Source: Thalassovita litoralis (GTDB lineage: Bacteria; Pseudomonadota; Alphaproteobacteria; Rhodobacterales; Rhodobacteraceae). From it: a DNA stretch of 39,060 bases. The notes under the pieces were generated by a model. The model was given only the letters and a program-made list of their open reading frames with translations. It searched no databases and was not told the origin of the DNA. The position numbers and the translations under genes were made by a program. Location: assembly GCF_900182725.1 (NCBI RefSeq), contig NZ_FXTO01000032.1, positions 1 through 39,060 on the forward strand, read 5' to 3'. Shown here piece by piece: positions 1 to 39,060 of the stretch (the first letter of the stretch is position 1; every line of letters begins with the position of its first letter).

Positions 1-2
1 TC

Positions 3-206
3 TGGGTCAGCGATTTTACCTATGTGTCCACGTGGCAAGGCTTTGTTTATGTGGCCTTCGTCATCGACACATTCGCTGATCGCATCGTGGGATGGGGCGA
101 CTGGTTCAACAACCGCCGCCTGCTTGGGCCCATCGGAAATATCCCGCCAGCCGAAGCCGAAGAGAACTTCTATGCACAACGCGACGTGCTCGATATGGTC
201 GCGTAA
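3..206 (+). pseudogene. IS3-family transposase (OrfB) remnant, internally deleted
   Basis: The frame is open from the window edge and reads the start of an IS3-type integrase core (WVSDFTYVSTWQGFVYVAF, then VIDTFADRIVGW). It jumps directly to the family's usual C-terminus (DWFNNRRLLGPIGNIPPAEAEE and on to DMVA, then a stop). The stretch between, which in intact members carries the second Asp and the catalytic Glu of the DDE triad, is missing, so the protein cannot be active. The likely IS right end (GGTCTACGG to GGGGCGATTCA) follows at about 219-245. The upstream part of the element lies outside the window. Family assignment is from motif recognition and is fairly sure; the exact IS name is not known. 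Confidence 0.85.
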
Positions 207-218
207 AATGAAGCTAAA

Positions 219-245
219 GGTCTACGGTGAAACCGGGGCGATTCA
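219..245 (+). repeat. Probable right terminal inverted repeat of the IS3-family element
   Basis: About 13 bases after the transposase stop lies a G/C-rich end of the type seen in the IS3 group, closing with GGGGCGATTCA. The matching left repeat is outside the window, so the boundary is inferred from resemblance to IS3-group ends. The neighbouring phage-type ORF starts inside this repeat. Confidence 0.45.
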
Positions 246-1129
246 AACAGCTTTGGGGCGTGAAATACGGTCTGTTCACTGCGGCGGAATGGAAGGCGCT
301 GGTTCGCAAGGCCCGCTCACAGCCTGAACTGCGCACCGCAATCGCGGAACGCTATCCGAACCTGCCAGTTGGCAACCAGTCCGAAGAAATGGTGGCGGAA
401 CTCTACCGCAATTCACGTGACGCTTGGGCCGACACAGGGCTTGTCGGCACAGCGTTGCGCAAGATCCAACAGTTTTTCGAGGCGCTGGGCAATGGGTTCA
501 AAGGGCAAGGCTTCCTGTCCGCCGGTCAGGTGATGGAGCGGATCGCAAATGGCACCGTGGGCGGGCGCGGGCCGGATGGTGGCGCTTCTGCAAACCGCGA
601 CGCCCGCAGCGAAAGCGAAATGGTGGGCGTCAGCCGCAAGTCATGGCAATCCATGCTGGTGCGTCTACTGCAAGGCGACAAGACACTCAGCCCAGACTTG
701 TTGGTTGGAAAGGTTGGCCCGATCCTATCTGGTATAGGTGTCCCAACGGGCCGCATTTATATGCGGGGATCAAAAATCCAGACAGTCCTGAAGAAACATA
801 AAGACGCGCATGAAGCCATCATGCGCCTCCCAGAGTTGCTTGATGATCCAGAGGTAGTGATCCAGCAAAACCGCCAAGACAGTGACTATCGAATTGTCAC
901 ATCAGCCCGTACCGCTGCCGGGCATCCCATTATTGCAAACCTCAAGGTAGAAGGAGAGACTTCGCGCGGTCAACCCGGGCGCATCGTTATGACCGTCTAT
1001 GGCTGGAATGATGCTGAACGCGGTCTTTCAAATGCAATTCGCGCCGGAAAATTGGCATACATGCGTGATGAAAGCGTCGTGCTGCGGCTGCTGGGAAGTA
1101 AAGGGGACGCCCCCCTAAACCTCAGCTAA
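227..1129 (+). pseudogene. C-terminal fragment of a large phage/ICE polyvalent protein (MuF-C-like)
   Basis: A 300-residue frame opens with a GTG inside the presumed IS end, so its first six or so residues come from the IS and the natural N-terminus is lost. Residues about 70-110 (ALRKIQQFFEALGNGFKG, SAGQVMERIANG) resemble a linker found in very large polyvalent proteins of phages and integrative elements. Residues about 150-290 resemble the MuF C-terminal domain (KIQTVLKKHKDAHEAI, LPELLDDPEVV, PIIANLKV, MTVYGW). Such domains are sometimes carried by injected effector-like proteins. No function can be assigned to the fragment. Whether it is expressed is unknown; a stop at 215 blocks any longer frame upstream. 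Confidence 0.6.
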
Positions 1130-1548
1130 GCCAGCAAGCGCAGCATCGACTACACCGAAATAGTCACCAGATCGGATATTTTCAAGTCCGAGGGGGGTGA
1201 GTTCGAAATGCGCGGTCGCACGCCGCGCGAGGGACGCTTCGAGCGCGCCAACATCACGTCCAAATCCACGAAGCAGTTGCTTTCTGACGTGCTGACACAG
1301 GCCATGAACGGCAAAAAAACGGGGCCAACCTTCTGGCCTTGGTTCCGGGCCGTGCGCTCATGTCCGAACTTGGTGGCAAAATGCCGTCCATTCGCAATTA
1401 CCTGCTGCTGAAAGAGCAGATGGATAGCCCCGCGCCTCGCCGGAATGGAAGCACCAGATGCAGGTTCCCCTGCACGCGCAGGGATAAGTTCAAAGGAAAT
1501 GAACATACTTCCAAGAAAACATGCGCCACAGACCTTAACATTCCTTAA
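1130..1548 (+). pseudogene. Second polyvalent-protein remnant, frameshifted at a run of seven A
   Basis: Directly after the previous stop the same frame reads SSIDYTEIVTRSDIFK and on through QLLSDVLTQAMNGKK, up to a run of seven A at 1313-1319. A one-base frame change there restores a coherent segment (NGANLLALVPGRALMSELGG, then KMPSIRNYLLLKEQMDS). That segment matches the C-terminal style of PLxRFG/LPD-type polyvalent proteins. No convincing start codon with a ribosome site is seen. After about 1431 the similarity fades into unrelated sequence until the stop at 1548. I read this as a decayed gene, a homologue or continuation of the one before it. Confidence 0.55.
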
Positions 1549-1840
1549 CAACCTTATCATTTCATATCATTTTTGATGCTATGCGCGCGTTCCCTCTGGA
1601 CAACCTTGATTGACCACCCTCTGTGCATCTTTCGGGGCTAAGCCTCCACAAGGCGCTCTCGGGATTCTGATTTCTAGCGGGCATCTTCAGATGCACCTGC
1701 CTCACTCCTTCTCAATAGGTGACAACGCGCGAAAAGGTATTGCGAAAGGTTGAGGTTTGCCGCGCCTATTGCGAGCAAAATGGGGGGTAATCTGAGATTG
1801 AAGCGGCGGACCAGAATCGAACTGGCGAGGTAATTTCCCC
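1549..1840. other. Non-coding junk between mobile remnants
   Basis: No credible reading frame or RNA gene is seen in this stretch of about 290 bases. It lies between the decayed polyvalent remnant and the end of an IS3-family remnant. A tRNA T-arm-like segment sits near 1805-1836 on the minus strand (CCAGTTCGATTCTGG) but has no anticodon or D arm. Confidence 0.4.
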
Positions 1841-1867
1841 ATTTTTAACGGGGTGCATCCGTAGAAC

Positions 1868-2119
1868 TTACGCGGCCATTGCCAGTTTCATTGCGGGTGT
1901 GATGCCGCCTATGCCCATGTTGGGGCGGTCGTTGTTTTAAGTCCAGAGCCATTGTGTGGCCTGATCCTGAGCCTCCTCGATGCTTTCGATGATGTATTGG
2001 TCCAGCCATTCATGCCTGACCGTGTGGTTGTAGTGCTCGACATAGGCGTTCTGCTGCGGTTTCCCCGGCTGTATGTGGGCCAAGGGGCCGCGAAACGTCA
2101 ACATTTGTCGACTTTTCAC
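1868..2119 (-). pseudogene. IS3-family transposase C-terminal remnant with a stop mutation
   Basis: The minus strand reads a typical OrfB C-terminus (HIQPGKPQQNAYVEHYN, TVRHEWLDQYI, EEAQDQATQWLWT). A TAA at 1937-1939 interrupts it where family members have Tyr. After the stop the frame continues with the conserved tail (NNDRPNMGIGGITPAMKLAM, then AA) to a second stop at 1868-1870. The N-terminal side is lost upstream of about 2100. This subtype differs from the remnant at the left edge, so two unrelated IS insertions decayed here. Confidence 0.8.
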
Positions 2120-2135
2120 GCCCCCCTTGCGTTTG

Positions 2136-2372
2136 TCAGGCTATGCCCAGCGCCCTGTTGTTGACGCCACAGCCACAATCTATTGCCGCGCCTCGGGCTT
2201 GCTCCTTGGCTTCACTGTAGCTTGCCCCGGACCACAGGACGGCTTCACCTTCGTCCTCGATGAGTGTCATGAAGAAATGACGCTTGCCGATATTGTCAGG
2301 CACATGCCGGATACCGTTTACGCCTTTGGTGGTTTCTGCAGTGATGATACCACCCGTCAGTTCAATGCTCAT
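2136..2372 (-). CDS. Small hypothetical protein of the island
   Basis: A 78-residue protein not recognised. The ATG overlaps the stop of the upstream gene by four bases (ATGA), which supports translational coupling and a real gene. The sequence is hydrophilic, has no signal peptide or membrane segment, and includes RHFFMTLIEDEGEAVLWSG and a late C-G-C-G motif. It is the last gene of the island's replication operon, right beside the IS remnant. Such small downstream genes in P4-like islands are usually uncharacterised. Confidence 0.55.
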   Translation of the reverse strand: MSIELTGGIITAETTKGVNGIRHVPDNIGKRHFFMTLIEDEGEAVLWSGASYSEAKEQARGAAIDCGCGVNNRALGIA

Positions 2373-2776
2373 CGCGCCTTTCTCATTCTATCGTCCTTCT
2401 CTCTCTGACGTGCTTGGTCGGCCTTCCAACAGGCAACGTGCATCGTCCGGCGGTTTATGTCGGTCACTGCCACCAGCCAATCAGACTTTCCGCAAACTGC
2501 GCAAGTCGGTGGCGGCGGGGCGGATGCCTGCGGCTGCGACACCCGCGACATTCGCGACACGGGGGCCGATTTCTGGAAGTTTGTCGCGGGTGTCGCGGGT
2601 GTCGCAACGGGGGCTGATTGAGTTTCAGAAAGCCCGGTTGGCGATTTTCTTCCCCCTTCCTGCGGTTGCGATTGTTGCGATTTTGCCCCCGTGGAATCGC
2701 GGAAATCGCGGGAATCGCAAGGGGCGGGTGGTGAATTTAGAATGTCCGACAGGGCGGCTTGCACATCAAACAGCAT
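2369..2776 (-). CDS. Hypothetical protein with a C-terminal zinc-ribbon-like motif
   Basis: A 135-residue protein. The first 85 residues or so are low-complexity, rich in Pro, Ala, Ser and Gln. The C-terminal third has a compact CAVCGKSDW then MHVACW pattern (C-x2-C and H-x3-C), which could bind zinc. The start overlaps the end of the upstream DUF3987 gene by 11 bases, and its end overlaps the next gene by four. It is probably co-expressed with the primase-like genes, so a role in island DNA metabolism is plausible but not shown. Confidence 0.6.
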   Translation of the reverse strand: MLFDVQAALSDILNSPPAPCDSRDFRDSTGAKSQQSQPQEGGRKSPTGLSETQSAPVATPATPATNFQKSAPVSRMSRVSQPQASAPPPPTCAVCGKSDWLVAVTDINRRTMHVACWKADQARQREKDDRMRKAR

Positions 2777-4271
2777 GGGTGGGCCTCACAATCCGATAGG
2801 CTTCTTTGCGCTGGGCACCCCGTACCGTTGCACCTTCGGGCAAGGGGACAAGCCAGCCATGCCGCTCAAGCGTGGCAATTGCCTTCTTCGCCTCTTTCGC
2901 TTCGCGCAATGAATTGGGCCCCATTCTCAGGATTTCGCGCGGGGTCACATCATCATACCCCCAGCTTTCCAGCAGCCAATGCCGCAGCCGTTCGGCCTTC
3001 GCGGTTTCCTCGGATACAAGCCCCGCTTCGGCCAGCCTGCGGGCTTCGGTCAGGTAGTATTGCGCCAGCGTCACGCCCCAGCCCATCGCCTGCGGTGTCA
3101 CCTGCGGGGCGTCCAGATCGTCCCACAGGGTCAGCACCCCGGCAATTCGTGCGGCCTGTTCTGCGGCTTTGCTGGCATAGGCCCGGACATGTTCCATTGC
3201 CCCACCGCCAACCTGTGACACTTCCACAGCCTCATAGAACCGCCACAACAGTTCTTTGGCCTGCGGTGACAAGGGAAGCCGCTGCGGGGCCAATTCCTGC
3301 GCACTGTCCCCCGTGGGCATGGGGCTATCAAGGACAGCGGCCAACCGTGCCGTGAAAATGGAAACTTCTGCATCGCTGGTGTGGTTGTGGCCGCGCCTTA
3401 ATCGCGTCCCGATGGTGCTGGGCGGTTCGGTAATCAGGAACCGGGCCAGAAAGCCTTGTCCTGCTGCCTGCGGGTCAGCCATCAGCGGGCGGGCGGCAAT
3501 CGGCTGGGCCATCAGGTGCATGGCAAGTCTGCGCCCCGGATAGTCGCTTGCCCCATCGCCCGAACGGATACGGTCCACGGTGTCGCCGTTCCAAAGCTTT
3601 GATAGTCCGGCAATGGTTTTCAGCCTGTTATCCGAGTTCATGGCATGGCCCCCGATGAACCCCCCAGCGTCATCATTAAACAGGCCCAGCGCGGGGCGTC
3701 CGGCCTGATACAATTTCAAAAGGCCCTCGAAAGTGGGTTCCTGTGCGGTGACATTCGGCAACAGCGGGGCGCGGGGTTCCGGCCCCAAGGCCCTCAGATC
3801 GGCTTCGGCATTGGTGGCCTTGGCTTTGTCATTTCCGGCGGCTTCGGTCAGCAAGCGCTTGCGTTTGCCTGTCCAGATTTCCTTTGAGATTTCATATTCC
3901 GAAAAGTCATCCCGATAGGTTTGGCCTTGTGCCTTTTCATAGTCACGAACACCCCGCATAAGCAGGCGGTCGCAGGATGATTTCCGTTCGCCACTTTCCG
4001 CAATGGTCAGGCAAAACAGGGAACAGGGTGCATCCCCGCCCAAGGTTTCAACATCCGCGAAGGGCTGCACGGCCAAGGACGCCACCGACAGCGCGGATTG
4101 TGCTGCGATACCTACCGGGGCCTGCGTTATGTCGTGGACAGCCTCCACCGCGTTCCTGATCGGCCCCAGCGCCTCCACCGGGTAGGGGTCGCCCTGCGGG
4201 ATTTCGCGCAAGAGCGGCTGGGGGCCTTCGGCCTTAAACGGGACAAGTTCGGGTGTGATGGGCGCGTTCAT
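2766..4271 (-). CDS. DUF3987-domain protein of a P4-like replication module
   Basis: A 501-residue protein of the DUF3987 (YfjI-type) family, common beside primase-like genes in integrated islands and phages. Seen in it are the family's entry region (PQGDPYPVEALGPI, then HDITQAPVGIAAQSALSVAS), a P-loop-like ESGERKSS at residues 92-99, and a FNDDAGGFIGG segment. This suggests a helicase-like ATPase fold whose biochemical role is not established. The ATG overlaps the stop of the Toprim gene (ATGA), so the two are probably translated as a pair. Confidence is high for the family, low for the mechanism. Confidence 0.85.
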   Translation of the reverse strand: MNAPITPELVPFKAEGPQPLLREIPQGDPYPVEALGPIRNAVEAVHDITQAPVGIAAQSALSVASLAVQPFADVETLGGDAPCSLFCLTIAESGERKSSCDRLLMRGVRDYEKAQGQTYRDDFSEYEISKEIWTGKRKRLLTEAAGNDKAKATNAEADLRALGPEPRAPLLPNVTAQEPTFEGLLKLYQAGRPALGLFNDDAGGFIGGHAMNSDNRLKTIAGLSKLWNGDTVDRIRSGDGASDYPGRRLAMHLMAQPIAARPLMADPQAAGQGFLARFLITEPPSTIGTRLRRGHNHTSDAEVSIFTARLAAVLDSPMPTGDSAQELAPQRLPLSPQAKELLWRFYEAVEVSQVGGGAMEHVRAYASKAAEQAARIAGVLTLWDDLDAPQVTPQAMGWGVTLAQYYLTEARRLAEAGLVSEETAKAERLRHWLLESWGYDDVTPREILRMGPNSLREAKEAKKAIATLERHGWLVPLPEGATVRGAQRKEAYRIVRPTHAV

Positions 4272-5149
4272 GTGGTGGCCCCTTTCATCATTAAAATATC
4301 GTTCCAGTCGCGCTTATCCGGCGCGGGAAGTGTGCTAACGGTCCAGCCCAGCGCAGCGGCACGGGTGGCAAGAGCGGTTCCAGCGGCGCGGCCTGCGTCC
4401 TCCCCATCGGTGGCGATAATCAGCTTGCCGGGACGATCTGGCAGGCGCAGCCCGGACATGCCGGACGTGGACAGCGCCGCCCACGCGGTCACAGGGCCGC
4501 GCAGCAGGCCGCACAGTAGCGACAGGGTGGTTTCTATTCCTTCCCCCACTGCAAGGGCGTCTTGGCCCTCACTGAGTCGCACAGCGCCCCCGGCGGTTGC
4601 GCCCAGCATGGCCTTATCGGGTTCAATATCCGCCTTGCCGTTACCATCGTGGCGCAGATAGGTGCGGTGAACCGCGAACCGTTCGGCCCCATCTACGCGG
4701 GCCAGCATCGCCGGAAAGCGTTGCGCCGTGAGGTGCCATGCTTGGGGATGAAACCGCAGCGTGTCGGCAAGGGCGCAGGTGATACCACGCCCCCGCAGAT
4801 AGGTTTCTGCGATGGTTCCCTTGATCGGCTGGGCCTCATTCCACAGTGATAGTGCTTGCCGTTCTTTCCGTTCGGCTTGGGCCTTGGCCAGCGCTTCACG
4901 CCGGGCAATCACAGCCGGGTCAGGTGGCGTGTAATCCCCAGCCCGGATGCCTGCGGCAGTCAGAATATCCGTGAAGCTGCATCCTGATTTCTTGCAGTTC
5001 AGCAGCAAGCGCCCATCCGGGCTATCGGCCAGCGTCAAGGCGTTCTGTGTCTGGCGTCCTTCGGGTTGGCAGATCGGGCAGGGGGCCACGCCATAGCGGC
5101 TATGCCACGCTCCCCGCAGGTTCAAGGTGATTTGCTTGGCGTCTGTCAT
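4268..5149 (-). CDS. Zinc-finger/Toprim primase-like protein
   Basis: A 293-residue protein. An N-terminal CHC2-like zinc-binding region (CPICQPEGRQTQNAL, then LLLNCKKSGCSF) is followed by a helical linker and a Toprim domain with GEGIETTLSL and IIATDGEDAGRA. This is the architecture of primase-like proteins of P4-type elements, which synthesise primers or act with a helicase at the island's origin. The start at 5149 is chosen for a GGAGAG site about nine bases upstream; the frame stays open to 5218 without a better site. It heads the operon with the DUF3987 gene. The second Toprim motif reads DGEDAG instead of the commoner DNDAAG. Confidence 0.85.
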   Translation of the reverse strand: MTDAKQITLNLRGAWHSRYGVAPCPICQPEGRQTQNALTLADSPDGRLLLNCKKSGCSFTDILTAAGIRAGDYTPPDPAVIARREALAKAQAERKERQALSLWNEAQPIKGTIAETYLRGRGITCALADTLRFHPQAWHLTAQRFPAMLARVDGAERFAVHRTYLRHDGNGKADIEPDKAMLGATAGGAVRLSEGQDALAVGEGIETTLSLLCGLLRGPVTAWAALSTSGMSGLRLPDRPGKLIIATDGEDAGRAAGTALATRAAALGWTVSTLPAPDKRDWNDILMMKGATT

Positions 5150-5281
5150 CGACCCGCTCTCCATATTTTTGCGGGTCGCCATTGTTTCGACGTGGTTTGA
5201 GCCATTGCTCGGCCTCAATTATTGTGGGCCGGGACGCAAGGTGCTATGTTTGGGCTATCCTACTAACCGTAACAAATACCG

Positions 5282-5307
5282 CCGCCGCCCCATCCCAAGG
5301 GTGGCGG
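5282..5307 (-). terminator. Hairpin after the AlpA-like gene
   Basis: A nine-pair stem (CCGCCGCCC with GGGTGGCGG, one G-T pair) and an eight-base loop lie just past the stop of the AlpA-like gene. The plus-strand side carries a T-rich tail (TTTTCTT); the minus-strand side has a weaker TATTTGTT tail. It probably separates the regulator gene from the primase operon. Confidence 0.5.
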
Positions 5308-5312
5308 TTTTC

Positions 5313-5543
5313 TTATGCGGAGTGGCGTGCGGCTTTCGCATTCTCAATAACGGCGAGGATTTCTGATTTCGGCCAGCGAGACAGAGCGCCCAATTTGATT
5401 GGTGACGGGACAGTGCCATCCGCCACGCGACGCAGAAAGGTGGGGTAGCTCATGCCAAGATAGTGCGCGGCCTCTTTGCCGGAAAGCAGGGGGTCAAGGG
5501 CTGTGTCAGTATTGCGCAGCGGGCGGGTGTTAGAATGTGCCAT
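5313..5543 (-). CDS. AlpA-like helix-turn-helix regulator
   Basis: A 76-residue protein of the AlpA/MerR-like excisionase type. It carries LLSGKEAAHYLGMSYPTFLR, a winged helix-turn-helix motif, followed by a basic wing region ending in SRWPKSEI, the usual sign of this family. Members control integrase or excision and replication genes of P4-like islands. ATG at 5543 is preferred over the TTG one codon earlier; AAAGG lies about ten bases upstream. Its place between integrase and primase is typical of such islands. Confidence 0.8.
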   Translation of the reverse strand: MAHSNTRPLRNTDTALDPLLSGKEAAHYLGMSYPTFLRRVADGTVPSPIKLGALSRWPKSEILAVIENAKAARHSA

Positions 5544-5603
5544 CAAGGTCAGCCTTTCTGTTTTGACAGTTGATCATGGCTGGCACCTGATGATGGTTCT
5601 TGC

Positions 5604-5644
5604 AAAAAAGCGTCCGTAAAATAAGGGGCCTAATTTCACGGACG
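5604..5644 (-). terminator. Rho-independent terminator of the integrase operon
   Basis: A 12-base stem with one mismatch (5611-5622 with 5633-5644, CGTCCGT against ACGGACG) and a ten-base loop are followed on the minus strand by six T. The stem overlaps the stop codon of the 234-residue gene, so it should end the integrase-plus-unknown transcript. Confidence 0.75.
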
Positions 5645-6340
5645 AAGGGCGTAGATCAATACTTCGGCAAAATAATTCATGCAGGGAAATTGATCACGCT
5701 TTCTCCAAATATTCTCGATGGCGGCATAATCCATAGCCATAATTTCCTTCCCGCATTTGTTCGTCGCCTTTGCCACAACGTCGCATGCACTGGTGTTCGC
5801 ACCCCCTGGCTTTTTCGCGCGGTTTCGAGTGGGTTTGAATCCCAAATTCGTAAGCCCTTTAATCTGATTTACAATTAGCACGTCACGGGCGATATATTTG
5901 TTACGACCGGAGCCTTTCGATTTGGCGGGCTGCTTGACGAGGCCGAAATACTCCTTTCGTTTCCAGTCGTCCAAGGCTTCATATGAGCCTTGTGGGGTTA
6001 TCATGCACAAAAATCGAAGTACAATAAACGCTGCGTAATCTTGACTTGCCCTGTCGATGACGGTCGCCACTTCTTCTGGTGAAGGGCCTAAGCCACTGAA
6101 GTAGCGCGGGAACTCAACGATGGCTTCAGCGAACTCGCTACCTGGTCCGTTTTCGGCCAAGCCAAATGGGGCAAATGATTGTGCCTGTGTCGCAAATACA
6201 TATGCCACCTTGGAAACGGCTTCGTCAAAGCTGATGGAGCAACCGATATATTTTTTATGCCAATCACGAGTATCGACACGGCTGGGGATCTTTTGAATGA
6301 GCGCCCGTAAGACGCTCTTGTCCACTTCTCGCTTATCCAT
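5636..6340 (-). CDS. Unknown 234-residue protein coupled to the integrase
   Basis: Not recognised. Its ATG follows the integrase stop directly with no gap (TGAATG), and a terminator overlaps its own stop, so the two genes form a closed two-gene unit. There is no signal peptide or membrane segment. The middle holds a mildly hydrophobic helix region (YAAFIVLRFLCMI). The C-terminal half is basic and Lys/Arg-rich (KQPAKSKGSGRNKY, KPTRNRAKKPGG), which may bind nucleic acid. It could be an accessory factor for recombination or a cargo or defence gene; neither is shown. Confidence 0.7.
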   Translation of the reverse strand: MDKREVDKSVLRALIQKIPSRVDTRDWHKKYIGCSISFDEAVSKVAYVFATQAQSFAPFGLAENGPGSEFAEAIVEFPRYFSGLGPSPEEVATVIDRASQDYAAFIVLRFLCMITPQGSYEALDDWKRKEYFGLVKQPAKSKGSGRNKYIARDVLIVNQIKGLTNLGFKPTRNRAKKPGGANTSACDVVAKATNKCGKEIMAMDYAAIENIWRKRDQFPCMNYFAEVLIYALRP

Positions 6341-7534
6341 TCAGTTTTTCCCCCACGACCTAACTACTTGCCCAGATTGCCCCGTGATGTATTGCGCCCA
6401 GCGTTCATGCAGAACGCGGCGTTGCTCTAAATAATCCGTACGTCTGTAAGCGCGTTCAACGCTGCCCCCGACAGTGTGACCGATAGCGGTTTCCGCTACC
6501 TCGAACGGCGTATTCGTGGTATCTGCAGTCCAATCTCGAAATGACGAGCGAAACCCGTGTGGGCGATAGTCTATGCCCTTGTCGGACATGTGCTTGCTCA
6601 TAGTGGCGTCTGAAATCACGCCCTTACGGGTGCCGGGGAAAAGAAATCCGTTCCGTTCATGAAGCTTGGCCGCTTGCACCACGGCCCGCGCCTCTTGCGA
6701 AAGCGGCACCTTGAAATCTGTTGTCATGCCTTTGCGGCCCTTCACCAGATCGGCGGGAATGGTCCAAACGTTTCCCTCGAATTGATCCAGATGGGCGAAA
6801 CGGATCGGGGCAGAACGAACCCCAGTAAGGATAAGCAACCGCAAGGCAAGCTGAGTTACGGTGCCATCAGTCAATGAGTGATAGAAGGCGGGAACATCAG
6901 CCCACGGCATGGCGGGAATGTGTTTTGCCTCATGCCGTTGTTTGCCCAGCAGGGCGCGGGCCTTTTCCGGGGCCTGTAGATCAACATCAAGGCCCAGCGC
7001 GGCACCATGCTTCAGACAGAGGCTAAGACGGTTCAGGGCTTTCTTGGCGGTTTCTGCTTTGCTGTGCCAGATTGGGGACAATGTGTCCCGAATGTCGATC
7101 TGATCAATATCCGAAACCGGCATTTTGCCCAGCCGGGGTAGAACGTGAAGTTCCAAAGGGCTAAACCAGCGCCCCGCCTTTCCATCGCCTTTCAGTTCAG
7201 CTTTGCGGGCTTCGAAAGCGTCAATCGCCACATCGCTCAACATGTGCAGGTTTCGGACGGCCTCACGCTTGGCTTTTTCGCGCTCTTTTATCGGATCCAG
7301 CCCGTCTTGTGCGATTGCTCTTGCCCGATCCGCTTTCTTGCGGGCCTCTGACAAGGAAATATCAGGGAAGCCGCCCAGCCCCATTTCCCGGCGCTTGCCG
7401 TGAACAGTGACACGGAAAACCCATTTCCCGGATATGCGGTTTGTCTTGTACAGCCACAAGCCTCCGCCATCGGCAAACTTGCCTGCCCCAAGGGACGCCG
7501 CGCCCTTCGCACTTAGGCGGTTTCGCGCTCTCAT
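6341..7534 (-). CDS. P4-type tyrosine-family site-specific integrase
   Basis: A 397-residue integrase, full length for the family. The N-terminal DUF4102-type arm-binding domain spans about residues 1-90 (GKFADGGGLWLYK, MGLGGFPDISLSEARKKA). A core-binding region and the catalytic domain follow. The catalytic set is visible: Arg240 in LTGVR, Lys275 in DFKVPLS, His326 and Arg329 in HGFRSSFR, His353 in IGHTVGG, and the likely nucleophile Tyr363 in ERAYRRTDY. It integrates and excises the island, usually at the 3' end of a tRNA gene. The tRNA-Leu-like fragment 180 bases upstream of its start fits this. It is co-transcribed with the unknown gene behind it. Confidence 0.95.
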   Translation of the reverse strand: MRARNRLSAKGAASLGAGKFADGGGLWLYKTNRISGKWVFRVTVHGKRREMGLGGFPDISLSEARKKADRARAIAQDGLDPIKEREKAKREAVRNLHMLSDVAIDAFEARKAELKGDGKAGRWFSPLELHVLPRLGKMPVSDIDQIDIRDTLSPIWHSKAETAKKALNRLSLCLKHGAALGLDVDLQAPEKARALLGKQRHEAKHIPAMPWADVPAFYHSLTDGTVTQLALRLLILTGVRSAPIRFAHLDQFEGNVWTIPADLVKGRKGMTTDFKVPLSQEARAVVQAAKLHERNGFLFPGTRKGVISDATMSKHMSDKGIDYRPHGFRSSFRDWTADTTNTPFEVAETAIGHTVGGSVERAYRRTDYLEQRRVLHERWAQYITGQSGQVVRSWGKN

Positions 7535-7713
7535 TGTACCAGTCCACCTTTTCCGCCATAAATATAGTCCCCGTTTCAGTCCCCTTATAGATGTAGTATA
7601 GGGTGATTTCGCCTGATAGGGCCTGATTTCATATAATGCCTGTTTTAATAGGAAAACAAGTGCGGATGATAATTTCTGATGCTTTCTGATATCTATATCT
7701 AGTAAAGTTGTAT

Positions 7714-7730
7714 GCCCTCCACCCGCACCA
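7714..7730 (+). other. Candidate attR: copy of a tRNA-Leu 3' end
   Basis: GCCCTCCACCCGCACCA has the form of a tRNA 3' end. CACCCGC would pair with a GCGGGTG 5' acceptor strand, as in alphaproteobacterial tRNA-Leu, followed by discriminator A and CCA. No tRNA body precedes it, so it is a duplicated end and not a gene. It sits between the integrase and chromosomal genes, with the tRNA orientation expected if the intact tRNA-Leu lies at the other end, left of the window. Confidence 0.6.
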
Positions 7731-7834
7731 TTTTACGTTTTCAAAAGCTGAACCCTTGGAATGAGTATTTGGGATCAGAAAGAAGCAGCAGATCGTCTGT
7801 ACTGACCGGGGGCTGCTGTCGGGGTTTTGAGACA

Positions 7835-8731
7835 TTAAATTTGCAAAAGCGTACCGCTATCCGTGGCCAGCAAGGCAGAGGTCTGGGGATGGTGGGGCAG
7901 GGTGGCCCTGATGTTCTGCGGGGACATAAGGCAAAATGCGGTGGATAGTGCGTCAGCCAGTCCAGCGTGCGGTGCTGTCACCGTGACCGAGGACCAATCT
8001 GTGTTGTTTTCGCTGTCTTGTGGATTCAAGATATGGGGGTGGCCGCGCAACAGGGTGGCGGCGGGGGCGCTGGTGGCGATGGCGCGGTTTTGCAAGATTT
8101 GCGTATGGACCTGTCCATGCCGGGGGTCTGTCACCCCCATACGAAAGGGGCCGCCGATGGCGGCAAATTCGCCGATATTGACCAGCACCCGTGTCAGCCC
8201 CAGCCCGCGCAGGCGGGTTGCGATACGATCAGTCACAAAGCCCTGTGCAATGCCGTTCAGCGTGAGCGATTGACCGGGTGCCAGACGGATCTGGGTGTCG
8301 GTTACGCGTACACGGTTCCAGCCTATCAGATGGCGGACCGTGGCGGGGTCTGCGCCGCTTGCCAAGGCCTGCCACAGGGGCTGAACCGTTGGATCAAATG
8401 CGCCGCTCGTGGTGGTGTGGACTGCGTCAACCTGCCGAAGCAGGGCGACAAAATCCGGGTCCGGGTGATCCAATCGCCCGGTTGCATTCAATTGCGAGAG
8501 GGCCGATCCGGGTTTGTAGAGGCTGAACTGCGCTTCGGCCCGGATAAGTTCCTGTTGCACAATGGCAATGGCCTGATGGGCCAGCGGTGCAGGGGCGTGC
8601 AGGGTCAACGTTGCGTCTGCCCCCAATGCTGTGCCCTGCCAGCGGATCGGTTCGGCCCTAGCGGGCAGCGCCAATGCAGCGGCGGAGATTACCAGAAAGC
8701 GGCGGCGGGTCAGGGTGGGGCGCGGGGTCAT
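7835..8731 (-). CDS. apbE: FAD:protein FMN transferase (ApbE family), Tat-exported
   Basis: A 298-residue protein with a twin-arginine signal (TRRRFLVISAAALALPARA), so it acts in the periplasm. ApbE proteins attach FMN from FAD covalently to a Thr of target proteins. Family features seen are SGAFDPTVQPLW near residue 136-147 and LNGIAQGFVTDRI, the region that binds flavin and Mg. The start codon overlaps the stop of the NosR-like gene by four bases. That protein has an FMN-attachment-like motif, so it is the probable substrate. Size and motifs are normal. Confidence 0.93.
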   Translation of the reverse strand: MTPRPTLTRRRFLVISAAALALPARAEPIRWQGTALGADATLTLHAPAPLAHQAIAIVQQELIRAEAQFSLYKPGSALSQLNATGRLDHPDPDFVALLRQVDAVHTTTSGAFDPTVQPLWQALASGADPATVRHLIGWNRVRVTDTQIRLAPGQSLTLNGIAQGFVTDRIATRLRGLGLTRVLVNIGEFAAIGGPFRMGVTDPRHGQVHTQILQNRAIATSAPAATLLRGHPHILNPQDSENNTDWSSVTVTAPHAGLADALSTAFCLMSPQNIRATLPHHPQTSALLATDSGTLLQI

Positions 8732-10809
8732 TCGGCGGCTTTCAATCTGTCGGCCTTCCGCGTGGCCAATATCAGCGGGACGCAGCGGGTTTGGTCATCA
8801 TGGATGGAAACGCAATCAAGGCATTGAAAGCATTCTGAATAATCTATGTCGCCCTTGGGGGTGATGGCCTGATAACGGCATTTGACCCGGCATAGTTGGC
8901 AGGGAGAGCCACAGGCGTCGCGGCGGGCAATCCAGTCGCGGCCCCGCAACAGCCCGCCCAATGCCATCACGGCCCCCAGTGGGCAGACATAACGGCAGAA
9001 GCCTTTGAATAGCACCATAGACAGCAGTAGCAGCCCCGCCGCATAGGCGACATAATACCAGTCGCGTATGAAATAGGTGGTGATGGCGGTTTTGAACGGC
9101 TCCACCTCGGCCACGGTATCGACATGGTCGGGGGCGATGATCACGACTCCGATCATGCCCGCCAGAACCAGATATTTCAGGCGTTTCAGCCGCGCATCCC
9201 AGCGGGCGGGCAGGGTATATTGCGGCAGGTGCAGCAGGCGGCCCAGATGATGCGCAAATTCCTGCATCGCGCCGAACGGACACAGCCACCCGCAAAATAA
9301 TCCGCGCCCCCACAGGATGAAACCCAACAGTGTGACGCCCCAGATCAACAGGGAAAACGGATCATACAGCAGGAACCCGAAGCTGCCGCCCTCGATCCCG
9401 GTGCGCAGGACGCCCAGCACGGTCACGATGGACAATTGCCCCTGACCCCACCAACCGACAAAGCCAATGACCCCTGCCAGAATGGTCAGCCGCAGCGGTG
9501 TCAGCACCCGGCGCGTGGCCATCCCGCTTTGCCGCCAGAACAAGCCCGCCAGAAGTAGCACCAGAAAGCCGGACAACAAGAGCAGATCGGTGGCACGGTT
9601 GCGCAGTGCTTCTTGCCACGGGGGGATGGTGCGGGGGGCTTCGGGGCGGGTGTAGAACCGGCTTGGGCCGGTATGCGGCACATCAAGCGTGACGCTGCCG
9701 GTTTCTGGCTGAAACATCCCATGTTCGCGTAGCGCGCTGACATGCAGCACCCACGGGCTGGCCGGGTCAAAACCCAGCCGCCGGTCCGTGCGCAGGATCA
9801 GGGCGCGGCCATCCAGCAGCGGATCGGGCAGGTCGTCGCGCAGTTCAATCAACAGATCGGAATCGCGCAGCGCCACAGGAAACCCGCCTTGTTCCGCGCT
9901 GATCAGATCGGGGGCGGTGTTGCGCACGAAATCCGGGCCGACCAGTCCATGCCGGGCGGTTTCGATCAGCAGGATCGGTTCGTCATAGGGGGAAATGGTC
10001 AGGAACGCCTGTAACTCCTTTATCCCCGCGGCGCTGAGTACCGCCTGCGCGACGGACGGCGGGCCAATATCCACCACCCACAGATCCAGATAGGGGGCGT
10101 CCGGGTCATCCTTGGCCTCGGGGTCGTCATCTTCCCACAGGGTTCCGGCGAACAGCGCGTCAATGTCATGGTTGCTGATGCGTTTGTGAGTCACGATCCC
10201 CTGTGCCACCAGATCATTCCACGTCAGGGTTTCCTGCACGGATGGGTCTGGATAGGCCGGTGGCTCCAGCGACAGCCCTTCCATTTTTTCGCGGGCCACG
10301 GCCAGCGCCGCCCCCATGATGGATTCATGCGCGATCCGCACGCTGGCGGTGGCCTTCGTGACTCCATCCAGATAAACCAGCGACGATCCCTGACCCGCCC
10401 CGCCATAGGGCGTTCCCACCACGATGGACGAGGCGATGGACAATCCCCGGTATTGTTCCAGAAACTGATTTAACGGCGCTTCGCCCAGACCGGACACAAA
10501 AATTGGTTCGTTATGTTCGATCAGCCGCACATCCAGAAACGTGCCTTCCAGATCTAGTGTGACCAGTATGTTGATGGGAGCGCCGGAAAATCCGGGAAGC
10601 GGGGCCAGCGGTTCGGTTTCAAACACATATCCGGCTTCGGCCCCGCCGGAATTCAGCAGGCTATAGACGCCCTTGTCGTTCAACGGTTCACCCAGCGAAA
10701 ACGGCGGCGTGATGAACTGTGCCAGCTTTTCGGACGGCAGGGGGCTGGCTGTTGCCAGCAGGGGCCACAGGGGCAGGATCAGAAAAAGGGACAGGATACG
10801 GTGACGCAT
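8728..10809 (-). CDS. NosR/NirI-like membrane flavo-iron-sulfur protein
   Basis: A 693-residue membrane protein. A signal peptide is followed by a periplasmic FMN-binding domain with DGVTKATAS at residues 148-156; Thr154 is the likely flavin site. About five or six membrane helices follow (from roughly residue 410). Two cytoplasmic-loop motifs then appear, CGWLCPFG (Cys506, Cys510) and CRYVCPLG (Cys605, Cys609). A C-terminal ferredoxin-like part has CQLCRVKC and CFQCLDC. This is the layout of NosR and NirI, which pass electrons across the membrane for denitrification. Here there is no nosZ or nir gene, and the gene diverges from pqqABCDE. A link to PQQ-dependent oxidation is an inference. The motif has Lys where most targets have Gly. 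Confidence 0.9.
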   Translation of the reverse strand: MRHRILSLFLILPLWPLLATASPLPSEKLAQFITPPFSLGEPLNDKGVYSLLNSGGAEAGYVFETEPLAPLPGFSGAPINILVTLDLEGTFLDVRLIEHNEPIFVSGLGEAPLNQFLEQYRGLSIASSIVVGTPYGGAGQGSSLVYLDGVTKATASVRIAHESIMGAALAVAREKMEGLSLEPPAYPDPSVQETLTWNDLVAQGIVTHKRISNHDIDALFAGTLWEDDDPEAKDDPDAPYLDLWVVDIGPPSVAQAVLSAAGIKELQAFLTISPYDEPILLIETARHGLVGPDFVRNTAPDLISAEQGGFPVALRDSDLLIELRDDLPDPLLDGRALILRTDRRLGFDPASPWVLHVSALREHGMFQPETGSVTLDVPHTGPSRFYTRPEAPRTIPPWQEALRNRATDLLLLSGFLVLLLAGLFWRQSGMATRRVLTPLRLTILAGVIGFVGWWGQGQLSIVTVLGVLRTGIEGGSFGFLLYDPFSLLIWGVTLLGFILWGRGLFCGWLCPFGAMQEFAHHLGRLLHLPQYTLPARWDARLKRLKYLVLAGMIGVVIIAPDHVDTVAEVEPFKTAITTYFIRDWYYVAYAAGLLLLSMVLFKGFCRYVCPLGAVMALGGLLRGRDWIARRDACGSPCQLCRVKCRYQAITPKGDIDYSECFQCLDCVSIHDDQTRCVPLILATRKADRLKAAE

Positions 10810-10864
10810 GGCGGCAGGCTATGAACCGGCCCGCGCCACGCCTATGCGACATTGGTCTTAGCCG

Positions 10865-10891
10865 TGGTCGTAAGCGCGGGTCTTACGACCA
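10865..10891. promoter_or_regulatory. Perfect palindrome between the NosR-like gene and pqqA
   Basis: TGGTCGTAAG and CTTACGACCA form a perfect 10-base inverted repeat with a 7-base spacer, in the 156-base divergent gap. A further related half-site (TGGTCTTAG) lies at 10853-10861. The form suits a dimeric activator or repressor, such as a LuxR/NarL-type response regulator. The protein is not known, and a transcript hairpin is possible but has no T-run. Confidence 0.55.
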
Positions 10892-10965
10892 AAGCAGCAT
10901 TTCGTGCCGGGGGCTGCCGGGGCTAGGCTGAAACCACATATTCCCAGCCAGAGGAGGAGAAGACG

Positions 10966-11076
10966 ATGGCCTGGACTGCCCCCAAGATGAAAGAAATAAA
11001 CTGCGGCATGGAAATCAACATGTACGCCCCGTCGCAGGACGAAGGTGGCCGCGGCCACGAGCCGGACCTGTTCTGA
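10966..11076 (+). CDS. pqqA: Coenzyme PQQ precursor peptide PqqA
   Basis: A 36-residue peptide with a strong GAGGAGGAG ribosome site ending six bases before the ATG. It shows the PqqA hallmarks: MAWTAPK at the start and GMEINMYAP, with Glu16 and Tyr20 separated by three residues. PqqE joins these two side chains and they become the PQQ skeleton. It is the first gene of pqqABCDE, 28 bases before pqqB. Abundant translation from the strong site fits its role as a consumed substrate. Confidence 0.96.
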   Translation: MAWTAPKMKEINCGMEINMYAPSQDEGGRGHEPDLF

Positions 11077-11104
11077 ACCCAAACCGACAGCGGAGGCCAG
11101 AGCC

Positions 11105-11992
11105 ATGAAATTTCTTGTTCTGGGGGCCGCTGCCGGTGGTGGACTGCCGCAATGGAATTGCGGTTGTGCCAATTGTAACGATGCCCGCGCGGGTCGGATA
11201 CCGCCCGCCGGGCAGTCATCGCTGGCGGTGTCGGTGGATGGGGCGAAATGGGCGATCCTGAATGCCTCGCCGGATATTCGCCAGCAGATGCAGGCCAGCC
11301 CGCAAATGCACCCCACGGCCCTGCGGGATACGCCCGTGGGGGCGGTTTTGCTGACCAATGGCGATATTGACCATATCGCCGGGTTGCTGTCCCTGCGCGA
11401 ACAGACGGCCTTTGATCTGTATGCCACGGGCGAAATTCTGGATGTTCTGGCGCAAAACCGCATTTTCGATGCGGTCAGCCGGGATAAGGTTTCCCGCGTT
11501 TCGGTGGCTTTGGATCAGCCGTTTGATGTGTTACCGGGACTGTTGGCAACCCTGTTCGCGGTTCCCGGTAAGGTGCCTTTGTTCATGGAAGGCGCGCAGG
11601 TTCAGACCGATCTGGAAGGCGAACAAACCGTGGGCGTGCGGCTGTCTGATGGTCATCGCGTCGCCTATTACATTCCCGGTTGTGCGGTTGTGACCGATGC
11701 GTTGTTGGATCGGATATCAGATGCCGATCAGGTGTTTTTCGACGGGACGCTATGGGATGACGACGAAATGATCCGCACCGGCACCGGGGGCAAAACCGGG
11801 CGGCGGATGGGGCATATCCCGATCAGCGGGCCGGACGGGTCCATTGCGCGGCTGTCGGGGCTGCAAGCGGCGAAAACCTTTATTCATATCAATAACACAA
11901 ATCCCATCTGGCAACCGGACAGCCCTGAACGGGCGCATGTCATCGGGAACGGCTGGCAGATCGCGGGCGACGGTCAGGAGACAGAAATATGA
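11105..11992 (+). CDS. pqqB: PQQ biosynthesis protein PqqB
   Basis: A 295-residue protein of metallo-beta-lactamase fold, the usual size for PqqB. The start MKFLVLGAAAGGGLPQWNCG is typical of the family, and CGCANC lies at the structural zinc site. The core metal motif is TNGDIDHIAGLL. PqqB is thought to hydroxylate the cross-linked Glu-Tyr intermediate. ATG at 11105 is chosen over an upstream in-frame ATG because it matches the conserved N-terminus. Its end overlaps pqqC by four bases. Confidence 0.96.
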   Translation: MKFLVLGAAAGGGLPQWNCGCANCNDARAGRIPPAGQSSLAVSVDGAKWAILNASPDIRQQMQASPQMHPTALRDTPVGAVLLTNGDIDHIAGLLSLREQTAFDLYATGEILDVLAQNRIFDAVSRDKVSRVSVALDQPFDVLPGLLATLFAVPGKVPLFMEGAQVQTDLEGEQTVGVRLSDGHRVAYYIPGCAVVTDALLDRISDADQVFFDGTLWDDDEMIRTGTGGKTGRRMGHIPISGPDGSIARLSGLQAAKTFIHINNTNPIWQPDSPERAHVIGNGWQIAGDGQETEI

Positions 11993-12717
11993 GCCGCGAA
12001 AGCCTTGAAGCCCGCCTGCGTGCCATCGGTGCGGAACGCTATCACGATAAACACCCGTTTCATCATCGTTTGCATGGCGGTGATTGTACCCCCGATCAGG
12101 TGCGTGCGTGGGTGATCAATCGCTGGGCCTATCAGGCAGCGATCCCGATGAAAGACGCGGCGTTCATGTCGCGGGTTTATGATCCGGCAATCCGCCGTGA
12201 ATGGCGATCCCGGATCGAAGACCACGATGGCGGCATTGCCGAAGGTGGCGGTATTCGCCGCTGGCTGAAACTGGCCGAGGCAGTGGGGCTGGACCCTGAT
12301 TATGTGGCCTCTGGGCGCGGGGTGTTGCCCGCCACGCAATTCGCGGTGGATGCTTATATCCGCTATGTGCGGGACATGCCGCTGTTGCAGGCGGTGGCCT
12401 CGTCCCTGACGGAACTGTTCGCGCCGAAAATCCATGAACGCCGGATCGAGGGGTTATTGGCGCATTACGAATTCGCCAATCCTGAATCGCTGTCCTATTT
12501 CCGTAAACGCCTGACCGAAGCCCCAAAAGACGTGGCCTATGGGCTGGACTGGGTGCTGACCCATGCGGATACCCCGGAAAAAGAGGATATGGCCTGCGAG
12601 GCGCTGATTTTCAAAACCAACGTTCTGTGGGCGCAACTGGATGCGCTGTGGGGGGCGTATGTGGAACCAGACCGCATTCCCCCCGGCGCATGGCGACCGG
12701 GCGAGGGGCTGATATGA
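11989..12717 (+). CDS. pqqC: Pyrroloquinoline-quinone synthase PqqC
   Basis: A 242-residue protein of the PqqC/TENA fold. PqqC carries out the final ring closure and the cofactor-free oxygen-dependent oxidation that yields PQQ. Conserved parts seen are [14 protein letters not shown] near residue 18, [18 protein letters not shown] and EDHDGG. Length is normal for the family (about 250). ATGA overlaps at both ends tie it to pqqB and pqqD. Confidence 0.96.
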
Positions 12718-13076
12718 CATCGCATTCCGCAACGACAGGGGCCAAAGATACGGCCCCTCGGGGTGCCGCCCCCTCTGGCACCCCCGTTCCCGACCTGCGC
12801 CTTGGGCCGCAGGACCGCCCGTTCCTCCCGCGGGGCGTGCGGCTGGCGCAGGATCGGGTGCGTGGTCAAACCGTGCTGCTGGCCCCGGAAAAGGCGGTGG
12901 CGCTGGACACGGTGGGGGTGGCGATCCTGTCGCGGGTCAATGGCGTGGATAGTGTACAGGACATCGTGGCCGATCTGGCCACCACCTATAACGCCCCGCC
13001 CGCACAGATCATGGAGGATGTGCAACGCTTCCTGATGGCGCTGCGGGCGCGGGTATTCGTGGGGGTGCAGGTATGA
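12714..13076 (+). CDS. pqqD: PQQ peptide chaperone PqqD
   Basis: A 120-residue protein. The last 85 or so residues are a standard PqqD domain ([44 protein letters not shown]). This is a RiPP recognition element that holds PqqA and delivers it to PqqE. The first 35 residues, rich in Ala, Pro, Thr and Gly, are an extra, probably flexible extension; PqqD is usually about 90 residues. ATG at 12714 overlaps the pqqC stop (ATGA). The end overlaps pqqE by four bases. Confidence 0.94.
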
Positions 13077-14164
13077 CGGCCCCCCACACCCCGCCGCCGA
13101 TTGCGATGCTGGCGGAACTGACCCACCGCTGCCCGCTGGCCTGTCCCTATTGTTCCAACCCGCTGGAACTGTTGAGCAAAGACGCCGAACTGGACACTGC
13201 GACATGGGCGGATGCCTTTCGTCAGGCGGCTGATCTGGGGGTGTTGCAATTGCATCTGTCGGGGGGGGAACCGGCCTCGCGCCCTGATCTGGTAGAGCTG
13301 ACGCAGGCGGCCCATGATGCGGGGCTATATACCAACCTGATCACCAGCGGCATTGGGATAACGCCAAAACGGCTGGATGCGCTGGAACTGGCGGGGCTGG
13401 ATCATATCCAATTGTCGCTTCAGGGAACCACGCCGGATCTGGCGGATTGGATCGGCGGCTATAAGGGCGGGTTTCAGCGCAAGCTGACCGTCGCGCAAGA
13501 AATCGCGCAACGGGGGATTCCGCTGACGCTGAATGCTGTGATGCACCGCCATAATCTGAACGATCTGGACCGCACGATTGATATGGCGGTGGAACTGGGC
13601 GCGCGCCGGTTAGAAGTGGCCTGTGTGCAATTCCACGGCTGGGCCACGCGCAACCGGGCGGCGCTGTTGCCCACACGCGAACAGACCGAAGCGACCAAGC
13701 AAAAGGTGGCCGATGCGGCCCGGCGCTTGCGGGGGGTGATGGCCTTTGATTTCGTGCCACCGGATTATTACGCGGATTACCCAAAGGCATGTATGGGCGG
13801 CTGGGGCAGTGCGGGGCTGAATATTGCGCCCGATGGAACGGTGCTGCCCTGTCATTCCGCCCAGATGATCCCGCATCTTACGTTTGAAAAGATCACCGAT
13901 AAACCGCTGTCAGACATCTGGTACAACAGTGCGGCCTTTAACGCCTATCGCGGGACGGATTGGATGCCGGACACCTGCAAATCCTGCGACCGTAAAGAGA
14001 TTGATTTTGGCGGCTGCCGGTGTCAGGCGTTGATGATTGCGGGGGATGCTGCGGCGACCGATCCGGTATGTGGAAAATCCCCCCAACACGCACGGGTGCA
14101 GCAGATGTTGGCCGATGCCATGGCGGCACCGGAAACCGAATTTACCTATCGCCGGATGGGCTAG
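13073..14164 (+). CDS. pqqE: PqqA peptide cyclase PqqE (radical SAM)
   Basis: A 363-residue radical SAM enzyme that forms the carbon-carbon bond between Glu and Tyr of PqqA. The SAM [4Fe-4S] motif is CPLACPYC with Cys20, Cys24 and Cys27. [11 protein letters not shown] follows. The C-terminal SPASM domain carries auxiliary cluster cysteines ([38 protein letters not shown]). It closes the operon. No pqqF/pqqG protease gene is present, so PqqA trimming must be done elsewhere. Confidence 0.96.
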
Positions 14165-14257
14165 GGGCTTTGCCTCAATCATTATTTTTCCAAAACCCGG
14201 CAGACAGCGCCCAAAATTTGTGTACCCTGCGCCCAAGAGTAAGGGAGGAGCAGACTC

Positions 14258-15385
14258 ATGAAAATCAAGGCCGCCGTTCTGGAAGAAATCGGTCGTCCCG
14301 GCCCCTATGCCGAAACAAGGCCGCTGACGGTGCAGGAAATCGACCTTGCCCCACCGCAAGAGGGCGAGGTTCTGGTGCGCATCGTCGCCGCCGGTCTGTG
14401 CCATTCGGACCTGTCGGTGATCAATGGCGACCGGCCCCGGCAGGTGCCGATGGTGCTGGGCCATGAAAGCGCCGGGATCGTGGAACAGGTGGGGCCGGGC
14501 GTGACCCGCTTTGCCCCCGGTGATCACGTTGTTTCGGTGTTCGTGCCAAGCTGCGGGTATTGTGGGCCGTGCCAGCAGGGCCGCCCGGCGCTGTGTGAAC
14601 CCGGTGCTGCTGCGAATAACAAGGGCGAAATGTTCGGCGGCGGGTCGCGGCTGTCGCGCGATGGGCAGATGGTGTATCACGCGCTTGGCGTGGCCTGTTT
14701 CGCGGAAAAAGCGGTGATTTCGCAAAATTCTCTGGTCAAGATCGACAAGGATTTGCCGCTGGATATTGCTGCGCTGATGGGCTGCGCGGTGCTGACGGGC
14801 GCGGGCGCGGTGTTCAATACCGGCGACGTGACCCCCGGCACCACCACCGCCATTGTGGGTCTGGGCGGTGTGGGCCTGTCGGCGGTCATGGCCGCCTATG
14901 CCGCAGGTGCGGATAAGGTGATCGCGGTGGATATTCTGCCCGATAAGCTGAAAGCGGCACGCGATATGGGCGCGACCCATGTTATTGACTCCTCGCAACC
15001 CGATGCGCTGGATCAATTGCGCGACCTGACCGGGGGCGGTGTGGACGCGGCGCTGGATTTCACTGGCAACGTTCATGCGCTTGGCTTTGCCTACCGTGCC
15101 ACACGGCGCGGCGGCACAACTGTCACCGCAGGATTGCCGCACCCTGATGCCAAACTGGAACTGCCCGCCGTCACCCTGACCGCCGAGGAACGCACGCTGA
15201 AAGGCAGCTATCTGGGATCGGGCGTTCCCAGCCGCGATATTCCCCGGTTCCTAGCGCTACACGCGCAGGGGCGTCTGCCGGTGGATAAACTGATGACCCA
15301 TAAAATCCGGCTAGAGGACATCAACGAAGGGTTCGATCGCCTTCACGCCGGACAGGCCATCCGGCAAGTGATTGATTTCACGTAA
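14258..15385 (+). CDS. Zinc-dependent alcohol dehydrogenase
   Basis: A 375-residue medium-chain dehydrogenase. Catalytic zinc ligands are visible in GLCHSD, GHES and MGCAV. The structural zinc loop is CGYCGPCQQGRPALC. The NAD-binding GLGGVGLSAV lies near residue 205. It should oxidise an alcohol or reduce an aldehyde with NAD(P); the substrate is not clear. Class III and benzyl/aryl alcohol types are nearest by feel. A strong GGGAGGAG site precedes the ATG. It follows pqqE by 93 bases in the same direction, so a role beside PQQ-linked alcohol oxidation is possible. Confidence 0.88.
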   Translation: MKIKAAVLEEIGRPGPYAETRPLTVQEIDLAPPQEGEVLVRIVAAGLCHSDLSVINGDRPRQVPMVLGHESAGIVEQVGPGVTRFAPGDHVVSVFVPSCGYCGPCQQGRPALCEPGAAANNKGEMFGGGSRLSRDGQMVYHALGVACFAEKAVISQNSLVKIDKDLPLDIAALMGCAVLTGAGAVFNTGDVTPGTTTAIVGLGGVGLSAVMAAYAAGADKVIAVDILPDKLKAARDMGATHVIDSSQPDALDQLRDLTGGGVDAALDFTGNVHALGFAYRATRRGGTTVTAGLPHPDAKLELPAVTLTAEERTLKGSYLGSGVPSRDIPRFLALHAQGRLPVDKLMTHKIRLEDINEGFDRLHAGQAIRQVIDFT

Positions 15386-15398
15386 TCCTTGCGCGCTG

Positions 15399-15430
15399 CG
15401 CAGTCCCCTAGCCGCAGGTCGGGGGCTGCG
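15399..15430. terminator. Possible hairpin between convergent genes
   Basis: CGCAGTCCCC and GGGGGCTGCG can pair over ten bases (one G-T pair) with a 12-base loop. It lies between the stops of the alcohol dehydrogenase and the convergent membrane-protein gene. There is no T-run, so the terminator call is weak. Confidence 0.3.
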
Positions 15431-15485
15431 TTCGCAGATATGAGGGAAGATCGAGTGAGTTTCCGCGCCGGGTGGGGGGAACCTG

Positions 15486-17918
15486 TCAGCCGCGCGGCAT
15501 TTTCAGAACGACAGCGCGGCCATTTTTCACATAGCGCAGTTCGGTTTCGCTGATGGCCGCGACTTTGCCGCCGTCAATCCGGTCGCCCACCTGCACCTTT
15601 TTGTAGCGCCCGTTGGACAGCCGGATCAGGGCGCGCCGATCCGATGGTTTTCCATAAACACCGATTAGATTAACCTGCCGTAAATTCAGCGCATTTTTTA
15701 CAGTTGCTTGTCGTGCGACCGACGCTGACGACGGGATGCTGGGCGCAACAGATGCGGTTTGGACGGTCCCTTCGTCATCGTCCGTTTCATGCGCTTCGGC
15801 CTTGGCCACGATCTTATCAAAGCCCGAGGGGCGTTGCCGGGGCTTCAGGGATTGCAGCACGGCCAAGTCGGTTCCTGCCGTATCCTCTTGCTGGGCTTGT
15901 TCCACCGCAGCGGCTACGGCCTGTTGCACCGCTTGCTGGTTGATCGCGTCAGGCCGCAGGCGCGGGCGCAACCCAGCCAATTCCGTGCGTGTCCGACCGC
16001 CAAGTTGATTACGCTCGGTCTTTTCCTGCAAATTTTCGGGACGCGCTTTGGGACGTTTCCCTGACAGCCGCGCTTGTTCTGCCGCGTCCTGCGCTGTTTC
16101 TGCGCGGTTTGGCATGGTGGGGGGCAACAGTGGCGGCTTGCCCGCATAGATCAGCACGCCATCGGGGCTTAATGCGCCTTCGGGGGTGGCTTTGACCAAC
16201 CCGCGCTGATCCATGTCGAAATTCGTTCCCGCCGCCGCCGGGTTCTGCGCCCGCCCCGGAGCAGGGTCGTTCTGCGCACTCAGATCAGGCAGGGCCACGG
16301 CGTCGGTGCCGTGAATGGTTGGGTCAATCGACGCCTGATAGGCATCCGCCACACCGCTGGCATCGGGAACGCCAGGCTGATCGGGGGCCGTTTGCCAAAT
16401 CCCGGTGGTGATATAGCGCTGTTCTGCTTCTTCCGGGGTCAGGGTGTGCGGGGTATCAGGCAGGGCGACGGTTTCCGTCGGTTCCGGGGCATTCGGCCCT
16501 TCGGTTACGTCGCCCGCAGCCTCGGCATCCTGCGCTTCGGCGATTTCCTCGGGGGTGGCGTCGCCGGGTTGTTCTGTTGGGGTGTCAGGTAGGGCCGAGA
16601 CCTGAACCTCGGGGGTGTCGGTGCCAAATAGCCCGGCCAGCCCATCTTCGCTTATGAAGGTGGCCCAAACCGCCATGATCGCCAGAAACGCCAGCAGGAT
16701 CGCCGTCAGAACCAGCCCCAGATGCTTGGGTTTGCCACCAATAGCGGCGGCAGTTTTGTCGGTGCTGCGCATTCCGAACATGGTCATGCGCTGGGTTTCA
16801 GATTGCGGCTTATCCGTTTCGTCCGGAGAGGCGGCTGTCTGGACCGGCCCCTGCTTCGAGGACGTTTTGGTCTTTGGTTTGCTGGCCTCTTTCCCGTCCC
16901 GTTTGAGGGCCGCAGCCAACGCACCGGGGGCGGTGGTTTTGCCAGCCGGAACCGGGGCGATTGGCGGGGCTGTCGCTACGGGGGTGTCCGGTGTCACTAC
17001 GGGAACGGACGGGTCCGTGATCGTATCCAGCCCGGTCTGTGGTGTCGGGGCGGGTTTGGCCGCTGGGGGGGCGGTTCGATTGGCGCGCACGCTGGAAAAG
17101 GCTGGCGCAGGTGCGGGGTTCGTTTCCGGGGCGGCAACTGGTGGCGGGGTTTCCTGCGCGGGGGGCATCGCCGCCGCGTCGATTTCCGCAGCTAAAGCGG
17201 CAGCATCTTCATCTTCGGATGGGTTTTCCGGGGCCTCATCCGGCAAAGGCGACGCAGGGGGCACCTCATCCGCTGCTGTTTCGGGGTGCGGCTGTGCTTT
17301 CGGTTCTGGCGCTGGAATTGGTTCCGGCGCAGGGTCCTGTTCCAATTCTGGTTCAGGTTCGGGCAGGTCGGCCATGCCGATGATATGGATCGGCTGCAAA
17401 TCCCGCATGACGCTGTCGGTTTTCGATAATGTGTCACGCGCCCATTTCGCCACGCCGAAAAACGGTTCACCGGCGAAATCGCTTTGGTCGGGCAGGGCGA
17501 CGAAACTGACAGGGTTGAACCCATGTTCAACGGCGAAGTTTTCGGCTTCGTCCAGCGTGTCGCGGGCTACGGCTGCGATGAATAGCTGGCCGTCATCCAT
17601 CGCCCAGTCAAAGGTCAGCTCGTGCAGATCATAGGGCGTGGCCCCGCGCAAAGCGTGGCTTGCGTCGTCCTCGGCGTCTTCTTCGGTCTTCGCGGTGGAT
17701 GCGATGGTCAGGTATTTGATTTGTTCATTGGGAATCACCAGCTTGCAACGAAGCGGTGCGTCGTCCAGTCGTTCGGCCTTGCTGCGCAAGTCGGTCAGAT
17801 TGGCGGTCAAATCTTCGGAATCAAAGACAGCATCCCCAACCAACAACCAGCCAGACGGTGCGCGTTGCAGCAGCCGGATGCCTTCGGAGGACAGTGTCAG
17901 GGCAAAATTTGGTTTCAT
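15486..17918 (-). CDS. Large single-pass membrane protein with a PilP/GspC-like end
   Basis: An 810-residue protein of unknown function. Residues 1-180 or so form a compact N-domain (FALTLSSEGIRLLQR, LRCKLVIPNEQIKYLTI) that recalls the actin-like or GspL-like start of pilus and secretion proteins. A long Pro/Ala/Glu-rich linker follows. One membrane helix (LVLTAILLAFLAIMAVWATF) lies near residue 405. A second low-complexity periplasmic stretch comes next. The final 60 residues (VNLIGVYGKPSDRRALIRLS, GDRIDGGKVAAI) resemble the PilP/GspC homology region. It may be a fused inner-membrane scaffold spanning to the periplasm, but no pilus genes are nearby. Confidence 0.75.
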   Translation of the reverse strand: MKPNFALTLSSEGIRLLQRAPSGWLLVGDAVFDSEDLTANLTDLRSKAERLDDAPLRCKLVIPNEQIKYLTIASTAKTEEDAEDDASHALRGATPYDLHELTFDWAMDDGQLFIAAVARDTLDEAENFAVEHGFNPVSFVALPDQSDFAGEPFFGVAKWARDTLSKTDSVMRDLQPIHIIGMADLPEPEPELEQDPAPEPIPAPEPKAQPHPETAADEVPPASPLPDEAPENPSEDEDAAALAAEIDAAAMPPAQETPPPVAAPETNPAPAPAFSSVRANRTAPPAAKPAPTPQTGLDTITDPSVPVVTPDTPVATAPPIAPVPAGKTTAPGALAAALKRDGKEASKPKTKTSSKQGPVQTAASPDETDKPQSETQRMTMFGMRSTDKTAAAIGGKPKHLGLVLTAILLAFLAIMAVWATFISEDGLAGLFGTDTPEVQVSALPDTPTEQPGDATPEEIAEAQDAEAAGDVTEGPNAPEPTETVALPDTPHTLTPEEAEQRYITTGIWQTAPDQPGVPDASGVADAYQASIDPTIHGTDAVALPDLSAQNDPAPGRAQNPAAAGTNFDMDQRGLVKATPEGALSPDGVLIYAGKPPLLPPTMPNRAETAQDAAEQARLSGKRPKARPENLQEKTERNQLGGRTRTELAGLRPRLRPDAINQQAVQQAVAAAVEQAQQEDTAGTDLAVLQSLKPRQRPSGFDKIVAKAEAHETDDDEGTVQTASVAPSIPSSASVARQATVKNALNLRQVNLIGVYGKPSDRRALIRLSNGRYKKVQVGDRIDGGKVAAISETELRYVKNGRAVVLKMPRG

Positions 17919-18080
17919 TACACTGGCAATACCATTCTCACCGGACCAACGGGAGTCCGGTTTCAGTCCCGGCGCAGACTATAGCAGCTTCCCGCCGAGG
18001 AAAAGAAAAACAAAGATGTGACTGTTGTCGCAGGAAAAAACATGCCCAGTTTAGGCGGACAGATGAAACAGGAGTTTGCG

Positions 18081-18758
18081 ATGAAACGTATTGCTTTGAT
18101 GATTGCCTTATGTAGCGCGGCGTTCCCTGCATGGGCCGAGCAGATGCGCCAGATCACCGTGACAGGCGAAGGCGTGGTGACTGCCGCACCGGATATGGCA
18201 ACGATTTCGCTGGGCGTGACCCATCAGGACAAAGATGTCGCGCAGGCGATGGCGCGGGCGTCACAGGCGGCCGCAGCGATGATAAAACGGCTGAATGACA
18301 TGGGGGTGGATGCGCGGGATGTGCAAACCAGCCAAGCGACCCTGTCGCCGGTGTATTCCAACCGTTCGTCCGAATCACCGCAAGTTGACGGCTTTCGGGC
18401 CGGTCTGATGATGATGGTGCGGGTGCGCGATCTGGATCAGTTGGGGACCGTTCTGGGGGCCGTGGTGCAGGACGGGGCGAACCGTTTTTCCGGGTTGCAA
18501 TTTGGCCTGTCGGCCCCGCAACAGGCCGAAGATGCCGCGCGGACCGCTGCGGTGGCAGAGGCATTGCGCAAAGCTGAATTGCTGGCCAAGGCGGCTGGTG
18601 CGTCCTTGGGGGATGTGATTTCGATCAGCGAATTTGGCGGTGGCGGCGCGCCCTTGATGCGGATGGCCGCGGCGGAAATGAAGGCAGGGGACGTTCCCAT
18701 TGCCGAAGGCGAACTGGCGATCAGTCAATCCGTAAATCTGGTGATTGAACTGGAATGA
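18081..18758 (+). CDS. SIMPL-domain (DUF541) periplasmic protein
   Basis: A 225-residue protein with a Sec signal peptide (MKRIALMIALCSAAFPAWA). The rest is a SIMPL domain: QITVTGEGVVTAAPDMATIS, then YSNRSSESPQVDGFRA and the C-terminal VNLVIELE. Members include YggE, linked to oxidative stress tolerance, though the biochemical role is unclear. ATG at 18081 is chosen because it starts the signal peptide and has an AGGAG site seven bases upstream. It diverges from the large membrane protein and ends at a strong shared terminator. Confidence 0.9.
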   Translation: MKRIALMIALCSAAFPAWAEQMRQITVTGEGVVTAAPDMATISLGVTHQDKDVAQAMARASQAAAAMIKRLNDMGVDARDVQTSQATLSPVYSNRSSESPQVDGFRAGLMMMVRVRDLDQLGTVLGAVVQDGANRFSGLQFGLSAPQQAEDAARTAAVAEALRKAELLAKAAGASLGDVISISEFGGGGAPLMRMAAAEMKAGDVPIAEGELAISQSVNLVIELE

Positions 18759-18768
18759 ATTTACCAAA

Positions 18769-18799
18769 CCCAAAGGCCGGGATTTGTCCGGCCTTTGGG
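18769..18799. terminator. Bidirectional terminator between convergent genes
   Basis: A perfect 12-pair stem (CCCAAAGGCCGG with CCGGCCTTTGGG) and a seven-base loop lie ten bases after the SIMPL gene stop and before the stop of the convergent DUF1513 gene. Lack of a clear T-run leaves some doubt, but the position fits a shared terminator. Confidence 0.7.
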
Positions 18800-18827
18800 T
18801 GGGGTCGTAATCAGGGTGGAGTCGTCA

Positions 18828-19907
18828 TCAGATCGTGACCAGATGATTGTCCCACGCGGCTTTGTCTTGTCGCAGCAAATGCGCCTCTGGGCTGCTGAAG
18901 CGCACAATCCGCCCGGTCCCGGCGGTGGCCAGAAAACCATTGTTGGCAACGTTCAGGCCGCACACGTCCGGTTCTTCGATATGCCATGCAAATTCGCCGG
19001 TTTCTGCGTCAAACACCTGAATCATGCCGCCGCGTGGGCTGGAAATGGCAATCTGCGTTCCATCCCCTGAAAACGCGATGGACCCGGCATAACCCTTCAT
19101 GCGGTGGTGTAAATCTTCGGGGGCTTGCCCCAGAATGGGGGGTATGCCCGATCCGGGGCGATAAAGCCCCACCAGCGGCGGGTGATCCGTTGGGTTGCCC
19201 TGCCATTGCATTGCAAAACCCACCAGCCCGTCCGGGCGCAGCGCCATATGACGGATGGAGTTTAGCCGCAGTTTGGCGTCCAGTTCTGTGATCTCGTGCA
19301 ATGTGCCGTCCAGCCCGACTAGCGCCAGATTGGCCCGCATGGTGGGCAGGTTCAGCGCGGTGCGCCCGCTTTCGGGGTGGGTGTCGATGCCGCCGTTGGC
19401 GACCACGAACTTATCCGTGCCGGGCAGGCGCAGCATGTCATGCGGCCCAACCCCGCCCGAGGCAAATTCGCCAACGCGTTTATATCCCTGCGCCCGGTCC
19501 CAAACCCCGATCAGCCCACGCCCGTTTTCGTAATCGTTTTCCGGGGTCAGCATATACCGGCCATCCGAAGAAAAGACCCCGTGCCCATAAAAATGCCGCG
19601 CCTCGGGGCTGTGCAACTCGGCCTTAACCGCGCCGTTGGAACAGTCGATCACCTGTGCAAACCTGCCGGGGCGGCGGGCAAAGGCCACGACCTCGGCCTT
19701 TTCGGGGTGGGCTGCTGCGGCGTGGCCGCGTCCGGGCATGTTAAGCGAAAACACCTCGGCCCCTTGGGCGGTCAACCCGTACAGGCGGTATTGTTCCCCC
19801 ACCCGTGCCGCCGTCAGGAACCGGGGGCTACCCACATCGGCCCATGTTGCGTTACTGGCGATCCCGCTGGCCAATAGCCCGGCCAGAAATCCGCGTCGTG
19901 TTGTCAT
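18828..19907 (-). CDS. DUF1513 periplasmic protein of the iron cluster
   Basis: A 359-residue protein with a Tat signal (TTRRGFLAGLLASGIASNATW). The body has beta-propeller-like repeats (GHGVFSSDGRYMLTPENDYE, GVGPHDMLRLPGTDKFVVAN, YAGSIAFSGDGTQIAI) and is the DUF1513/COG3490 family, found next to imelysins and DUF1111 proteins. Its role is not known; Tat export suggests folding or cofactor loading before export. ATG at 19907 with GGATGGGG upstream is preferred; an ATG at 19922 overlapping the imelysin gene is possible. It is the last gene of the cluster. Confidence 0.88.
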   Translation of the reverse strand: MTTRRGFLAGLLASGIASNATWADVGSPRFLTAARVGEQYRLYGLTAQGAEVFSLNMPGRGHAAAAHPEKAEVVAFARRPGRFAQVIDCSNGAVKAELHSPEARHFYGHGVFSSDGRYMLTPENDYENGRGLIGVWDRAQGYKRVGEFASGGVGPHDMLRLPGTDKFVVANGGIDTHPESGRTALNLPTMRANLALVGLDGTLHEITELDAKLRLNSIRHMALRPDGLVGFAMQWQGNPTDHPPLVGLYRPGSGIPPILGQAPEDLHHRMKGYAGSIAFSGDGTQIAISSPRGGMIQVFDAETGEFAWHIEEPDVCGLNVANNGFLATAGTGRIVRFSSPEAHLLRQDKAAWDNHLVTI

Positions 19908-19911
19908 CTGG

Positions 19912-20946
19912 TTAATCCCCATCCAAGGCGTTGAACCCGGCGGCCACGCCCAATTTATTGCCGATATTCGCCAATTGCTGTTCGCGGATCAGGTCAATTG
20001 TCTGTTGCAGGATTTCCACCTTTAGCCGTTTGCTGGGGTCTTCGACCCCGGCGAAAATCGGATCATCCAGCGCGGTGGCCTGCTGGATTGCGGTGTCGAA
20101 TGCCTGTTCCACGTCCGACACCAGATTGGCATCGCCTTCGGCCAAAATCAGCGCCAGTTGCCGCAACGCCTGCAAGGACAGGATCACGTTATGCTGTGAC
20201 CGCCCGGACCGCCATGCCTCGGCGCGGGTGGGGCGGGGGCGTTCAAATGTCCCCAAGGGACGACCCAGCCGCGTGTCCGAGGTGAATTGAAGCCCCATCG
20301 CCAAGGCTTTGAACAGCTCTTGTTTGACTTCGTCGGTGGAATGATACGGGCTGTATTCGCTGCCCGGCGTCAGGATCAGGGCGGTGTAGCTTTCGGTCCA
20401 GTCGCGCGAAATGGCGCTGGTTGTGGCGGCAATATCTGCCGTTAGCGCCCGCGTCAGCGCACAGGCATAGCCCGCGTCGGTCTGGAATTTCGGATCGTAA
20501 AGCAGGAATTCCAGCGCATAAAAGCCGCGCGCAGCAACGGAAACCGATCCCATGCCATCCGGCGAGGTGATGATCGGATCGTGATCCGCGAACAGTTTGG
20601 TCAGCGTTTTCGGCGTGGTGCCACGGCTATCGGGCCAATAGGCCAGCGCAAAGGCGCGGTTTTCCATCTCGGTCGGGCCAAAGCGTAGATGGCTGACCCT
20701 GATCCAGTCGTCAAAGGCCGCCCCCCAGGCATTGCGCAGGGTTTCGGCCTGTCCGGTGCAATCGGTTTCCGCCACCTGTGCCAGCCGCGCCGATGATCCG
20801 GCCAACGCGCTGAAGCCCGGCAGAATGTGATCCCGCACCGCTGTTTCCACCACGGGCGGCGGCAGATCCTGTGCCGTAGCGGGCAGGGTCAGCGGTAGCG
20901 ATAGCGGCAGGGCGATCAGGGTGGCGGTCAGCAGGGGTTTCAGCAT
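19912..20946 (-). CDS. Imelysin-family periplasmic protein (second copy)
   Basis: A 344-residue protein with a Sec signal (LLTATLIALPLSLPLTLPATA). It belongs to the imelysin (M75-like) family, periplasmic helical proteins thought to bind or help take up iron. The stretch GFYALEFLLYD matches the family GxHxxE region but with Tyr in place of His, so metal or substrate binding may differ from the other copy at 23202-24473. It starts at the stop of the DUF1111 gene and ends at the DUF1513 start, so these are one operon. Confidence 0.88.
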   Translation of the reverse strand: MLKPLLTATLIALPLSLPLTLPATAQDLPPPVVETAVRDHILPGFSALAGSSARLAQVAETDCTGQAETLRNAWGAAFDDWIRVSHLRFGPTEMENRAFALAYWPDSRGTTPKTLTKLFADHDPIITSPDGMGSVSVAARGFYALEFLLYDPKFQTDAGYACALTRALTADIAATTSAISRDWTESYTALILTPGSEYSPYHSTDEVKQELFKALAMGLQFTSDTRLGRPLGTFERPRPTRAEAWRSGRSQHNVILSLQALRQLALILAEGDANLVSDVEQAFDTAIQQATALDDPIFAGVEDPSKRLKVEILQQTIDLIREQQLANIGNKLGVAAGFNALDGD

Positions 20947-22446
20947 TCAAAGGCTTTCCAGAAAGGCGATCAGGGCATCCCGGTCGGGTTTCGGCATATG
21001 AAGGAACAGGTCACGGGCGGCGGTCGCTTCGCCCCCATGCCAGACGATAGCTTCGGTCAGTGACCGTGCCCGTCCGTCATGCAGGTAAAACCCCATGCCT
21101 GAAACCAGTTCGGTTTTCCCAATAGACCAAAGCGGCGGGGTACGCCATTCACGACCTGTTGCACGATGCTCGGGGCGGTTGTCGGCCAGCCCTTCGCCCA
21201 TGTCATGCAGCAGGAAATCGGAATAGGGCCAGATCATTTGGAAACTACGCAAGGGATCGTCGGGCAGCCGTTCGGTGACATAGGCCGGGCGATGGCAGGT
21301 CGCGCATCCCGTGGCATGAAACAGATCGCGCCCGCGCAGCGTTTCCGTGGCCCCGGTCCGTGCAGGAACGGCAAGCCCGGTCACATAGGCCAGCGTCAAA
21401 TCCAATCCCTGCGCGTCCAGTTCGGTTCCGCGCGGATCGTCATCCCCATGCAGCGCCATACGACAGGCAGTTTGGGTTTCGGTGCAATCCCCCCATCCCT
21501 GTGGAAACAGGGGGCTGGAAATGCCGATGTCATGGAAAAACGCGTCCGCTACTTGTGTGCGCAGGCTGGCAACGCCCGCTTTCCAGCCAAACCGCCCCAG
21601 TGCAGGCCCGGTGGGGGTGGGGATCAGGTTGGCGCGTCCAGAGACCCCGTTTCCGTCTGTATCCTCTGGATCGGTCCCGACCAGAATGTCAGCATCCGCA
21701 ATTGCTGCGATCAGCCCCATGCCTGCCAGCGGCGGCGCTATGCGCGGGCTGACCATCGTTTGTGCGGACAGGGGGTTGCCTGCGTCATATATCGGGCGGC
21801 GCAACGAAATCACTTGCCCGTCTGCAAATGCGATAGGGGTTTCGCTATAGCGCACGCCGGGCTGAGCTTCGGGGGTGAAACCCGTGGCGGCATCAGTTTG
21901 GATTTGCGTGCCAAGGTCAGGATCGGGCCGCGTGGCCAGATAGTCCTGTATCCCTTGCGGATCGCCCAAGGGATCGGCCACGGACAGGCGCAGAACCAGT
22001 GACACCGGCAAAGGCCCATCCCCGGTAGGGGCAATGCCGCGCCCGTTGCCGGGGTGGCACATCGCGCAGGATCGCGCGTTATACAACGGTCCCAACCCAT
22101 CCGATGCCTTGGTCGAGGATGGGGCAGGCACCCACAGTTTTTCAAACATCGCCTGTCCCAGCACGAAATCCATACGCGCCGCGTCGTTCATCCCGGTCAG
22201 GGGGTGTTTGAACAGTTCAGGGCCGGGCGTGGGACGATGCAGGGTGCCGCGCCCGCCGGGGTTTAACTCGAACGGGTTTAGCTCTCCGGGGACAACCCGC
22301 ATCGCGGCAGCGATCCGGGCAGCCTCGAACTTGGTGCGGGGGGGCTGATCGGGTTCCGCAGCCCCCAGCACCCCTGCGGTCAGCAGAAGCGCGGCAATCG
22401 CGGCCTTACTCGGCTTCGTCCATCGTGCTGGCGTTAAGTTGCTCAT
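20947..22446 (-). CDS. Di-haem oxidoreductase family protein (DUF1111)
   Basis: A 499-residue c-type cytochrome-like protein. A signal segment ([17 protein letters not shown]) is followed by two haem sites, CAMCHPG near residue 130 and CATCHRP near residue 385. It is the DUF1111/COG3488 family (putative thiol oxidoreductase), commonly found with imelysins. It probably does redox chemistry on iron or its carrier in the periplasm. ATG at 22446 is the last usable start before the signal and overlaps the end of bfr by 41 bases; ATG at 22470 or TTG at 22479 are alternatives. Start is uncertain, identity firm. Confidence 0.88.
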
Positions 22447-22891
22447 ATTTTTCTGCGCCGATGCGGTCATGCAGGCCAAGCTGTGTTTCCAGAAAGTCGA
22501 TGTGGCCTTCTTCGTCGGCCAGCAATTCCTCGAATAGTTTCATCGAGATGTAGTCACCCGCCGAATTGCAATATTCGCGGGCTTCCTTGTACAGCGCGCG
22601 GGCCTCTTCTTCGGCGGCCAGATCGGCCTCCAGCGTTTCGCGGGCGGTTTGGCCGATCCGCAGCGGGTCCAGTTTTTGCAGGTTGGGATGGCCCCCCAGC
22701 AACAGCACCCGCGCAATCAGCTTATCGGCATGGTGCATTTCTTCGATGCTTTCCTCGCGGCTTTTGGCCGCCATCTTGCCCAGCCCCCAGTCTTCTTGCA
22801 GGCGGTAATGCAGCCAATATTGGCTGACTGCGGTCAATTCGCTGCGGATAGCCCGGTTCAGATAGTCGATAACTTTAGCGTCGCCCTTCAT
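22406..22891 (-). CDS. bfr: Bacterioferritin
   Basis: A 161-residue bacterioferritin that stores iron in a haem-containing 24-subunit shell. All ferroxidase ligands appear at the standard numbers: Glu18, Glu51, His54, Glu94, Glu127 and His130. Met52, the haem ligand, is also present (EEMHHAD). ATG at 22891 begins the conserved [12 protein letters not shown]; the frame runs on upstream but that is bfd in another frame. It overlaps bfd by 17 bases and the DUF1111 gene by 41, so storage and uptake genes are transcribed together. Confidence 0.96.
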
Positions 22892-23132
22892 GTCGTTTGT
22901 CCTGTGTTCGGTCGCGGCGCAAACCGCGAAGTTGCATGGGTACTTCCAAGTTAGGGTTCTTTCGCATGGTGGAAAGGAACAAGGGCATACAGCCCCCGCA
23001 ATCCGCCGCTTTGCCAAGGGCATGATAGACCTTGCCGGGGGTGACGATCGTGGTCGGGTCTGCGGCCCGCATCCAATCAACTGCGGCGTGAATGTCGTGG
23101 TCGGTGATGTTCTGACAGTGGCAGACAATCAT
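22875..23132 (-). CDS. bfd: Bacterioferritin-associated ferredoxin
   Basis: An 85-residue [2Fe-2S] ferredoxin. [14 protein letters not shown] gives Cys4 and Cys6, and DCGGCMP gives Cys45 and Cys48, the Bfd cluster pattern. Bfd binds bacterioferritin and passes electrons to release stored iron. It is a little longer than usual (about 65-75) because of a basic C-terminal tail that overlaps the bfr start. A GGAGAG site precedes the ATG. Confidence 0.94.
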
Positions 23133-23201
23133 ATCCGCTCTCCTTGGCCGATCCGATCAAATGGCCCGCCCAGCCCCAAGGGGCCGGGCAGGTGGGACGC
23201 A

Positions 23202-24473
23202 TCACTCGAATACCGCGCCGGGGTTATCCAAACTGTCCGATCCTTCAAATGCCAGCCCGTCCAGCCCCAATGCGGCCACGACACGTTCGATGCTTTTGGT
23301 TTGGTCGATCAATCCGTTCACGCCGCCCATGATCAGCGCTTCGCCCTGTGCGTTGCCGCGTTCTAACATCTGGTCATAGGCGAAACCGTTATCCGCCGCC
23401 GCTTTCAGCGCACCCAGCGCTTGAACGGTGGTGTCCAGTTTTGCCTTCATTTCGGCATCCAGCGCCGGATTGCCCACTGCCACCATCTGCGACAAGGACG
23501 CGCCGCTGACCACGGTCCCATCAACGCGGGTGTAGCTGCCCAGATAGGCGTCCTGAATGCCTTTGCCGTCATAATAATGGCTGTTGTGCGTGTTGTCCGA
23601 GAAGCAATCGTGTTCTTCTTCGGGGTCGTTCAGCAACAGGCCCAGCCGCATCCGTTCCCCGGCCAGTTCCCCATAAGACAGGCTGCCCATGCCGGTCAGG
23701 ATTGCGGAAAGCCCCGCTTTGTCATCTGCCATCAGGGTGGTGCGGGCGTCGCCGCCATCGGCCCATTGTGCAACCATGAATTCCAGATCGCTGACCAACA
23801 GATCGGTGGCCGCTTTCAGATAGGCGGCGCGACGGTCACAGTTTCCGTTGGTGCAATCGGAGCCTTGGGCGAAATCGGTCCACGGACGGTCCCCGGCGCC
23901 CGCTGCATGGCCGTTCAAATCCTGCCCCCACAACAGAAATTCAATCGCGTGATAACCCGTCGCCACGTTGGTTTCCACGCCATCTGCTTCTTGCAGCGCG
24001 GTTTCCAGCAGGGTCGGAGTGATTTCGCTGGCGTCAATTTCTGTGCCGCCCAAGCTGAATTTTGGCGTGGCGACCACATTCAGCGCAGCATATTCGTTTT
24101 CATCCGACGGGCCGATATAGCTGCCGTCATCCACATAGTCGATCAGCCCTTCGTCCAGCGGCCAAGCGTTTACCTTGCCTTCCCAGTCATCCACGATGGC
24201 ATTGCCAAAGCGATAAACCTCAGTTTGCTGATATGGCACCCGAGCCGCTTTCCATGCGCTGCGTGCTGCGGTCAAAGTCGCGTCAGAGGGTGCGGCAATC
24301 AACGCATCCACAGCCGCCTGCAACGCCTGTCCGGTTGTCAGACTGTCCTGAAACTTTGCCACGGCAATCGTGGCATAGGTGTCCAGAACCTCTTTGGCGG
24401 TGGGGGCTGCGTGGCCCGTTGTGGCAGTCAGGCTCAGCGCAAGGGCGGAGGAGGTCAGGAAGAAGCGTTTCAT
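23202..24473 (-). CDS. Imelysin-family periplasmic protein (IrpA-like)
   Basis: A 423-residue protein with a Sec signal (MKRFFLTSSALALSLTATTG). It is an imelysin/IrpA-type protein with the intact GYHAIEFLLWGQDLNG motif (GxHxxE). Members are iron-regulated and outer-membrane or periplasm associated. An acid- and Cys-containing stretch (EEEHDCFSDNTHNSHYYDG) is typical of the longer IrpA subgroup. The start at 24473 begins the signal peptide; the 14 codons upstream are not needed. It follows hemP by 72 bases. A GC-rich imperfect hairpin lies in the 69-base gap before bfd. Confidence 0.92.
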   Translation of the reverse strand: MKRFFLTSSALALSLTATTGHAAPTAKEVLDTYATIAVAKFQDSLTTGQALQAAVDALIAAPSDATLTAARSAWKAARVPYQQTEVYRFGNAIVDDWEGKVNAWPLDEGLIDYVDDGSYIGPSDENEYAALNVVATPKFSLGGTEIDASEITPTLLETALQEADGVETNVATGYHAIEFLLWGQDLNGHAAGAGDRPWTDFAQGSDCTNGNCDRRAAYLKAATDLLVSDLEFMVAQWADGGDARTTLMADDKAGLSAILTGMGSLSYGELAGERMRLGLLLNDPEEEHDCFSDNTHNSHYYDGKGIQDAYLGSYTRVDGTVVSGASLSQMVAVGNPALDAEMKAKLDTTVQALGALKAAADNGFAYDQMLERGNAQGEALIMGGVNGLIDQTKSIERVVAALGLDGLAFEGSDSLDNPGAVFE

Positions 24474-24545
24474 AGATCGGTCTCTTTGGGTTTGTTTTTG
24501 GGGGCTGCACGCCACGGTTCCGTGGGGCAGGGGACACGGGATTGG

Positions 24546-24716
24546 TTATTTCGTCAGGATCAATTTGCCCGCGCGGGTAATCCGCAGGCTGTAAACCTGA
24601 TCGCCCAATACGATCCGCGCCTGTGTGCCGCCTTGGGTCAGGTCTTCGGCGCGGTGAACGGGCAGGGTTTCGGGAAGCGCTACTGCGTTGTCACGGTTCA
24701 TCTTCACATGGATCAT
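24546..24716 (-). CDS. hemP: Hemin uptake protein HemP
   Basis: A 56-residue protein with the HemP signature at its end: a Gly-rich turn, ARIVLGDQVYSLRITRAGKL and ILTK. HemP is small, cytosolic, iron-regulated and needed for haem or iron uptake in several alpha- and betaproteobacteria, where it can act as an activator. ATG at 24716 overlaps the stop of the small ORF upstream (ATGA). It sits at the head of the iron cluster, which supports iron control of the whole unit. Confidence 0.88.
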   Translation of the reverse strand: MIHVKMNRDNAVALPETLPVHRAEDLTQGGTQARIVLGDQVYSLRITRAGKLILTK

Positions 24717-24883
24717 GGCGTGATCCCCCGGTTTTCGACACGGTCCAAGAGCCATTCCAGATTTAGCCCGGTCATGCTGCCCATGCCCGCTTCGGTCAGC
24801 AGGCTGTGGACGGTGTTCATTTCTTCGGCTGGGGCGCCGTAACAGGGGGGGCGCCCGGCCATCGAAGTCTGCGCGTTTCTCAT
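24713..24883 (-). CDS. Small hypothetical protein coupled to hemP
   Basis: A 56-residue protein not recognised (MRNAQTSMAGRPPCYGAPAE, LNLEWLLDRVENRGITP). The stop overlaps the hemP start by four bases, which supports a real, coupled gene. An AAGGG site lies about eight bases before ATG 24883; ATG at 24892 or 24925 are possible but worse spaced. It has one Cys and no membrane segment. As the first gene after the palindromic operator it may be iron-regulated. Confidence 0.55.
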   Translation of the reverse strand: MRNAQTSMAGRPPCYGAPAEEMNTVHSLLTEAGMGSMTGLNLEWLLDRVENRGITP

Positions 24884-24950
24884 TTCAGACATCCCTTGAT
24901 GATCGCTGGATCGGGCTGACCGCATGGGAGCGGCTGGCTGGATATATGTC

Positions 24951-25003
24951 TTAACTGATTAAAAGAGTCGGAATAGTCAAGTCCGAGTTTTTTAATCAGT
25001 TAA
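24951..25003. promoter_or_regulatory. Large operator-like palindrome upstream of the iron cluster
   Basis: TTAACTGATTAA and TTAATCAGTTAA are perfect inverted copies at the two edges. The arms extend to 20 bases with 18 matches (24953-24972 and 24982-25001) around a nine-base centre. The inner part reads TTGACTATTCCGACTC on the minus strand. It lies between the hemP-side operon and mnmH. An iron-responsive regulator (Fur, Irr, RirA or IscR type) is the natural guess but is not proved. Confidence 0.55.
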
Positions 25004-25099
25004 TTAAAGCGTCGATTTGTGCGGGTTATTGCTGAATGCGTAATCAGGGTGATGGGAAAACAGGCCGCACTGGCGCGGCTGTGTGGGCTGGGCTAAAAG

Positions 25100-26146
25100 A
25101 TGGGCATGAAACAGACCCTTACTTCGCTCAAAGACCTGAAAACGCTGCCCTTTGACAGCATCATTGACGTGCGCGCGCCCAGCGAATTCGCCGAGGATCA
25201 TATCCCCGGTGCAATGTCCCTGCCGGTGTTGTCCGATGCAGAACGGGCCGAGGTGGGGACGATCTATGTGCAGCAAGACCCGTTTCTGGCGCGCAAGATT
25301 GGGGCGGCGCTGGTGGCGCGGAATGCGGCGACTCATTTGCAGGGGGCTTTGGCGGACCGTCCCGGCGGTTGGCGGCCTTTGGTCTATTGCTGGCGGGGTG
25401 GGCAGCGGTCCGGGTCTTTCGCGTCAATTCTGGCGCAGATCGGCTGGCGTGTGGGATTGATTGACGGCGGGTATCAACGTTACCGCCGGTTGGTTCATGC
25501 CGCTATGTATGAAACGCCCGTTGCGCCGCGTATGATTCTGGTGGATGGCGGCACAGGCACGGCCAAGACCCAAATTCTGACCCATCTGGCAGCACAGGGG
25601 CAGCAAGTTCTGGACCTGGAGGCAATGGCGCAACATCGTGGGTCATTGCTGGGCGGGATGCCGGGGGGGCAGCCTGCGCAGAAAAGTTTTGAATCGCGGG
25701 TGGCGATGGCCTTGGCGGGTATGGACCCAACCTGCCCCGTTTTCGTCGAGGCCGAAAGCAACAAGATCGGTAGCCGGATCATTCCGCCAATGCTGTGGCA
25801 GGCGATGCTGAAGGCGGATCATATCCGTGTGCAGGCCCCGATTCAGGCCCGCGCCCGGTATCTGGTCGACACCTATGCCCCCCTGCTGGAAGAGGCCGAG
25901 GCGCTGGACGAAAAACTGGCGGTTCTGGCCCGGTTTCATGGGCATGAACAGGCGGATGCGTGGCGTCAGATGGCCCGGCAGGGTGATTTTTTGCCACTGG
26001 CGGCAGAATTGGTGCAGCAGCATTACGACCCCAGCTATCGGCGCTCGTCGCGCCGGGCGGCCCCGCCGTTGGCCGTGCTGGATTTGCCGGATTTGTCGGC
26101 ACTCACGTTGAAACACGCTGCCGCACAGATTGCCGCCAGCGTTTAA
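25100..26146 (+). CDS. mnmH: tRNA 2-selenouridine synthase MnmH
   Basis: A 348-residue enzyme (also SelU/YbbB) that replaces sulfur by selenium at the wobble 2-thiouridine of tRNA-Lys, -Glu and -Gln, using selenophosphate. The N-terminal rhodanese domain has DVRAPSEFAEDHIPGA and the catalytic YCWRGGQRS with Cys97. The C-terminal half has a P-loop-like GGTGTAKT near residue 150 and FVEAESNKIG. Length matches the family. It faces selD with 25 bases between the stops. Confidence 0.95.
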   Translation: MGMKQTLTSLKDLKTLPFDSIIDVRAPSEFAEDHIPGAMSLPVLSDAERAEVGTIYVQQDPFLARKIGAALVARNAATHLQGALADRPGGWRPLVYCWRGGQRSGSFASILAQIGWRVGLIDGGYQRYRRLVHAAMYETPVAPRMILVDGGTGTAKTQILTHLAAQGQQVLDLEAMAQHRGSLLGGMPGGQPAQKSFESRVAMALAGMDPTCPVFVEAESNKIGSRIIPPMLWQAMLKADHIRVQAPIQARARYLVDTYAPLLEEAEALDEKLAVLARFHGHEQADAWRQMARQGDFLPLAAELVQQHYDPSYRRSSRRAAPPLAVLDLPDLSALTLKHAAAQIAASV

Positions 26147-26167
26147 GGCGCGGGGTAGCTCGCGCCT
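26146..26167. terminator. Possible hairpin between mnmH and selD
   Basis: AGGCGCG and CGCGCCT pair perfectly over seven bases with an eight-base loop between the two convergent stops. There is no T-run, so it may be only a weak shared terminator. Confidence 0.35.
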
Positions 26168-26171
26168 GCGC

Positions 26172-28346
26172 TTACAGGCAGCGGATCATGGGCGGGCCTT
26201 CGACGATCCGGCCAATCTGGGTGGCAGGCAGGCCAAGCTGTTGCAGATCGGCCAAAATCTGCGGGGCATGGGCCGCCGGGACAGCGGCCAACAGGCCGCC
26301 CGCAGTTTGCGGGTCATGCAGCAATGCGGCCTTGGGTCCGTGTAGGCCGATGATCGGCGCATTCATCAGGTTTGCATTGTAAAGCGTTGATTTAATGCCG
26401 CTTTGCGACATGTCGATCGCGCCCTCGTAAACCGGGATATGCGACAGGTCCAGATCTGCGCCCACGCCGGACGCCTGACAGATCGCCTGCAAATGTCCGG
26501 CCAGCCCAAATCCGGTGACATCGGTCATGGCGTGGGCCATGTGCAAAATGCGGGCGGCTTTGTCCTGTGGCTCCGCCATAGCGGCCAGCATTTTCGCCAC
26601 ATGCCGTCCATTTGCCCGCGCCTGCATTTCCGCTGCCAGCAGAACACCCGTTCCCAGTGGCCGGGTCAGAATCAGCACATCGCCAACCTGCGCCCCGGCA
26701 TGGGTAATCGCCTGATCCACCAAGCCGGTGATGGTGTAACCAATCGTCATTTCCGGGCCTTGGGTGGAATGACCGCCCACGATTTCCGCGCCGACGCTGG
26801 TAAACACATCGCTGGCCGCGCCCATGATGTCGCGCATGGTGCGGGCCTGTAGCGCGGGCGACATGCGTGGCAGAATGACCGAGGCCAGCACCGCCTGCGG
26901 TTTCGCCCCCATTGCCCAGATATCCCCCAGCGCATGAACGGCGGTGATCCGCGCCATAAGGGCGGGGTCTTCTGTGAACGCCTTCAGGTGGTCGGTGGTC
27001 AATACCTGATGCTGCGATCTGATGCGCAGCACCGCCGCATCATCGCCCCGCCCGGTTATGACATCGGCGCGGGTTGGTGCGGGCAGGGATGCCAATGCTC
27101 CGCTAAGCGTCCCGGCCCCCACCTTGGACCCGCACCCGCCGCAGATCGGTTGCCCGTCGCCCAGTTCATCGCGCACGCCTTGGGTCAGGACCGGGGGCAG
27201 GTCCGGTTGGGGCATCTGCGGCAGATCGTGGAACATGCGCATGAATTTCCGGTCAATCCGGTCTTTGAGCCGCCACAGCCACGGACCTTGCCAGATGCGC
27301 CCCCATTTTTCCGCCAGCGCGGATGTCTGACCCAAGGAGATCAGTTTCAGGTAATCCTTTTGCGGGCGGAACGGGCGCAAATCCTGCCCGGTCAGGCGCG
27401 CACACAGGTTGTCATATAAAACCGGCGCGGCCCGCACCGCATAAACCCCGGCCTTGGGGCGGGGGGCGTGCATCAGATGGGCGCAATCGCCAACGGCAAA
27501 CAGATCGTCCTGCCCCTGAACCTGTAGCGTTTTTTCGACGTTTATAAACCCATCTGTCAGCGGCAGCCCGGTTTGCGCCAGCCATGCCTGCGGCAAGGCA
27601 CCTGTGACGCCGATGGTTAGCGAGGCGGGAATGATTTGCCCTGTGGTCAATTTGGGGCCATCTGGTGTGATTTCAGAAATAACGCTGGATTTGCAGATTT
27701 TTACGCCGTTTTCCTCAAGCGATTGTAGAAGTTTTTCCCGCGGCTTTGGATCGGCGGACAGGATGGTAGCTGCTGCCTCGATCACGGTGACGTCAGATGC
27801 CCCCGTGGCCCGCCGCAGGGCAAAGGACATCGCCATTGCCAGTTCAACCCCAGCCACACCGCCACCAATCACCGCAACCGGCCCGGCCTGTCCGGTTTGG
27901 TGTGCCGTGGCGATAAAGTCCGCCCAGCACTCGGCATACCGATCCAAGGGTTTTGCCCCAATGGCGTATTGGGAAAATCCCGGTATCTGTGGCAGTTCCG
28001 ACGTAATCCCAACATCGACCGAGGCCACGTCGTATTCGATCACACGGCCATCGTCCAAGGTTACGGTTTTGGTCTGCGCATCCAGCCCCACCGCCCGGCC
28101 AAGGATCACCCGCGCCCCGGCAAACCGGGCCAGCCGCACCAGATCAATTTCCAGATCCTCGCGCGTGTAGTGACCCGCAATATGCCCCGGCAACATCCCT
28201 GAATAGGGGGCTGTCGGGCCGGGATTGATGACAGTCACACGGGTGCCGGGCAGGGGGCGCATCCCCCATTTCAGCAACAACAGCGCGTGGCTGTGGCCGC
28301 CCCCAATCAGGACAAGGTCGCGGGTCAGCGGAATTTGCACATGCAT
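26172..28346 (-). CDS. selD: Selenide, water dikinase SelD fused to a FAD-dependent oxidoreductase domain
   Basis: A 724-residue fusion. Residues 1 to about 375 are a NADH-dehydrogenase-like flavoprotein (LIGGGHSHALLL, then VIGGGVAGVELA, and LFAVGDCAH near 282-290). From about 395 it is SelD, which makes selenophosphate from selenide and ATP. The catalytic pair is Cys405 and Lys408 in CGGCGSK, followed by ITGRGDDAAVL and VTGFGLAGH. The fused flavoprotein may reduce a selenium compound or supply selenide. Fusions of this kind are known in bacteria. It lies downstream of nadABC. Confidence 0.94.
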   Translation of the reverse strand: MHVQIPLTRDLVLIGGGHSHALLLLKWGMRPLPGTRVTVINPGPTAPYSGMLPGHIAGHYTREDLEIDLVRLARFAGARVILGRAVGLDAQTKTVTLDDGRVIEYDVASVDVGITSELPQIPGFSQYAIGAKPLDRYAECWADFIATAHQTGQAGPVAVIGGGVAGVELAMAMSFALRRATGASDVTVIEAAATILSADPKPREKLLQSLEENGVKICKSSVISEITPDGPKLTTGQIIPASLTIGVTGALPQAWLAQTGLPLTDGFINVEKTLQVQGQDDLFAVGDCAHLMHAPRPKAGVYAVRAAPVLYDNLCARLTGQDLRPFRPQKDYLKLISLGQTSALAEKWGRIWQGPWLWRLKDRIDRKFMRMFHDLPQMPQPDLPPVLTQGVRDELGDGQPICGGCGSKVGAGTLSGALASLPAPTRADVITGRGDDAAVLRIRSQHQVLTTDHLKAFTEDPALMARITAVHALGDIWAMGAKPQAVLASVILPRMSPALQARTMRDIMGAASDVFTSVGAEIVGGHSTQGPEMTIGYTITGLVDQAITHAGAQVGDVLILTRPLGTGVLLAAEMQARANGRHVAKMLAAMAEPQDKAARILHMAHAMTDVTGFGLAGHLQAICQASGVGADLDLSHIPVYEGAIDMSQSGIKSTLYNANLMNAPIIGLHGPKAALLHDPQTAGGLLAAVPAAHAPQILADLQQLGLPATQIGRIVEGPPMIRCL

Positions 28347-28460
28347 GTCTGGGCCTTCGAAACCATTCGGTTTCCAAGATGTATCGCGGAGCGGGGTGGA
28401 ATGCCAACCGGCATCTGCCCCGGTCTGTTACGTCGCGGTCACTTCTGTGTGCGGTGGGGT

Positions 28461-29312
28461 TTAGAAATCCAGTCCCAAATCCAAGGTGCGTACCGAATGC
28501 GTCAACGCCCCGGATGAAATGTAATCCACGCCCGTTGTCGCCACTTCGGCGATGCGGTCCAGCCGCATATTGCCGGACGCTTCCAGCACCAGCCGCCCGT
28601 TCACCATGTCCACCGCTTTGCGCAGGGTGGGGGTGTCCATGTTATCCAGCAGGCAAACATCCGCGCCGCCGGTGTCCAGCACTTCTTGTAGCTGGGTCAG
28701 CGTGTCCACCTCGATTTCGACCCGTACCATATGCGATGCGCTGGCCTTGGTTGCCTCCAGCACGGCGCGGATGCCCCCGGCGGCGGCGATGTGGTTGTCC
28801 TTGATCAGGATGGCATCAGACAGCGAAATGCGGTGATTGAACCCGCCACCATGCACCACGGCCTGTTTTTCCACGATCCGCAGGCCCGGCGTGGTTTTGC
28901 GGGTGCAAGTGATGCGGGTTTGCGTGCCTTTGGTTTCGGCCACGAAACCGGCTGTCATCGTGGCGATACCCGACAGCCGACCGGCAAAGTTCAGCGCGAC
29001 CCGTTCGCCCGACAGGATGGACGATGCCGCGCCCCGGATTTCCATCAGCGTGTCACCGGGGTTACAGGGGGAACCGTCCGGCAGATGGGTCACAATTTCC
29101 AGCGTGGGGTCCACCAGCCGGAACGCGATTGCCGCCACCTGCATACCCGAAACCACCCCGGTTTCACGGGCATTCAGGCGCGCGTTATAGGTGACATGCG
29201 CGGGGATCACGGCGCGGGTGGTCACATCGCCATATTGCCCCAGATCCTCTAGCAGCGCGTTGCGGATCATCGGTTCAAGGATCAGGTCGGGCAGGGTGGC
29301 GAATTGAGTCAT
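28461..29312 (-). CDS. nadC: Nicotinate-nucleotide pyrophosphorylase (carboxylating)
   Basis: A 283-residue enzyme that converts quinolinate and PRPP to nicotinate mononucleotide, the third step of NAD synthesis. Family features are EDLGQYGDVTTRAV, CTRKTTPGLR, KQAVVHGGGFNHR, LIKDNHIAAAGG and LEASGN. Its ATG overlaps the nadB stop by four bases. The 114-base gap to selD holds two small hairpins (GAAACC/GGTTTC and ATGCC/GGCAT) of unknown meaning. Confidence 0.97.
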   Translation of the reverse strand: MTQFATLPDLILEPMIRNALLEDLGQYGDVTTRAVIPAHVTYNARLNARETGVVSGMQVAAIAFRLVDPTLEIVTHLPDGSPCNPGDTLMEIRGAASSILSGERVALNFAGRLSGIATMTAGFVAETKGTQTRITCTRKTTPGLRIVEKQAVVHGGGFNHRISLSDAILIKDNHIAAAGGIRAVLEATKASASHMVRVEIEVDTLTQLQEVLDTGGADVCLLDNMDTPTLRKAVDMVNGRLVLEASGNMRLDRIAEVATTGVDYISSGALTHSVRTLDLGLDF

Positions 29313-30877
29313 TGGGAGGAGTCCTCGGCTGCGGCGCGGATAGCTAACGCCTGATCCAAAGTGATACGGGTCCGTTCGGCACGGTCTGCGGTGTCAGGAA
29401 AATCGCGGCGACAATGGGCGCCGCGCGATTCCTCGCGTTGCAGGGCGGCGGCGGCGATCAGGGTGGCCGTCGTGGTCATGTTCAGGAAACAGGGGCATTC
29501 CGGGTTGTCCCGTTCCAGTTTGGCAATGGTTGTCAGGGCCTGTTTCAGCCCGGCCCCATCGCGCACGACACCAACATTATCGGTCATGCAGCGGCGCAAT
29601 GCGTCGATTGCATCGGCTGGTGGTTTCGGACCGCCCGGTTCAAAGGTCAGAACCACTTGTGCCGCCTGTGCGTTTCCATCGGTCAGGGCTGCGTGAATGC
29701 CGTTTGCGCAATGGCGGGCGTAGACCAGCGCCTCTAGCAGGCCGTTCGAGGCCAGCCTGTTTGCGCCGTGTAATCCGGTTGAAGAAGCTTCGCCGCAGAC
29801 CCACAGATTGCCAAGGCTGGCGCGGCCCTGCTGATCGGTGTCAATGCCGCCCATATGGTAATGCGCGGCAGCGGCCACGGGGATAGGGTCTACGGCGGGA
29901 TTGATCCCGGCGCGGGCGCAGGATTGGGCCACTGCGGGGAATTGCGTCAGGACTTTTTCACCCAGAACGGCGCGGGTATCCAGCATGGGGCGATTGCCCG
30001 CCTGCGTCTGGGCATAGATCGCGCGGGCCACGATATCGCGCGGGGCCAGTTCGGCATCGGGATGTTCGGCCAGCATGAACCGCTCGCCGTGTTTATTGAT
30101 CAGCGTGGCCCCTTCGCCGCGCAGGGCTTCGGTGGCCAGCGGGGCGGGGTCTTCGCCCATATCAATCGCGGTGGGGTGGAATTGCACAAATTCGGGGTCC
30201 GCGATAATGGCCCCGGCGCGTGCGGCCATGCCAATCACCTGCCCCCGGATGCGCGGCGGGTTCGTCGTCAGCTTGAACAACCCGCCCGAACCGCCCCCAG
30301 CCAGCAATATCGCCGGACCACGCAGCATAATCGGTGCAGACCGATCCACCCCCGAGGTTTCCACAGCAACCCCGGTCACGGTGCCGTCTTGTACCTCTAG
30401 CCCTTGGGCCATCACCCCTTCGAGAACCTGAATGGACGGGGTTTCGCGCACCTGCGCAATCAGGGCCTTCATGATTTCCGCACCGGCCTGATCGCCCTTC
30501 ACGCGCACCACGCGGGCGAAACTGTGCGCGGCCTCGCGCGACAGGACATAGCCGCCGTTTTCATCCCGGTCGAACGGGGTTCCCAGCCGGGTCAGGTCCA
30601 GAATATGTTCGCGGGCTTCCTGAGTCACCAAAGTGGCCACATCGGCATCCACGGTGCCAGCCCCGGCCCGCAGGGTATCGGTGGCGTGATTTTCGGGGCT
30701 GTCGGCCTGCGCCATCGCGGCGGCTACACCGCCTTGCGCCCAGGCCGAGGATGCCCCTTCGCCCAACCGTTCCGGGGAAATCATCACCACGGGGGTAGGG
30801 GCCAAATTCAGCGCCGCATAGAGCGCCCCCATACCCGCGCCAACGATAATGACACGATCGGTTGTGACCACTTGCAT
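29309..30877 (-). CDS. nadB: L-aspartate oxidase
   Basis: A 522-residue flavoenzyme that oxidises L-aspartate to iminoaspartate for NAD synthesis. The N-terminal FAD site is IIVGAGMGALYAALNL. SSAWAQGGVAAAM follows, then FVQFHPTA, the catalytic-type HYHMGGIDTDQQGR, and GEASSTGLHGANRLASN near the C-terminal third. ATG at 30877 is used since AAAGGA lies about 11 bases upstream. It is 13 bases downstream of nadA and overlaps nadC. Confidence 0.96.
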   Translation of the reverse strand: MQVVTTDRVIIVGAGMGALYAALNLAPTPVVMISPERLGEGASSAWAQGGVAAAMAQADSPENHATDTLRAGAGTVDADVATLVTQEAREHILDLTRLGTPFDRDENGGYVLSREAAHSFARVVRVKGDQAGAEIMKALIAQVRETPSIQVLEGVMAQGLEVQDGTVTGVAVETSGVDRSAPIMLRGPAILLAGGGSGGLFKLTTNPPRIRGQVIGMAARAGAIIADPEFVQFHPTAIDMGEDPAPLATEALRGEGATLINKHGERFMLAEHPDAELAPRDIVARAIYAQTQAGNRPMLDTRAVLGEKVLTQFPAVAQSCARAGINPAVDPIPVAAAAHYHMGGIDTDQQGRASLGNLWVCGEASSTGLHGANRLASNGLLEALVYARHCANGIHAALTDGNAQAAQVVLTFEPGGPKPPADAIDALRRCMTDNVGVVRDGAGLKQALTTIAKLERDNPECPCFLNMTTTATLIAAAALQREESRGAHCRRDFPDTADRAERTRITLDQALAIRAAAEDSSQ

Positions 30878-30890
30878 GGGCCGTTTTCCT

Positions 30891-31967
30891 TTAGATCCCC
30901 AGTTCGCGCGACAGGTCAATCATGCGCTGCACCGCCAAGCGGGCCTTATCGGCCACTTGCGGATCAACTTCGACCTGCCCGGTCATGGTGTGCAACGAAT
31001 ACAGCACCTTTTCCAGCGTGATTTTCTTCATGAAGGGGCACATGTTGCAGGGGCCGACGAAATCCACCTCGGGCAATTCGTCCGAGATGTTCGAGGCCAT
31101 CGAACACTCCGTGACCAGCATCGCCTTTTGCGGCTTTTCGCGGGTGACGTAATCAATGATCCCGCTGGTCGAGCCGGAAAAATCCGATTCCGCCACCACA
31201 TCCGGCGGGCATTCGGGGTGCGCGATGATGCGGGTGTCGGGGTTCCATTCGCGGAAGTCCCGTAAATCCTGCGCGGTGTATTGTTCGTGGACGATACACG
31301 ACCCTTCCCACCAGACGATGTTTTTCTGCGGAACCTGCTGGGCGATGTTCTGCGCCAAATATTGATCCGGCGTCATGATGATCGTGTCATCGGGCAGGGC
31401 GGCCACGATTTGCGCCGCGTTGGACGAGGTGCAGCAAATGTCCGATGCCGCTTTGACGTCTGCGGTGGTGTTCACATAGGTCACAACCGGCGCGCCGGGG
31501 TATTGGGCGCGCATCTGGGCGATACCTTCGGCAGTGACGGATTCAGCCAGAGAACAGCCCGCTTCCATATCCGGGATCAGAACGGTTTTGGCCGGGTTCA
31601 GGATTTTCGAGGTTTCGGCCATGAAATGCACGCCGCACTGGACGATCACATCGGCCTCGACCTCGGTCGCCTTGATGGCCAATTGCAGGCTGTCGCCCAC
31701 GAAATCCGAAATGCCGTGGTAAATTTCAGGTGTCATATAATTATGGGCCAGCACAACGGCGCCGCGCTTTTTCTTGAGCGCGTTGATGGCGACCACATAG
31801 GGCGCATAAATGGCCCAGTCGGCAGGGGAAACGACCCGGTCCATGCGGGCGTAGATGTCCTTGGTGGCTTCCGCCAGTTCCACAGACGGGGCGAGATCAT
31901 AGTGTTCGGCCAGTACGGCGCGAACGTTCGTCAGATCGAGCAACCAGCTATCCTCCAGCTTTGGCAT
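30891..31967 (-). CDS. nadA: Quinolinate synthase
   Basis: A 358-residue [4Fe-4S] enzyme that condenses iminoaspartate and dihydroxyacetone phosphate to quinolinate. Probable cluster ligands are Cys111 (VQCGVHFMAE), Cys179 (CTSSNA) and one of Cys307/Cys310 (GPCNMCPFMK). VLAHNYMTPEI and DMEAGCSLA are also typical. It heads nadABC. The 73-base gap to the marR gene upstream holds a weak imperfect repeat (CTGTATT against AATACCGCAG), perhaps an operator of a NAD regulator. Confidence 0.97.
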   Translation of the reverse strand: MPKLEDSWLLDLTNVRAVLAEHYDLAPSVELAEATKDIYARMDRVVSPADWAIYAPYVVAINALKKKRGAVVLAHNYMTPEIYHGISDFVGDSLQLAIKATEVEADVIVQCGVHFMAETSKILNPAKTVLIPDMEAGCSLAESVTAEGIAQMRAQYPGAPVVTYVNTTADVKAASDICCTSSNAAQIVAALPDDTIIMTPDQYLAQNIAQQVPQKNIVWWEGSCIVHEQYTAQDLRDFREWNPDTRIIAHPECPPDVVAESDFSGSTSGIIDYVTREKPQKAMLVTECSMASNISDELPEVDFVGPCNMCPFMKKITLEKVLYSLHTMTGQVEVDPQVADKARLAVQRMIDLSRELGI

Positions 31968-32040
31968 GGAGGTGCTACATAGGGCGAATTTACTGTATTT
32001 TCCAGCAGAATACCGCAGTGCAGCACATTTTACCGTTTGG

Positions 32041-32508
32041 TTATTTTTGCTGCGGCGATTGCAGGGGCGCGCGACTGCGGGCGTTTCCGGCGTCTGCGGC
32101 CTTGCGCATCAGGCGCAATAGCTCTGTCTGTTCCTGCGGGTTCAATCCGGTCAGAATTTCATCCTGCAAGGCCCAGACGATCGGGGTGACGGTTTCCAGC
32201 ACTTGTTTGCCCTGATCTGTCAGGCTGATCACACGGGCGCGACGATCCCGCGGGCTGATCTTTCGTTCGACTAACCCCTTGTTTTGCAACCTGTCTAATA
32301 CTGCGCCCATTGTGACGCGGTCATGGGCAATCAATCCGGCCAGCGTTGCCTGATCCACATCGGGATGGGTTTGCAGCGCGGCAAGCGCGCCAAATTGCAC
32401 GGGCGTCAGATCAAACCCGGCGTCTTTCATTTTTTCGGTAAAAACCGAGATTGAAATTTGGTTCAGCCGCCGGATCAGATGGCCCGCCATGCGGTAGAGG
32501 TCATTCAC
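32041..32508 (-). CDS. MarR-family transcriptional regulator
   Basis: A 155-residue winged-helix repressor. The family core is seen in LTPVQFGALAALQTHPDV, then DQATLAGLIAHDRVTMGAVL and the wing KISPRDRRARVISLTDQG. It diverges from the gentisate operon, with a palindromic site between, so it most likely represses that operon until an aromatic ligand (3-hydroxybenzoate, gentisate or a CoA ester) binds. Which ligand is not shown. Confidence 0.93.
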   Translation of the reverse strand: MNDLYRMAGHLIRRLNQISISVFTEKMKDAGFDLTPVQFGALAALQTHPDVDQATLAGLIAHDRVTMGAVLDRLQNKGLVERKISPRDRRARVISLTDQGKQVLETVTPIVWALQDEILTGLNPQEQTELLRLMRKAADAGNARSRAPLQSPQQK

Positions 32509-32581
32509 GGGGGATTCCTTTTTGGCACGGATGCAGTCGCTTATCTGGTATAGCTTTTAACATGTGAGGAATTATTTGACG

Positions 32582-32607
32582 AGTACACTAATGGTAAGTA
32601 CACTTAC
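32582..32607. promoter_or_regulatory. Probable MarR operator, two tandem copies
   Basis: GTAAGTACACTTAC (32594-32607) is a perfect six-base inverted repeat with a two-base centre. AGTACACT occurs twice, at 32582-32589 and 32597-32604, 15 bases apart, so a degenerate second site lies just upstream. The place, between the marR gene and the operon start, and the size fit MarR dimers. Confidence 0.7.
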
Positions 32608-32653
32608 ATAAATTTCTGGAATCACCATGCAGACCGATAATGGGAGGATGATC

Positions 32654-33691
32654 ATGGCTGAACAGCTTGGAACTCTGGAGGAGTTGCCGCAGGATTACCG
32701 CGATGCGATGACCGAAGCGGGTGTTGCGCCACTGTGGCCGATGATGCGGAATGTGCTGCCGCATGGACGTCCGAATCCAACCACGCGTCCTGGGTACTGG
32801 AACTATGAAAACCTGCGCCCGCTGTTGCTGCGTGCCGGTGATCTGACCCCGGTCGAAAAAGCCGAACGCCGGGTTTTGGTGTTGTCCGATCCCGGCCGTG
32901 GGGCAGGGGCCATGCAGGCGACCGCCTCGATCTATCTGGGGATGCAATTGTTGTTGCCGGGCGAAACCGCCCCTGCGCATGTTCACACCCCGTCGGCGGT
33001 GCGGATCATCGTCGAAGGTAAGGGCGGGTTCACCGTGGTAGACGGGGAAAAGCTGCCGATGGAAGATGGCGATCTGGTGCTGACCCCCGGCGGCGACTGG
33101 CATGACCACGGTCACGAAGGCAGCGAACCCGTTGTCTGGCTGGATGCGCTGGACCTGCCGCTGTTTTACTATCTGGAAGGGTCTTATGCCACCGAAGGCC
33201 CGCTTCAGGCACAGCGCAACCGCCCCGATGCCGGGCAGGTGGAATATCTGTCCTCGGGTCTGGTGCCTTCGCGTAAGCTGGGTGCGGGCACCCGCCGCTA
33301 TCCGATGGTACGCTATCCTTGGACCCGTACCGAAGCGGCCCTGCGCGAAGTGCTGAAATACACGGACGAAGGCATTGCAGAGCTGGATTATGTGAACCCC
33401 GAAACCGGCACGGATGTGTTGCCGACGATGGGTTTCACCGCCATGATGATCCCGGCGGGCCAAAAAGACACGCCGCCGCTGCGCTCGTCCTCTGCGGCCT
33501 TTCATGTGGTCAAAGGCCGTGGCAAGACCACGATTGACGGGCAGGTGTTTGAATGGGGTCCGAAGGACACCTTTACCGCCCCCGTTTTCGCGGAAATCAC
33601 GCACGAAGCGACCGAGGATTCATTCCTTGTTCGTGTGCATGATCGCCCGCTGCAAGATAAACTTGGCTACTACGAGGAACGCGCACGATGA
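32654..33691 (+). CDS. gtdA: Gentisate 1,2-dioxygenase
   Basis: A 345-residue bicupin iron enzyme that opens the ring of gentisate to maleylpyruvate. The first cupin carries PAHVHTPSAVRIIVEGKG and LTPGGDWHDHGHE, with the iron-binding His residues. The start MAEQLGTLEELPQDY with WPMMRNVLP and RPGYWNYENLRPLLLRAG is typical of this family. ATG at 32654 is chosen for the GGGAGG site six bases upstream; in-frame ATGs at 32627 and 32648 are less well placed. It is coupled to the next gene by an ATGA overlap. Confidence 0.95.
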   Translation: MAEQLGTLEELPQDYRDAMTEAGVAPLWPMMRNVLPHGRPNPTTRPGYWNYENLRPLLLRAGDLTPVEKAERRVLVLSDPGRGAGAMQATASIYLGMQLLLPGETAPAHVHTPSAVRIIVEGKGGFTVVDGEKLPMEDGDLVLTPGGDWHDHGHEGSEPVVWLDALDLPLFYYLEGSYATEGPLQAQRNRPDAGQVEYLSSGLVPSRKLGAGTRRYPMVRYPWTRTEAALREVLKYTDEGIAELDYVNPETGTDVLPTMGFTAMMIPAGQKDTPPLRSSSAAFHVVKGRGKTTIDGQVFEWGPKDTFTAPVFAEITHEATEDSFLVRVHDRPLQDKLGYYEERAR

Positions 33692-34386
33692 GCAGCTATC
33701 TGTTCGACACCCCCAAAGTACAGTCCATCCCGGTCAAAGGGGAAGACAAGCAATATCCGATCAACCGCATTTTCTGCGTGGGTCGCAACTATGCCGCCCA
33801 TGCTGCGGAAATGGGCGTAGAGGTGGACCGCGAAGCGCCGTTCTATTTCACCAAATCGCCATCGGCCAATCTGGCATCGGGGTCCACCCTGCCTTATCCG
33901 CCGGGCACCGAAAATTTCCATTATGAAATGGAACTGGTGCTGGTGATCGGCAAGCCGGTGTTCCGGGTGTCGGCCGCGGATGCCGCGGATGCGATCTATG
34001 CCTATGGGTGCGGTCTGGATATGACCCGCCGCGATCTGCAATTGGTCGCACGGGCCAAACAGCGCCCGTGGGATTTGGGCAAGGACGTCGAAGGGTCTGC
34101 CGTGTTCGCGCCGCTGACCAAAGCCGCTGAAATGGGTGAACTGGGCGAACAGCGCATCCATCTGGAAATCAACGGCGAGGTGAAGCAGGACGCACACCTG
34201 AAAGACCTGATCCATAACGTGTCTGAAATCGTGGCAGACCTGTCGAAGTTCTACCATCTGGTGCCGGGCGACGTGATCATGACCGGCACCCCCGCCGGGG
34301 TTGGCCCGGTTGTGGCGGGTGACAAAATCACCGGCGGCGTGGACGGTCTGGACCCGATCGCGCTGACCATCGGCGATCCCGAATAA
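33688..34386 (+). CDS. Fumarylacetoacetate hydrolase family protein (fumarylpyruvate hydrolase)
   Basis: A 232-residue enzyme of the FAH family. Metal-binding acids appear in FHYEMELVLVIG and YGCGLDMTRRDLQ, and GDVIMTGTPAGVGPV is the usual C-terminal signature. Next to gentisate dioxygenase it probably splits fumarylpyruvate (or maleylpyruvate) to fumarate (maleate) and pyruvate, as NagK does. It overlaps gtdA by four bases. No maleylpyruvate isomerase gene is seen in the window. Confidence 0.92.
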   Translation: MSSYLFDTPKVQSIPVKGEDKQYPINRIFCVGRNYAAHAAEMGVEVDREAPFYFTKSPSANLASGSTLPYPPGTENFHYEMELVLVIGKPVFRVSAADAADAIYAYGCGLDMTRRDLQLVARAKQRPWDLGKDVEGSAVFAPLTKAAEMGELGEQRIHLEINGEVKQDAHLKDLIHNVSEIVADLSKFYHLVPGDVIMTGTPAGVGPVVAGDKITGGVDGLDPIALTIGDPE

Positions 34387-34462
34387 GCGGGATTTTCCTA
34401 TTATCTAGCCTAATCATGGACGGGGCGGCCATTGGCCTGCCCCGAACGGAGGAGACGTACCC

Positions 34463-35674
34463 ATGAGCGAAGATCGTATTCTGATTGCCGGTGGTGGCAT
34501 TGGCGGGCTGGCGACGGCCATCGGCCTTGCGCAAAAGGGCATCAAATCGCTGGTTCTGGAAAAAGCCCCGGAACTGGGCGAAATCGGTGCGGGCATTCAG
34601 CTTGGCCCGAACGCGTTTCATGCGTTTGACTATCTGGGTGTGGGCGATGCGGCGCGGTCGATGGCGGTGTATATCGACAACCTGCGCCTGATGGATGCGA
34701 TCTCGGGCGATGAAATCACGCGTATTCCGCTGGATGATGCGTTCCGCGCCCGGTTCAAAAACCCCTATGCCGTGGTGCATCGGGGCGATTTGCATGGGGT
34801 GTTCCTGCGGGCCTGTATGGAACACGATCTGGTTGACCTGCGCACCTCGGCTGCGGTTGAAGATTACGAACAGGACGGCAGCAGCGTCACCGCTATTTTG
34901 CATAATGGCGAACGGATCAAGGGCAAGGCGCTGATTGGGGCCGATGGGCTGTGGTCCAATATCCGCAAGCACGTTGTGGGCGATGGCGCGCCGCGCGTGT
35001 CGGGGCATACCACCTATCGGTCTGTGATCCCAACGGAACAAATGCCCGAAGATTTGCGGTGGAACGCGGCAACCCTGTGGGCCGGGCCGAAATGCCATAT
35101 TGTGCATTACCCACTGTCGGGGTGGAAAGTGTTCAATCTTGTTGTGACCTATCACAACGATGCCGCGCAACCCGTTGCCGGTGTGCCAGTCACGAACGAA
35201 GAAGTCGCCCGCGGGTTCGAGCATGTAAACCCGGTCGCCCGGCAGATCATCGAAAAGGGCAAGGACTGGAAACTGTGGGTGCTGTGCGACCGTGACCCGG
35301 TTTCAAACTGGGTTGATGGACGCGTGGCACTGTTGGGGGATGCGGCGCATCCGCAGCTTCAGTATTTTGCCCAAGGGGCCTGTATGGCGATGGAAGACGC
35401 GGTGGCAATGGCACATGTCATGGGCGACACCCCGAACGACATCGAAAAGGTGTTCCAGACCTATCAGGGAATGCGGACGCTGCGCACCGCGCGTATTCAG
35501 TTGCAGTCGCGTGAAATCGGCCAGCATATTTACCACCCGGCGGGCGCACATGCGGAATTGCGCAATGCCATCATGCGGGCAAAGACCCCGAATGATTGGT
35601 ATGATACGGTCGAATGGCTGTATGGTTCGACCGGGGTGGACGGCGCGGTTTCCCCTGAAACCCTGAAACGCTGA
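34463..35674 (+). CDS. 3-Hydroxybenzoate 6-hydroxylase (FAD monooxygenase)
   Basis: A 403-residue single-component flavin hydroxylase. The FAD site is IAGGGIGGLATAIGLAQKG near residue 6-24. GAGIQLGPNAFHAFDYLGVG, ADGLWSNIRKHV and the GD motif VALLGDAAHPQLQYFAQGAC follow. The C-terminal EWLYGSTG ending is like known 3-hydroxybenzoate 6-hydroxylases. It turns 3-hydroxybenzoate into gentisate, which suits gtdA two genes upstream. A GGAGG site precedes the ATG. A salicylate-type hydroxylase is possible but less likely given the operon. Confidence 0.88.
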   Translation: MSEDRILIAGGGIGGLATAIGLAQKGIKSLVLEKAPELGEIGAGIQLGPNAFHAFDYLGVGDAARSMAVYIDNLRLMDAISGDEITRIPLDDAFRARFKNPYAVVHRGDLHGVFLRACMEHDLVDLRTSAAVEDYEQDGSSVTAILHNGERIKGKALIGADGLWSNIRKHVVGDGAPRVSGHTTYRSVIPTEQMPEDLRWNAATLWAGPKCHIVHYPLSGWKVFNLVVTYHNDAAQPVAGVPVTNEEVARGFEHVNPVARQIIEKGKDWKLWVLCDRDPVSNWVDGRVALLGDAAHPQLQYFAQGACMAMEDAVAMAHVMGDTPNDIEKVFQTYQGMRTLRTARIQLQSREIGQHIYHPAGAHAELRNAIMRAKTPNDWYDTVEWLYGSTGVDGAVSPETLKR

Positions 35675-35695
35675 CCCCAATAGCAACACACAGAC

Positions 35696-35720
35696 AGAAG
35701 CCCCTTTGGGGGCTTCTTTG
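35696..35720 (+). terminator. Rho-independent terminator of the gentisate operon
   Basis: AGAAGCCCC and GGGGCTTCT form a nine-pair stem with a four-base loop, followed by T-rich TTGTTGTT. It lies 21 bases after the hydroxylase stop. Confidence 0.8.
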
Positions 35721-35807
35721 TTGTTGAAATGACGCAAGGTTTTCCCGATCCGTCGCTTGACCTTCTGGGCGGTACAGCGATTTTTACCATAGCGAAGGAG
35801 AAACCCC

Positions 35808-36248
35808 ATGACAGATACGATCTGGAGCACCCCTGTGGTGGTCGAACAGGTGAACGCATTTGGTGCCGGATGTGCCAACGGCCATTTGGGTATCGAATTG
35901 ATCGAAGCAGGCCCGGACTATTTGAAGGCACGGATGCCGGTGGATCATCGCACGAAACAACCGGCGGGCATTCTGCATGGTGGTGTTTCGGTGGCGCTGG
36001 CGGAAACGCTGGCCTCGATCGGTGGGAATTTCGTTGTGGATCGCACAAAGCAAAGCTGCGTCGGGCAGGAAATCAACGCCAACCATATCCGGTCTGAAAC
36101 CGAAGGCTGGGTCTATGGCGTGGCGCGACCCCTGCATCTGGGGCGGCGCAGTCAGGTTTGGGAAATCCGCATCACGAACGAACAGGATAAACTGGTCTGC
36201 ATGTCGCGCATGACGCTGACGGTGATCGACCGTCCGGCGCCGCAGTAA
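35808..36248 (+). CDS. PaaI-family hotdog thioesterase
   Basis: A 146-residue hotdog-fold protein. The family motif is PAGILHGGVSVALAETLASI, and GQEINANHIRSETEGWVYG follows. Members hydrolyse aromatic or fatty acyl-CoA esters. A GAAGGAG site precedes the ATG. It follows the gentisate operon terminator, so it has its own promoter, and is 17 bases before the next gene. A role in releasing CoA from aromatic intermediates is plausible. Confidence 0.9.
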   Translation: MTDTIWSTPVVVEQVNAFGAGCANGHLGIELIEAGPDYLKARMPVDHRTKQPAGILHGGVSVALAETLASIGGNFVVDRTKQSCVGQEINANHIRSETEGWVYGVARPLHLGRRSQVWEIRITNEQDKLVCMSRMTLTVIDRPAPQ

Positions 36249-36265
36249 GCTGCTGGGCATGTATC

Positions 36266-36655
36266 ATGAGCATTTTTGACGAAGACCTGTTCCTGAAGGG
36301 CATGGAGCAACGGAAGTCGACGCTTGGGGCCGACTATGTGGACCAATCCTATGCCGCCGCAGACGATTTTTCCCGCCCCTTCCAAGAAGCCATGACAGCT
36401 TGGTGCTGGGGGTTTGGCTGGGGCGATGAGGTCATCCCGCCCAAGACCCGCTCAATGATGAATCTGGCGATGCTGGGTGCCTTGGGTAAGATGACGGAAT
36501 GGGAATTGCACTGTCGCGGTGCGCTGACCAATGGTGTCACGGTCGAAGAAATCCGTGCCATTATCCACGTCATTGGCATTTATTGCGGTGTTCCGCAGGC
36601 CCTGGAGTGTTTCCGCGCCGCGCGTAAGGTGCTGGAGGCCGAAGGGCTGCTTTGA
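36266..36655 (+). CDS. Carboxymuconolactone decarboxylase family protein
   Basis: A 129-residue helical protein of the CMD/AhpD-like family. Visible signs are LFLKGMEQRKSTLGADYV, MMNLAMLGALGKMTEWELH and EIRAIIHVIGIYCGVPQALE. It lacks a clear CxxC redox pair, so it is of the PcaC-like rather than AhpD type. Its substrate is not known; it may act on aromatic catabolites. It probably shares a transcript with the thioesterase. Confidence 0.9.
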   Translation: MSIFDEDLFLKGMEQRKSTLGADYVDQSYAAADDFSRPFQEAMTAWCWGFGWGDEVIPPKTRSMMNLAMLGALGKMTEWELHCRGALTNGVTVEEIRAIIHVIGIYCGVPQALECFRAARKVLEAEGLL

Positions 36656-36757
36656 ATAACGCAGAGGAACTGGCGCAGGGGATGAGCGCTCAAAGCGCCC
36701 CCCTTTGATGTCTATGGGGTGATCCAAGGGCGGGGCTGTCGAACTATGTCCTGCGGG

Positions 36758-37234
36758 TCAATCGGCACAAAGCGATGCGCGAATGGCGCGGGCCGCCTGA
36801 ACCGCCTGTGCGGCATTCAGGCGGATCATCAGCCCGCGTTTGCCGCCGTTCATGACAACCAGATCGTCGGTGATCGCTTTCTCCTCGAAGGCTGTAGGAA
36901 CGTGTTTTTTCTGACCAAAAGGGCTGATCCCGCCGGTGTGAAACCCGGTCAGTCGTTCGGCCTTGGCCGGTTGCATCATCTGCGCGGATTTGCCGCCAAA
37001 TGCCGCCGCCACTTTTTTCATGGACAGGGTTTCGTCAGAGGGAATAACCACGCAGGCGGGTTTCGTATCGACCTCGACCATCAGGGTTTTCAGAACCTTG
37101 GACGGGTCAACGCCAATCGCATCCGCCGCCTGAAGCCCCACCCGTTCTGATCCGGGGGCATAGTCATATTCCAGCGTTTCAAAGGCGACTTTTGCCTGCT
37201 GTAATGCGCGTGTTGCCGGGGTTGCCTTGCTCAT
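36758..37234 (-). CDS. ybaK: Cys-tRNA(Pro) deacylase (YbaK)
   Basis: A 158-residue protein of the YbaK/prolyl-tRNA editing family. It hydrolyses mischarged Cys-tRNA(Pro). Typical parts are MSKATPATRALQQAKVAFE, VLKTLMVEVDTKPACVVIPS, KKVAAAFGGKSAQM and GISPFGQKKHVPT. Length is normal. It is transcribed alone, convergent to the CMD gene. Confidence 0.95.
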   Translation of the reverse strand: MSKATPATRALQQAKVAFETLEYDYAPGSERVGLQAADAIGVDPSKVLKTLMVEVDTKPACVVIPSDETLSMKKVAAAFGGKSAQMMQPAKAERLTGFHTGGISPFGQKKHVPTAFEEKAITDDLVVMNGGKRGLMIRLNAAQAVQAARAIRASLCAD

Positions 37235-37342
37235 GGTGGGGTCCTTTCCGTCGTTTTCCTATGACTGGACCGCAGAAAAAACAATGGCCGTTACATTCAG
37301 GGCAACCCGGCGCAAAGATATGCGTTGCATCCGCCAAAGGGG

Positions 37343-37381
37343 AAAAACAAAACCGCCCGATCACTCTGACCGGGCGGTTTT
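37343..37381 (-). terminator. Rho-independent terminator of the acyl-CoA synthetase gene
   Basis: An 11-pair stem (AAAACCGCCCG with CGGGCGGTTTT, 37349-37381) has an 11-base loop. On the minus strand it runs into TTTTGTTTTT. It lies 20 bases after the stop of the synthetase gene. Confidence 0.85.
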
Positions 37382-37400
37382 CTGTAATCATGTCAAACGA

Positions 37401-38969
37401 TTATTTGACGATTTGGGATTTCAGGAACTTCTTGTCGATCTTGTTGGTCGGTGACAGCGGCAAATCCCCCTGCCAAAAAGTAATCCCGCGCGGCGCTTTG
37501 TAGCCTGCGATTTTTTCCTTGGCGAAGGCGATCAGTTCCTCCGCCGTGACAGTCGCCCCCTCGCGCAAGGACACAACGGCGTGGACCTCTTCGCCCCATT
37601 TGGGATGGGGGATGCCCAAAACGGCGGCCTGCGCCACCTGCGGGTGTTTCGACAGGCAGTTTTCCGTTTCAATCGGGTACACGTTTTCCCCGCCGGAAAT
37701 GATCAATTCCTTGGTGCGACCGACAAGGAACAGATAGCCGTCTTCGTCCAGATACCCGGCGTCGCCCGTATGATAGAACCCGCCGCGCATGGCGTGGGCG
37801 GTGTCTTCGGGGCGCTTCCAGTAGCCGTTCATCACCTGCGGGCCGCGCAGCAGCACCTCGCCGGGTTGGCCATCGGGCAGGGGATTGTCGTTTTCATCGA
37901 CGATCCGGACCTCGCAATACAGGACAGGTTTGCCAACCGATCCCAGCTTGTCGATATTCGGGTTGCCGGGAACGTGATCCGCCGGGGGCAACACGGTGAC
38001 AACCGGCGATGTTTCCGTCATCCCATAGCCCTGACAGAAGGTCAGACCGGGGATTGCCTCCATCGCGCGTTCAATCAGCCGGATCGGCATCGGGGCCGCG
38101 CCATAGGTCAGGCAGCGAATGGACGAGAAATCGAATTTATCGAAATTCGGGTGATCCATGATCATGTTCAGCATGGTCGGAACCAGTGTCACCGTGGTAA
38201 TCCGGTGATCCTGAATCATTTCCATTGCCTCCTCGACCTCGAATTTCGGCTGGATCACCAGCGTCGACCCATAGGCCGCATGGGTATAGATACGCGACCC
38301 CGATCCCAGATGAAACAAGGGACCGGATAGCAGAATGTGATCGTTTTCCTGAAATCCATATAGATGGCCTGCCGCCGTCGCATTGACCATCATATTCGCG
38401 TGGGACAGCATCACCCCTTTGGGAACGCCCGTCGTGCCAGAGGTGTAGAAGATGATGATCGTGTCATCGTTGCGGCTGGCGCGATCCGTGAAGGCATCAA
38501 CCGATACATCCGAATGGGTTTTCACCAAATCTTCGTAGATCAGCGTATCGCCCGGCAGCACGGCATCCGGCGCATCCCAATCGGCAAAGATCAGGTGCTT
38601 CAGGGACGGGCAGCGTTGCATCAATGCTGCGGCGCGATCCTGAAAATGGCGGTCCACGATCAGCACCTCGGGGGTGCAATCCGCGATCACCTCGACCATT
38701 TCATCTTCGGCCAGACGGTAATTCAGCGGGACGGAAATCGCGCCAATCAGGCTGGGTGAAAAATAGCTTTCTGCGATCCAGTGCGAATTTTGCCCCAGAT
38801 AAGCCACGCGATCACCGGGGGCAACGCCCAGATCCACCAGGGCCTGTGCGATACCATGCAGACGGGCGCAATATTGCGCCCATGTGAAATCGCGGCCTTC
38901 GAAATGCAGCGCCCGGTGGTTCGGACGCCGAAAGGCATGTTTGCGGATATAGTCCGGGAAATGGATCAT
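37401..38969 (-). CDS. Acyl-CoA synthetase (AMP-binding, fatty-acid or aromatic CoA ligase type)
   Basis: A 522-residue ANL-superfamily ligase that activates a carboxylic acid with ATP and joins it to CoA. Motifs are IIIFYTSGTTGVPKGVMLSH (P-loop-like), QGYGMTETSP, FYHTGDAGYLDEDGY, and the late lysine region SPTNKIDKKFLKS. The substrate is not clear; medium or long fatty acids are the default. The start overlaps the stop of an acyl-CoA dehydrogenase gene (ATGA), so it belongs to a fatty-acid or related catabolic operon. Confidence 0.93.
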   Translation of the reverse strand: MIHFPDYIRKHAFRRPNHRALHFEGRDFTWAQYCARLHGIAQALVDLGVAPGDRVAYLGQNSHWIAESYFSPSLIGAISVPLNYRLAEDEMVEVIADCTPEVLIVDRHFQDRAAALMQRCPSLKHLIFADWDAPDAVLPGDTLIYEDLVKTHSDVSVDAFTDRASRNDDTIIIFYTSGTTGVPKGVMLSHANMMVNATAAGHLYGFQENDHILLSGPLFHLGSGSRIYTHAAYGSTLVIQPKFEVEEAMEMIQDHRITTVTLVPTMLNMIMDHPNFDKFDFSSIRCLTYGAAPMPIRLIERAMEAIPGLTFCQGYGMTETSPVVTVLPPADHVPGNPNIDKLGSVGKPVLYCEVRIVDENDNPLPDGQPGEVLLRGPQVMNGYWKRPEDTAHAMRGGFYHTGDAGYLDEDGYLFLVGRTKELIISGGENVYPIETENCLSKHPQVAQAAVLGIPHPKWGEEVHAVVSLREGATVTAEELIAFAKEKIAGYKAPRGITFWQGDLPLSPTNKIDKKFLKSQIVK

Positions 38970-39060
38970 TTTTTGCCCCCAAGAACCGACCGGCCGATGA
39001 TTTCGCGCATCACCTCGCCGGTGCCGCCTGCGATCCGGCCCACGCGGGCGTCGGCCCAGG
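38966..39060 (-). CDS. Acyl-CoA dehydrogenase, C-terminal end only
   Basis: The last 30 or so residues of a gene that continues beyond the right edge. ARVGRIAGGTGEVMREIIGR is the conserved acyl-CoA dehydrogenase C-terminus that contacts FAD. The stop overlaps the synthetase start by four bases. It would be the upstream partner in the same operon. Confidence 0.85.
   Translation of the reverse strand, partial: WADARVGRIAGGTGEVMREIIGRSVLGGKK

Follow-up and report, generated by a model that had tools for sequence, protein, structure and literature searches.

Which electron-transfer system is served by a NosR-like membrane protein and an ApbE-type flavin transferase whose genes lie beside those for PQQ synthesis? 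The question is raised by a window of 39,060 nt from Thalassovita litoralis (contig NZ_FXTO01000032.1 of assembly GCF_900182725.1, positions 1-39,060), which is the whole stretch of DNA analysed here. The original prediction was that the pair diverges from pqqABCDE with no denitrification genes around it, and this is what was found: both ORFs are on the minus strand, the pqq genes, recognised by profile matches (pqqB, C and E) or by similarity to annotated Ruegeria genes (pqqA and D), are on the plus strand (Table 1), and there was no denitrification gene among the 17 window proteins scanned. The further claims, of a tie to PQQ synthesis, a link to a periplasmic quinoprotein and an undescribed electron route, fared unequally.

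Table 1 Features of the window around the NosR-like gene
Feature	Position	Strand	Details
ApbE-type FAD:protein FMN transferase	7835-8731	-	298 aa; PF02424
NosR-like membrane protein	8728-10809	-	693 aa; profiles, alignment, model
Perfect inverted repeat	10865-10891	.	two 10-base arms, 7-base spacing; between NosR-like gene and pqqA
pqqA, PQQ precursor peptide	10966-11076	+	36 aa; 72% match with the pqqA annotated in Ruegeria L012
pqqB	11105-11992	+	TIGR02108, 384.6 bits (cut-off 245)
pqqC	11989-12717	+	TIGR02111, 368.6 bits (cut-off 240)
pqqD match	12795-13070	+	61% match with the pqqD annotated in Ruegeria L012; match span, not gene start; in open frame 12627-13076
pqqE	13073-14164	+	TIGR02109, 554.9 bits (cut-off 381.35)

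The gene pair

The NosR-like ORF shares four overlapping bases with that of ApbE. Its product consists of a signal peptide, a probable FMN-binding domain containing T154, a second periplasmic domain, a membrane part and a C-terminal motif for two 4Fe-4S clusters; the signal peptide and the second periplasmic domain were assigned by eye from the sequence and the model. The NCBIfam NosR model NF046105, of 680 positions, matched from 29 to 680 with 454 bits, short of its cut-off of 1000. Fer4_5 (PF12801) scored 56.3 bits, and Pfam FMN_bind scored 16.5 bits, below its cut-off of 22. The cofactor residues are those of NosR: the FMN threonine T154, two CX3CP motifs (C506/C510/P511 and C605/C609/P610) and eight C-terminal cysteines for the two clusters all aligned with the NosR and NirI of the same genome. 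Conservation was assessed over 87 aligned rows, which include the true NosR sequences L087 and L088 (L143 was left out as too short). Position 154 is Thr in 86 rows and Ser in one, the CX3CP cysteines are kept in all 87, and the C-terminal cysteines are kept in 86, the remaining row having a gap.

An AlphaFold2 model (mean pLDDT 86.4) had as its top Foldseek match the FMN subunit RnfG (7zc6_G, E 4.6e-4), which has a covalent FMN domain; a sequence search of the PDB gave no relative among solved structures (best E 0.28). RnfG is a subunit of a multi-protein complex, whereas in the window protein the probable FMN domain shares one chain with a NapH-like part containing the membrane and Fe-S regions. 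The transferase matched PF02424 at 151.3 bits (cut-off 25.6) and has a twin-arginine signal (RRRFL, found by eye). Judging from the sequences, it is probably this ApbE that attaches the flavin of the NosR-like protein. In a tree of 33 ApbE rows the groups follow the system served, without starred support.

The genome also has a nos cluster on contig C9 and a nir/nor cluster on contig C1 (gene names in both mostly assigned by eye). Both clusters include a NosR-type protein and an ApbE, so the window pair is the third of its kind. This raises the possibility of a spare NosR or NirI for denitrification, which would fit the presence of both clusters and a cofactor set identical in kind. The protein shares with NosR/NosX the FMN threonine, the two CX3CP motifs, the two C-terminal 4Fe-4S motifs and an ApbE in the cluster, and with NirI/NirX the architecture and a nearby ApbE. 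However, it is only 31% identical to the NosR of its own genome and 26% identical to the NirI, both of which are already present with an ApbE of their own. Its flavinylation motif is DGVTKAT, whereas 8 of 11 NosR rows have D-x-x-SGAT; about a fifth of the rows fell outside the motif pattern and were set aside in this comparison. In a tree made by a quick method without bootstrap, a clade of 44 NosR-like rows was separate from 11 NosR and three NirI rows (SH-aLRT 100), with L087 and L088 placed among NosR. Neither NosZ nor NirS was found in the flanks of the gene in any of 80 relatives, and neither nosZ nor nirS accompanies it in the window. A place within true NosR, together with nosZ near the gene in relatives, would have counted against the original prediction; with neither found, a spare denitrification protein is hardly credible.

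Occurrence of the NosR-like protein

The proposed tie to PQQ synthesis was examined in 198 genomes of the same family, 42 of which have the NosR-like protein and 44 pqqC. The tie seemed perfect within the genus, where the same three of nine genomes carry both the protein and pqq, and over the family the two are associated, 24 genomes having both. In the window the gene adjoins and diverges from pqqA, as it does from pqqA or pqqB at 17 of 91 classified hold-out loci. Against this, 18 of the 42 carriers lack pqqC and none of those 18 has PqqE above the cut-off, the NosR-like protein is missing from 20 of the 44 genomes with pqqC, and among genomes having a PQQ alcohol dehydrogenase (PQQ-ADH) there was no positive association with pqqC. 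A role in PQQ synthesis, or in the redox state of PQQ itself, is thus largely refuted by occurrence and is very improbable; the tie that seemed perfect in the genus broke down across the family.

A much closer match was found with one type of dehydrogenase. Exa-type enzymes, defined by at least 77% identity to the enzyme of the window genome (the next match being at 51%), occur in 40 of the 198 genomes, 39 of which have the NosR-like protein. The exception, G154, has its enzyme on a 7-kb contig of a genome that is 73% complete. Three of the 42 carriers have no exa-type enzyme: G028, which has only a 36%-identical, stop-interrupted relative, G129 (76% complete) and G198 (99% complete). Among the carriers, the NosR-like frame of G054 contains a stop, and in G129, G140 and G168 the gene is truncated or fragmented by contig ends.

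Twenty family genomes have a PQQ-ADH over the cut-off and no NosR-like protein. Of the 19 compared (a fragment in G016 was left out), 18 have other PQQ-ADH types only, at most 51% and mostly 33-37% identical to the exa enzyme, and the remaining one is G154. A link to XoxF-type or other PQQ enzymes was rejected on these grounds; some carriers have such types as well. At class level the protein occurs in four of 337 genomes, including the window genome and one other of its family, and all four have the enzyme. Four further genomes at this level (G255, G372, G441 and G469) have an exa-type enzyme (62-65%) and no NosR-like match at E <= 1e-110. The protein is therefore not universally required, though these genomes may have a more divergent copy.

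The partner enzyme could be classified further. An Asp two residues past the catalytic Asp is described in PMC5487730 as the mark of a lanthanide-type PQQ-ADH. Every one of the 40 exa-type enzymes from the family genomes has it (the L007 enzyme, for example, reads WDYD). Of 40 loci where a PQQ-ADH lies close to the NosR-like protein, 36 have it too; at the other four (L119, L133, L146 and L164) the enzymes are partial and lack the motif region, and these were set aside. L263 has a second PQQ-ADH with a residue other than Asp, and L148 and L160 have a further, 30%-identical PQQ-ADH without the motif. The partner is thus an ExaF/PedH-like dehydrogenase with the lanthanide-type residue, and is probably rare-earth-dependent.

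Gene neighbourhoods and promoter motif

Of 80 relatives, 61 showed one or more exa/ped markers in the flanks examined, these being PQQ-ADH, PedF, a PedG-like protein, the ABC binding protein and the YVTN protein; annotated examples are found in Ruegeria, Pseudosulfitobacter and Shinella. No exa/ped marker was seen in the examined stretch of 19 of the 80, some of them short contigs, or at 11 of 40 family loci. By comparison, pqqB, C or E is near the gene at only 17 of 80 loci, and pqqB at 9 of 40. Relatives mostly have the gene in the exa/ped cluster rather than next to pqq. In the window genome the exa/ped cluster does not adjoin the NosR-like gene and is on another contig (C17), where the dehydrogenase, PedF, PQQ_ABC_bind, PQQ_ABC_repeats and PQQ_ABC_ATP all scored above the NCBIfam cut-offs.

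A PQQ-ADH is in the examined flank of 41 of the 80 relatives. PedF is at the same locus in 31 of these 41, which means that the usual acceptor is there in most cases; in the other 10 it was not found in the flank at the thresholds used. Replacement of cytochrome c by the NosR-like protein was therefore rejected, and the protein looks additional to the cytochrome.

In many relatives, L012, L013 and L014 among them, a molybdenum enzyme of the xanthine dehydrogenase family is encoded convergently beside apbE and could be the partner instead. In counts made at the loci themselves, xdh genes turned up at 13-14 of 40 and at 17-20 of 80, half or fewer in both sets, and this partner was rejected as improbable.

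The core of the inverted repeat recurs in exa/ped promoters. A 7-mer core derived from the window repeat was tested on 93 other loci, which are related to one another, and 108 of its 215 sites were in the 300-bp regions upstream of NosR-like or exa genes, where 9.0 were expected. A count with an extended motif (79 of 88 sites) is circular because its letters were picked from the same sites, and it was not relied on. Among NosR-like promoters the core is present at 11 of 17 pqq-divergent loci, compared with 7 of 37 and 5 of 37 of the others, so at the pqq-divergent loci it may serve pqq. Occurrence, neighbourhood and promoter motif together bear out the link to a periplasmic quinoprotein system.

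The shared motif would also suit a redox sensor controlling the exa regulon, as would the older view of NosR and NirI as regulators (PMC5928378). The exa clusters of the window genome, Shinella and some other loci already have a response regulator and histidine kinase, however, and the electron-transfer cofactor residues are conserved, so that a sensor seems unlikely.

Comparison with known systems

The NapH-like flavinylated systems of Méheust et al. 2021 (PMC8238504) are recognised by a PF12801 protein and ApbE in one cluster, which is the arrangement in the window. Their membrane Fe-S protein has an N-terminal FMN-binding domain, which the window protein probably has as well, given the sub-threshold FMN_bind score, the RnfG fold match and the conserved Thr. 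NapH-like flavoproteins are placed beside ExaA, a PQQ ethanol dehydrogenase; for the window protein a PQQ-ADH is the probable partner, near the gene in 41 of 80 relatives. The window genome differs in having its dehydrogenase cluster on another contig and pqq next door. Several independent origins of these systems were inferred by the same authors. As they had already proposed such an electron route, to call it undescribed was too strong, the partnership having been partly in print since 2021. What is new here is a clearer partner, clade and regulon for an already known kind of protein.

The clusters of the relatives also resemble the Pseudomonas putida ped cluster as reviewed in PMC12997753, with a PQQ-ADH, PedF, a PedG-like protein and regulators. 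The comparison is with the text of the review, whose main text has no mention of NosR, FMN, flavin or 4Fe-4S, and calls the acceptor of PedF in P. putida unknown. A literature search for roseobacter mutants gave nothing useful.

Proposed role

It is likely that the pair is a dedicated flavinylated transmembrane electron carrier and its flavin transferase, serving an exa/ped-type, lanthanide-type alcohol-oxidation system. That system would comprise the ExaF/PedH-like enzyme, the cytochrome PedF, the PedG-like binding protein, an ABC transporter and a two-component regulator. From its motif and family, ApbE would place FMN on T154 outside the membrane. By analogy with NosR and NapH, electrons would move between the 4Fe-4S clusters on the cytoplasmic side and the FMN in the periplasm by way of the CX3CP membrane part.

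The direction could be inward: PQQH2 or reduced cytochrome would give electrons to FMN, and the Fe-S clusters would hand them on to quinone, in parallel with cytochrome c550 or in its place. That the protein is paired with one dehydrogenase type would agree with this, as would the 10 loci at which PedF was not found. The 31 loci with PedF speak against it, and so does the point that 4Fe-4S clusters on the cytoplasmic side are not required for electrons to reach quinone. The route is modelled on the legend to Fig. 5A of PMC8238504, where it is proposed for the NapH-like protein beside ExaA, whereas NosR and NapH are described in PMC5928378 as donors to periplasmic reductases. Inward flow from dehydrogenase to quinone is a serious possibility, though short of an even chance. 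Outward flow, the direction proposed for NosR and NapH, is tentatively and slightly favoured; its purpose would be to activate some component of the alcohol-oxidation system or keep it active. Its specific form, a 'NosR for a dehydrogenase' sending cytoplasmic electrons outward to activate or maintain the lanthanide-dependent quinoprotein system in a maturation or rescue step, is rather doubtful. We know of no PQQ alcohol dehydrogenase with such a step.

Lanthanide-type PQQ alcohol dehydrogenases are common among marine bacteria, and the way in which they feed into respiration is not settled. The present analysis links one probably flavinylated membrane protein to one type of these enzymes, and poses the question of whether the ExaF/PedH-type enzyme needs its NosR-like partner and which way the electrons run.

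Results and discussion

Both ORFs of the original prediction were present as described: a NosR-like protein of 693 aa and an ApbE, with a four-base overlap between them and pqqA to pqqE next, in divergent orientation. The larger protein contains PF12801 and matched the NCBIfam NosR model over nearly its full length (454 bits, cut-off 1000). Alignment showed that T154, C506/C510, C605/C609 and eight C-terminal cysteines are common to it and to NosR and NirI of the same genome. As Pfam FMN_bind scored below its cut-off (16.5 against 22), the FMN domain was assigned from the threonine motif, an AlphaFold2 model (pLDDT 86.4) and a match of this model to RnfG. ApbE has a twin-arginine signal, read by eye.

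Features of the window and of compared loci
Feature	Location	Remark
Integrase-like gene	window 6341-7534	near apbE, in region 4268-7534 (compared with L267 and L089), where close relative L089 runs on into the molybdenum enzyme and exa cluster; 89.5 bits, model cut-off 434
ApbE gene	window 7835-8731 (-)	
NosR-like gene	window 8728-10809 (-)	
Perfect repeat	window 10865-10891	between NosR-like gene and pqqA
810-aa protein	window 15486-17918	without a Pfam hit at E 0.001; in locus L134, too, a relative that has a SIMPL neighbour adjoins the NosR-like/ApbE pair
Iron-uptake-like set	window 18828-24515	di-haem oxidoreductase, DUF1513 protein, two imelysin-type proteins
ORF preceding the two-part protein below	window 25100-26146	presumably akin to rhodanese-type selenouridine synthase
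Pyridine-nucleotide oxidoreductase and AIR-synthase-like parts in one protein	window 26172-28346	resembles selenide dikinase fusion
FIST-type protein	L007 (exa/ped locus) 10863-12044	between exa-cluster response regulator and histidine kinase; 393 bits with NosP nitric-oxide sensor model, cut-off 450
ABC permease (example)	L014 12047-12823	commonly diverges from the NosR-like gene when pqq does not take that place (37 of the 91 loci classified)

The genome (4.11 Mb, of which the window is contig C32) encodes three NosR-type proteins and three ApbEs. By gene names read by eye, the other two pairs belong to a nos cluster (contig C9) and a nir/nor cluster (C1), and the window pair is therefore a third. 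In a tree of 58 rows (IQ-TREE quick mode, SH-aLRT support only), 44 relatives, collected by similarity to the window protein, fell on one side of a 100% branch and 11 NosR and 3 NirI on the other, which places the protein outside true NosR/NirI. Of 87 aligned rows, two being NosR, 79 have K at position 152 of the flavin site; 9 of the 12 comparison rows have G there.

Gene neighbourhoods were compared for the best 80 of at least 587 relatives, picked by similarity and partly overlapping the family set; they come from alpha-, beta- and gammaproteobacteria, plus one record whose title gives deltaproteobacterium. Among these best 80, neither NosZ nor NirS was found near the protein in any case, which supports the predicted separation from denitrification. 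All 12 comparison NosR/NirI-type records adjoin nosZ (10) or cytochrome-d1 genes (2). An exa/ped marker (PQQ alcohol dehydrogenase, PedF, PedG-like, ABC binding or YVTN protein) was found in 61 of the 80 and pqqB/C/E in 17; PedF accompanied the dehydrogenase in 31 of the 41 loci having one. In 40 same-family loci the counts within the stretch fetched were 29 for a marker and 9 for pqqB.

The sole PQQ alcohol dehydrogenase over cut-off in the genome lies on contig C17, inside an exa/ped cluster. PedF, ABC binding protein, beta-propeller and ABC ATPase of this cluster all exceed NCBIfam cut-offs; molybdenum-enzyme genes and then other genes lie to its left. In the close relative Thalassobius vesicularis (L089, 78% identity) the genes follow one another without a break: pqq, NosR-like, ApbE, molybdenum enzyme, coxG, PedG-like, PedF and transporter genes. 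Relative to this, the window genome is broken at the apbE/molybdenum-enzyme junction and the remainder is on C17, which is why no quinoprotein had been seen nearby.

In a sample of 198 family genomes (197 genera) the NosR-like protein was present in 42, pqqC in 44 and both in 24. The original prediction had tied the pair to PQQ synthesis; this did not hold, as 18 of the 42 carriers lack pqqC and none of the 18 has PqqE above cut-off. A PQQ alcohol dehydrogenase of any type was over cut-off in 59 genomes, and most of these enzymes were retrieved and compared with that of C17. Of the 40 genomes with an enzyme of at least 77% identity, 39 were carriers, and the next identity was 51%; the dividing line for the exa type, 65%, was chosen after this gap was seen. 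The single exa-type genome without the protein (G154) is 73% complete, with the enzyme gene on a 7-kb contig. Three carriers have no such enzyme: G129 (76% complete), G198 (99% complete) and G028, whose only relative is 36% identical and interrupted by a stop. Besides G154, 19 non-carriers have a dehydrogenase over cut-off; 18 of them were compared (all but G016) and had other types only. Of 337 class-level genomes, 4 (this one counted) are carriers and all four have an exa-type enzyme; four further genomes have the enzyme and no NosR-like match at E ≤ 1e-110. Thus the protein is nearly always accompanied by the enzyme; the converse is true of this family, though not universally.

pqqC is absent from 17 of the 40 exa-type family genomes (G014, G024, G050, G061, G104-G106, G111, G124, G127, G133, G140, G154, G160, G180, G197 and G199), and PqqE was above cut-off in none of the 16 searched (all but G154). 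These 17 probably use PQQ that other organisms synthesise.

The C17 enzyme reads WDYD, in which the last Asp is the residue linked to lanthanides (PMC5487730). WD-x-D was found in all 40 exa-type enzymes of the family set, one of them (WDHD) in a frame that contains a stop. The lanthanide-type Asp was also present in 36 of 40 loci with the dehydrogenase near the NosR-like protein, the remaining four being partial; carrier locus L263 has a second, non-Asp enzyme besides. The adjacent cysteine pair known from ExaA, whose role is given in PMC12997753, is also present, as read by eye, in the C17 enzyme.

The core of the repeat between the NosR-like gene and pqqA was found again on C17, upstream of cytochrome, dehydrogenase and response regulator. 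In a hold-out test on 93 loci, excluding the window and L007, 108 of 215 copies of the 7-base core lay no more than 300 bp upstream of NosR-like/exa genes (4.2% of bases), against 9.0 expected. Shuffled 7-mers gave a median enrichment of 1.18, although two rarer ones gave 8.0 (6 hits) and 5.2 (8 hits). The core stood in the NosR-like promoter at 11 of 17 loci divergent from pqq, at 7 of 37 that face an ABC permease and at 5 of the 37 remaining.

The electron route had been put forward as possibly undescribed, but an association of such a flavoprotein with a PQQ alcohol dehydrogenase is already reported in PMC8238504; no other description was found in what was seen of the literature searched (NosR, PQQ, lanthanide, quinoprotein, flavin and NapH-like topics). 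The present work adds that the protein pairs with a single type of dehydrogenase, is independent of PQQ synthesis, belongs to a separate clade, occurs together with PedF and shares a promoter motif with the exa genes.

The sequences themselves show the cofactor sites, clade, occurrence, neighbourhood and motif. On the mechanism they may serve, ApbE would flavinylate T154, electrons would cross between periplasmic FMN and cytoplasmic Fe-S clusters, and the exa system would be the partner. Inward flow is the proposal in PMC8238504. Outward flow is slightly preferred here as a matter of judgement, since NosR and NapH are described as donors of electrons to periplasmic reductases (PMC5928378) and the usual acceptor, PedF, is present in most cases. 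If flow is outward, its purpose would be activation or upkeep.
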